Source: Nymphaea colorata
Taxonomy: Eukaryota > Streptophyta > Magnoliopsida > Nymphaeales > Nymphaeaceae
Assembly (NCBI RefSeq): GCF_008831285.2
Contig: NC_045145.1
Coordinates: 24,116,802-24,180,801, forward strand
DNA length: 64,000 bases
Direction of reading: 5' to 3'
Shown here: positions 1 to 64,000 of the stretch, piece by piece
Layout of the letters: the number at the start of each line of letters is the position of its first letter
How positions within the stretch are numbered: the stretch's first letter is position 1
Notes under the pieces: model-generated
Database searches by the model: none
What the model was told of the DNA's origin: nothing
What the model saw: only the letters and a program-made list of their open reading frames with translations
Translations under genes and position numbers: made by a program

Positions 1-417
1 CTGGGGGGTAACATGGTGGTATGGAGGAGTAAAAGGCAGGAAGTCTGTTCTAGATCCAGTGCTGAGGCTGAATGCAGGGCAGTTGCTATGGAGGTTACAG
101 AAATGTTATGGCTAAAGATTCTTCTAGCAGATATTGGGGTTGAAATGGAAGAGAAGATGAAGATGTATTGTGACAACAAGTCTCCGATTAACCTAGCTAA
201 TAATCATGTCCTTCATGACAGAACCAAACATGTGGAGATAGATCGCCATTTCATACGGAAACGCATAGATTCAAAGGAATTGATCCTGCCTTATATGAAG
301 TCTGAAGATCAAGTTGCGGATGTTTTAACTAAAGCCTTATGTACATCTCAATTTGAAAAAAATGTTAGCAAGCTTGGCATGTTTGACATGTATGCCAAGC
401 TTGAGGGGGAGTGTTAG
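1..417 (+). pseudogene. copia polyprotein C-terminus (RNase H), partial
   Basis: The frame is open from base 1 to the TAG at 415-417 and encodes the last 138 or so residues of a copia Pol. It contains the WRSKRQ and SRSSAEAE motifs of the copia RNase H (the acidic residue of AEAE is catalytic in the family), then YCDNKS with another conserved acid, and the tail DQVADVLTKAL...KLGMFD typical of copia 3' ends. No stop interrupts this part. The start is off the window, so whether the whole element is intact cannot be judged. Confidence 0.85.
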
Positions 418-697
418 AATATCTTGTAATAGGGACCCGGGTCCGGTATGGACCCGGTCCCATGGGCGCGGATACCGAGGCTGGCTCGGTATCCTAGGCG
501 GGGCTCTCTACCTCTCTCTCATATAATCTCCACTTATTGTAAATTAGTTGATTAAGTGGAAATAATCTTCTCTCTCCTAGGGTTGCGGTTTTGCTCCTAG
601 GTTAGAGCTTCCCCGTGGTTTTTCACCTCTTCCTGAGGTTTTCCACGTATATCTTGTGTTTTGTCTTCGTTTTCTTCTTCCATTGCATGTTTCTACA
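412..697 (+). repeat. copia 3' LTR
   Basis: A 286-bp LTR, TGTTAG...CTACA, directly follows the polypurine tract. A CT-rich tail and a CTTCGTTTTCTTC stretch near the 3' end resemble the LTR ends of the outer copia at 19123 and 29616. The end was chosen at the terminal CA. Confidence 0.75.
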
Positions 698-1552
698 ATT
701 ATATTTTGTATATTCTATGATGTTCTTTAGGTTTCATGCCTATGTTCTGTCATGTTTTCAACATGCTGTTGTGAGATTTGGAATAGACAAGAGTCTTGAT
801 TATTTGTTTCCCCTGATTGTTTGCAATTTCCCCGTTTGATCCTTCACTTCTCTTTATGACTTTGGTGATTGAGTGTTTTTCTTTTCCTAGTGGAAGCAGG
901 TGTATGCCTCTTTTGCTTGTACAAAATCTGCATAAAGTATCTGCCATGGTTATTTTTTGTCTTAATGACAGAAGTGGTTGCATTTTTATCAGAAGTTCAC
1001 ATTTTTAATTTGCTTCAGCCTTTTTGCCTATTAGAAATAAGTAGCCCAACTACTTAGAGGTAACCTTGCAGGCATCATTTGTCCTATTAATAGTTCAATT
1101 CACCTTTTCTGTGGACTTAATTTCGTGGAATTGATCTTATCGCAGATTGAACAGCTCACAGAGTTGTCTCACATTTTTCTTGGAAAATTGCTTTCTCTTT
1201 ATACCTTTCAAATAATGTGTCGTGTTAGATGCCAAGTCACCATGCAATGTCTACAGATTCAAGTTCAATTAAGGGAAAATAATACTTTCATGTATCTATA
1301 GGCAGCATCATGGTGATTCTTTGTGAGTTATGAATCATTACTACCGCTGGAGATGCGTATGGTGATCTTTTGGAACCATAAGCATCTACCAAGATGTTTT
1401 GGCTATTCCTTCATTTCAAATATTTCATTGGTTTGTTGACTGTTTTACCTCTAAGGCAACATTTAATTGCATGTATTTTTTGGCAAACTATCCTTTAAAT
1501 AGAATTGTAGTTGGCAAATGTGATTAGTTCTCAATCATTCCTGGTGTCATAG
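698..1552. other. intron sequence, no gene seen
   Basis: Between the copia LTR and the first visible kanadaptin exon I see only AT-rich intron-like sequence, ending in a pyrimidine tract and ...GTGTCATAG acceptor at 1552. Short ORFs here show no recognisable motif. Confidence 0.5.
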
Positions 1553-4500
1553 GTGGCTAATATGAGGAAGGAGATTGATGCCATAAAAGCAAAAGAGATT
1601 GCACAAGGTGGGTTGACACAGGGTCAGCAAACTCAAATTGCTAGGAATGAGCAGAGAATATCACAGGTTTTTTTTTTTTCCTGAAACCTAGTTTTAGCTG
1701 ATATGAAGCAGTATCATATAGTTCTATTGCACATATGACTACTTTTGGCAAAATTCAACAGGTTCTGGAGGAGCTTGAGAATTTAGAGGAGACTTTAAAT
1801 GACAGCATACGAGAGAGCATTGGTGCACATGCTAGGAACCTGTATGGGAAGAAGGTGGGTCAGTTTGAAGATGAGGATCAAGTCCTTAGGTTAGTAATTT
1901 TTACGTCTTTCATTGTTCATTATATTTCAATGATACTCATATGCATGAATTTTGATATTTTCGCCCAGCTGTGGCCAAGATACTATTTCAAAAGGAAATT
2001 AACTTTACATTTTTCAATGATAGTAGATGCATGTGCTGGCATCACACAAGATTGAGACATACATGGAATTCATTACCAAATACTTGTATCAAAAACTTTT
2101 CTAATGCTTCCTCTTCCCTATTCAGGAGTTGCATGACAAGTCAGTTGGTTTTCTCTCCCTTGGTTTACTTCTGGCATCCCTATTGCCACAGCACATGGGC
2201 TGCAATAGGCATAGAGCATTTCCCCTTCCCTTCAAGAAAATTGTGCATTTAGAATGTTATGAGATTTGTCATGTTGCCTTCAAGCTAAGCATCAGCACAG
2301 GCACAAGTTCATATTGGTATGACACCAGGATTTTGTCGTGACTACTCTGTGAACATAACTGTTCACTTTGGGATCACTGACGGCAACATATAGACTAAAT
2401 ATTATTCTCTGTACTAGCATCAACTCTCTCTCTACATTGACGAATAAGTGATTTTCATGGTGCTTTTATAGTAAAAGTTTTTTATAAAGGTGGCCAGGTA
2501 GGACTAACTCATTACAGGAGTTTGAATACCATCCCAGCTACTGGTAACATTCATCTTTATCTAATCCTTAAGTGGTCCAAATGAGTTGACACAAATGCCT
2601 TTCAACAGAAAACAAAGGAACAACAAATCCTTTAATAAGTGGCATGCAAGTATTCCAGAAATCACATGAACCCATTTATGTTGTTAAATAATGATTATTT
2701 GAAACTGCTAGTTATTTTTAAAATAACAAATGGAGGGATTTGTCTTGAGATACAAACATAAGGAATGTATTTGTTAATCACAACAATGCACGGATGGATG
2801 TGTCAATTGCCCATAAGTTGGATGACTCTAGGAAGGAGCCTTAAATTGGCATGTTCATCAAGTTTCAAGAACACACATCTTATATCGGAAGAGAAATTTT
2901 ACTCCATTTGCCATACATTGGCTCTTTCTAATATTGTATTGTTAAATTCAGGCTAACATTTTCTTATTATTGCAGTGATGATGATGAATTTTATGACCGA
3001 ACAAAGAATAAGGCTAGTTCACTTTCAAGAGCTGGTGAGAAGAAAGCAGTTGAAACGGCAGAAACTTTACTTGATAAGAAAGAGTGCATAACTAAAGAAA
3101 TTGAAGAAATCAGGGATGCACTTCAAGAAGAGAAGAAGAAATTTGCAAAAGAGATTGAGGGTGAAACAGAGGGTGCAGATGCACTTGATGCGTTCATGAG
3201 TGGACTTTCAAACCAGATAGGTGAGGTGACCTTACACCATGTAGTTTGATGCTAAAGCCATTTAATCTCTATGCTGCAAGCATTTACTTCCATATTTTCT
3301 TGTGGTTTCAAATCTGCAATTTACTATTCAACTTGTAACCCAGAGCTCCTTGTCTGCATTTGTCCAAAGCCTATTCTGTTGCTCTATGCCTCGTATCACA
3401 TGCCTGTCCTGCTAGCATGATTTTACTCTTTTAGGCGGTTGTCATGTTGGGATCTGATACACAGCATGTCAAGTACTGGGGGCATCATTTGGAGTGTGGA
3501 ATGTGGACACTTTACAGCTTATGGAAGCATCTCATACCTGAAATAATTTCTTTTCAATTATTTAGTGTTGTGGACCATAACAACTTTTAAAATGAAATAA
3601 ACTCTTGATTTTTGTTTTCAAAAGCATTTTTTCTGTTTTGAGCTCCAGGATTTTAGAATTTGTGTATGCACCTGTCATATTTCCTGGCATGTCATATGTA
3701 CGTCCTTGAGGCCCTGAGGGTGTCAAATGCTTTTATATGTTTCCTTCATGTGCCTTGTGGAAAGCAAGGGGTTATGGACTACGTAATTTCTTTTCCACAA
3801 CTGAGGTCAAATTCTGGGTTTTAGAACGGTAGTATATTTGGACGGAAGGCCCTATTTTGCTTCTGTATATGAATTTTCCTGGTTGATCGTTTAAGAGAAT
3901 TCCTTGTACCAGTCCGTAAGTGCAGTACTTAGTGTATTCCTTTTTGTGCAGAAATTGATAAAGCAGCTCAACTTGAAAAGAAAATTCATGAACTTGAAGC
4001 AGACTTGGAACGGATCTTATATCTCCTCAAAATTGCTGATCCTACTGGTGAGGCTGCTAAGAAAAGAGGTGCAAATCCTCCAGCAGCAAATCCTGAGGTT
4101 ATAGCTATCTCTGTTTCTGCTCCTAACAAGATACATTCTAAAGATGAAAAGAAATCACATAAATCACAGGGCTTGCGAAAGCCTGCTGCCATCAGTTCCG
4201 CCCAAGAAGCTCCTGTTCTTCCAGAAACAAGCAAGCCTTCGGAAGATAAGAATACTAACAAAGGCGAAGAGAAGACGTCTGTGTATGTTCTTCCAAAGCC
4301 ACGATGGCTTGGCGCTACTCTGCAGGTGAATGCAAGTGATAGCCCACGTCAGGAGGTTCCCTTGAGTACGGATGAATCAAGCCAGTTTATTGACTATAAA
4401 GACCGTAAAACTGCGTTAACTGTTAATAATGAAGAGCAGATAGTTAAATCCTCCATTGAAGAAGCTGCTCCTGGCTTGATTATAAGGAAGCGGAAGGACA

Positions 4501-4950
4501 CAGAAAAAACTAAAAGTGGCAATGCTGAATCTCTTGGCCACTCAACGTCATCAACTTCAGCTGAAAGTAATGCTCTAGACGCTGTCGCACTTCTGTTAAA
4601 GCACCAGAAGGGATATTTGACCTCATGTGATGAAGTAGACAATGATGAAGAAAATGCTTCCAGTGGTCACACCAACAGAGAGAAAAGGAAACAGAAGAGA
4701 AAAATAGGCCCTGAAAAACCTGTTTTTCTTGATAGCGGTCCAGATTATGAATCATGGGTGCCGCCAGCAGGTAAAATTATTCGTTATTTTTATGCAGTTG
4801 CAATCATGTTCCCTGTGTTTCTCTTCGTTAACAATGGAAAAAAATAGAAGCGAAGAAATGTATCAATGTTTTCAGTTGACATTTGCGACACACCATGCAG
4901 GACAAACTGGTGATGGTCGGACCTCCTTGAATGATCGGTTTGGTTACTGA
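1553..4950 (+). CDS. kanadaptin (SLC4A1AP)-like protein, C-terminal five exons
   Basis: Exons 1553-1666, 1762-1889, 2976-3220, 3952-4770 and 4901-4950 join with phase kept and GT-AG borders. Read in order they give a coiled-coil stretch (RKEIDAIKAKEIAQGG, then LEELENLEETLNDSIRESIG), the acidic motif SDDDEFYDRT, a second charged helix (KKECITKEIEEIRDALQEEK), a low-complexity Lys/Ser/Glu region holding KPRWLGATLQ, and the closing motif WVPPAGQTGDGRTSLNDRFGY. SDDDEFYDRT and the WVPP...GDGRTSLN tail are hallmarks of kanadaptin proteins. Family members carry an N-terminal FHA phosphopeptide-binding domain, which would be upstream of this window. The plant function is poorly known; human kanadaptin is nuclear-localising. 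The frame enters exon 1 at phase 0, so earlier exons must exist. A polyadenylation-like AATAAA lies at 5230-5235. Confidence 0.85.
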
Positions 4951-7543
4951 CTGGTACCATTTTTGGGCGTCCCAACTTTCATCACCTGCAGTAGAAGGTG
5001 CACTTACGGTTTATTACAATGAAGTTCTTTGTTTACACGAGAAAGCTTTTGCCACCAACGCTATGCCATTGATGAATCTTCGTCATTATGATCCTGCATG
5101 TGGAGACTACCCGTTACTGCGACAGCGCAGTGCGGCATGGAGCAGGAGGAAAATCTTGTATTGTGGACTGTCATCCTCTAACTGTAACATGGTGACCGTC
5201 GTGCTTAAAGATGCAAATGAAGATTGAGGAATAAAAGTATATCAGAGCTTAATGTCAACCGAAAAATCCATATGGTTTTTTCAAAGAGCCAAAAATTAAT
5301 TTTTTTTTTTTTGTGAATATTGTAAACGAATCCGAAAACAGTTTCAAGGTCTGGAAATTTCTCGGCTTCTTATGTCTTCCTTTGTAGCAGCTATTGAAGA
5401 GCGTTAATAATGCTTGATCCTTCGGTCCTGATCTTTTAGTACTGCCCAAAAGTATTGGACACGTTTTTTCGAAGTCAAATTCCGATACTTGCCTCGTACC
5501 AGTGGATCCTATCTCAACGGTAAGCCACTTACACCAACGTAAGTCTGTAATGGTGTGGACGCGGGCTGCACTTAGGGTTGCACGAGCCGAGTTGAGCCTG
5601 AGCTTGGCCAGCTCGAGTTCGGCTCGACTCAAAAATCTCAAGCTCGGTTTGAACTCGAGTCAAGCTTCTTATGGCAAGCTTGACTCGACTACACAAAATC
5701 GAGTTCAAACCCGATTTGTTTAACCATTTAACTCGTTTAGGTGTTAACTCGTTTAACGTTCAATCGTTTAACATATGTAATTCTGTAACTTGTGAAAATT
5801 TGTTTTTACTCTAAAAGTTAAAACCGGTGATTCAGCGAACCGGTTTTGGTATTATTATATAAAGTATTGATTTGCGAGTTTAGTATAAATGAATTTGAGT
5901 TTTTTGAAACTCGACTCTACTCGTTTATTGTTTCAAGTGTCTTTGTAGATTCGAACTCGACTTGTTTATAAATGAGTTGAGCAGGAACCAAATTTTTTCA
6001 AGCGAGTTCGAACCAGCCCAAAGTTGGTTCAGTGCAGTTCTAGTTGCACCTGGTTGTGGTTTTTAGGTACTCAGGCTGATCCTGACTGGTCCGACGTCCC
6101 TTTGACATAGCCCATTCTAGAGGCAGATTGACTTCGGTTAAGTCCAAATAATATCTTTTATTTAATAACTGGAGATATTCAATAACATGAAATCAATTAA
6201 AAAAGTAGGACAAAAAATCTAGGACCTGCTGGATTCACGCCTGAAAAACCGTCAAAGAAAGTGAGGCTATTGACATGATGAATCTCTGTTTCCCAAGTTA
6301 AGCGTGGCATGTATACAACCATGCACTTTTGAGGGACAAGCTGTACTGTAGACTTTGTTTTGGGGAAAGCACACCCGGTGAGGAGACTACCACTGGCTGG
6401 TTGCAGAGTGGAACACTGTTACTACACCCCTCGCCCTCAGGGATTATGCATGCTGTGGCTCTTGCAATGGATTTCTGCGTGGCTCGTGCGGAGGATTCTC
6501 ACAATGCAGCTCCGAGCATGACTGCTGTCGACAGGAACTGTCGAAGCCCTCTCCAACTATTCCAGAGACCGTAGGAGGTCTGTAGAATCCTTTATTTCGC
6601 TACTCGTGGAGGTTTATGACTGAGTTTCATCCTTCTAGTGTGTGATTGTGTATGTGAGTTCAATGTTTGCCATGTTAAAATTTGAAAACTTGCATTAAAA
6701 AATAGCTATTAAATTTTAGCAACATATTTTTAAATTTTACCCATCCAACAACTATTTAGTGCACGGCAACATTGACTTGAACTGACCGGACTTCCTGTTA
6801 CTGTTACTCGTGGGGATAGTGCTTCCTGCAGGATCTGCACCTGCTTTTACAGGAAAGAACACGCTTCAGCCACTCATTTAAGTATCATTATGTTCTGCAA
6901 CGTGCGCGCATGCGCTAGCGGGTGCAGGCCCATATAAAACACTAGGATACCCATTCAAGGCAACTGAGCATACGCTTTATGTTGTACGAGTTATTCATCA
7001 GTAAGCTTTCACACAATCCCCCCGGAGAAGCCTTGCAGTGTGCCACCTGGTAAGAAAAGGGTGAGAATTCGACTTGTTACACGTTAAAAATCTATGGATG
7101 GGTGAAATTCTGTGGTCAGTAAGACATAAGATCATATCTTTATTGCATCGTCCATTCCAAGTAGCTGAGTTATCCACTCTGCCATACAACCGTAATGCAC
7201 AAAGACAGCTAATGGCAATGGCGATCCAAGAATAAAATTAGCAATACAGAAAAATACAATGCCAATGGCAGACCTCTACGATCAATGACGTACAGCAGAT
7301 ATACAATTGCAGCCACAGGTTTCTTTTCCCTTTGTGAAGAAAAACTATTTACATCCGTCCAGATTTGGATGATCTCCCACCCGCCTGTCCAGAGCCTGTG
7401 GAAACTAGGCAAATGCTCTTCTCAAGCCCTCTAGGAAAGATCTGAATCCCTGGTAGTGCAACGCATAAATATAATGCTCGTACAAGTTGTGCCAGGCTAA
7501 GTGCATCTTATCACCCCTGAGAAAGAAGGGCGGTCCACAGGGA
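4951..7543. other. intergenic region between convergent kanadaptin and RpoT genes
   Basis: About 2.6 kb separates the kanadaptin stop from the RpoT stop; the genes converge, so both 3' UTRs lie here. AATAAA at 5230-5235 suits the kanadaptin 3' end. A repeat with CTCGAG/GGCTCGA-rich sequence occupies about 5572-6050. The rest is AT-rich with no recognisable coding potential. Confidence 0.5.
5572..6050. repeat. CTCGAG-rich dispersed repeat, possibly a MITE
   Basis: The stretch begins TAGGGTTGCACGAGCCGAG and ends near GTTCTAGTTGCACC, with repeated ACTCGAGT/GGCTCGA/TTCGAACTCGA words between. The style is that of short non-autonomous elements common in plant genomes. The ends are only partly inverted copies and I find no clean target duplication, so class and borders are uncertain. 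Confidence 0.35.
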
Positions 7544-10500
7544 TCAATTGAAAAAATAAGTTGACTGCAAAACTTCCTTTAGATCAAAATTGCCACGATC
7601 TGGAAGAGGAGGAAACTGCAGGTTCGGAAATGACTTCTCAAAGCCCTCCAGTAACTGCATCAGAAAGCATCATAAGCAAGAAAGTCTCTAAGACAACATT
7701 GCCACTTGATAGGACAGGTAAATAATAATGTTTTTAAGATAAAGCACGAAACTTTTGGATTGTTGAAAAAAGATCACACGATCCAGGGTATTCCTAAATG
7801 ATCTACTACATACATTGGCACCATGCATATGCTATAATTGATAATCCAAAATTGGTAAGCACATTACCATGCAATATATTTCCACTACAGATCAATTAGC
7901 AACAGCGGACTCAAATTTTAATTGTCTTTCGTGCAAAATATTCAATTTTTAGGCATAAGGACAAGAGATAAGATATAGTCTAAAACTGCATCATTTTCTA
8001 ATTAGGTTTTCTAATCCTTCTTACAAGTAGGTGGGTGGCGAAAAATGGAAGACTCAAAGGACCCATTTAACCTGTTCAACATATTCATTCCTCACTTCGT
8101 CTGTTGGCACTGTTGGTTGGTTGACGTGATGAAAGCCAATGTACCTATTTTAAGCCCAATTGGGCGAGCAAGTTCAAGCTTCTTTTTGCTGCAGCACTTT
8201 TGAATCAAACAACTATCAGGCAAAAAATAAGAGATGTTGAACTGCAACATTTTCCAATGAGGCCTTGTGATCCTTTCTACAAGTAGGTGGGTAACGACAA
8301 AGTGAAAGACTAAGGGACTCCATTTAAATCTGTTCAATATCTTTATTCTGGAGTCAGTCTGTTGTAACTGATGGTCGGCTGGCGTGAGGAAAGCTGATGC
8401 ACCTATTCTCGGGCCAACATCACTCTACTTTCTGCCTCGGTATTTTCATTCAAATCATGGAGGTTTCATATACTCACACTTTCCAGTATTGGCTGCTCAT
8501 AGAGTTCAACAAATTTCTCCCTCAATATTCTGTTCATTTTATCCACATCGCATGCATGCGTCCAATATGAATCATGAACACCTGAAGCAGGTTAAAAAGA
8601 AGTAAATAGCCAACTCAAAGTAGCCCCAAAATACTAGAAAATGAAACAAGGAAGTGCACCTGCAAAATTCAATCCTGCCTTTTTGCAGGCAATGGCTGTC
8701 ATCATCATATGAGACCCATCAAGGGAATGAACGAAATTAGGGGGGAAAGCAGTCCTCTGTCTCTTAATCATGACCTTCGAAAAGCACAATAATGCAGTTA
8801 ATACGACTGAACAGAAACCAAAGAGTGATATCATTATTCTTAGACATTTAATTAGGCGAGAAAAAGAACTAATGACAACCTTATCTGTTTCTCTTTGTAA
8901 AGCCAAAACCTGGAGAGATGTTTTTACCTGCAGCATTTTCTCATCATCAGTTTATGATAGGAAAATAGAAACAGAAATCATGAAAGTTGTTTTCAGCGAC
9001 TTCGTGCAATGCTTTACCAAAAAAAAAAACATAACCATGCTTTTCGCAATGTAAACATCTCAAACAATAGAATCTACTGAAGAACATGATAACTTGCCCA
9101 TAGAAAGTAACCTTAGATGAGCCTCATGCCAGGCCCTTTTATTCTAACTCAATTTTACCTACCTCACCTAATTAGATTTCCACATATGATCAATGATGCC
9201 AGGTGCAAAAAATATCTTGCAGACTAGAGAGAGAGAGAGAGAGCTTACAAGACATCTTCCTTTCTGCTTGTACGGTTGCACGACTGGAAGGCCAAGGGGA
9301 GTAATCCACCTCACCGACTCATTTTCAGTGGCAATCACCTGCCAATTTACAAATAATGAGACCACTAGAAATAGACATAAGGATTTTGTTCAACTAACTA
9401 CATACTACTTATGATACACGGGTACGCCTCCAAAGAAGGCGTACCCTACTGGTACCGGTACGACACCGGTACGGGGCTGGGTACGGCTCCAGTACGCGTT
9501 GACCGTACCGGAGGCCGTATCGTCCAAAATTGGACACGGTCAACATTGACCGAGTCCAATTTTGTCCTTTTTTTTAACGTTTATTTCATTTTAACGTTAA
9601 AAATCATTTTGACGTTAAAAAAAAAGTAAAACGAAGTTACAAAACCCTTTCGTTTCTGTCGTTACGACTCTTTACCTCTTGTCTCTCTCCGGCAACGAAG
9701 CAGCGGCGACAGGCGACGGTAGGGGCGGCGAACGCGGGGCGGAACGGCAACGGCAGCGACAGCAGCGACGGCAAGAGGTGACTTTGCGTTTTTTTCATTT
9801 TTTGTTTTCATTTTCATTGGCTCCGCCACCTCCACCCCTGCCTTCGCCGCCGGCGACGACCGGCGACGGGTTGTGTATGCAGAAAACTCATCGCCTGAAA
9901 GTGAAAACCCAACACCCCTCCCTCTGGCTCGCCCTTTCTCTACCTGAGAGGGTTTCAAATCTCTCTACCTCTCTACCCGAGAGGCTAGCCGACGATTTAT
10001 AGCCCCAGCCGCTTCCTCATGTGTTTTGTGTGTTTATTTGTATGTGTCAATGTGATTTGCAGCTTTTTTGTGTGTTTTCATAATAAACTTGATCTTCTTC
10101 CTGGTAAGCCAGAGATTCAGAGAATATAATAGAGGCCTCCTTTTCATTCTTCATTGTCTTAGAATAGGAGGCCTTTTCATTCTTCACTGTCTTAGAATAT
10201 TGTTGAATGTGGATTGCATTTGCCGGCAGGGCATGTGAATGAGTGTTGCACTCATGCCGTTGTACTGAATGAGTGCTGCATGTTGCACTGTGATATATCG
10301 TTTCATGAGATAATTCATCTATTTCGATTGATCCCTGTTTTTATTGGTTATGTGTTGCAGTTGCAGCTCATTTGCTAGGTTCTGTTCAGACATAAGTTGT
10401 AATGGCTGATAAAGGAAAAGAAATACTGCCTCCTACAGGAAGTGGGAATGTAGAAAGCAGCAGTGGCAGTGTTAATACCGCTACAGTAGAGAAGGATAAT

Positions 10501-12810
10501 CCATCTCAGCCTCTTTGGCGCTATGTAAAGAAACTATCAAAAGGACTAGGTGGTGGTGGGAATGTAATGTTTTCTTGCAAATTTTGTGATATGATGTTCA
10601 CGGGCTCTTATACACGTTGCAAGGCACATTTGTTGCATATTTATGGCGTTGGAATTACTGTGGAAGTCATTTATATTACTGTGTTCTATAAGACACCCAC
10701 AAGATTTTTCCATAATTTAGTCAAATAGCAGCACAATCACAGAAGACAGACAAATGAAGCAGCCAACAAGATTTTGCCATAACATGTTGAAATATCAAAT
10801 TAACCAACGGGGATGACTAACCTTAGCACAATCACCCAGCCAGCTCATAATGGCACGTGCAGCTTGAAACATCTCTTCCAAGGCAGTCAGGGTTGTCTAA
10901 TTAAAACAAAAACTAGACGGTCACTCACCAAATGACATTCCAATTTGACAGCACATCTTAAAAAGCATGCCTAAAAGTTACTAATTTTATTGCGGCAAAT
11001 TATGCAATTGACGTAAATGGATTTTAACTTGTGCCCTTACTCTGGCTGCATAACAAGATGCACCAAACACCTGCTCATCTGGAAGGGTGGCACGCTCCTT
11101 TAGTCTCTTCTTTATCTGATCACGGGCACCAATATAGGTCACCCCATAGACTGATGTCATAACTGTCTGCTTAACCAATTTACGGTCCACCTGCACAGCA
11201 AACAAACATATTTGATGCCTACACTCTCCATATTGAAATATGAAAAAGGAGAAATTCATCTTTTAACAGAAAAACAACACTGCATCTGGTTTTTGTTAGG
11301 TTTCCCTTTGGATGACAAACAATTAAGCAGTAATACTAACTTCACAAGGATAACCTTTTACAGTGACTGTCAATAGGATCATCTGCAAGAGAGTAACCAA
11401 ATTTGCATACTAACTGCTGCAGGAACTTCATTACCAGAATACCGACACACACACACTCAAGAAAATAAAAACCAACCTGATCAACCAAAAGCCTTGCACG
11501 TGCAGCACTAGGATTATTTGTTGGATCCTTTTGTGCATCCTTTTGCATGATTTCAAGAACTCTACAATCAAAGTAACAGTTTATAATCAAATAAGCAGAC
11601 TGGGAAATAGCGAGCAAATTTGGTAAAACCTTGGGCAACGAACTTCATATTTTTTTAATGCAAGACCAATTGCACAAAAGAACCTTCACAACCCCAATAC
11701 AACAGCACAAAGAAGCAGAGAGACTGTCAATGGTAATTATGACCTTCAGATCAAAATAATTCACCGGACATGCTCTAGACATATGGGTAAGAAGGAAGCT
11801 TTACTTATGACAGTTGCAACTAGGGAGACAAAGCTTGGCATATTTTAAAATGGATACTTCCATGTTAGCAAAGTCATGATTGTATTATAACCAAGTTGGA
11901 CGCTATGTCACATGGGTGCGGGTACAGATACGGCAATTTTCAAAAAAAAACTTTAGGTGTGGTTGCATCAAGGATGTATATATACGTGTGTATATATGTA
12001 CATAAATCATTTGTTACATTGTTATTTAACTGCTTAATTGCCTATTTATATATATTTAAATACAAGTTTTTTGTATTAGATATAGTTTATTTATGTGCAC
12101 ATTTAAAATGGTCAGTTTTGGCTCAGTCAATTGGCCCGAACCGAATGTGCTGTGTCAGCGAAGCACCAGCACCAGTGTCGACATAGGTGTGACACGGATG
12201 CAGCAGCCATTTAAAAGCTCCCATGTGACATCACTTGGACGTGAACAAAATCAACAATAACAGTTGGACTAAGAATTGTTTGTGATTCAGACAAAAACAA
12301 AAAAATGATTTACTAGAATCCCACAAGTGACATAGGCTCAAACAACTGGGTAAAAAATGAAGCACATTGTCAGATAATCTAAAACCAGTAGAAAAGATCC
12401 ATTTGGATTTTTCCTTGCCAATATGAACAAATCAAGACACACACACTCTCTCTCTCTCTTTTGAGCACTGTTTAACAGAGGATCTAACAAACATTACAAT
12501 TTCTTGGACATGGTGTGGTAGAGTTTGGCTTTATTAGAACTCATTCTTATAGGGATACATTTGACCAAACCAAATGCAGGCATATCAGAGAAAGCTAGTC
12601 AGATTAAGAGGACAGCCAAACAAAACCAAATAAGGATGCTTGTGTACCTTGCAGCAATTCCTGAGTAAACATCTGCTGGTTTCTCCCCAGCTACCAAGTT
12701 TACAGCAGCTGCTCCCAACTGAATATAAGAATGATGTTGTAATCAATAGTTCAATTTAATAGGTGCCTGCTAAAATGTGGGTGTGTGTTTGTGCGTTTGA
12801 GAGTGAGTGA

Positions 12811-12852
<42 letters not shown>

Positions 12853-15800
12853 GAGAGATTCTTCCATCAATGGCAGGAAAGAACATGATATTAATGCAGA
12901 GTGCCAAACGGAAGCAACACTAGCAGTCATATCAACTTGGTATAGGGCAAAGAAAAGACGGGACAGCTATAAGGAGTTAGGGCAGCCCCATGCAGTCCTA
13001 CCTGGACTTCTGCTCTGTAACCTTATTCTCATGCAACCCTGCAGAATTCCAAGGATTCCAGTGACTTACCTAGAGACAGGAAAAGGTTTTCTAGCGACAG
13101 AAAGAGGTAAGCTTCCAGTTTGCTCTAACCATGTTTTTCTTTGTTTTCCACCTTATTTTATTCTTCCTTTTATTTTTCTTTCTTCACTGGGTTCTTTTTC
13201 CCTTGGGCTGCTTTTCCCTATTTGTTCTACTTCATATTCTTCCTCTTGTGTTATCATGTTTCCTAAGCACTTCTCGCAATGTTAGATATTATTTTTTCTG
13301 AATTTTTTGCCTTCACTTTTCTTTTTCCTTGCAATTTTCCTGCACATGTCATTTTATTAATGTAATCTTCTGTCAAGGTACTTTTGTTTCTTTCATGTAT
13401 AGGCTTCCAGATCTGAAACAGTGAAACATGATTCACTGTTTTCAGATATGACGTATACAAGTTTGTCTCTGCATATATAGATGCAGTGTTCAAGTAAACA
13501 CTCTAAATTCAACATAATTATGATATAGCTTTTTCACACTATATATACTGTTTCGAAGTTCAACCTAATTCTTATTAGCTTTATACATCTGTATATGTTT
13601 TATTTTGCAGTTTAATTGTTAAAGATCAAACATAGGAGCATCAAACTAAAGCTCCAAATCCTACAAATAACAAAAGCTTGGTAAGGGATATTATTTGCAG
13701 GTATTTCGGTAAAGTCACCAAAAGGAGAATATCAAAGTTGAAGCATCATGTAGCAGGCAGAAAGCAAGGAATAAAACCATATGATGGTGTCCCTCATAAT
13801 GTGTCTTCAGAAAGTACCATGAAAATTTTAAGGAGATTAAAGCAGAGGAGAAAGATAGACTATTTGAACTTGGAAGAAACAGACTATTTGAATTTGGAAG
13901 AAGTAGCATATACCAACATCAATAGATAGCAATAATGTCAAAGTTGGTGCTAGTGGTAGTGGTGGAACAATTTAGTGGGGCCAGCATAACAGATTACAAT
14001 CAATAATGCATTTGAAGCTAAAGAAACAAAAGTCATACGTCCCGCTGTAGTCATTTTTTCCTCCTTTTATGGGTGGCAGGAGCCCTTATTCTGGCCCTAT
14101 GGTAGAGGCTAGTGGGAATTATCATCAAGGAACAAAACCATCTTATGACCATGAGATCTATGTCACATAGGTAAGGGTATGGATGCTGGTATGGGTACGG
14201 GAAAGCGGGTAGAGGTACAGCATTTTTGCCAATCCTGATACGGCGGTACGGCGATTGTTATATACTTTTAATTAATTATATACATAAAATCAGTAAAAAA
14301 AAGTCACATAAATGTAAGAAACGTATGGCACGGCGTGAGATGAACTTGTAGGTGTAGTAGAACACGTTCACTTGTGGAGCAAGGACTACCCGTACTCATT
14401 GAAAGTGGTTTGGATCGGTTCTGACTCAGAACCGATCCAAACTGTACCAAGGCGTACCGCCATACTGGTATGGATACGTGGTGTGACATTGCATGAGATA
14501 GGACATAGATATCAAAGGATAAAGTAGAGCCCATATTAATTTCTTAACAAAGTTTAACAATTCAAGATACAAATAAAGCACACACACTAATTGCTAATAC
14601 ACTTGGCCAATATTGATTTTGATGACGAGTGGATTGTGGAGAAAGAAGCCCAACATGCCAAGAAACAATACATGGTTAGAAGACTCATCCACAATTTGAT
14701 AGTTGATACCAGTGCAACTCAAGATGTGCCTATAGAAGGTGGAAAAATCTCAAGTGAGCCACAATGTACGAAAAGAAAGTCTACATGAAGTAGGCAAGGG
14801 AAACTTGCCCTACTCCTTATTTATTTTACATATGAAATGATATTTTATATTTGTATATGGCATAGTTTAATGGGTATCTTTTTCTCATTAATGGCAGAGA
14901 AAAGGAAAAGGAAGACAAGTAATTGATGCTGAGGAGGAGAGTGAAGGTGATGAAGAAACAGAAGATGAAGATGCAGAGCTCGAATACATAGATGATTCGA
15001 AGAATGATGACAATGATAATATGAACATTGACAATGACAAGACAGAAAATGAATCTAATAGAATTCAGAACTTAAAATAGAAAGGTTGTCACTTTCTGCT
15101 GGAGAGGTACCTTCAACTTATAAAGTTTATGACATTTTTAATTTGGATAGGGATATTTCACTATTAACTGTTAATTGCTGTGCTTAATAACTTTTATTAT
15201 TTATTTGCTCATAGATGTATACTCCTTAATCTTTTTCCATTGTTTAATTTTGACAGAAAAAAAAGTGTATGTTTTATGCTTTGAGGCTTGCTATTGCACT
15301 TTGCTACAGTTTAACGCTTTTGATAACATTGGAAGCGGCACTATTTTGTATGAGGACTAAAATGTAATAACACTTACACTCTAAGGAACATAAACACAAA
15401 TGAAATCATTGCAATATTCACATAAAAGATAATGGTGGAATAACCATAACCCTTTTTCCAACCATCTATTTGTGCCCCTCTCATCACAGAAGCAACAAGA
15501 TGAACAAAAAACTAACAATTCACTTGGATACGTAAAAGCCTTTGAAGAATAAATCAATATCCTCAGGATCACATTCATTAAGTCTTGTGAAGGATAATTA
15601 TATATTACCTTGTCTCTTCCTAGGGCTGCATAGTGTTGTAAGCCGTTACAAGAACCATCCTGAAACAAATCCACATAAGACCAAGGGAGGGAAAACCAGA
15701 AAAGCCACTCAGGTGGAAGACAAAACAGTTATCAAATGGACGTAAAGAGTTCAAGAATGGGTAATAATTAAATAATACTATTGCCTAGAAAAGTACAACA

Positions 15801-18800
15801 CCACATATTATAAAGGTTTAACTCTGTGAAAGCATATGATATCAACCCAAGAGTAACAACAAAATGGAAACATATTGGTTCATCAGTTTCATGGAGCTCC
15901 ATAGAAGATACCATAGTAACCTAAGTTTATGCACCACCTGATTTCAGGAAAGTATAAAAGTACCACATGATCACCTTTCTTCCAAATTACAAAAAACCAC
16001 ATACATGTACGTTAGGGGCAAATTTTAGTGCAGATCCAACAAGAAGACACTCCAGGGATGACGTTGTCCAATCAATCCAAGAACTACTCAAAGCATTCAC
16101 ACACAAGTGTGATTGTATGTTCCATGCACAACTGAAAGAGGAGACTTGAAGGCTTGAAGCATACTCAAGTAGACATATAGTTTAATAAAAATATAAATTT
16201 CCAGTTAGTAATAGGGCTCGATTCAAAGCAAAAACCATATTCAAGTAGGACAATAACAGTGATGCAGCTCTATCAGATCATATTAAAGTAGGACAACAAC
16301 AGTGATGCAGCTCTATCAGATCGATCAGCCAACTGCAAAATCAAACCTACACATCTTTTCTTGGGAGTGTTATGTACTCTTTTTCCACTTTGAGTAGTAA
16401 AATTTGGACTGCTTAAGATAAACTGCAGCACCATAAACAACATGAACCCATGCTAACTTTTCTATTTTGCTTTTCCCCATGAAAGGGGAACCAAATTAAA
16501 AGGGAAAAAGAAAAAAAGGAAAATGAGAGCTACTGCCTTGGTTTTCCTCCATTACCATTTAACAAAAATTGATACATGTAACACATTTTTCCAGTAGTTC
16601 CCAGATCCAATTATTGTTCTAAGGATAGAAGAAAACTGATTTACCTGATAATATTTCATGTTTAAACTTTAAGCAAAAAGTTGTCTTAATATTATGTATT
16701 ATAGCTAACCCAAAACCTAATAAATTTGCAAGCATTGACATTTGACACAAATGCACGTCAGATACCTCATATGAATTTACCAGTACCAAGCTTAGATTTG
16801 CTTATTTATGCACCAACCTATCCATGAAATAAGGCAAACATAACACCAGAGAACCAAAACCCAAGACAAGGCAATATAAAGAGGAGCACAAACAGAGGAA
16901 TGCTTCTGCAGTCAAAAAGACAGACCCAGTACTTGGAAGGAGATGCTATCGGTAATAGGAACAAGTGATATTTAAAACATTGTCTCTCAAACGTTCGAAC
17001 TCAAGAAAATATCTAGATTATGGCAAGTGGCAATTTACCTGATGCACAGGAACATGTGAAATGGTTGTTTCTGGTGAAGAGCTCCTCAAAGCTTCAGAAA
17101 GATTGATGCAAGCAGCCAGGCACTGGAAGGGATCTTCTGCACCCAACCACCACCTTGAACCTTCAAGAGGTCGATCAGCTGAGTCAAATATATCATCCAA
17201 GTGATTCTCAACAAAAGTCAAGCGGCCGTCATATGATAGCTTGTCAACACCACCACCATATAGATTTGCTATGTGTATTTTTAACCAATGAAATCCTGAT
17301 TTCCCTAGTGGGCGTCCTTCTGCAAATTCTAGGATGCCTCGGCAAAGATCTGAACCGAGGTGGTTCAGGTATGGATGCATGGGATATGCTCGGCCACGAA
17401 AATCTAGATTATGTGGGTAATAAAATCCTTCTTCATCCTTCATTCTCCGAGCAACCTGAAGACGACAGATCAGCTTAACCACTAACACTACAATCCAGAA
17501 CATAATACAGTAAAACTATATTTTTTGAGCTCTTACAGATAGTTTGAGCTCCACATCACATCGCAGTGAGTGTCTTTCACTGCTTTCCTTCTTTGCATTC
17601 TTAAATTTCCATTTCCACTTCTTTAACACCTCATCATCCTCTGTATCAGGCTTTTCTGGCAATGGAACCTGCCAGTACAAATTTTCATGCAAAAAGCAAC
17701 AGTTTACTTGCTTATAGTTAGAATTAATATGAACAGAGATAACCTCATTAAGAATGCTGTCTAAAATATAGTCAACACAACAAACTAAGACAATAGTCAT
17801 CTTAGTAACTTACATCTCGACAGTCAACAAGCCCTGCAAGATTACCTCCACTAGCCCAAATTCTATCTATTATTGCAAGCACCCTTTTGTTAACCCTCCA
17901 TTTCGTACTCCCAAGGGTATCCAAGGCCTGTGAGAGGAAGAATAAGCTGAAAAAATGAAAACAAATATACACATGTATGCATGTGTAGGTACAATGATAT
18001 TAAGGGGATGCATGAATTTGTATGTACATGACCTATAGATGGAGACAATACCTGGAACAAAGGCAAAATACTCGAGTTCAATATCTATTTTGTAAAAACA
18101 TGAACAAAGCTGTTACAGTTCATGCTACTAAGCATGTTGAACTAATACCTTCTTGTTATAATGTACTTCCTGGGTGAGTCAACATATTTACAGCACTTTA
18201 TGACAAATATTATGAGCAATGTTGTAAAAAGCGTATCGTAAGCTGTATCGTTCTGGCTTTAAAATATGCCGTATCGTAACGTATCGTAAATTTTTTTAAT
18301 AAATAAAAAAAAGGAAAAATTTGTTGCCGGCAGCTGCCCCACCCACGGGAAGTCTCTCAGTAGTCAGAAGCGGAAGTGGAAACAGAAGCAGCAAGTGTAG
18401 GACTTCCGAAGCACTTCAGGTCTCCCAATGCCCCCCTGGGCTCTCCTGTAGAAGACAAATGCTATTTGCATTTTCGAGGTTTTGAATCCGATTTTTGAGG
18501 AAGGCTTCTAAGCTCGCATTGTGAGTCAATTCCGTTTGGTGCTTTGGGCCTTTAGAGCCTGCCACGGGGGGGGGGGGGGGGGGTGGTGTTGGCTGATTGA
18601 CCTCAGTTTCTTACTGTGGTTTCGCAAAGGAGGAATCGCTTGATGCTCCTTCAGCTCCAGACGTGCCAGAAATAGGTCACTTGGGTTCGACCTCCGCTGT
18701 GAGAAGTCACAGCAAAAACAATGACGAAGCCCAGAGCCCCCAAGAAAGACATTTTGCTTTCGAAAAATTCATAAAAAATCAGTAAAAAACAAGAATAATA

Positions 18801-21800
18801 TGTTCTTCATAAAAAAACATGTTTTACAGAATGATAGACTTATTATTGCTTAAAGTTACGGTTCATCATTCGTAAACATCAAAATTCATAACAATATCAA
18901 TATAGAAAGCACAACAAGTCAACAATTACATAACGTATATCATAATTTCATAACCATAGATTCACAAGTCATAAGGTATTAAGGTCCATAAGTCTATGAA
19001 ATACCACATCAAAAAACAAGTTTTAGATGTTATGTATTACATCACAAGATGATAATGAAATTGTGAAAATGTTCAATGTCAATACATATAACATGAAAGC
19101 ACTCCTGACTCTCATTCATAATTGTTGACGTGTTTTAATGTACGGGTCTAGGTCTGGACCCGGTCCAGTGTGTGCTCCTGTTTAGACCTGTTGAGACTCA
19201 ATTTGTATCTTGGTAACCCTAATTTTTGGGTGTGAATGAAATCTTAAGAGAGAGAGAGAGTCTGGTTGCTAGTGGGCACCAGTTCCTCCTCATCCGTGGT
19301 TTTTTCCCTCTTGTTGAGGGATTTTCCACGTTACATCGTGTTCATCGTATTCTTTTTCTTTCTTCGTGTTTCTACATGGTATCAGAGCCAACGAGTTTGG
19401 GAATTTTCTTTGCAGTCGTGAAGTTCTGGCCCTGACCTTCCCATCACTCGCTGCTCTTGTTCCGCCGCTGACATTGCCGCCGCCGCCACTGCCACCGCCG
19501 CCCGGCTGCATCACCTGAGATCATTGCCCTCCCCAGACCGACGTCGAAGATTGCTGTCGCCCAAAGCTGCCCTCTGCTCCTCCACTTGGTTCTGAGTTTC
19601 TTGTTTGTGCTCGTATTGGATCACCGTTTGAGTGGTGATCGTCTCCCGCCGTGAAGTTCCGGTGGACACCGTCGACTCTTACTGGTTTGCTGTGCGAGCT
19701 CCTTCACCATTGACTTGGGGATGACCTACCAGCGGATTTGATCGAAGAAGAACCGATTTGACGGCCGTTTGAAGACGATCATGCCATGTTCTGTATACTA
19801 AGTTTAACAGGTCTCACTAAGCCTATTTCTGTCCGAGCTTCAATCGAGGGCTCAATCGACTGTAACTTTTGGGGGTTTTGATTCTGATCGCTTCCCAACA
19901 AACCAATCTGTCGAAGGGGAGTAGAATTGTGTCAATCGGTGCAGTATTGAGTGAGATTCGAGCTCAAGAAATTTGATCAGACATTGTTCTGCTTTACCGC
20001 CGACCAGTCCCTGTTTCCGGTGACTTTTCCGACGATCGAACCATTGGATTTTGATGATTCCGGTGCCATTTGATTCCCAACATCCAGGTGATCCTCTCCA
20101 CCAAGTTTGACGTCGATCGGACTACAGATGGCGTTTCTGGAGGCGACGGATGGAATCTGGCGAAAATGGGCAGCGTCTTCCTGAAGCAGGCGACAAGCAA
20201 CCCGCGACTTCAAGGCTCAACGTCCTGAGTGTAGACTGCTCGGATTCAGCCCAAATTTGGAGTGTCCGCTCCTTGGCTCGTGCTCTTGTTGTTGTCCAAA
20301 TTTCAGAATTTTTGGAGGTGTCTACGATTTTATACGATTTTTCAAGTGAAGCCCTCTCCGACAGGCCTGAAGATGAGTTGCGCCTGAGGACTTCTCCCGA
20401 CGGTCCTAGTGCTCTCACGCCTTGGATCATCAGCTACGTCGTCTGGCTGTCGTCCCCAGTGTCTTAAGCCTCTCTCATTCTGCGCCACAAGCATCGTTCA
20501 GGAAGAAATTTGGGTGTTCTATCGACGTGGTGGCGGATTCCCGTATGAACGAGTGGATCATCGATAGTGGCGCTACTCACCACATGACCGGCGATCCTAA
20601 GGTCTTTCATGGGTATAAGCTTTCGTCAGGAAAGGAACGTATTTCTCTTGCCGATGGTTCAACTATCTCTGTGGCTGGGAAAGGGAGTCTCTCACTTTTG
20701 AACAAGTTCTTAGTCCACAATGCTCTACATGTTCCCCATCTTCCCTTGAACCTCTTGTCGGTTAGCAAGATCACGAAAGAGTTGAATTGTGAACTTATAT
20801 TTTTTGCTGATCGTTGTGTTATGCAGGACTTCGTGACAGGGAAGAGGATTGGGATTGGTCTGGCTTCTGACGGGCTATATCGTTTACCTATGCGTGCCGC
20901 TCAGGCTCTTATGACGGCAGTTAGCCAAGCAACGAAGAACAGAGAGGACTCCCTTCAATTGATTCTCTGGTGGCATGAGCGCCTTGGACACCTTCCTTTT
21001 GGACTTCTTAGACAGTTGTTTCCTGATTTATGTTCCAGGTTAGACATGACCATGGTGTCCTGTGATGTCTATCACCTCGCCAAACATGTTAGAGCTTCAT
21101 ACCCTTTGTCTAGCCATCGGTCTAATGAGGTATTTGCCATGATTCATTCTGATGTGTGGGGGCCTTCAGGGATTCCTTCTTGTCATGGTTTTCAGTATTT
21201 TATCACTTTTATAGATGATTGTTCTCGTAACACGATTGTCTACTTGTTGAAAGACCGTAGTGAAGTTCCTACTGTCATAGAGACTTTCATTGCTTATGTG
21301 AAAACTCGATATGGAGCATCTGTTAAGACCTTTCGATCTGACAATGCTCGTGAGTATATGTGTCAGTTTGTTGATAGCTTCTTTCGAAAAAAGGGAATTG
21401 TTCATGAGACTTCCTGTAGTTATACTCCTCAAAATGGAGTTGCTGAACGAAAGAATCGTCAGTTGTTGAACATGACTCGGGCTCTTCTTTTTCAACGTCA
21501 TGTTCCAAAAAGGTATTGGGAGGATGTTGTGTTGACCAGTGCGTATCTTATAAATCGTTTGCCTAATCGTATGTTGAATGGGCAGACACCTCACTCTATG
21601 TTACCTGGGAGTCGTGAACCTTTCTCTCTTTCACCTTGAGTTTTTGGTTGTGTTTGCTTTATTCACAATCATAGCCCTCACATTAAAAAACTTGATCCAA
21701 GGTCTATTAAGGGCATATTTCTAGGTTATTCTCCCACTCAAAAAGGGTACAAGTGTCGGGACCCTTCCACTGGTCATGCCTATGTTACCAAAGATGTCAC

Positions 21801-24800
21801 TTTCCTTAAACATGCTTTCTATTTTGGTGAGAATCCTCTTCAGGGGGAGAATTCTATGTCAAAGGAAGAGTATTCTCAGTATTCTCCGAGTCATGAAATT
21901 TAGTTTACAAATTTTGTAGACTACAGGCATGAATCTGTTGGTCCTTCTATTGAGGTGCTTGAACAAGAGAAAAATGGAAAGTGTTCTACTAGGGCAGAAG
22001 AGGAATGCAATCGTCTGTTTGGGCAAATTTACTCTAGGCAAAGAGTCTGTACAGATGAGGGTGGTGAGAATTCTACTCCCAATCCAGTTAGTCATTCCCT
22101 GGATGACCCAAGTCGTGCTCAGAAGCAACTTGTTGAAGAAGAGAGTTAGACTGTTGCTGCAAGTGAAGAGCTTCCCATTGCCCTGCGAAAGGGTGTCAGG
22201 TCATGTACTCAACATTCTATTGGTAACTTTGTTTCATATTCTAGAATGAGCAAGGACTACAAATGTTTTGTATCTTCTCTTTCTTTGGCTATGATTCCCA
22301 GGAATGTTGTTGAGGCTCAAAGTGATCCCAAGTAGACTTATGCAATGCAAGAAGAGATGGAAGCCCTGATAAGAAACATGACATGGGAAGTTGTAAAGAT
22401 TCCTGAGGCGGCTCACTTGGTTGGATCTAAGTGGGTCTACACCATCAAGTACAAACCAGATGGAAGTGTTGAAAGATACAAAGCTCGTCTTGTGGCCAAG
22501 GGGTTTAGTCAGAAATATGGGATTGATTACTTGGAGACATTTTGATGCAAACGAACTCAAGATTAAAGAATCTTGATCCAACTGCACTCACAACTAAACT
22601 AAAACTATGCTTAAACTAACTAAAAGTTAAGCAAAACAAGCAAAGAACAAGAACGACAGAAGAAAACTAAGAAACACTTCATTTCTTTCAAACTGATTCA
22701 TCTCCTTACAAAATGACCCAATGTCCCCTTTTATAGAGACAAGGGTGGATTGTGGATCTGAATCCATCTACAAATACTAAAAATCTAACTAGATCCAATT
22801 ACAAGATTTGAGTATATTTTCATCTTGCATCACATTTGCTCCTGTTGCGAAGATGAAGACTGTCAGAGTCATTATCTCCTTAGCTGTGATGAAGGAGTGG
22901 AAGATGTACCAACTTGATGTCAAGAACGCTTTTCTCAATGGAGACCTTGAAGAGTGTTGAATTAGAAAAGTTTTATGTTTTAGGAGGCTCTTCGTAATAT
23001 TAAAGAGTTATAAGAACTCTTTAATATTTTCGTTGTTTCTCATTGATTTATTTTGTAAATCTCTTTTCTACCCTAATCTCTTTTATAAGGGAGATTAGGG
23101 TTAACGTAATGAGAACTTTTTTGGTTTAGCCATACGGCTGCCTCTCTCTCTATCTCCCTCTCTCTCGCTCTCTCCACATCTCACGACAGACCTTATTTCA
23201 CCGCTGCAACATGGTATCAGAGCAGGCGTGAATCAGGCTGGCGACGTGAGAAACAAAAAAAAAAATCTGTTGTCGACGTTTCTGAGGCGTAAATCAGGCT
23301 GGCGACGTGAATCAGGCTGTCGACTTCTCCTCTTCAGGCTATCTCTTCCACCGTCTCCTTCCCTTCTCCCTCTTCCGTCTCCTTCTCCTACTACACACGA
23401 CACGACTGGGTTGAGCTGACTGTTTTCCAGCAGCTGACCCGTGTGGAGGAGTCTATTCACGCTATGAAATCTGCGTGAATAGACTCCAGCTATGGGTATC
23501 TACATATATATTTTTTTTTTCGCAGCTGGGTGGGAGTCTGCGATAGTTTATGTTGAATGCTTTCGTTGCTATTCATGATTCGTAGAAAATAAAACTGTCG
23601 TACAGCAGCGTTAGATGCAAGTAGATACGTTGTTGGTTGCTAAAGCCATTGCAAGCAGTGTGGTTTTTTTTGGCGTCGGATTTCTGGATTTTCTCCATCG
23701 TGGGGTTCTTGGACAGCAGTCTTCTACTTGTATTGCTGGTGCTTTTGGTCTTCTATTTGCATTGCTGAAACGTATTTATTGTGGGACTGTTGGACAGCAG
23801 TCTATCGTGTGGAATAGTGGTTTGCATCTAACGTTGCCGTGTGGTGATTGGACTTATGCTATTGTTGATCAGTTGCAGTCGCTATTGATTTATATATACA
23901 TTTTTTCCGCTTGCTTGGTGGGTGATCATTTGTGGGCAGACTTGCAATGGCTGAAATTAATAAATCTGATTTTTCTCATGAGGTTAAAAGTGGAGGAAAT
24001 CCATTTTCTTATGGTTCTACTGTAAAGTTAGATGGATCTAACTATGAGATTTGGTCTCGTGTGTTTATGATGTCTGTGATTGGACATCAGAAGGAGCATG
24101 TTATAGAAGAAAACGAACCTGTTGAAAATAGTGGAAAATATGGTTCATGGAAGGGAAATAATAATATTGTCATGTCATGGATCATGAATAGTGTGCAACC
24201 TCAAATTGCATCAACTATTGCATACTACACCTCGGCCAAGCAAATGTGAGATTTCTTGAAACAAACTTACTCAAATGACAAGAATGTTAGCAAGATATTG
24301 CAGGTAGAGGAGGAACTACTTAATCTGCAACAGGGTAACCAAAGTCTTGCTCAGTACTTCGTTTCCCTTAAGTCCATCTCTGAACGACTTAAAGCATTAC
24401 GTCCTCCATGTCCAACATGCTATAAGACCCATGGTGAACACTCTATGGTTGCGAAGTTCCTACAGGGTCTCTCCTCTGAATATGCAGTAGCAAAGGCTCA
24501 GATGTTGATTGGAGCAGAAATCCCTGACCTAGCTGAAGCCTACAATAGACTCAGTCGTCTTGTTGTGACCCTCTCTTCACCCTCTAGTGATATCCATGTC
24601 TCTGCCCTGGCAGCCTCAGGAGGTCGTGGACGTGGTTTATTTAGGGGAAGAGGCATGGGTCGTGGGTCAGGAGGAGGTCGGGGGAGATTTCAGTGCACCT
24701 ATTGTGGGAAAATAGGTCATTTGGAAGACAGATGTTGGGATAAACATGGTCGTCCTACCGCAGCGCCACCCTTAGGAAGAAATGTTACATCGAAGCTGGG

Positions 24801-27800
24801 GACTAACTCTTTACAGTCTTCTATTGGATCGGCCCAAGCAGCGTCGTCAGTGGTAGATGGGTCTTTATCTTCTTCTCAGCCTGAGACAGTGACTGTGAGT
24901 ATCAATAAGTCAGAGTATGAGGACTTTCTAGCACACAGATCTACTTAGCCGTCGGCCTCCACAGTTATGAGTGACAGCGCTATGTCTATGTCTGTTGACA
25001 TTATCTCATATGATACAGGTACTACTTGGATTATTGATTCAGGGGCATCGAGGCACTTTTGTAGTAAACCTTCTATGTTTACTGTGCTACACTCATTACC
25101 TCAGATACGTCATGTGAGACTTGCAGATGGTAGATGGTCACCTATTATGGGTTATGGAGATATCAAGATTTCTCAGTCTATGACTATTCCAAATGTGTTA
25201 TATGCTCCTAAGTTTCCCACAAATTTGTTATCTGTTGGACAATTGATTAATGATTTACATTGTCGTGTTACGTTTGACTCTGGTTTATGTTCATTTCAGG
25301 ACTTGCAAACTGGGAAGACGATTGGTGGAGGCTATGAGAAAGGGGGCATCTACTTCCTGTCGGATCCCGTGGGTATTGCAGCATCATCGATCACATCGTT
25401 GTCCTCCTCTTTCCAGTGGCATCTCAGACTTGGTCATCCATCTGTCTCCAAGCTCCGTCATCTTCTTCCACATCTTTCATTACCAGAGTCGTTCCAGTGT
25501 GAAGCTTGTCAACTTGGCAAACACACTCGTAGTAGTTATTCATCGAGTCTTAGTCTGTCTAGTTGTGGACTATTTGATGTTCTTTATGTTGATGTGTGGG
25601 GTCCTAGCAGAGTTGCTAGTAGGTCAAGATTTTGTTATTTCCTTGTTATTGTAGATGATTATTCTCGAGTCACTTGGGTATTCCTTTTGAAGGAAAGGTC
25701 TGAAGTCGTATGTACTCTCAAAAACCTTATTATTGAAATAAAGACCCAGTTTGGTATTCTTGTTAAAAACATTCACACTGATAATGCTCTTGAGTTCAAG
25801 GCATCTACCTTAATGAAGTTTTACTCAGATAATGACATTTCTCCTCAGTTTACATGTCCCCATACCTCCCAACAAAATGGAATAGTTGAGCGAAAACATC
25901 GCCAACTTTAAATGTGGCTCGTTCCCTTATGCTTCATACTAATCTACCTGCATATTTTTGGGGAGATGCTATTCTTATTGCTTGCTACTTGACCAATCGT
26001 TTACCCTCATCCTCCATTGATAACCAGGTCCCCATTAAACTTGTGCACCCACAAAGACCCTTGTTTCCAGTAGCTCCCAAAGTATTTGGTTGCACATGCT
26101 TTGTTCACATTCTTGGACCCACACGTGACAAATTGGGGGCCCAAGCCATTAAATGTATTTTCATTGGCTACTCCAGAAACCATAAAGGCTACAAATGCTT
26201 TGATCCCTTGACTCAAAAAGAGTATATCAGTGCAGATGTCACATTCTTTGAGTCTCAACCTTATTATAGCCTCACTCCTATATCTACTGAGATGCCACGG
26301 TCACCAGACCCACTGCCTATTCCTCCTATTCCTTTGGAGTCGTTCCCTTTTGAATCTCCTTCTTCTGTTGTGTCCAAGTTTCGTGATCCTCCGCTGGTTT
26401 ACACACGTCGACAAGACCCTTCTCATAATCCTTTGCCAACCGTTTCTCAGGAGGTAAGTACATCTGAAGTGCATAGCCCTACTCATTCTGATCCATGTCA
26501 AGACTTACCTATTGCTCTTCGCAAAGGCAAGCGACAATGTATTTTACATCCTATATCTCATTTTGTGTCTACTGATGGTGTTGGTAAAAATATGCAACAG
26601 TTCATTCAAGCTCTGGCTGCTCATACAGTTCCTACGTGTCACCAACAGGCTTTATTAGACACCCAATGGAGACAGGCTATGCAAGATGAGATGGATGCCT
26701 TAGTGCAGAGAGGCACTTGGGAACTTGTTGATCCTCCTCCTCGTTGTAATATTGTTGGCTCAAAGTGGGTATTCACAGTGAAATATAATTTTGATGGTTC
26801 TATGGAACGATACAAAGCTCGGTTGGTTGCTAAGGGCTACACGCAGACCTACGGTGTGGATTTCTTTGAGACCTTCTCTCCAGTTGCTCGGTTGGGAACC
26901 ATTCGTCTTATCATTTCCGTGGCTGTCCACCATGACTGGCACATGTATCAACTGGATGTCAAAAACGCATTTTTGTATGGTGATCTCGATGAGACTGTCT
27001 ATATGCAACAACCACCGGGATTTGAACGACAGGGGGAGTGTGGCAAAGTGTGCAAGCTGAAGAAAGCTATTTATGGACTCAAACAGAGTCCTCGTGCGTG
27101 GTTTCACAAGTTTTCTGAGGTAGTCTCAAAGTGTGGCTTTGTGAGATCTCCTCTTGATCATTCTTTGTTTATCAAGAAGGCTTCCAGAGGTATAACCGTT
27201 CTCGTGGTTTATGTTGATGATATTATCCTGACATGTGACTTTGATCAAGAAATTTCTGATGCAAAGTTGTTTCTTCAAAAACACTTTGTGACGAAAGATC
27301 TTGGTCCTCTACGATACTTCTTGGGAATAGAAGTTGCTCGCAATAGGGAGGGTGTTGTTCTCTCTCAACGGAAGTATGTTCTTGATTTATTACAGGACAC
27401 AGGGATGCTAGGAGCTAAACCGGCTAATTTACCTATGAATCCACGTATACATCTTCATGATGACCAAACAGAATTAGTGGATTCTCGATCTTACAGATCC
27501 CTTATTGGAAAACTACTCTATGTTACTGTGACAAGACCAGACATTAGTTTTGCAGTGGGAAAACTAAGTCAATTTATGGAAAAACCAAAGAAAGTTCATT
27601 GAGATGCTGCCTTGATGGTGGTTAAATATCTGAAATCGTCTCCTGGCAAAGGCCTTTTGTTCACGAAAGGCAAGACTCTGGAAGTGGAAGCCTATAGTGA
27701 TGCTGACTATGCTGGCTCAGTAGAGGACAGAAAATCTACCACAGGATTTTGTGTATTTGTGGGAGGCAATCTTATATCGTGGAGAAGCAAAAAACAAGGT

Positions 27801-30800
27801 GTGGTGTCAAGATCTAGTGCAGAATCTGAATACAGAGCTATGGCTCAAACAACAGCAGAAATGACTTGGGTTAGATCTATGCTATCCAGCCTAAGTGTGT
27901 CGATTCCACTTCCCATGAAGATGTATTGTGACAATCAAGCAGCCACACACATTGCAAACAATCCAGTTTTCCATGAAAGAACTAAACATATTGAAGTGGA
28001 TTGCCATTACATTCGGGATCTCGTTCAAGCAGGAACCATTGCCACTATTCATGTTCCTTCAGAAGATCAAGCTGCAGATATCTTCACCAAAGCTCTTCCT
28101 ATTGGTGATTTCTCTAGATGTTGTGACAAGCTGAGCATGTTTAATATGTATGCTCCAGCTTGAGGGGGAGTGTTGAATTAGAAAAGTTTTATGTTTTAGG
28201 AGGCTCTTCGTAATATTAAAGAGTTATAAGATCTCTTTAATATTTTCGTTGTTTCTCATTGATTTATTTTGTAAATCTCTTTTCTACCCTAATCTCTTTT
28301 ATAAGGGAGATTAGGGTTAACGTAATGAGAACTTTTTTGGTTTAGCCATACGGCTGCCTCTCTCTCTATCTCCCTCTCTCTCGCTCTCTCCACATCTCAC
28401 GACAGACCTTCTTATTTCACCGCTGCAACAAAGAGGAAGTATATATGTGTATGCCTCCAGGATATGAGGAACCTGGAAAATGTTGCAAGCTAAGGAAAGC
28501 TTTATATGGGCTCAAGCGATCTGCTCGAGCATGGTTTGAACGACTTAAGACTTGTCATGAGACAATGTGGATACCATCAAGGGAATGGAGATCATACACT
28601 CTTTGTGAAGAGAAATGAGCAAAAGGTTACTATTTTGTTGGTATATGTTGATGATATGATTGTTACAGGTGATGATGAAGATGGAATAATTAAGTTAAAG
28701 AAACTGTTGGCGATCGAGTTTGATCTCAAGGACCTTGGTAAGTTGAAATATTTCCTTGGCATTGAAATTGCTAGGTCTAGGACTAGCCTCGTGCTAAATC
28801 AACGGAAGTACACTCTAGATTTGTTAAAGGAGACTGGGAAACAGGGGTGTAGACCAGCTTCTACTCCTCTAGATGCTGGCCATAAGCTAAGTCTTAGAGA
28901 TGGGGAGCCTCTCTGTGAAGAGGCCAAAAGAAGATATCAATGTCTTGTAGGGAAGTTGATTTATCTTACTCTCACTAGACCTGATATTACCTTTGCTGTG
29001 AATGTGATGAGTCAGTTCATGCATGCTCCCACGGATGCTCACTTGAAGGCTGTCGATAGGATCTTATACTACTTGAAGAGGAATCCTGGCAAAGGTCTCA
29101 TGTATGTTAAGCAAGACGCTTTTGGGATTGAAGGTTATTCAGATGCAGACTGGACAGGCTGTATTGACACTAGGAGGTCCACCTCTGGCTATTGTATCTA
29201 TTTGGGAGGGAATCTCATAGTGTGGAGGAGTAAGAGGCAAGACGTTTGTTCTCGTTCCAGTGATGAAGCAGAATACAGAGCTGTTGCTATGGGAGTTTCT
29301 GAGCTTTTGTGGCTAAAAGTATTGTTGACTGATATTGGTATAAAAGTTGAAGAACCAATGAAGATGTATTGTGATAACAAGTCAGCAATCAACTTGGCCA
29401 ACAACCCTGTGCTTCATGACAACAGAACAAAGCATGTTGAGATTGACCGGCATTTCATTTGAGAAAGAATTGATGCTAAAGAACTTGTACTTCCTTATAT
29501 GAGATCTGAAGACCAAACTGCTGATGTCCTGACCAAAGCCTCGTCTTCAACTTCATTTGAAAGAAATGTATCCAAGTTGGGCATGTTTGATCTATATGCC
29601 CAACTTGAGGGGGAGTGTTGACGTGTTTTAATGTACGAGTCTGGGTCTGGACCTGGTCCAGTGTGTGCTCCTGTTTAGGCCTATTGAGACTCTACTTGTA
29701 TCTTGGTAACCCTAATTTTTGGGTGTGAATGAAATCTTAAGAGAGAGAAAGTCTGGTTGCTAGTGGGCACCAGTTCCTCCTCATCTGTGGTTTTTTCCCT
29801 CTTGTTAAGGGTTTTTCTACGTTACATCGTGTTCATCGTATTCTTTTTCTTTTTTCGTGTTTCCACAATAATCTTGATCATATTCATTTTTATCCTCATC
29901 TCCATCTTCTTCATCTTCATCTTCACGATTTAAAAAAACTCATTTCCTTCCAACGAGAATCAGCCACCCACACACAAATCCATGGTTTAATCGATGATTT
30001 CATTTTAAAAATCAATGATTTATCCCTCCATGGCGGCACAATCTCTAGGTTAGAAATGAAGAAGGGGCGGTTTTTTATAAAGAAAACTCGAAAAAAGGGG
30101 GATTCGAGCCCTCCTTTGTTCAAATAAGCTTGTATCGTACGATACGGGGGCATTATCATACGATACAGGCACGATACACCCCTATTTACTATACAGGGGG
30201 TGTATCGTATCGTATTTTGTAAACGATACGTACAACACTGATTATGAGCATGGTCGCAGATAGATTTGAGTATAATTTCATCAAATTGCAACTTTACATT
30301 GACACCATAGAATTAGCCTGGTAAAATCAATCATGAACCTAATATACATCCAAATAGTGAGGGTCCCAATTGAAAATAGGGAATATAACTGACATATGGA
30401 CTTGAACAGGTTATTTTAGAGCTTCAATGCACCCTATTGAATTCAGACAGAACTTCAGGATGAACAAGAGCTTACTGCACTAAGTAGGACATCTTAAGAT
30501 TTTAGGTAAGTAGGTCGACGGTCCAATACCTACATGACACATCTCTAGGAAAATCTGGTGAGGGATGTTAACCCCAGCTTGATGGTCAAGGAGAAAAAAT
30601 AATATTTAGCATGACAAATAAGACAAGGAGCTAAGCCTATGAGGATTTGTCTATATGTTAGGTCCAGCTCAACCGACCGATATGACTTGAACCTAATAAT
30701 CTTGTTTTACTTCATTAGTATCTATTCTTTAACATCTACTTCAAGAATTTATCACATATCTCCATACTCCCTAAAAAGGTAACATGTCCCATACATCATA

Positions 30801-33800
30801 AGATTCAACCCTCTAAAATGAATCGAACAACATTCATGATTGCCTCTCTCCCCCAACAACAATCCTTTTCTTTTTCATTTTTTCATGCTTCATAACTAGT
30901 TTGGCTTATTTGAGTGCATGGAAAGCATTTCCTTTCTTGAACGCCAAGGGACTGCAAAACAGAGACACAGGGGTAGCCTGCACACCAACTCTAAATTGAT
31001 CCCTTGAAAGAGCATTCCCAATATCTGCTTTTTCTTGACAGCCCTCAGACAGCTCACTCCAGAGTGCACATAGGGCCATGTGCATGTGAAGAATTTGAAC
31101 TAAGGAAAAAATGCAATACACCAAATATAAGGAAAGAAAAAAACATAAGCCCTTCAGCTGAATCTTATGTTGAGAATTTGTAAACACGTGATTTTCAGAT
31201 ACCAAAAAGGTAAGTTCATAAATCTGGACCTCAAAGACAGATTGTAATTGCTCCCTTGGAGTGTTCTTGACTGCCTCTCGCTGCTGTCTTACTCCATGTG
31301 TGCGCATAACATGAGATGGCAAAAAGAGATATGCACCTTTATCATAACTGTTGATAAACATATGGCCATTAAAGACAATTAGAATAACAGACAATGTTCA
31401 CAGTTCAAATGCATATTTGTGTGTGCATGTGTATATATATATATATATGCATGACTTGAATAAGAGATAATGAACATGATATTTTTGTCAGACAATGACA
31501 ATTTGGGAAAAACAGAATATCTGAAAGGAGAAACATAGACACATCATACCCTGTCCAACTCAGTGGGCGCACCAACATTGGCATGAAAGGAATCACCATG
31601 TGCCTGGCCTGTCAAAACATGCAGAGTGTTAAAAATGAACAGGCTTGCACTATACTTTATCAACTTAGTACTGATATGTAGCTGAGACAAGTTGCTAATA
31701 GATCTTTAAGGATCACAGATATTCATCTGGGTAAAAAGTAAAAACTTATGCAAAGACTACCTTTGCATATCTTGGATGGACTTCCAAGGACAACCAAAAC
31801 ATAGAAGAAGAATGTGAATTAGACAACTAACAGATTGTAATCCCAGCGTGAATTCTCTTAATAAGCAATCCAATCATCATTGTGATTCAAGCTTACAAGA
31901 TCAACTGTCACCTTCAATACGAGCAGAAGAGCTCCACATGAAACAGGCAAACTATGTCTCTATCAAACATGACCAAATGGCAAGTCAGGAAAAGGATTTG
32001 CTCGTAGTGGAACTCTAGACAGCTGGAAAACTATTCTTCAATTCCAAGTAGCAAAATTAACTAATTGAGTACAAGCTGGTCTACGTCCAGAAGATGGTTA
32101 GCATCCAAGAACAGACCTGTCATATCTAATACTACACAGGCAGAAAGGTTCTAAGAAAACGCTAAGACACTAATTTTAAGGTGGAAAATGCAAAACCATA
32201 ACAAACATATACATGGAAAGCTATGGAACATCAACCAAACTAATTGGGAATGACAGATGAGCATCTTCTTGCACTTACAGTTCTCTCAAGTCCTTTACGA
32301 ACTAAAGGATCACATTCAATAACACCATAACGTCTTGAATTATTTCTGTGAAATTAAAAAAAAAAAAAATGAAACGTGTAAATCTGTTATGAAATTTGTT
32401 ATAGTATCCAAATCATCAGTCTTAAAGATATATCTTACACGTTGTCCTTGGATGCACTCTTCAATGAGTGCCTGAATGCAGGACGAATATCAGGCGGACC
32501 ATCAGCCCCCTGATCTAGTGGAGGCTGAATGTAAGCAGTTTCAATCAGCAGCTCAATAAGACGACAACCTATCTGCAAATGGCAATGCAGCTTGTAAAAA
32601 CTAAGGTCAACAATACATGTCCCTAGCTTATGTAGTCTGTCAATACCTTAGCATGTCCCTCGGTTCCCCAGGGCTCCGAGTCGTCCTTTCCTTTCACTAT
32701 CTTAGTCACCTGACGCAGCTTTTGCTTCTTTATCAAAGTTGTCACTTTTTTCCTTAGAAATTCTTTCTCCTTGGCAACAGCTTCAGGTTCCTTTTCGCCC
32801 TCATCTGCGGTGGAAGATTTCTTTCTCGTCTTCTCAAGAAATTTGCGTATCCTGCCCTGAAAGTGCAATTAAATGGTGCTGTCACAACTCAGAACTTGAA
32901 CTACGACTGAAATCTGTTTACAACAGGAGATAGTCAAGTTCTTCAAGATGAACGACAACTTCAAAATGGCTAGAAAATCCGAAATCCAGAAAAGTAGACT
33001 CAGAACCCTCCAATTAAGCAAGTCATAGTAAGAGCTATCGACCTCATTTTCGATGGCTTCGCCGATACTGCACGCTGCCTGGACAACTCGAGCGGACCCA
33101 TTGTCGTTGGAAGTCATCATCAACCCCATCAATTTGTGCATGGTGATGACAGCTATCATCTCAGCAGGCAAATGATCAATGTAGGGCGCGTACGCCGACC
33201 TGAGTTTTCCCCTCCTACGAAGCTCCTGCTCTGCCGCAATGCGATCCCTGAGAGGTTCAAACCAACCAAGGAATAGGGACTTCATGTATGGCAAATTCGG
33301 AGCTAGTTTCTTCTTGCACATATCCACCATGAGCTCCCTGTATTCCCTCGCTGCTTGTTCCCACGCTTCCGTTTCAGTCTTAATTTGCCTCCTCTTCAGG
33401 GCGCTGTACTTCGCAACTCCCAAATCGCCAAAATCCGGTTTGTTTCTGCCTTCGCATTTCTCTGTTTTGTTCCTGACTACCGCTTCAGAGAACTCTTCCA
33501 ACATCCCCTGAATTTCTTCTATTGCCGAAACATCTTCGTCCGTCGAAGAAACCACTGCTTCTGCAGCACCAGCAAAACCTCGCGTCGGTCCTACACTGTA
33601 ACAAAAGCCATCACTCATAAAGCGCGACAAACTACTCCGATTTTCGCCACTCCTTCTACAAAATCCGACGCTTCTGTCCCCCCATCCCTGCGCCAACGCC
33701 GGAATCCGTCGAATACCCATTTGAGGACACCCATCCCTCAACCTCAACACGAAACGGGAGGGGATGTAACTACCAAATAAAGAAGCTAATTGGGAAAACT

Positions 33801-33888
33801 CTTCCGCACCACTACCTTGGAGAGCAGCCGATCGACACACTATATTGAAATTCCAAAAAGATAACTTTTTATTGGCAATCTTCCACAT
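7544..33888 (-). CDS. phage-type (T7-like) organellar RNA polymerase, 19 exons
   Basis: Exons, read downward: 33888-33043, 32856-32647, 32572-32439, 32345-32279, 31608-31550, 31347-31230, 17927-17814, 17668-17537, 17455-17039, 15659-15609, 12718-12648, 11561-11477, 11190-11041, 10896-10822, 9338-9249, 8927-8880, 8774-8660, 8581-8478, 7654-7544. Phase holds throughout and gives about 998 aa, normal for plant RpoT. The N-terminal domain ([21 protein letters not shown]) is in exon 1. The catalytic core shows [10 protein letters not shown] (Asp about 700, matching T7 D537), [11 protein letters not shown] (Lys about 775 and Tyr about 783, matching K631 and Y639), [19 protein letters not shown] (Asp about 931, matching D812) and the terminal STYFFN. 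The start MWKIANKK precedes an Arg/Ser-rich leader, so import into mitochondria (RpoTm, or dual RpoTmp) is likelier than plastid-only; this is inference. It transcribes organellar genes as a single-subunit enzyme. Intron 6 is 13.3 kb and carries nested transposons; all exons look intact. Confidence 0.93.
7985..8415. repeat. divergent tandem duplication in the last RpoT intron
   Basis: Two copies of about 170 bp, roughly 257 bp apart, share ACAAGTAGGTGGGT, then AAGACT...CCATTTAA, CTGTTCAA, GTCTGTTG and CACCTATT/TACCTATT in the same order (about 7985-8165 and 8240-8415). They lie within the last RpoT intron (7655-8477). Divergence is clear, so the duplication is old. Confidence 0.6.
9411..10740 (+). 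mobile_element. hAT-type transposon remnant with BED zinc finger, in an RpoT intron
   Basis: Within the RpoT intron between 9339 and 10821, antisense to RpoT, is a GC-rich leader (about 9660-10000) followed by an ORF with a BED zinc finger. The left part, 9411-9540, is rich in GGTACG/CGTACC words that recur in other hAT-like repeats of this gene. The catalytic domain of the transposase is missing. The borders are approximate and no target duplication was identified. Confidence 0.5.
10402..10728 (+). pseudogene. hAT transposase N-terminal fragment (BED zinc finger)
   Basis: A 108-residue reading frame starts at ATG 10402. Residues about 35-80 read [12 protein letters not shown]...[22 protein letters not shown], a BED-type zinc finger with CxxC and a downstream Cys/His pair, the usual DNA-binding N-terminus of plant hAT transposases. 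After HIYGVGI the similarity ends and the frame runs into intron-like sequence. The RNase H-like catalytic core and dimerisation region are absent here, so this is a truncated copy. Confidence 0.6.
11903..12233. mobile_element. hAT-like MITE, 331 bp
   Basis: The ends are inverted repeats, CTATGTCACATGGG on the left and its near complement CCCATGTGACATCA on the right. The flanks are GTTGGACG and CTTGGACG, an 8-bp target duplication with one mismatch. An 8-bp duplication points to the hAT superfamily. It lies in the RpoT intron between 11562 and 12647 and resembles the element at 14158-14491 in size and termini. No coding capacity. Confidence 0.7.
12817..12858. repeat. GA microsatellite
   Basis: A run of GA dinucleotides about 42 bp long, with one GGG interruption, lies in a RpoT intron. 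Short ORFs spanning it are low-complexity artefacts. Confidence 0.9.
13678..13929 (+). pseudogene. hAT transposase BED-finger-like fragment
   Basis: The reading frame gives [28 protein letters not shown], then PYDGVPHNV and a basic helix. The layout (Cys, then KHHVAGRK) resembles the second half of BED fingers in plant hAT transposases, but the second zinc-binding Cys is replaced (CRYF). It is a decayed fragment, not a gene. Confidence 0.45.
14158..14491. mobile_element. hAT-like MITE, 334 bp, exact 8-bp target duplication
   Basis: CATGAGAT occurs at 14150-14157 and again at 14492-14499. Between them the element begins CTATGTCACATAGG and ends ...GTGTGACATTG, so the first bases of the ends are inverted copies. 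Internal GGGTATGGAT/GGTATGGATACG words recur near both ends. It belongs to the same family as 11903-12233. No coding capacity. Confidence 0.78.
16239..16325. repeat. short tandem duplication (about 42-bp unit, two copies)
   Basis: GTAGGACAAYAACAGTGATG followed by CAGCTCTATCAGATC is present twice in direct succession within the RpoT intron 15660-17038. One base differs in the core. No function is suggested. Confidence 0.75.
19123..19376 (+). repeat. outer copia 5' LTR
   Basis: A 254-bp LTR, TGTTGACG...TTTCTACA. The next bases are the primer binding site TGGTATCAGAGCC. It matches the 3' LTR at 29616 with scattered substitutions and a 2-bp difference in a GA run. Confidence 0.93.
19377..20470 (+). 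other. outer copia leader, no gag found
   Basis: About 1.1 kb between the primer site and the protease has no ORF resembling copia Gag and no CCHC zinc knuckle. Part is GC-rich and runs CCGCCGCCGCC. The polyprotein frame becomes recognisable only just before the protease motif at about 20560. Confidence 0.6.
20422..21639 (+). pseudogene. outer copia Pol: protease and integrase segment
   Basis: This frame contains the protease motif [14 protein letters not shown], the GAG-pre-integrase HHCC region ([11 protein letters not shown]...[11 protein letters not shown]) and the integrase core ([23 protein letters not shown] and [10 protein letters not shown], which hold the D, D, E triad). One zinc-binding Cys is replaced by Tyr (CDVY where CDVC is expected). 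The frame stops at TGA 21637-21639, where an Arg codon CGA would be expected before VFGC. Similarity continues in frame beyond it to about 21900, then further stops follow. Confidence 0.85.
22543..22832 (-). mobile_element. solo LTR, 290 bp, inserted in the outer copia RT
   Basis: The insertion runs TGATGCAA...TTGCATCA, with CATT on both sides (22539-22542 and 22833-22836; a fifth base is ambiguous). It cuts the conserved RT motif between ETF and APVA, and the flanks rejoin exactly without it. Read on the minus strand it has a promoter-like TATAAAAGGG and typical LTR ends, so it is most simply a solo LTR of a different family in reverse orientation; a TRIM-type element is the alternative. No ORF. 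Confidence 0.8.
22955..23211 (+). repeat. inner copia 5' LTR
   Basis: A 257-bp LTR with 5-bp terminal inverted repeats TGTTG/CAACA. A CT-rich tail precedes the end. Confidence 0.95.
23212..23946 (+). other. inner copia leader with tRNA-iMet primer binding site
   Basis: The first twelve bases, TGGTATCAGAGC, are the standard plant copia primer site complementary to the 3' end of initiator tRNA-Met. The remaining 700 bp form the untranslated leader. It has a short internal duplication (CGTGAATCAGGCTG and related, 23227-23330). No coding region is recognised before the Gag start. Confidence 0.85.
23947..24948 (+). pseudogene. inner copia Gag, one premature stop
   Basis: From ATG 23947 the frame encodes a copia Gag with the [16 protein letters not shown] capsid signature near the start and, after a Gly/Arg-rich stretch, the zinc knuckle [14 protein letters not shown] (CX2CX4HX4C). 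TGA at 24247-24249 stands where Trp is usual (QM-W-DFL), so the frame is broken by a probable TGG to TGA change. A second in-frame stop, TAG at 24946-24948, separates Gag from Pol; copia elements normally use one continuous frame. In nucleocapsid function Gag packages the RNA. Confidence 0.85.
24967..28163 (+). pseudogene. inner copia Pol (PR-IN-RT-RH), frameshift and one stop
   Basis: In the same frame as Gag come protease ([11 protein letters not shown]), the zinc region (WHLRLGHP...[11 protein letters not shown]), and integrase ([34 protein letters not shown]). At 25905-25915 the loss of one T in a T run shifts the frame; RT then continues from 25914 ([45 protein letters not shown]). TGA at 27600-27602 replaces Trp. 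RNase H runs to the stop at 28161-28163 ([26 protein letters not shown]). All domains are otherwise well preserved, consistent with recent decay. Confidence 0.88.
28171..28430 (+). repeat. inner copia 3' LTR
   Basis: A 260-bp LTR identical to 22955-23211 except A to T in AAGA(A/T)CTC and an extra CTT near the 3' end. Confidence 0.95.
30251..31229. other. rest of RpoT intron 6, no gene seen
   Basis: AT-rich intron sequence continues from the hAT target duplication to the donor of RpoT exon 6. Stops are frequent and I recognise no coding region or element. Confidence 0.5.
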
Positions 33889-36288
33889 GATTTTAGGATA
33901 TCAGAACTCCTGAGAGCAGTGAACTGGAAAAGAAGTTGAGAGCAGAGCGGCTCCAGATAATTGCAATGAAGCATGGGCCATCACGCATCAAGGCGGAAGC
34001 GAGAAAACGGAAGACAAGAATAATTGTTTATTTCAGATCAACAGCGCGTGCCGAGTCGGCGGGAAAATTTATCAGGGGGAATGGAAGCCATGAACGACGG
34101 TGGCGGAGGGAGGGAGACACTGGAGGGCGGCGAGCCGCCTTAAACCCTCCTTAAGCCCACAAAGCTCAGGCAGTGGCTTTGCCCATAGGGCTAACAACGG
34201 ATCGGGTTCTAGTAAAAGGTGGACCCGTACCTAATAACTCCATTACTTTGGCGATGGTTGCAGGCAGGGTCCGGGTCGAAGTTGGCCCATTAGTTTGGCC
34301 AGGTCGACGGATAACGTAGTTTTAGATGTATATATTCATCCTATCTGCTGTATTTGATTGAGTTTAAATAAATTGTTAGATATTAAATGGTAACATTAAT
34401 GACGAATTGTTTTTCAAAAAGTTCATGAAAGTAAAATTTTCTCTATTTAAATTTGATTTAATTCATTTAAATTGGATCAAGTGGGTATTGGACAAATTGT
34501 CAAGCCCGTAAAAAAAATAATGCTGACTTGAATGGAGATGGAAGTGATATGAACGGGTCGGACTGGGTTGGCTGTATGAACTAAGCAACTACCATGTCCT
34601 AATGAGCTATACTAATCAGAACTCTAATTTTCAATGTATCCTTTTCCGTATGATCTCTACAACATTATACACCTATAATTTCTGCTCACTGCCCAAGTGA
34701 GAGGCTTAAACCTCTTTTCCTTCCCCCTATTATTGGAGTTATATTGGATTCTATAACTGCTTCAAGATTGAGTTGTTCGGCAAAAGTAACACACTGTTAC
34801 TGTTCTCTGAATCTATGTCCAAAATTGTATCAGATTTTTCAAACATTATACAAGTGTTTTATGAATCTACCTCATTTTTTTAGGATAGATTCATGAAACA
34901 CTAAATATGTATAATTTGTGTCCAACAACCCTTATGGGGGCTTTCTTCAACTCAAGAATAACATTTGCCACTGCTTGCAATCTAGACAAGTCATGTTCAT
35001 GAAAATCAAACTGATGACCTGGATTTATTGGCCTGCTAGTACTAGCAGTTTAATATTTTACCACTGCTTTCTTTAAATTTAAAAGATACATTATATATAT
35101 TAGTATATGCATTTATTTAAGTTTTTGGATAGTTAAGGGAACACGTGCATGCGAGGGTTCAAAGCTGTGTCTTCCCAAATCCCACATTGAATTGCCTCTC
35201 TGTTATTCAAAAAAATGAGAGAAAACTAAATAGCAAACACAATTCCAGTGAAAGGGAGAAGCAAAAGTTCTAAGGTTTCAGTTGAACTCTAGCAAGTCAA
35301 ACTAAGTAGCAAGTTCCTATGTTGCATAGCATTAAACTTGGAGAAGCTGTTCTAAATTTTCTGGTAACAACCAGGTGTGGATAGCAAATCTTATACCGCG
35401 TACTCATCATAAGAAAAACTTTAGATTGTCTTCCAAAGTTTTGGGGGACGCTTACATTGCTTAAAACATTCCAATGAGTTATTGCATCATGTTCTACGGA
35501 TGTATTTTACAACTTGCAAAAAAATAAAAAATAAAATAAAAACATGTCGGTGGGATCTTGGATCATTGCAAATTCCGTCGAACCATAAACACAAACTAGT
35601 TTAAAAATTACGGTGAAAAGAAAAATTACAAACAGCCGCTCAACAAATTGGTGAATAGCAAATGCTGCTTAACATGAGCATGGAGGATTGCCAGAGGGAG
35701 AACCAAGAGCTTAACGAATCTCATCCCTCAAAAATCGAAAATTCGGAGACAAAACGCGACGATAAAACAACTCCGGCCTCGACCATGCCGTTGGCCGACA
35801 GGTTGATGCCCGCTGTTATGTTTTTCAATTTTATATTTTTTAAGGGACAAGATTTATTAAGAGGTGTAATTTTGCAAACTTATTTGCTTATTTTAATACT
35901 TTCTGTCGAGGGTGGTTATTTAAGAATTCGGGGGAAGAGTTGAGCAGCCATTTGAACGAGAAGTCGAGAACTAGACCATTTCCTCAAAACAGCCTCATTC
36001 TCTGCAGCATTTTGCAAGTTCTCCTCCAACACCAATGGTGCCGACATGGGTAACGGCAACTACGAGTTCAAACAGTTGAAGGAACCACAGCAGCTATAAA
36101 CACAGAGAAAGTAACAAGCAGAGAAAAAAGTTATTTTCCGTCATTTAATCAAAACAACAATCGATCAATATATTATTAACCTCTTCTCGTTCATTCTTAT
36201 GCTATCTTTCATCTCACTCCTACAAAAGATAGATACATTTCACATCTACTTTCTGAGCTCCATGCACCGAGAGAACATCAGAAAGGAT
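33889..36288. other. intergenic region, RpoT upstream side to HSP90C 3' side
   Basis: RpoT and HSP90C are both on the minus strand, so this holds the RpoT promoter and 5' UTR (33889 upward) and the HSP90C 3' UTR (below 36289). It is GC-richer up to about 34330 and AT-rich afterwards. ORFs here, such as 35662-35943, show no known motif. No clear TATA box was identified. Confidence 0.45.
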
Positions 36289-36863
36289 CTACTCCTGCCA
36301 TGGATCGTTCTCGTCCCTCACTTCGGATGGTTCCACGACTTCTGCTTCCGTAGTTACTGAAGCCCCGTCATCAGTCTCAGACTCAGCAGTGGTTACAGTT
36401 TCCTCGGAATCTGATCTTCCCCATCTACCACCTAGTGCAATTGCCATCATTCCATATATCTTGTTACCCAATTCAGCGGGACTGTCAGGCTGCACAAGCA
36501 TGTACGAAGTCAGACACCACAGGCACAAACAACGTCCCGATTTGCAAAATAGTAAGAAATTCAGAAACTCAAGATAATATTTTACCGTAAATCCACTTGA
36601 GATGAGAGCTGTATCATACAAAAGATCTACAGCTCTCCTAGCTTCGGCATCATCTGGAGAATCCTTGCAAGCAGCCTATCGATACAACATAAGATCACAT
36701 AAACATATCGCTGTATCAAAATTTGAAATAATACTTCCTGCGGTTTGCCATCTAAAAGATTTGCAAACCAGGAACGATTTCACCAAATCATCCTAGGGGG
36801 GTCCATTTTGAGAAACTGGAGAAGCTTTAACTGTTTGGGTACTTGACAAAGACATGATGTGTA

Positions 36864-36898
<35 letters not shown>

Positions 36899-39800
36899 GA
36901 GAGAGAGAGAGAGCTTACATTCAGGTCTTTGATAATGGGATGGTCTGGATTAATTTCTAATATTCTTCTACCTCTCATGAACTCCAAGCTTGATGTGTCC
37001 CCAAGAGTTTGAGCTCTCATAAGCCTTCAAGACGAACATAGTTAGACATTAATGAGCTAATGGGAGGAGTGTTTCATTATAGACATAGTTAAATTCGATA
37101 ACATACCTTTCCATGTTAGCAGACCATCCAAATTTCCCTGACACGAGAACACATGGAGACGAGCTCAGACGCTTTGAGATTTGAACCTTGGCAACTTTAT
37201 CACCCAACTGCTGTTTAATCCAATCACATAGGACATTGAATTCTTGCTTAGTTTCTCTTTCCTTTACCTCATCCTCATCACCTGCAGTATAACTTCATAT
37301 GAGCACTACATAATTGCAAAAGAATGGTCCGCACTAGCAGATAATATCAGAATTAAAAAGGACAAAACATCTGAAGATCTTTACCCAGCTCTAGATCTTC
37401 CTTGCTAATGTCGATAAACTTCTTCTCTTTGTAGGTCTGCAAGTTCTGGATGGCAACCTCATCAATAGGCTCAACGAGATACAACACCTCAATATTTTTC
37501 TGTACAAGTTTCTCCAAGAAAGGAGCAGTTTTTGCACTCTTCAAACTATCTGATGCAATATAATAGATAGCTTTCTGGTTCTCTTCCATGCTATCAATGT
37601 AATCATCCAAACTGATTAGCTCCTCCTCACTCTTTGAAGAATAAAACCGCAAAAGTGGTGTGATACGCTTATGGTTCCCAGAGTCCTCAATGCATCCCAA
37701 CTTCAGAAACTTCCCAAAATTCTCCCAGAATTTTTTGTAATCCTGGAGGAGGCACAACCCTTAAAAGAGAAGTGATCATAGTTATTTAGCTATGCAATAA
37801 GTCATGATTAAAACTTACCTCTTTATTTTCACTCTCAGATATATCCTGAATCATGTCAAAAGTTTTTCTGACAAGACGCTTTCGCATGATTCTGACCTGT
37901 TGACAAAATAAACAAGCAAATCTAAATAAAGCTCATCAAGAAGACCAGCAAGTATGGGAAAGAAATAGTGATCTTACAATTCGACTTTCTTGAAGGATTT
38001 CACGAGACACATTAAGAGGAAGGTCATTGGAATCCACCACACCCTTGACAAAGCTTAAATAACGTGGGAACTGCAATTAATAACAGCGAAGATATTTTAG
38101 ATGACATCTGTGGAGACAATAGGTTTTAGAAAAATCACATGGAATATCATTAGCAATGAAATATGAGAGTGAAGAACATGTGTAATTGTCTTCTGCTATA
38201 CACAAAAGATGGAAGAAAAGAGAAGAGAAACTAAATAATGACCTCACATGATACCTACCAGTTCACCATCAAAGTCATCAGAGATGAATACACGCTTCAC
38301 ATACAGTCGAATGTTTTTTGTCTTGGGATTCATTACTTCTTCATTGTTAAGAGGAGCCATTCCAGGAATGTAGAGAATGCTTCTGAATTCAACTTCACCC
38401 TATTGAAATTGGGTTATAAGTTATTATGATATTTAAGTGCTTAAAATATAGAATTTATTTTCCAATGAAGAATACCGAAAAAAGACACAGCAACGACTGA
38501 TGCCAGATACCTCTGTTGTGAAGTGAGTATGCCCAAGAGGGTCTAAAAACTCATTGAAAGTCTTCTTATAGAATTCATTATATTCATCTTTCTCAACTTC
38601 CTTCGGGTTGCGCATCTGAAAAGGTCAAACCAGTAAGCTAACTAATGATGAGGCACCAACGTGCATGAACTGTGAAACTTTTATGAAGAATACAATACGC
38701 TTCAACAACATTTCAGAATATAAAATCAAAGATGGAAAGCTCTCAGGAATTTAGTATTTTACCCATATTGGCTTAGTTTCATTTGTCAGTTCCCAGTCCC
38801 AGTATTTCTCGGTCACAGTCTTCTTCTTTTTCTTCTTCTCTTCCTGAAATTGGAAAAAAAATTAGAATCTGAATCCATTCTCAATGGGATCACAGTACAC
38901 CAACAACACAGTTACTATGCTTGTCGTAAGGCTGTTACCTCAGGTTGTGGTTCTTCACCTTCTTTAGGTGCTTCCTCCTCTTCTACCTATACAAAAACAC
39001 ATGGCCAAGCGAAACACTCAAAAGCATGAAATTACTAAATAATCCTATTCAATAGAAAGAAAACACAACAGAGAAGTACAAATGAGCCTACGTGAGCAAA
39101 CTGAACTGCTAAGATACTTAACAACCAATGTAAAACAAGAAAAGCTAGCCTCAAGCAATAATTCCACACAGTTCAAATTCACTTGGTGTACGAAGGTCAA
39201 AAAATAATCATGAAATTACTTGCCTCAACAGTCTTTGACTTTTCTTGCCATGTATAAATTGGAAAAGAAACAAACTGTGAATAATTCTTTACTAATCCCT
39301 GGATTCTAGCAGGATCTGAGAACTCATACTTATCATCAGCCTGCAGGATGAAAACAAAGAAGTCATTATCATGTCAAAAGCATTAGAAAGATCCCGAAAT
39401 ATGGCAGTTCTCTTTTTACCCTTAGATAGAGCGTGATTTCTGTGCCCCGTTTCAGTCGTTTCTCAGGATCTGTTTCCTCTCTTATCTCATATGAGCTGCT
39501 GTCTGCAACTGCTTCCCACACGTATTGCTTATCAGATTTTGGACTTTTTGTTGACACAACCACCTAAAAAGTTCATTATAGAAACAGTTAGAACTCAAAG
39601 ATGGATAAATATTACTGGCATAACTAGCCACAAAAACAGTTTTTCAGATTCTAAACGCCAAATACATAAAATCTCCACATAACTCAGTTAGATCCAGCCA
39701 CAGTTATCCCACAAGTCTGTGACAGCAGAATGATACAATGACTCAACACTCATCCTTAGGTGATTATAATAAAACTTTCTTTTTTATACACATTTCACTT

Positions 39801-41940
39801 GGCAACGGAACAGGCATATTTGTCCAAGCCAGTGAAATGCGAAGTACAAGCTTACTACTATTTCATCTAGTACTTTCACGTCCAATATTTTAGAACATCT
39901 AGTTTGCAACATAGCACAGGAAATGTTTTTTCCCCTAGAAAGCAAAAATATGGTACAGAAGATAAGGAGCCAGTGAATGGACCAAGAAAACACCTTCTCT
40001 GCAACTAAGAAAGCTGAATAAAATCCAACACCAAATTGACCAATCAATCCATTATCTGCACCCATTTCCTTGTTTTCCTGCACAACAAAGAAGTTTGTGA
40101 CTAAGCTTCACGTCACATTCGCGACCAGCATAAAAGGCCTGGCCAATAATCACAAAGGGCAGGGCTGCAAGAATAAAAATGCACATATGATCAAGTACCT
40201 TAAGTGCCTGCAAGAATCTCGCCGTCCCACTTTGAGCAATGGTTCCCAAACAATCAATCAACTCCTCTCGAGTCATACCGATGCCCGTATCGCTGCAGCA
40301 GAAGAATCAAATGTAACCCACCAGTCACCTTGCCAAATTACAAGCTGAGGGTAGTAGTAGACTGTGTTACCTGATGGTAATGGTTCCCTGGTCTGGGTCA
40401 GGCTTTATACGTATTTCCAGTTCTCCAGCATCTCCAAGAAGAGATGGCTCAGTCACGCTAAGAAATCTCAATTTATCCAATGCATCACTGGCATTACTGA
40501 TTGATAAAAGAAGACTAGTTATAATCGGCACAAAATTTATTTTGACAATCAAAATGCATCCACAAACTCGGAGGACTTATGAGCATCACAAATTCGAATT
40601 AAAGAGTGGCACACATAAAAGATTTAATTTTACGAAAAACTACCATGACAGAGGCGGCTAAAACGGCATCAAAAACTACCACTAGCAGTTAGGAGAGCAA
40701 CAAGGTACTATCAAAATTTTAAGATGAAAGAAAGTAATTCATTTCAACGACAGACTAACTGAAGAAGCTGCCCAAATAAGTTTACTGCACCTACCTCACA
40801 AGTTCTCGAAGAAACACCTCTTTATGACTATACAGGCTGTGGACGATTAAATCCAGCAAGCGACTGACCTGCAACAAAAATGGCATATTATGCTCTGAAG
40901 AACCAACGAAACCATTAACAGAACATATTCAAGAGAACAAAATGTACGACTGAATAAAGGATAGCATTAACAGCTGAATACTCGAAACAAGAACAATGTA
41001 TTGGAAAAACTTAGTTTACGTGCCCAAGTTTAACACAGACACACATGCATGCACGCCGAAGGACAATCATGCACACACAAGGGAACACCAGAAAAAAGCA
41101 GTAAGCAAAATAAAACTAGTGATTGATTAAAATAGTTATTAGTAAATGGTAATATCTACATAAAAAGGATAATAAGAAGATGAAGTAACAAAAGTTCAGG
41201 AGAATAGATAAAACAAGTTATAATTAATCATGATTAATCTAATAATAATACGAAAAAAACCCATCGGAATAAAAAGAACAACGTCATAACCGGTAAAAAA
41301 AAATTGTCAACATAAACATGAAGGAAATCAATAGCTAAAAGCTGCAGGTAATTAATATGGAATCTTTTTTCACGAATCCCAACAGAGAAGCACTTCACAT
41401 CCACCTCAGAAACACATAGATAGAAGGAAAATCATCTCAAAATAGTGCAGAGTTTAGAGCACGCATAACAGCCTATACTCGAACAAAACCACCAAGAGCA
41501 AAAAGAACTCTCTTGCCTTCAGAAATGAAAACATTTTAGTAGCACCCACGTAAAAATTAACACATCCTCATCGCTTTTAGATTTCAGGACTTATATTTCC
41601 CACACAAACAGAAAACCTCGATGGAGCGAAAATAAAGAAATGAGCAAAACCCAAAGGAGAAATTGATATACACCTCTGCTTGGTACTCAAATTTCTCCCC
41701 GGACGTGTCAGCAGCTTCCTTCTCCGCAACCGCCGCATCGCATCTAACAGGTTTCACACCAAATCCAGTTTTATTAATCCCCCACTGGAGACCAGACTTA
41801 CTAAGCCGGAAAACGCCGTTTGGGGGGCAGAAACTCGTCAAGTTAAGAAATTTTCTGTTCTTGCTAGAAGAGAAAGAGGATGAGAAAGGGGCAAAAGTTG
41901 CAGTGGGAGCACCCAAACTCCTGCTTAGAACGGGAGCCAT
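36289..41940 (-). CDS. HSP90C: chloroplast heat shock protein 90 (HSP90C), 18 exons
   Basis: Exons, read downward: 41940-41674, 40868-40795, 40496-40371, 40292-40199, 40077-39994, 39563-39420, 39340-39224, 38986-38939, 38843-38763, 38615-38511, 38399-38259, 38070-37978, 37896-37819, 37742-37385, 37281-37107, 37024-36919, 36675-36586, 36489-36289; about 793 aa. The protein is an ATP-dependent stromal chaperone that helps fold imported and thylakoid-biogenesis proteins. Seen: a Ser-rich transit peptide ending near [12 protein letters not shown]; the GHKL ATPase site RELVSNASDAL (Glu about 111, Asn about 115), DTGIGM (about 157-162) and [11 protein letters not shown]; a Lys-rich linker before KYWDWEL; the middle-domain [18 protein letters not shown]; and the C-terminal VEPSEVR...DPWQE typical of the plastid paralogue, not the ER KDEL or cytosolic MEEVD ends. 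The start at 41940 gives the conserved MAP; an in-frame ATG at 41997 would add 19 residues. Intron 7 begins GC, not GT. Confidence 0.95.
39221..39224 (-). other. GC donor splice site of HSP90C intron 7
   Basis: On the minus strand the junction reads GTTGAG|GCAAGT. The next exon starts after GTATAG at 38986, so TVE joins VEEEE in frame, as in HSP90C homologues. The only nearby GT (5 bases later) would break the frame. AG|GCAAGT is the consensus of the rare GC-AG intron class. Confidence 0.75.
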
Positions 41941-42058
41941 GGATTCTCGGGCGCTTGCAGCTTGCTCGCCTTGGTGGTTGCCGACGGCAAGAGACACTGG
42001 AGACGGGAGTGAGCGAATGGATAGAGGGAAGGTTTAAGGGGGGCTTTGAAGTGGGAGA

Positions 42059-42071
42059 GACGGTTCTAGAA
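42059..42071 (-). promoter_or_regulatory. candidate heat shock element upstream of HSP90C
   Basis: GACGGTTCTAGAA contains a perfect TTCnnGAA core with a third, imperfect GAC unit, the arrangement bound by heat shock factors. It lies about 120-130 bp upstream of the HSP90C start codon. Chloroplast HSP90 genes are heat-responsive in other plants; binding here is inference. Confidence 0.4.
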
Positions 42072-44929
42072 GATGAGGGGCCTCGATTGTTTTTTTGGTG
42101 TATTTTCTAAGGCTCAGATTGAGCCATCTCAGCACCGTGCAATTCTGTTGCGTCATTCCTTTTTTTTCTATTTTTTTTCTTTTTCATTTACTGATAAGTG
42201 GATCGGTTTCAACTCGTATCGGTAATTTTAAAAATACGTGTATCATTCATAAGTGCATCGTTTCGAATCGACTCGCTTTAGATTTAAAATTTTAAATTAT
42301 CTCAAATTTTGTAATGTTTTTAACTGAATTTTTGTTATTATAATGGATCATATCATTTCATATTCGCTTTATATCGACAAATTTTGGAAAAAGCCTGAAT
42401 CAGCCACTGGTACGTTGCAAGGAGGGGCCGATACGCACTGATATTTATTATTTACAAGAAGGTGGGTGACACTTTAGCACCTCTCTCAATCCTTTTCGCT
42501 TTCGAGTGTTTTTTTTTTTCCTTTTTTCCTTTTATATTTTTCAAATTTATTAGATTTTTTTTTTATTTCTCAACACTCTACAGTGCAGGTTTCTTGGACT
42601 TTCAAAATCAAAAGCAAAATGCCAAGCAAAAGTGAGAAAGCTAACAAAGGTTTTTGTTGTTGATATTTGGTGTTTTTCAACACGACTTCAAATATGTTTT
42701 TTTCTTGATTCAAAAAAAATAGATGTATTGCATTTATATTATTACAAATAAAACAGAAGAAAACATAAATTCTAAACCTTAAGAAGTTAAAATCAATCAA
42801 ACTGACTATTTTAAAATTGTAAAAGATTAATCAAGCATTCAACGCATTTCAATAAACTTAAAGATTATAATAGACGAATGCGTGTTTGGGCTTTTAAGAT
42901 TGCAACGGTTTTCTTCTGTTTTTTTTCATGTTTTCTTTTTGACTGATTCAGCTTTTTTTGGTAGCCGATATTCGTTGTAAATAGCTTAAATTTTGATTGG
43001 TGTTTTCATCTTGGATTCTAGTGCTCTCTTTTTTTGTTGTTTACTGCTTTCAAATCTCAACTAAAAGGAGCCCATAAACAAAAGGAGACATGAAAAACCA
43101 GACGAAGAGTGTTTGACTGCAGTCCTGTTTTGCATGTTATGGGTGAATGTGGTTTCTTACCGCTTATAAAAAGGTAGAATCTTTCATCCAACCTCTTATT
43201 CCCTTAAAATACAAAGTCTGCTTTTAATGCTTCGAGGTGTTGTCTTTTTGTGCTTCAGCTTACACGTTAAAGTTATCCTTTGGTAGCAGAGTAGGCTGGT
43301 GCCATGGAGATTTGAAACAGATACTAGTCACCTATTGACCCCGCTCTAATTGTTGCACGAACCTTCGAACCCTTTTAATATGGTAAAAGGGAGTAAAATC
43401 CGGTGATTAATCCAATCCTAATCCAACAAGCAGATTGAAACCAAATCCAAATCAAGATCCAAACAAGCATATGAACCGAATTGCATGCGAACATCGGGTC
43501 TTAAGCTAGGTAGATAAGTACTTTTTTAAAAAAAGTCAAGTGTGAGTTCGATATCAAAGCAGAATCCAAACAAGTGATGTAACTAGGCGGAGATCTGAAA
43601 GTTCGGAGCTGTTTGACAATAGTAATGGATTGTTTTAATAACATGTTACTATTCCCAAGGGCCTCTATAATTTAGGGGGTTATTATTTTTGGTGCATGAG
43701 ATCTGATCCGAATCAGTGATAAGAAAGACAGTCCGATCTGAAGTACAACAGATGAGATATCCAGATGACGACAGAAACTGATGCCTCCTTACTCGTAATA
43801 GATTTGTAAATAATTCTCTATCTGATAAATACACACTTCCTTGCTTTCATAACTAAAAGACAAATCTAGCCACAGCGATTAAGTTTACACGCCATGACAA
43901 AGTTTAGAAAACAAAAACTAATTTATTTTTGCATGTTTTATATATCTGTTAATTTTTTGACAATGAAAAGGATGGGGGCTCACCCGTTGCAGCGAAAAAA
44001 CATACGTTTTTGTATAAGCTGACTTTTTTTATGTTGAAAAAGTTCCAAGAATTATTTTTAAATTTGTATGGATAATAATAATAATAAGTTCTTATAGATA
44101 ATATTAATGAAAGTTTCCTATAGTTTTCAAAAGAATGTCATAAAACTCTTTTTTTTTTGTCGCCCAAACAAGAACCAAAATTCAAAAAGTGAAAACCAAG
44201 TTTTTTTGACATGTCATCCAAACACATAAACTTTGTTTGCAAAACTCGTTAACATAATAAGTTTTCACGAAACTAGGTTATCAAAAAAACCCATTTTTTC
44301 AAGGCGTCATTCAAACACAACCATAGTTGTTCATTTTTGCCGCAGCTATTGGCAGGCCTTCCCTCTTATCTGCTGTCTTTATTATGTGATCCGTCCACTT
44401 GGTCTTATGCAAACACGAGCACTCATTAAGCTTTTCTGTTTATTATTCATTTGACGAGCTAGCTAGTGTGGGCAGTTGCCCATACCAACCTTACAAAATT
44501 TTAAAAATTTCATATATTTGATTGCTTATATGGTTATTGAACCAATTCTCCCAATTGTCCGTGAATGTTTATAGAGGGTCAAAATAAATAAAATTTGACT
44601 TGATAAACCGTAAAGCTGAATTTGATTGCAAAGAAGAATTTAACGTGGTAAATTTTGCAAAAAGAGATGAAATTTAACCCCTTTCTATTAGCCTCTAAAG
44701 GCTGTAAGACATTTAAATTGCACGGATGTTACTGTATTGGAGTCTTGGGTCCACAAATTTCAGCTGTGCTTCATCACGCGCGGACTCAGACGTGGCTCCG
44801 ACTCGCACCCGAACCCAGTCAACGCTGGTGGGGTGCGGTTAACCCGAGTCTGGTCCAAATGTATTCTGTTTCTCTCTTAATTCGTTCAAACGTAAAGTCG
44901 AGAGGGGTTAGGGCTTTCGGCTCTTGGAA
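42072..44929. other. intergenic region between divergent HSP90C and RRP9 genes
   Basis: AT-rich sequence with poly-T runs. At about 44463-44560 is a stretch, GTGTGGGCAGTTGCCC followed by a TTGATTGCTTATAT segment, that recurs at 58998-59080, so it is a dispersed repeat relic. No coding region was recognised. Confidence 0.5.
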
Positions 44930-45181
44930 AAAAACAGTCGAAGCGCTCACCGCTGCAACCGCCCCGGCCGTGCAGCGTCCAATCCTCAACCTTTTTCCGA
45001 CAATTTTCACGGCTTTCCGACCGGCGGGCTATCTTCCATTGGTAGCGACGGTTCTCAACCTTTTTCTGCCGACAAAAGGCATCGATTCAACGCTGAAGAC
45101 TCCACGAGCCGCGGGCTGGCGGCAGAAGTAGTAGGAACAATACGAAGATTAAGGATGCTCGTGATGGATCCTTAGTCCTTG

Positions 45182-45296
45182 GTGAGTTTTTTCTATACTT
45201 TTAATATTACTTCCGTTTTCTAAGTAACGTTCTTCCCAGTTTGTTCCAAACACTCACCCACGCTGCTATTTCTTTTTTCCCTTCTTCCTTTTATAG
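45182..45296 (+). other. probable 5' UTR intron of the RRP9-like gene
   Basis: A GC-richer leader (about 44750-45181) ends CCTTG|GTGAGT, and CCTTTTATAG lies 34 bases before the ATG at 45331. A pyrimidine-rich tract precedes the acceptor. This looks like a 115-bp leader intron; transcript data are needed for certainty. Confidence 0.4.
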
Positions 45297-45330
45297 ATTA
45301 TAGAAGAAGCTAGATTATATCTCTGCAACT

Positions 45331-48300
45331 ATGGTCAGAAAGGAGGGCTCCATGAAAGTGAGGAAGAGGAGCCAGTCTTCCATTGTGAATAGGAAGCAGA
45401 GAAACCCTAGGAGCAGGTCTTCATTTGATGATGACCGCTTCTTCAACAAGAGAAACAAGCGGACAATTGCAGAAGATGAAGAGATCAGGGAAAGCGATTA
45501 TGATGATGATGATGAGTTTGACGGAAAAGAGAAAAGGGAAGGAGAGGAGGGGGCGCAGGAATTGGAGCCCGAAGATGTTGAGACGGCAGATGAGAAGCGC
45601 GTTCGCGTGGCGAAGGCATACCTGGAGAAGATAAGGGCAATCACAAGGCATGAGGAGGAGGATGGCTATGTGGATGAGGATGAAGATGAGGCGAAGGCAG
45701 AGGAGGCGCGGAAGGGGATGAGAGACTCACTTGTTGCGGATTTTCTACAACAAGAACAGCTAGAAGAGAGTGGGCGGGTGCGGCGGCAGCTCGCTCTGAG
45801 GTATTTTTTTCTTTTCCTGGTTTCCTGATAAGTTGGAACCAGTCCCTTCCTCTCTGTTTTTATGCATGCGGGCAAAATAAATTGGTTTAATTTAATGTTG
45901 GAAAAATAATGACATTTTGTTGTTCAATAGGGTGCAAAAACCAGTGGAGGGTTTCCGTTTGTTAGTCAAACATCGAAAAGCTGTGACTGCTGTTTCATTA
46001 TCTGATGATGATCTCAAAGGATTTTCTGCATCCAAAGATGGAACAATCTTTCAATGGGATGTTGAAAGTGGCAAAACTGAGAAGTACTCGTGGCCCAGTT
46101 GGGACATTCTTAGCTCGCATGGTGCTAGAAAGCCAGAAAGTCCTTCGATAAAGTGGAGCAATCATGTTTTAGCGTTGGCTGTTAGTTCTGATGGCCGCTA
46201 TTTGGCTACAGGGGGCCTAGATCGACATGTGCATTTATGGGATGTTCGCACGCGGGAGCACATTCAGGTAAGCTGCAGCTGAGTACTGTTTGTCGTGGAC
46301 ATATTTTAGTTCCTTTTTTCAATCTTAGGCTACTGTATCGCCGTTAGAGTATTTTATCTCGATGCAACAAATGTATTTTCTTATATTTATTTTGTGATTC
46401 CTGATTCTACGTTTTTGGTTTATTTTGGTAGTAGAATTATTGTTAGGTTAAATGAAGCTTGGTTTTTGTTTCCTTATTGAGGTTCATTGGTGGGCAGGCA
46501 TTTCCTGGTCATAGAAGACCTGTGTCTTGTTTGATCTTTAGGCAGGGAACGTCACAACTTTTTTCTGGATCATTTGATCGCTCTATCAAGATATGGAGTG
46601 CTGAAGATCGAAGTTACCTTGGGACATCTCATGGCCATGAGGGTGAAATATTAGCGATTGATTGTCTAAGAAAGGAGCGGACATTGACTGTTGGTCGTGA
46701 TCGAACAATGCGATTGTCAAAGGTAATTTATGATCTTAGGACATTATCAACCTATTAAACATTAGATGTTCTTTTGAGTTTTTATTATTATATGTGATTT
46801 TTCATTATGATGCCTGGGTTGAAGGCATCTCATTTCATGGAATCCATTGTATTTCTCACTTAATGAACCTGAATGATTCTTCCATTGGTATTGTTGGCCT
46901 TTTCTAGATCCCCGAGGAAACACATCTAATTTTCCGCTCCTCAACTGCATCCCTGGAGAGTTGTTGTTTCATCAGTAATGATGAGTTCTTATCTGGCTCA
47001 GATGATGGAAGCATAGAGCTATGGAGCTTATTGAAGAAGAAGCCCATTTTTGTTGTAAGACATGCACATTCAATGCTAGCCCCCAATACCAACTTAAATG
47101 GAGTCTGTGATGAGAGAAAAATGGTTAATGGTCACTCAGGTAAGACAGTTTAACTGCTTTTGAAGCAATTTTGTCACACTTCTTTTTCCAATGGAGCTAA
47201 ATCCTAGTCTTAAAGATTTGCCATGGTGTTTCAAGTTTTTGAATATATTCTATATTATTGGCATGGATTCTAGTATGGAAACCCTTTCTTGACTCTTTTT
47301 GCAAACTTCCGGTGATAGCACCTTAAATTTGAGGGTGGGGATGTTGGGAAATTGTGTGTAGGTACTCATGTATATTTCAGATATATATGTACCAGTACAT
47401 AGTTCTCATTTGTATAATACTTATTTGTACTTTTTATTTCTTTTACTTATTCTTTATTTTCCATCTTGTATTTTCTTTTATTTTGTCAGAGGCTTTGGAG
47501 TCCCCTACAACTTCATTTCTAGCCGTTGGGCTCTCAATGGTTCCTCACTCACTTGTATATGACCTTGTAACATATTCTTAGTTGAGGCCTTTTTTGCAGC
47601 TCTGTTATTCTTTTTGATAAACTTTTCCTTCATATTCCAATGTGTTCTTCTTGGTTAGGCTTTTGTGCCTGTTTTATGTGCTGCTTGCTGCTGTGTTGAC
47701 AACAGAGTGTGGAGGACCTTGGTGCATTTGATTGTGGGCCTTAGTGCCATTACTTGTTCTGTTTGTTGCTGTATTGACAACATATTTGGGTGCCTTAGTG
47801 CACTGTTTTGGTTGTTGCCCACTTGACAGGGAGATTTGGGGCCTAGTGCATAGTTTGCTTATTGCTGAAAATATCGTGTGTTGAGCTCGTTGATAGAGTT
47901 TCTGAGATCCTATTTCCTAACATCAACTTCCTACTTAGGTACTCTTTTGGTTCTTTTTTTTTTCCCCAATTACAGATTACGAACATTCTGAGGCTGGATT
48001 TCTAAAACCATCAACTCAGTCATGGGTTGGGGCTGTTGCAGTCTGCAGGGGCAGCGATCTTGCTGCATCTGGAGCTGGAAATGGTCTTGTGCGTTTGTGG
48101 GCTGTAGGGGATGAACAAAGAATAATTAGCCCTATACATGACGTTCCATTGGTATGTGTTTCAAAAAGTGTTCATTTTCATTATTAGGTTCTGCCTCCAT
48201 TTTTGCATGTTTTAACAAACTTCTATATCATTTATGGGACTGTTAATATTTTTTGCTGTTCAAATTTCATTGTTAAGTATTTTGGTCTTTATGTGGTGCT

Positions 48301-49082
48301 TGTAAAAGAATGCCTGACCTATATTTATGTTGCTTGTTCACTTTCTCTGAACCAACAGAATGGTTTCGTGAATTCCCTTGCATTCGCAAAATCTGGGCGT
48401 TTCCTTGTTGCTGGAGTGGGACAGGTCAGTTTTCTCCACAGGATGTGGTACTTGCTTTATGAATCAAGTAGAACAGGACAGACTGACTAAAAAGTGCACC
48501 AAAGGACGTACTGTTGAATCGTCAACAGATTATTTTCTTATTCATTTTTCTTCTGCAGAATCAAGAGTATGAGCTCTAATCAAAATAGGTTCTTTATTGG
48601 TTAAACCCCATGATCTCTTGTCTTCCATCTATCTGATAGAACTTCCACTTTTATACTCTTAAGACACTTGGAATCCAGCATAGATAAAACCATCCGATTA
48701 ATTTATTTCTCACCTTCCCCTGGAAGTTCTGTTGTACCTTTCTTTGTCATATGCCCTGTTCTCCAACTTCACCCTAACCATCCTATTACCTTATACCTCA
48801 CCTTCCCCTGGAATTTCTATTGTACCTTTCTACGTCATAAGCCCTGTTGTCCAACTTTACTCCCCTGTTCTCCAAGGAGTACTACCTGAAAAACATTCTC
48901 CAAACGAAAAAAGGCCAAGAGATCCAACAACTTATGATTAGTTATCATATTTTCATGTCTGATTAACTTTTTACTTAAAACCATTAATGTGACAATTACA
49001 GGAGCCTCGTCTGGGAAGATGGGACCGCATTTCTGATGCACAAAATGGGGTTGTGCTGCAACCAATCAAGCTCATGGTATAA
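45331..49082 (+). CDS. RRP9: U3 snoRNP-associated WD40 protein, RRP9/U3-55K (YAOZHE-like), 7 exons
   Basis: Exons 45331-45800, 45931-46267, 46498-46722, 46908-47139, 47976-48151, 48359-48424 and 49002-49082 join in phase to give about 528 aa. The first 156 residues are charged: a basic KVRKRSQ stretch likely acting as nuclear signal, an acidic region, then the family helix RVRVAKAYLEKIRAITRHEEEDG. Seven WD repeats follow, for example GTIFQWDVESGK, YLATGGLDRHVHLWDVRT, FSGSFDRSIKIWSAED, GRDRTMRLSK, SGSDDGSIELWSLLKKKP, SGAGNGLVRLWAVG and GQEPRLGRWDRI. The order RAITRH helix plus seven WD repeats is that of RRP9/U3-55K, which binds U3 snoRNA in the nucleolus for early 18S rRNA processing; the Arabidopsis member is YAO. 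The next in-frame Met (45352) could also start it. Intron 4 carries an LTR remnant. Confidence 0.92.
47342..47922 (+). repeat. probable LTR remnant in RRP9 intron 4
   Basis: TTGAGGGTGGGGA, like a copia polypurine tract, is followed by TGTTGGGAAA; TTTCCTAACA ends at 47922, a 9/10 inverted copy of the start. The 581 bp between resemble an LTR. No internal copia coding sequence precedes it and no target duplication is visible, so it is probably a truncated element. It sits in the same orientation as the gene and accounts for most of the 836-bp intron. Confidence 0.5.
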
Positions 49083-50647
49083 GATGACTGAACTAAACAG
49101 TGAAGCAGAGGCCTCAAATGAGTCACACAAAATTTTGGCGGATGTTGCATATGATTAGTTGTTTTCATTAATTATCTACCGAGTCAAGGATCCCTATCAT
49201 AATTTCAATTTGTAATGCTTCCAGTTATCTTTCGCGATTTCTGTCATGAACATGGTCTACAATGCTCTCTTATTTTGCCTGTTTATGCAGTATTACGATA
49301 AAAGGTTCTATGAGCTAATTCCTTCCCTTAGTTTACGCTCAGGTTCATAGTTTTAACTGAAGCCAATGAATTAGTAATCGTGGTCATCTATAAGATTATA
49401 TGCACCAATGGTAAAAGCATTATCCAAATGAAGACTGAGCATAATGACAACAGGAAAAACATCAAAAAGCCTACTTTATCCAGTAAAAGAAATTTTAATA
49501 AAAAACATTTGTGAGATACTGCGTGTGCATGTGAGTGGTTTTATTGGGGTTCAACATGCATGGGACCATAAAAGGCTATAAAATTGTTCTTTGCCGATTA
49601 AGTTTTCCATCAGCATAAGTTTTGCTACGCAAGGAATTTTTTTTTTGGTGTTAGACGCAACCGGACACCTACTTACATGCCTCGGACGCTGCATTTTCAG
49701 AATATAAGCTGCGGGAAACTCACCAAAAATTTGGAAGTCTTGATTGATCTGCTTCATATTTGGAAATTTTCAAAAAGGAGTGTCATTTTGTAAAGATCTT
49801 TAAGGCGTTCTACTAATAAGATACAACGATATTAAAGCAGCTTCAACCCAATTTGTTTTAGGAACATTCCTGAAACAAGTAATGCTCCAGTAACCTGAAT
49901 AATATATGCCTATGCCTTTTTCCGAATAGCCGATTCTGTTAAGGTGCTCAAGGGCAAAATCCTTGATGTATGATTTTGTTCATTTTGTTGACAAGTTTTT
50001 AATATTATGAGATAGGCACTTTTCTCTCGAGTTGGTTTCCAAAATTTTGATGTTGGACTGAAATGGATTCTTAATCATATTATTAAAGTTTTTGAGGGGC
50101 ACTAATGCATCAAATTTAACTTGGAGAAAGTAAATCTAAGAACATCTGGAAAATCTACAAAAAATTAACACAATTGGAGCAAGACTCTAAACAATCGAAT
50201 GAAGCAACTCAAAAGGGGGTCTAGAAAGTTCCAACAGGTAAGATTTTTCTAATGTTTTCAAGGAAAAATGTAGGCTACACCCATGATTTTACCATAGCGT
50301 ACGATATGGAAGATGTAATTCAAGTTATATATGGTCACACCCCTGAATCCAGTTTCAAGGGTATATTACACATCATTCTCCTTCATAGTTACATTATTCA
50401 CATAATTTATGGTACGATACGCTACATCATGTAAAACACTGGTCGCAAGAGCCTTGTCCTTTGTCTGAAACGATGTAGTTAATGCACTATCCATGATTTC
50501 ATATCAAGTTTAATTTCTCTTTCAACAAGTTTGATAAGAATTTCATTAATAAGTAAACCAGAATAAAGAGATAAACAATGAGATCCACCTTGAGTTCCTT
50601 GCTAGATTAATGATGAATTTTGGTGAGAAACTTAAAAAAGCTTCACG

Positions 50648-50760
50648 GCAGTGGCGGAGCCACGTTGTGTTATGAACTTAGAGTGCGCCTTAAAATTTGA
50701 AATGTAAACTTTAGAGTACTCCTTAGCCAGAAATTTCTGACTCTGCTGCTGCTATACCCC
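50648..50760. repeat. short MITE-like relic (GTGGCGGAGCCA end)
   Basis: It begins GGCAGTGGCGGAGCCACG and ends near CTGACTCTGCTGCTG, a decayed inverted copy. AGTGGCGGAGCCA termini are a recurring plant dispersed-repeat end. Similar ends occur at 59140-59158 (GGCTCCGCTAGTG) and about 63170 (GTGGCTCTGCCACTG). Confidence 0.4.
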
Positions 50761-51180
50761 AGTGTAATAGTTGTGGCAGACATCACTAAAATGATAGCCA
50801 TTGCAAAATTATAAACGTTAAAAATTTAATTAAAGTAATAAAAAACCTTACAAAATTTTCAAAACTAAAAATTATTAAAATATTAAAAAAATAAAGAAAA
50901 AATTGTGACAAAATTGAGAGATTTTCATTTTTGGTGAGATTTTCAAATTCTCGCAATTTTTCCAAGTTTTTTAGTTTTATTTGATTTTCTCCTACCAAAT
51001 CACAATCAACCTACACATCAGACTAGGACAAATTATAGGCCAGTATTTTGTTTTACAAAAGCACAACCCTCTGTTTTATAACTTCATGTTCTCTTTTCTA
51101 ACAAAGCACTGTGAAGGAGGAGCTTTTTGACGATTTAAGAAATAAGACAAAAATACAACAAAATTCCCAAGGATGCTCCA

Positions 51181-51790
51181 AATACAGATGGACGTGCATA
51201 TTAATCTATGTCTATGTTCATAAAAGACGATCAACCAATTCAAATGGGACGGTCGTGAGATTACATCTTCTTTCCCATAAAAATAATTAATGAACATCTG
51301 GATGGCCTTACCGTATTTTGAAGGGACACGATGCATATTAATCTACGACTAAGAGATCGGATCTCGCCGTCATATCATATCTTACGGCACTTAGTTTCAT
51401 TAGTTCATTTTCTAACATTTATAAGTTATTTTCGGTAAAATATAAATCTTATCTCCACATGCAATAAAATAATCCTGAAGCCTTCCTGGGTTTTTGACAT
51501 GGATACCGACACCCGTAAGAATGTTTTTCAAAATGAGTTAAAAGAATACGATTTTTTAAGTGCCTAGACTTTGGTGCAGTTCTTTCATTCCCAGTTCACT
51601 CTTCCCCCAGTCCTTCCGAAATGTGGAACCCATTCCGCATATGACCTCATAGTAGTGTATATTATTTATAGATAACAACGTGACATTTTTTAATAAACGG
51701 CATGCTTGCATGAAAATATAAAACTACCCCACATAGTGCTGCTCATATTGGCCCCTTTTGTAATTCATAAAAATGAAAAGTATGGGGTCT
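51181..51790 (+). repeat. direct repeat copy 1 (partner at 56880-57480)
   Basis: Long stretches are shared in order with 56880-57480, including AAAAATAATTAATGAACATC, GAGATCGGATCTCGCC, CTTAGTTTCATTAGTTCATT, AAGAATGTTTTTCAAAATGA and AAACGGCATGCTTGCATGAA. Copies are in the same orientation, about 5.7 kb apart, with many small indels. Confidence 0.85.
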
Positions 51791-52364
51791 GCAGGCAATA
51801 CATGTACGTATATATATATGTCTGATGGTGATTAGTATGTGCATTAATTAGTTATCAACATTTTTTCGACAGAAGCCTGCCGGGGTAGAGATAAATATAT
51901 TTTATGAAAAGTAACTAAATTATAGTTTCAAAATTTTAACAAGTATAATTTTTCAAATTCTTTTGCAGGCTAAACTACAATTTCAAAAATTCCAAGTTGA
52001 TGTTTTTTTCTTCTAAAAACATAGGGCGCTTGGTAAGGGGGTGGGGGCATGGCCCTCCCTTGACTGGGCCTCGGGGTGGCTCAAAACTTTAAAAATTTAT
52101 GTATAAATCTAAAAAATTTTAGTTTAATATGTATTAAAAAAATTGAGAATTTCTATTTCGGCCATTATTAAAATGTTGAAACTATAGTTTACAAAAAATT
52201 CCTAGCTCTGCCCACCTGATGAAATTAACTAATCTTAACCACATTGATCTCAGAAATCCAAAGTTTTATCCCTACTAATCAGCCCTTTGTTGATAAAGTC
52301 TAGTGCTAGCCAACAAGTTAGTTCTCCATCCAAATTAAAAGCAATAGATTTGTACGTCGTTCCT

Positions 52365-52425
52365 TATTGTAGTCATTCAATAAGGATGGCTCCCTACGAA
52401 GCAGTTTACAGATGCATGGCCGAGA
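52365..52425 (+). pseudogene. tiny Ty3/gypsy integrase remnant
   Basis: The frame reads SHSIRMAPYEAVYRC, matching the conserved C-terminal integrase motif (S-x-x-MAPFEALYGR type) of Ty3/gypsy elements. Nothing else of the element is clear. A stop follows soon after. Confidence 0.45.
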
Positions 52426-52602
52426 TAAAGTCCTTAAGGTGATGTCTGAGATGCAATTTGCATTTGTCCCAGGAAGCTTGAAGGTTCAGTGTGATAAAGG
52501 ACGTTTAAGATCTTTTAATAGTCTGCTGTCAAGATCTACATTCTTGCTTCATACATGTTAAAGACAGAAACCATTAACTCACAAATTTTCCCTCAAACAG
52601 AT

Positions 52603-52870
52603 CTCTGTTGGCGACAGACCAACTGCAGCCAACGATGGGAGAAAAGACTTCCAACCTAATATTGATGTGAAAGAAATATTTGATCATCTTCCCTTTCTGC
52701 GTCTCTTGACAGTCCCAGAAAGACAACCCATTATAAGTTATAAGGCACTGTGGTACTCTTACTGTTGGTCTTTCACAAAAGAACTTGAGAAGGCAAGTCA
52801 GGAACTCCAGGAACAGAGATCGATTACTCATTGTCAGATAGGTCCCTGTACAGGCAACTTGCGTTGCTGA
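52603..52870 (+). pseudogene. unassigned exon-like ORF
   Basis: After a TTTTCCCTCAAACAG acceptor-like sequence the frame is open to TGA 52868-52870 and reads ISVGDRPTAANDG, VKEIFDHLPFLRLLTVPERQ, then YKALWYSYCWSFTKELEKAS. The composition looks like real protein rather than random sequence, but I do not recognise the family, and no companion exon was found. It could be a fragment of a captured gene or transposon. Confidence 0.3.
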
Positions 52871-53142
52871 AATCTAAGCCCCCTTTCTATCTAAGGGCCC
52901 AAATGCCGTAATAAGGGATAACATAATGAAACTCAGAGAAAAGAACAGCGATACTGATAACAGATAAGGTTAAGGCAACCATTTCTATGCCTCTAGGGGC
53001 TAAGAGAAAAGAACGGCGATACTGTAGGCGATCATCTGCTTTAGCAAGATAAAATTCATGTGAAAGAAACAAGGTCTTGTTTCGCAAATAATCAGGGGAA
53101 ACGTGCGGAAGAAAGGGGGGAAATGTGGGCAGCTAGCTACGG

Positions 53143-53287
53143 GGAGAGAGAGAGAGAGAGAGAGCGACAAAGAGATATACCGGTAGAAAAATGTCCGACG
53201 CCCGCTGCTTGAGGGTGTTGCGACGGTCGACGGTGAAACCCTGGCAGTGAGAAGGCCCGAGGAAGGAAAAAAATTGGGGTGTTAGTC

Positions 53288-53330
<43 letters not shown>

Positions 53331-53440
53331 TATATACCGGCAGAAAAACCTCCCTTCAGGGTCTTGCGACGGTCGACGGTGAGACCTGGCAGTGGGAAGG
53401 CACGAGGGAGGAGGAGTTGCGGAGGGAGGTCGAGCGTTGA
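53143..53440. repeat. GA-rich tandem duplication, about 145-bp unit
   Basis: Two adjacent units each contain a GAGAGA run, GATATA...CCGGYAGAAAAA, AGGGT(G/C)TTGCGACGGTCG ACGGTGA and CCTGGCAGTGRGAAGGC. A shorter tandem repeat, GGAGGGAGGTCGAGCGTTG, follows at 53420-53480. ORFs on the minus strand here are products of these repeats. Confidence 0.7.
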
Positions 53441-54044
53441 GGAGGGACTTTAAGCGCTGCGGAGGGAGGTCGAGCGTTGCGCTGCCAGTGCGGCAGCAGA
53501 ATAGCATGATGGGTATATTTCAAGCGGCTGAAATTCCACCCGCTCCCTCTTCGATTAAACGGGTGGAATTCCACCTCGTTTGATGGCTTCTCAATTTCAC
53601 CCACCCGTACAAATTTTTCCTTCCCGCCCACTTTCATCCGCCCAAAGGGGCCCTCAGCGACAGGCAGATATCACAACGTAAAAACCGAGCCTCAATCCCC
53701 CGAAAATTTTAAATGACAGTTTTTGTTTTCTTGTCACTTAAGGCAACTACAAGTCAAAACATGGGCCAGATTGATTAGATCGTTTTGGAGCCCCAAAATA
53801 ATATAACCTGCTTTGCTTCGCTGGCTATATATATATATTTATATATATATATATATAAGCTAGCTACAGTTTACCTCTGTAGCAGAATGATTATTTTTTG
53901 TTTAGTATCATCCAAAATTATCGTAAAAGGCTCATTCTGTTGTAAAAAACTTATGACCAAGTAACTCATGGTCGCAAGTGCACTTTTCGACAGACTGTTT
54001 TAAGAACGCAAAATAAACAAAATAGTCATTCGGCTAACTGGTTT

Positions 54045-54050
54045 CAAAAA

Positions 54051-54102
<52 letters not shown>
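54045..54102. repeat. poly-A run followed by TA microsatellite
   Basis: An A run of about 20 bases is followed by about 16 TA repeats, within the upstream region of the first compact metallothionein gene. Confidence 0.95.
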
Positions 54103-54105
<3 letters not shown>

Positions 54106-54220
54106 AGAAATGGTTGAAAATAAGGTGGCGATATTGTGGAAGGAAGACAATTTAATGCGTGCATCATGCATGTTAAAAGTCAACAAATTAAAGTCTTCTC
54201 CATCACCCCTCGTTGCTCTC

Positions 54221-54227
54221 TATAAAA
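54221..54227 (+). promoter_or_regulatory. TATA box of compact metallothionein gene 1
   Basis: CTCTATAAAAGGAG lies 108 bp upstream of the ATG, giving a leader of roughly 75 bases if transcription starts about 30 bp downstream. The corresponding position of the second gene reads TGTACAAAAAG. Confidence 0.7.
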
Positions 54228-54328
54228 GGAGAACGCCTGGAGGCGTTGGGCTGCAAGGAGAGTCGAGAGAGTTGGGATCAAAGAAAAGAAACCAGAGTAT
54301 TCTAAAGAAGGAGAAAGAGGAAAGCGCT

Positions 54329-54535
54329 ATGTGTCGCTGCGGAGCAAACTGCACATGCGGCTCAGGCTGCAAATGCTCTGAAGGGTAATCAATCTCTCCC
54401 TTTCTTCTCTCTTCTCCCTCTTCTCCAATATGAATTAATATTGATGGGTGTTGTTATTGTGAGTGCAGGCGCTATGAGACAGAAGGCTGCAAGTGTGGCA
54501 GCAGCTGCAGCTGTGGTTCATGCACCTGCAAGTGA
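54329..54535 (+). CDS. compact metallothionein-like protein, copy 1 (40 aa)
   Basis: Two exons, 54329-54384 and 54469-54535, separated by an 84-bp GT-AG intron, encode 40 residues with 12 Cys. The N-domain is CxCxxxCxCxxxCxC (Cys 2-16), the linker is only SEGRYETEG, and the C-domain is CxCxxxCxCxxCxC (Cys 26-39) ending CTCK. These are the Cys patterns of plant type 1/2 metallothioneins, which bind Cu, Zn and Cd through thiolates and buffer cytosolic metal. Ordinary members have a linker of about 40 residues; here it is nearly absent, as in the short Brassicaceae MT1. Exon 1 (56 bp, phase 2) and the start of exon 2 (G CGC) correspond exactly to exons 1 and 3 of the type 2 gene at 56040-56617. 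A good TATA box stands upstream. Expression must be inferred. Confidence 0.88.
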
Positions 54536-55684
54536 ATATATTCAGGGGATCACATGATAATATATCCATGTGGTTGTTGTGTTCAGCTGTAAAATAATGT
54601 TGCATGTATATGTGAAGTTATGTGACTTCTGTGACAAAATAATTAGGCCGTATGAGTGTCATGTGAGTCCAGGGCCTGGCTCCCAACCGTATGGCCTGGT
54701 GTGCTCTTTGGGCGCATCTTCTAAATGTCATTCTGTGCTTCTTTTATCTCCTGTATGGGATTAATGAAATACTAGTTCTCCCTACTCAATTTTGTCAAAT
54801 CTTTTATCTTGTCAGCAGATCATAATTCTTATCCAAATACAATGTGTTTTGTTTTAAGGGATATAACATAGTTAGTGGGGTTGAGGCCTGTAAAAAAAAG
54901 TTTGATTTTTGTAAGCATTCTACCTTCTCATCTTAATCAGTATATAACTAGCTAGGTTGAATCGGCAATGAGATGTAATATTGAAAAAGTAAGAAACCTC
55001 TTTACTATGACAAATAACTTTTATTCACATGGTTCTATTCCCGGCCAGGTGTTGGCAAATACAAAAGACTATTTACTTTTACATCTAATTCAAAATTTGG
55101 CTCGTTTATATATAGCGGTGCATCTTAAGGTGCCAGGATTTCTTACCCCTCAGCTCAAATTTAACCTCAAACTTCAACTCAGCCCAAATTTAACCTCAAT
55201 CTTTCTACACTTTGACGGCTAGTTTTATATGCACAACCAGAGTTCTTTTCGTTTTCCCCTTCCTATGTTACTATATATGGTTTTCGAAAGTTTGGTTTAA
55301 CTTTTCTTTTCTGGAAAAGCGTGGCATTTGTTATACCTTTAAAATTTGGATGAAAGAATTGGACATCTTCATTTTTTGCTATGTTTAACTTTTTAGATCT
55401 TTCTCTCTCTCAGATCTTTAACACACATCTCAAGACTCTCAACCTTGGCATTAGAGCACTTTTTTTTATTTACCAAAACTTTGGGAGCCCTTTTGCATAA
55501 TATATACATAGAGATTTGACCCTGGTCGTGATATGCACTTATTGTGAGTTCTCATATTTAACTTAGTTAATAGTTTTTTCTTAAAAACAGGAATAATAAT
55601 TTATACTTAATTTGAAAACATGACTGATTAGGTACACGGCCTTGGCATATTCTACGAACCTCACAAAAAGAAAAGATGCATTAC

Positions 55685-55755
<71 letters not shown>

Positions 55756-56039
55756 TTATGCATCTTTTCTTTTTGATCTACCTATCTATCTATCTATATG
55801 TATAAAATTAGCACTTTAAATAATAAGAAAAGGATCATTTCATTCCACACTTATGTATACATGATTCGGATTCCAACCAGAGACACAATAACTTTCACAT
55901 GGGACACGAGCAAGCACAGAAGCTAGGCCAGGGCATGGTGCCCTAGATGATGAGGAAACGCCCATGGCCAATTTATTATCAACAAACTACACATAAACTT
56001 TGTCGTGATCCTCAGGTCACCCGGAACACAGGAGAGGTA
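54536..56039. other. intergenic region between metallothionein genes
   Basis: It holds the 3' side of duplication copy A up to about 55460, then AT-rich sequence with a TA microsatellite at 55684-55752. The first 250 bp are probably the compact gene's 3' UTR (conserved with copy B at 61964-62130). No other gene was seen. Confidence 0.5.
55684..55752. repeat. TA microsatellite
   Basis: An (AT)n tract of about 69 bp with one G interruption. Confidence 0.95.
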
Positions 56040-56617
56040 TCACTTGCAGGTGCATGGGTCACACCCACACTTGCCGCACTTGCACCCTTCACTCACATCG
56101 TATCCTTCCTCAACCATCTCCAATACTCCACTGAAACGCCTGAACTCGTCCAAATTCACAAAGTTCATTGATCAAGGGAAATTAAGGGAGGAACAAAGAA
56201 CAGGAAGACCATACGAAGCAGAAGAGGAGGTGTACCCAACTAGCGGAGCAACTCCAGAAATCAAGATCTCAGCACCCTTTGCTTCAGAAACGGTGAGATC
56301 AGGAAACATCTTGCACCTGTACATCAAGTGAGGTCTTTTATTAGCAAAGCCCAGAAGCAAGAATTGTAACATCCCGGCTCACACCTATACAAGGTTGGGA
56401 CTCTTGATCTGATGAATTCCAATCTGCCCCTTAACAGCTTCAGTTTTTCATTAAAAACAGCTTCAGTTTTTCATTAAAAAAAGTTAAGCATCAAGACAAT
56501 CAATAAAGAAAAACACGCATAAGAGACATATAAGAGAGAGAGAGAGAAAGATGCTGTATACCCTCCACCGCACTTGCAGTTAGAGCCACATCCACAGTCG
56601 CCACCGCAGCCAGACAT
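56040..56617 (-). CDS. metallothionein type 2, 3 exons (78 aa)
   Basis: Exons, read downward: 56617-56562 (56 bp), 56316-56236 (81 bp) and 56139-56040 (100 bp). The product starts MSGCGGDCGCGSNCKCGGGC, continues with the type 2 hallmark KMFPDL and a linker containing GVAP, and ends CKCGKCGCDPCTCK. Type 2 metallothioneins chelate Cu/Zn and scavenge metal in the cytosol. The N-domain lacks one Cys of the classical MSCCGG start (MSGCGG), and the C-domain has CKCGKCGC, one spacing shorter than the usual CKCGxNCTC. The donor of exon 2 was taken at GTTGG|GTACACC because it keeps the GVAP...FSGVLEM order typical of the family; a donor 21 bases later is possible. Orientation is opposite to the two compact genes that flank it. 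Confidence 0.85.
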
Positions 56618-56727
56618 TTTTTTTTTTGCTTCGATCTGTCTGTTGCCCTTCTTCTAATTCTTTCTGATCTCTCTTTGCTTAATCTCAATTGATCTCCTTG
56701 TAGTTCTACGTCGTTAGGCTCCATTCT

Positions 56728-56734
56728 TTATATA
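56728..56734 (-). promoter_or_regulatory. TATA box of the type 2 metallothionein gene
   Basis: On the minus strand CTCTATATAAAG lies about 111 bp upstream of the ATG at 56617, the same spacing as in compact gene 1. Confidence 0.65.
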
Positions 56735-56879
56735 GAGCAATACTGAAGGAGGTGAAGCTATAGACGTGATCGTCATTTCAGCGATAACCAATACTTTTCT
56801 GGATTTTTTTTCCCCTTAATTATCACTATCAGTTTTTCCACCAACTTCCACCTACTAAAAATTATATATAGAGAGATGT

Positions 56880-57480
56880 TCCTTGCTTGCGTCTATGTTC
56901 TTAAAAGAGGATCAGCCAATTCAACTGGTATAGTTGTGAGATAACTGCTTCTCTCCTATAAAAATAATTAATGAACATCTGGATGTCCTTATTGTATTTG
57001 AGGGGACACAATGCACATTAATCTATGACTATGAGATCGGATCTCGCCATCATATCTTATGTCACTTAGTTTCATTAGTTCATTTTCTAATGTTTATAAG
57101 TTATTGTCTGTAAAATATACGTCTTATCTCCACAATAATAGAATTCTGAAGCCTTCCTAGGTTATTGACATGGATTACACCGACACCTGTAAGAATGTTT
57201 TTCAAAATGAACTAAAAGAGTACGATTTTTTAAATGCCGAGAATCTGGTACAGTTCTTCCCTGAGTCCTTTCCGAAATGTGGACCTCACTCAGCATATGA
57301 TCATGCATTGTTTATATTATCTATAGGTAACAGCATGACATTTTTTTATAAACGGCATGCTTGCATGAAAAATATAAAAGTGTCCCCAGATACTGTTGCT
57401 CATATAGGCATATTTTCTCTCTTAATTCAATTTAAAATAATTTAAACTATTTTTAATTCATAAGAAATAAAAGGTATGCA
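56880..57480 (+). repeat. direct repeat copy 2 (partner at 51181-51790)
   Basis: Matches 51181-51790 over about 600 bp in the same orientation with many small indels. It lies directly upstream of the type 2 metallothionein promoter. A 91-residue frame at 57170-57445 is interrupted in the partner copy and its indels do not respect codons, so the repeat looks non-coding. Confidence 0.85.
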
Positions 57481-58984
57481 TATATACAGGCACGACATGT
57501 ACACATATAATAGTCAGCAAACACATCGCCTGTACATAAATACTGACATGTATAAATCTACGTGAACATGAAATAAGGGCAGGTTTGGTGAGAGTAGGTA
57601 AGGAACTGAAAACATATGTCCACTGATTTAAGCATTATTCATTTCACATGGGCTTTTATAATAATAACATGCCTTTCATACAAGACGATAGAGTGAACGG
57701 TGACTTTATCACTTTTTTCTCATTGTTTTTTTCTTAATCATTCATCATGTTGAATCTAGTGACTTTGGTTAGATGACTGAATGACTTCAAAAATACATGA
57801 CAGTTCAATTTATTTCACACACACACACACACACATTGGATCCTTTGACAACCCTAAAAATATTGTGGTTCGAGCAAACTGCTTTATTATGGGATGCTCT
57901 GCAAAAGTATGTCCATAAGTGAAAAAAATCTCTTCCTCCTTTTTTTTGGAGGGTTCGGTGAATTCAAAAACTAATGTAACACTACATAACTATAGGGAGA
58001 AGGTTTTCTCATTTTTTTTTGGAATATTTCCCTGCTAGAAGTTATTAGTGGTTCTTGCAGTTGTTAATGTCACATAATATTTCAGAAGCGTAAAGAAAAA
58101 TGGTAGGACTAATTTGCAAAAAGTATGAAACGAAAAAAATTTAAAAATATTGACGAGCGAGCGAGAGAGAGAGAGAGAGAGAGATGAGAAAACATCAGAA
58201 ATACAATGAAAACTACATAAGTGAAAGTAAAAAATCAGAAAGTCAAATTTCGATGTGCCTTAAGAACTGCCAAGGATCTCCGAACAAACAACATGCAAAG
58301 TCATAGGTAATGCCATGAAAGAAAAACATCATTCAGAGTAGTCTATATATGCCACCAAATTAATTTTATTGTATTGCATATCAAATTAACCTTGAACTCA
58401 TTATTTGAATTGATCTCAATTCCAGTTCAGGAATTTAGATCTATTTATCAGAATTACTGATTCAACCACTTGAATCCTTAATCATATTCCATGAGTTAGT
58501 TTTTAAATTACCGCAAATTTGGTAACTTAGCCAATGCATAACATAATTTAGGGTTTAACAATAGTACATTGCTTACTGGCCTGTAGGTCAGTATACTTTA
58601 CCGTATTATATATTGCCATCTTTATTAACATAAGTTTAATTTCTACGAAAAAAAAGTATTCAATTTTTGGAGGTAATTAAAGGATGTATATTCTTTTTTA
58701 ATTTTTTTTGGAAATTATGTATTTTAAGACCCTGAATGTTCTATTTCATGTCCGACATTTATTTTTGCTTTTGACCATGCTAAGACATGTTACTTGTTGA
58801 GGAGGGCCTCATTACTGAAATCAGTTTTTGCAGTTGCTCCTACAAATGATATCAGTTTTCTTCTTCATGTAGAATTTTTTGCATTGGCTTCTGAATTGTT
58901 GTGCTTGAGAGGTTTAACCCATATAATGCTCTGCCCAAAAGCCAGATGACTGAAACCTGAAGATTGACAAACAAGCAGCTGCAT

Positions 58985-59160
58985 AGCCACATGGTGGCTG
59001 GTGTGGGCAGTTGCCCACACCCGCCTCACAAACTTAGTTTAATATATATGTTAATGTTTTAATATATTTGATTGTTATACATATAAGTGCTTCTAAGAAA
59101 TTAAAGGTATTGAGTGAGTACTCACACTAGAAAATTTTTTTTGGCTCCGCTAGTGCAAAC
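58985..59160. repeat. dispersed repeat relic (related to 44463-44560)
   Basis: GGTGTGGGCAGTTGCCCACACC opens the copy and TTTGGCTCCGCTAGTG closes it. The opening and the following TTTAATATATTTGATTG stretch recur at 44463-44560. The ends suggest a decayed MITE with GGCGGAGCC-type termini. Confidence 0.45.
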
Positions 59161-59862
59161 ATGATTATCTTGAATATGCATGAGCAAAAGAATTTTGTGC
59201 TTTTAATGTACATATTCCCTTCTCCTCATTAGATCCATTAACATCTAAACATGAATGTAAGTTTCTTCTTGCTGCACTGATTTTCTGTAGTTCATTTGCC
59301 TTCCTTTGCCAGTTGCGTTATGGTGGACTTCATGTTTCTCCCACTATAGCTGGTAGCAGGCCTGGTGGTAATTTGATTTGCTGGAGCTCGGGCTGCTATA
59401 ATCTCCGTGAGGTTAAAAGGCCTTTCATGTAATGAATCATGAAGTATGAATAAGTTGACATCTTCATGAAAAACAGTCAGAACTTTCGTGTACTTTTTTC
59501 TCATTTTTCTATGTATCAGTTGTGGCGATTCTTTGTTGCAAATTTCTTTTTTTATTTTATTTTATTTTTCTTTCGATTGTAGGATCCCTTGAAAATACAT
59601 GAAAAATCATGGAAACTTCAAAGAGCACACAGAAAGGGCAAGAATTCTTGAACCTTCGCATTCCTTTTAAGTGAAAGATGGAAGGAAACTTGATGTATGA
59701 ATGCCTTAAATTTCATTATTCTTAAGAAGCATGTCTCGAACTATTCATGATATCGTGCTTTATCATCTACCAAGCAGTAGCAAAGTCACATATGAGTTGG
59801 TGCGGGTTCCAGTCGACATTTTTTTTTTCATTTTTGCATTAATACTCCAAATATTTGCCTTG

Positions 59863-59865
<3 letters not shown>

Positions 59866-59914
<49 letters not shown>
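59866..59914. repeat. TA microsatellite
   Basis: (TA)n tract of about 49 bp. Confidence 0.95.
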
Positions 59915-59917
<3 letters not shown>

Positions 59918-61069
59918 TGCAACTTTCAAATTTGAAAATCATGAATGAGTGCCCTTCAAAAAAATTTTGCCGGCTTGCTACAGTTAATAAGCAATTTGAT
60001 TTGCACCTTTTTTTTCTTAACGTTAACCGTCGATTTGGAGAGGCCTGCCTACTCTCAAGTTGTTTCGGAACATTAACCATCGACGTTGCTACATATATTA
60101 GCCTCTGGTTTTTCTCCTCGCAAAAGCTACTTGATCAAACCTTCGTCGACAGACTTAGATGGTCCACGGACACCTCAATTAGCCGCAATGTTTGAAATGG
60201 TTCCCCTATTATAACTAATAACTAAAGTTGGGCATCCGGCAGGATGGGCTAGCCCAAGGCTCAATAAAGCCGGACTCAAGCTGACCTGATGCCTTTGATG
60301 CCTTTGCCGGTGGCCCAAACCCGACCCACTTAGTTATCGGGCTGGACTCAAGAATTCAATGTCCACACAAATTTGAAACTCTTAGAGTTTCATATTTTAA
60401 TATCTAAAAAACGTACCAATAATTTTTAAGGGTGCCATCACCAACATATGAACAGTTTTTAAAGATACCATCGATGACATATAAAGAGTTTGTAAGGAAG
60501 TTTTGGACAATGCACCAAGAAAACCGATTGCTAGTGTCATATGCCCACCCTGAGTTATAACCCTTTTTGTATACTCAGAACAATTTTGCAAAGAAAACAA
60601 AACCGATCTTGTCCGAATTGATTCACCGAATCGTGAGCGAGAATCTAAACCATCCCTGATGATGGCAAACTAAGCTGATTACTCTCGAAAGAAAAAAAAG
60701 CGCTAGATATAGACATATGTAGCTGCTTCCAATTCTCAAGAACTCGACGCAAACGATGACGCAATGGTTAATCTGTCGCCAACCTCTCGGGTATTGTTTT
60801 TAGACTTGAAAATGAAGGAGTGGAATGCTTATCACCTCAAAGTCGTCCTATGAATGAATTATGTAATCTACTTAATCAACAAGTTTCGTGATAACTGAGA
60901 AGGAAATACCAAAAAAGTTCGTGAATCACAATATTGTTTAAATTCCCAATTAGAACTTGCCCATGATTTTAACAAAAAAGTCTGTGCCTGAATCCACCCG
61001 AAAATTAAAAGACAGTTTTCTACATATTGATTAGATCGTTTTGGCTCCCAAAGTGTTATAACCAGTTTG

Positions 61070-61071
<2 letters not shown>

Positions 61072-61142
<71 letters not shown>
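61072..61142. repeat. CT then TA microsatellite
   Basis: (CT)n of about 23 bp continues directly into (TA)n of about 48 bp. Confidence 0.95.
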
Positions 61143-61145
<3 letters not shown>

Positions 61146-61412
61146 AATTCAATCGTCTACACCGGCTATTTATGTAGCCGGATGACTATGAAATTGTTGT
61201 AAAAAATGCATACTGTGGCAAAAAAACCATGGTCAAGTAACTAACCATGCAACCATGCTGCTACAGAAATAACAGACTGATTTTAATTATATATATATAT
61301 ATGAAGAGAGAGAAAGAGAGAGAAAGTTGAAAATAAGATAGCGACATGAAAAAGAAGACAATTTAATGCGTGCAACATGCATGTTAAAAGTCAATAAATT
61401 TCATTGCCCACT

Positions 61413-61445
61413 CGTCAAAGCTGGTTACGCGTCAAAGCTGGTTAC
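61413..61445 (+). repeat. 17-bp tandem repeat upstream of compact metallothionein 2
   Basis: CGTCAAAGCTGGTTAC occurs twice with a 17-bp period, about 320 bp upstream of the ATG. It is absent from the corresponding place in copy A. A regulatory role is only possible. Confidence 0.7.
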
Positions 61446-61761
61446 GTGCACACCTTTATATATGCACAAGGGTGTGTAACGATTCAAATATTAAAAAAGA
61501 TAAACTTTTAAAAAGACAAAAAAAATTATAAAATATTAGAATACTAAAATCTACAAAAGATTTTTTAAAATACCCCATCTCTCTTTTTTCTTGCGTGCAC
61601 AAAGGCAGCACACAACTCAATCTCCCCTTCCCCTTGCTCTGTACAAAAAGAGAAAGCCTGGAGGCCTAGGACTAGAAGGAGAGTAGAACGTGTCGGAATC
61701 AAACTTCAAAGAAAAGAAACCAGAGCATTCTAGAGAGAGAACGGGGAAAGACGAAAACTCT

Positions 61762-61963
61762 ATGTGTCGCTGCGGAGCAAACTGCACATGTAGCTCAGGC
61801 TGCAAATGCTCTGTTGAAGGGTAAATCAGTCTCTCTCTCTCTTCTTTCTCTCTTCTCCAATATATGAATTGGTTGGTGTTGTGATTGTGAGTGCAGGCGC
61901 TACGAGACTGAAGGCTGCAAGTGTGGCAGCAGCTGCAGCTGTGCTTCATGCACCTGCAAGTGA
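61762..61963 (+). CDS. compact metallothionein-like protein, copy 2 (41 aa)
   Basis: Exons 61762-61820 and 61897-61963, with a 76-bp intron at the same position and phase as in copy 1, encode 41 residues and keep all 12 Cys. Compared with copy 1 it has Gly to Ser after the fourth Cys, one inserted Val in the linker (SVEGRYETEG), and Gly to Ala in the C-domain (CASCTCK). The inserted codon lies in exon 1, just before the donor. Conservation of every Cys and of both splice sites argues for purifying selection and a working gene, although the position of copy 1's TATA box reads TGTACAAAAAG here. Metal chelation is inferred from the Cys pattern. Confidence 0.86.
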
Positions 61964-64000
61964 ATATCCAGGGGATCACATGATAATATGTATGTGGTCG
62001 TTGTTTTCAGCTGCTAAATGATGTTCCATATGTGAAGCTATGTGACATCTGTGACAAAATAATTGGGCCATATGAGTGTCATGTAAGTCCAGGGCCTGGC
62101 GCCCAACCATAAGGCCTGGTGTGCTACTGACATACTAGTTTAGGAGTCACTGACAAGCTTCTAGCTCCCTCTTCAGGCTAGTCCAAGCCTGTTAGGGTTT
62201 TATTTCTTATCCAATTTTTTACACCTTGTGTTTTTGGATGATCGGTACTGTAATTTTTTTTCTATATTTCAATAAAAAGGATGGAGGCCTATCCTCTAGC
62301 AGGCATAATGTACTTAATTTTGTCATATATTTTTATCTTGGAAGCATATCATAATTCTTATTCAAAATACAATGTCTTTTTATTTAAAAAGACATGTCTC
62401 AGTTCAATTCTTATAGGCGCTATACTTTTGCGTCTTAAGTGTCGAAGCACAATCCTTAAGTAGAAGGGTGTACCACTGCCGTTGCAGATGCCGAAGCAAC
62501 CTAAGACTCTATAGATAGGGGGAATGGGGGCCTTCGGCTCTCATTTTCGAGTAATAGGTTGTTAACCACTTGCTCACTCAAAAAATCGATGTTAATGATT
62601 ATTGATGTAGTTAAGGCCATACAACATTTGATAAGATGAAGCGGAGATGGTACGTGCGACAAATTATCAAAATTAATGTGGTAGATGGTTCCTATGTCAC
62701 ATACGTAGCCCGCAAGTGTAAGGTGATTCACAAATCGCCACACACACATATACGAGAAACTCTTGTGGACTCAAAGATAATTTAAAATAAAGTCCCAGAT
62801 GGCATGAATATAAGGTCCAACCAGCATGGAGATGTAATATTGAAAAAGAAAGAAACGTCTTTACAGTTCCATCTAGATAATAAACTCGATCGAACCTAAA
62901 CTTGATTGAATCGAGCGCTAAATGCCACATAAATCTCAATATGCCTATAACTTAAATTTGCAGATATAAGATACATGGGTGCTGAAGATCAAAAACTCGC
63001 TAGCAAGTTTTTTTTTACGCACCCTCTGTGCTTCCATTGCTATGTCAAATAACTATTATTCACATAGTTCTTTAGTGGGCCTCTATTCCTGGCCAGGTGT
63101 TGGCAAATACGAAAATATTTGTTTTTATTTATATATAGCAGTGCCTCTTAAGAAGGCTTAAAATTCGTGGCTCTGCCACTGCTGCTGGCAGGGTTACATC
63201 AAAACTATTGCTTACATATAGAGATGTTCTTACATATATATTTACTGCATGTGTACAAGCTAAGTGAAATGTTTTACGATTGGAAAACGATCATTCTACA
63301 TGAAATGTTTTATGATTGGAAAACTATCGTTCTAAACATTGGGTGCTTGTTCTGTATGCATAACCAGAGTTTTTTTTTTCATTTTTCTCTTGGACGAAAA
63401 TTTTGGATGTCTTCATTTTTTTTATCTGTTTCTAATTTTTGTATCTCTCTCTCTCTCCCTCTCTCTCTTTAATCCACGTCTCAACCATGGCGCTAGAGTT
63501 CACAATCAAATAACTGGCGCGTTCTTTCTGAACTTCTAGAAATGAACTACTTTTACCTTTAATAAAATGGTTTTGTGGGTTGGATTTGGGTAGGGCCAAA
63601 CTGAACTCACATTCAATAAACACATGGAGGCAAATTTTTTTTTTCAATTTTTATACTGTATTTTTTTTCATTTGGTTAATGTGTGGGCCAAGGCAGTCCG
63701 GTGCTTAATTACTTGGCTCATTCATCAGCCTTAAATATGGGCAAGAAATCCAATGTAAGCGAATCAACCTTTTAAAAGGGTGGAGGTGACAGACACTTTA
63801 TCCAAAAAGTTTTCCGATGATGGCAAATGAGAAGCAGTCGATCTATGCCACATCCTCTACGCACTGCTACCCAGATGCATATTGTCTTCAACACCTTAAC
63901 ATTGCACATGCACATCAATAACGCCGTTATTTTATACCCATGTCATTATGTCGTACCTCTATAGTTATCTCATACCTATGTTGTTATCTTATATTCTTAT
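61964..64000. other. intergenic to window end
   Basis: 3' side of duplication copy B up to about 63500, then AT-rich sequence. GTGGCTCTGCCACTG at about 63168 is a small palindromic repeat end. The last 500 bases show no gene. Confidence 0.5.

Follow-up and report, generated by a model that had tools for sequence, protein, structure and literature searches.

Plant metallothioneins are typed by the arrangement of their cysteines; in type 1 all Cys lie in CxC motifs, and type 2 has CC and CxxC motifs (PMC4382971). A long Cys-free spacer also counts as a type 1 feature and measures 41-43 aa in three oat rows. The type 1 proteins of Brassicaceae are 45 aa long with a linker of only 7 residues in Brassica, hence a long spacer is not universal in type 1. 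Their genes have two exons and one intron (AtMT1, AtMT1C and BnaMT1), and the six CxC motifs are split equally between the two ends, with BraMT1 and AtMT1B as exceptions (PMC6121329). In rice the type 1 genes have three exons, and one rice locus gives both OsMT2b1 of 85 aa and OsMT2b2 of 58 aa (PMC3491035). What the linker does in plant metallothioneins is described as poorly understood (PMC10603854).

The window analysed here, a 64,000-nt stretch of Nymphaea colorata DNA without Rfam matches at gathering scores or matches from a tRNA scan, holds two compact metallothionein genes, c1 and c2, on the plus strand, both modelled with two exons from sequence only. In c1 an exon 1 of 56 bp ending in phase 2 (54329-54384), exactly as in the original prediction, encodes an N-domain CxCx3CxCx3CxC; it is followed by an 84-bp GT-AG intron (54385-54468) and by an exon 2 of 67 bp including the stop (54469-54535), which encodes a C-domain CxCx3CxCx2CxC. 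The predicted product has 40 aa and 12 Cys, with 9 residues between the domains (Cys16 to Cys26). The length of 40 aa and the 9-residue spacing hold for c1 and not for c2. The c2 exon 1 (61762-61820) is 59 bp long because of an extra in-frame GTT codon, and with its 76-bp intron (61821-61896) and 67-bp exon 2 including the stop (61897-61963) the model therefore gives 41 aa, 12 Cys and a 10-residue linker. Under the filter for compact models (at least 11 Cys) four models are permitted for c2.

Between c1 and c2, on the minus strand, lies a three-exon gene, a1 (56617-56040), for which we confirmed the predicted exons of 56, 81 and 100 bp and found both introns to be in phase 2. Exon 1 (56562-56617, phase 2) is followed by a 245-bp intron 1 (56317-56561), the 81-bp linker exon matching our linker profile (56236-56316), a 96-bp intron 2 (56140-56235) and exon 3 including the stop (56040-56139), with a C-domain CxCx2CxCx2CxC. 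The assignment of N-domain, linker and C-domain to one exon each is roughly right, yet inexact, as the first full codon of the linker exon encodes Cys20, the last Cys of the N-domain.

Nine such long genes were found, five of them local (a1-a5) and four canonical type 2 genes elsewhere (m1-m4). Their models were filtered for phase 2 at intron 1 and for a linker exon divisible by three; without the frame filters the 81-bp linker exon is still open in all nine. Using GTA donors and CAG or TAG acceptors, 81 bp is the sole linker-exon length in 6/9, and the same sites also allow 102 bp in a1, 111 bp in a3 and 132 bp in m1. A linker exon of 81 bp with phase 2 at both ends fits every long gene, and its removal without a frameshift, as originally proposed, holds throughout. 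The local introns measure 245-418 bp (intron 1) and 96-105 bp (intron 2). Exon 1 is 56 bp in all five local long genes and in four of the five intact compact genes, and 65 bp in the four canonical genes (in m3 a GTG donor would also allow 56 bp). The agreement at 56 bp is more than a coincidence between two genes.

The search covered both strands of 13 records, namely the window and twelve fetched stretches, and the genome was found to hold five intact compact genes (c1-c5) and one relic, a degraded compact copy at C8:24293621 on the minus strand. All of these lie in a single cluster of 215 kb, which also takes in all but one of the five local long genes. The linker exon is absent from the five intact copies and from the relic. 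It is not concealed inside a compact intron either, since at 76-114 bp in the five intact genes these introns are too short for an 81-bp exon, as had been argued from c1 and c2. A profile of the linker exon, made from eight of the long genes and run over the 13 records, matched the nine long genes only, the next match (E 0.2) being unconvincing, and the compact genes showed no remnant of the exon.

In an unrooted tree that leaves out the relic and a5, the five compact genes split off at 99.9/99, while the point where the group joins is not settled by such unrooted trees with few sites. As the five intact copies and the relic all lack the exon and the five group in the tree, linker loss probably preceded duplication, in line with the order first suggested. 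A tree of the upstream region only was erratic and, on weak support, put m1 and m3 inside the compact group. In exon 1 the compact genes are slightly nearer the canonical genes (mean 35.5/48 nt) than the local long genes (33.2/48). Between c3 and c4 there are 7 synonymous changes over about 23 sites and 3 nonsynonymous changes over about 97 (Fisher P 0.0003), and the same comparison for c1 and c3 gives P 0.003. This signal indicates purifying selection on the compact genes over the presumed spliced frame.

By Cys pattern the predicted compact proteins are type 1, as three plus three CxC motifs take up every Cys in c1-c5, while the spacer of 9-10 residues is not the long one of that type. CC and CxxC, the marks of type 2, are absent from their N-domain. 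Against PF01439 the two proteins scanned, c1 and c2, reach 18.1 and 16.9 bits, under the 23-bit cut-off. The a1 protein scores 72.8 bits, above the cut-off, and has the linker start CKMFPDL in addition to its three exons, which agrees with its original designation as type 2; its N-domain (Cx3CxCx3CxCx3C) is without CC and CxxC, hence we regard a1 as an atypical type 2 gene. A search of solved structures returned a single match, Nab2p, at E 0.93.

Like the Brassicaceae type 1 genes, the compact genes have two exons, one intron, a short linker and an equal split of six CxC motifs; they differ in having a linker of 9-10 residues and upstream DNA resembling that of type 2 genes in their own genome. 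The C-domain of Arabidopsis type 1 has a different Cys spacing. With angiosperm type 2 (m1-m4; PF01439) the compact genes share the phase-2 intron after the N-domain, with m1, m3 and m4 the C-domain CxCx3CxCx2CxC, and with m4 also a similar core promoter, but they are without the linker exon and without CC or CxxC in the N-domain. The rice protein OsMT2b2 is 27 residues, or 81 nt, shorter than OsMT2b1, which equals the linker exon of the long genes in size and may point to the same exon, a link that we draw and PMC3491035 does not; OsMT2b2 is a splice variant derived in silico from a gene that has the linker (PMC3491035), whereas the compact genes lack the exon in their DNA. Since similarly short versions are known in the cabbage family, the compact genes are a useful variant rather than a protein kind of their own.

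Pairwise alignments of flanking DNA gave mixed results. Upstream, two of eight compact/local-long pairs beat all 200 shuffles, and the c4-a4 score was reached by 69/200; downstream one of eight such pairs beat all shuffles and c4-a4 was reached by 122/200; the compact/canonical pair c3-m3 also beat all shuffles upstream. Hence we used profiles. Searched against the 13 records, the compact upstream profile had m4 as its top non-compact match (E 2.8e-6), followed by a1, a3, a4 and a5 (E 1.5e-4 to 6.9e-4), all at the correct place and strand, with the best unrelated match at E 0.017. The compact core-promoter profile alone found a1 (56693-56767, minus; E 5.5e-5), a3 (2.4e-4) and m4 (0.0035), against 0.011 for the best unrelated site. 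In the reverse search the long-gene core profile matched the c1 core promoter and leader start (TATAAAA ... GCTGCAAGGAGAG, 54197-54266, plus; E 0.0075), which is alike in the long genes, and the c2 core promoter (61627-61682, plus; E 0.0093), and did not find c3 and c4 on the right strand. The best unrelated promoter match lies in the window at 22682-22756 (minus); it resembles an ordinary TATA region, with copia-type reading frames on either side, and was discarded. Likeness in the 3' UTR is weak, the compact profile reaching a3 at E 0.023 and an unrelated site at 0.047, as are the reverse matches of the long-gene 3' end profile (E 0.4-5.6 for the five compact genes, 0.53 for the relic and 2 for m2).

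Further, we compared intron flanks, leaving out c5 and a5 as near copies. In all eight long genes tested the compact donor flank fits intron 1 with a higher score than intron 2 (7/8 with intron letters only), the match being modestly above a CT-rich background (fraction reaching the match score 0.039-0.25). The compact acceptor flank scores higher against intron 2 in 6/8; by ungapped identity intron 2 is clearly favoured in four (a2, a3, a4 and m2), the others being ties or nearly so, and a compact acceptor profile reached the intron-2 ends of a3 and m2 only at E 1.3 and 3.2, with an unrelated site better at 0.87. It seems that the compact intron begins like intron 1 of a long gene and ends like intron 2.

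This resemblance and the shared promoter support an ancestor with three exons that lost its linker exon, and we lean towards the view that the compact genes are functional metallothioneins with a single origin, by linker-exon deletion, from a three-exon gene of the lineage to which the type 2 genes, local and canonical, belong. A deletion in the genome, starting within intron 1 and ending within intron 2, would have taken out the 81-bp exon and left the frame intact. Loss of this exon alone, as the original prediction had it, is insufficient, because the second exon of the compact genes falls 33 bp short of exon 3 in the local long gene (67 against 100 bp), the last N-domain Cys of the long genes sits in the lost exon, and the compact genes have an extra Cys2. 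Hence we suggest that the last exon also lost 8-12 codons at its beginning and that Cys2 was gained in the compact lineage. The local long genes lack a C-domain residue that the compact genes keep, which shortens their Cys spacing, and so they look like sisters of the compact genes and not their source. The compact gene would then have multiplied in a mixed tandem cluster with its linker-bearing sisters.

Instead, the compact genes might be the plant's type 1 genes, which would descend from the old angiosperm type 1 gene and have lost their linker in an event separate from the local type 2 genes. All 12 Cys lie in CxC, as type 1 is defined (PMC4382971), the argument from intron phase applies to type 1 just as well since the rice type 1 genes are also three-exon (PMC3491035), and the short one-intron Brassicaceae genes may have lost their linker likewise (PMC6121329). 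We nevertheless hold this descent to be rather unlikely, given the promoter and leader similarity to the local long genes and to m4 and the tandem cluster common to compact and long genes. An approximate pea type 1 query matched two canonical type 2 C-domains and no long-linker type 1, and says little, as it missed the compact genes too.

Another route to exon loss, either the mRNA-mediated loss of a single intron and then a deletion in the fused exon, or a splice-site mutation and then exon decay, would explain why the compact introns are about as long as the local intron 2 and far shorter than intron 1; with the donor flank siding with intron 1 in every long gene tested and no linker-exon remnant found at the compact genes, we judge it improbable. 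That the models are wrong or the genes pseudogenes is hardly credible. The models do come from the DNA letters, with the choice of four for c2, and one further copy is degraded, but there are five intact copies with the same junctions, the codon inserted in c2 keeps the frame, and nonsynonymous change is low relative to synonymous change; c1 and c2 were accordingly rejected as pseudogenes.

Under the favoured origin by linker-exon deletion, the compact protein would most likely act as a thiolate metal chelator or buffer, its two CxC triplets lying 9-10 residues from each other and perhaps sharing one metal cluster. Further, we speculate, with more doubt than for the deletion itself, that it gave a type 2 gene the Cys pattern of type 1 and left it a near-minimal linker, a convergence on the Brassicaceae genes, and that 'type 1' might not be one lineage. 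Such a conversion, just as tentatively, would have taken place in an early-diverging flowering plant and left sisters that still have the linker in the same cluster. Typing by Cys pattern alone mixes lineages if the type 2 origin is true. This one genome, with linker-bearing and linker-free relatives side by side, offers a natural pair for the effect of the linker on metal stoichiometry and cluster packing.

We rebuilt the metallothionein gene models of the window and confirmed exons of 56, 81 and 100 bp for a1, the long gene (56617-56040, minus strand, 78 aa) lying between the compact genes c1 (54329-54535, plus strand) and c2 (61762-61963, plus strand), along with the 56 bp first exon of c1 and the compact introns of 84 bp (c1) and 76 bp (c2). 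The 40 aa compact product described in the original prediction holds for c1 (exons of 56 and 67 bp) but not for c2 (59 and 67 bp, 41 aa); once corrected, the observation is essentially right. Elsewhere in the window, a family scan covering 8 of 33 open frames gave Copia-type retrotransposon reading frames (integrase, RVT_2) at 20410-29462 on the plus strand, probably of more than one element. On either side of them, at 17018-17515 and 32869-33900 of the minus strand, lie fragments of a phage-type RNA polymerase gene (RNA_pol, RPOL_N), and HSP90 and WD40 repeat frame matches were seen at 37353-37760 (minus) and 45896-46282 (plus).

The window corresponds to C8:24116802-24180801. The genome (407.8 Mb, 783 contigs) was searched by one family, two protein and one DNA search, and gene models were built on stretches fetched around the matches. 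The best candidates were scored and the regions they indicated examined, hence the family counts are lower bounds: at least five intact compact genes (c1-c5), at least five local long genes (a1-a5) and at least four canonical type 2 genes (m1-m3 on C5, m4 on C6). Ten of the eleven C8 genes, counting a degraded compact relic, lie within 24.171-24.387 Mb. The most diverged intact compact copy by synonymous change, c3 (C8:24182434-24182639, 40 aa, C-domain CKCGSGCSCDPCTCK), is found 1.6 kb beyond the window end, and c4 and c5 at C8:24372094 and C8:24377561, both on the minus strand. The relic (C8:24293621, minus strand) has two C-domain Cys replaced and still carries a recognisable compact intron end and 3' UTR; no exon 1 start was found at this locus. 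The long genes a2, a3 and a4 lie at 24.373-24.387 Mb on C8; a2 (C8:24373353-24373982) lacks two N-domain Cys present in a1 (MSGGGANCGCGSNSKC) and may be in decay, while a5, at 2.93 Mb, is almost identical to a4. About 5 kb around a4 (1250-6454 of the fetched stretch) recurs at C8:2.926-2.931 Mb with >99% identity, and this repeat near the opposite chromosome end reflects either recent duplication of the region or an error of the assembly.

All nine long genes show three exons, an 81 bp linker exon and phase-2 introns in the chosen models. Exon 1 measures 56 bp in all five local and 65 bp in all four canonical genes, and exon 3 measures 100 bp versus 94-97 bp. The model script required intron 1 to be in phase 2 and the length of the linker exon to be a multiple of three; with these filters off the 81 bp linker exon was still permitted in all nine, and under GTA donors and CAG/TAG acceptors it was the sole possible length in six (alternatives: a1 102, a3 111 and m1 132 bp). 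The compact genes have a first exon of 56 bp (four of five) or 59 bp (one), an intron of 76-114 bp and, in all five, a second exon of 67 bp. Filtering at 11 or more Cys left four models for c2 and a single one for each of the other compact genes; for c2 we chose the model whose junctions are common to the others. A linker-exon profile run over 13 records matched all nine long genes, with no other convincing match (next E 0.2).

To compare intron flanks we set c1-c4 against a1-a4 and m1-m4, omitting c5 and a5 as near copies. The compact donor flank scored higher with intron 1 than intron 2 in all eight long genes (barely in m2), and the acceptor flank higher with intron 2 in six, m1 and m4 failing; intron letters alone gave 7/8 and 6/8, respectively. 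By ungapped acceptor identity, only a2, a3, a4 and m2 clearly preferred intron 2. The intron-1 donor matches ranked in the top 0.2-2.7% of random GTA sites, but only in the top 3.9-25% of CT-rich sites, and some intron-2 donors also ranked high in the comparison with random sites (a3 0.6%). For the acceptor, the matches with intron 2 were in the top 0.9-4.0% in six of eight. These likenesses are supportive, not proof, of a compact intron joined from the start of long-gene intron 1 and the end of intron 2.

A profile built from the ~170 bases that precede the five compact genes was run against 13 records and found m4 (E 2.8e-6) and a1, a3, a4 and a5 (1.5e-4 to 6.9e-4) in the right place and on the right strand, all ahead of the best unrelated match (0.017); a2 (0.12), m1 (1.7), m2 (3.7) and m3 (12) were weaker. 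With most of the GA-rich leader removed, a1 (5.5e-5), a3 (2.4e-4) and m4 (0.0035) were retained, and an unrelated site (0.011) came ahead of a2, a4 and a5 (0.036-0.043). In reverse, a long-gene core profile matched c5, c1 and c2 (E 0.0014-0.0093), not c3, and c4 on the wrong strand only, and a longer long-gene upstream profile gave c5 0.0015, c1 0.0045, c2 0.024, c4 0.53 and c3 1.6. The compact 3'-end profile matched a3 as the sole long gene (E 0.023; unrelated site 0.047).

Unrooted trees of five compact, four local long and four canonical genes split compact from long genes (99.9/99 for the domains, 97.1/99 with linker, 99.5/100 with upstream sequence); the canonical genes lacked firm grouping, and the upstream-only tree was erratic. 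Synonymous change exceeds nonsynonymous change over both exons of the compact copies (P 0.0003 for c3-c4, 0.0017 for c2-c3, 0.0033 for c1-c3, 0.022 for c1-c4 and 0.048 for c1-c2; tested for five of ten pairs, which are not independent), hence the spliced two-exon frame appears, from the substitution pattern, to be under purifying selection.

The original prediction derived the compact genes from the local type 2 gene by loss of its in-frame linker exon. Exon loss from a three-exon ancestor remains the best reading, but alone it does not suffice. Six residues precede the first Cys of the compact last exon versus 18 in local long and 14-15 in canonical genes, which means that the compact genes lack at least 8 codons in addition to the linker exon. 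The last N-domain Cys of a1 is encoded within the linker exon, thus a1 without that exon would keep only 5 N-domain Cys; the compact proteins have 6 by virtue of Cys2. As for the local gene as source, we find no support: the C-domain is CxCx2CxCx2CxC in all five local long genes, and CxCx3CxCx2CxC in all five compact genes and in m1, m3 and m4 (m2 has CxCx3CxCx3CxC). As the compact genes keep the m1/m3/m4 spacing, the local long genes look derived in their C-domain and not likely to be the parents. The last exon of c3 starts G CAC TAT GAA versus G CAC TTT GAG in m2, with 8 of 10 letters the same.

In the published sections cited here, type 1 metallothioneins are given CxC motifs only and the type 2 N-domain CC, CxxC and CxC (PMC4382971); Brassica type 1 linkers have 7 residues, and AtMT1, AtMT1C and BnaMT1 each measure 45 aa and are encoded with a single intron (PMC6121329). 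The type 1 genes of rice are made up of three exons (PMC3491035), hence the phase argument fits a type 1 or a type 2 ancestor. The rice products OsMT2b1 (85 aa) and OsMT2b2 (58 aa) differ by 27 residues or 81 nt (PMC3491035), which we read as skipping of the same linker exon in OsMT2b2, a reading of our own that the cited section does not contain. No linker-free metallothioneins of water lilies or other basal angiosperms were recognised among the literature matches listed, where subscription journals are thinly covered. The role of the linker in plant metallothioneins is described as poorly understood in the cited part of PMC10603854, which also reports a chickpea type 2 study giving it no important role in folding. 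The best reading of the compact genes is loss of the linker exon from a three-exon ancestor, which may have been of either type 2 or type 1.
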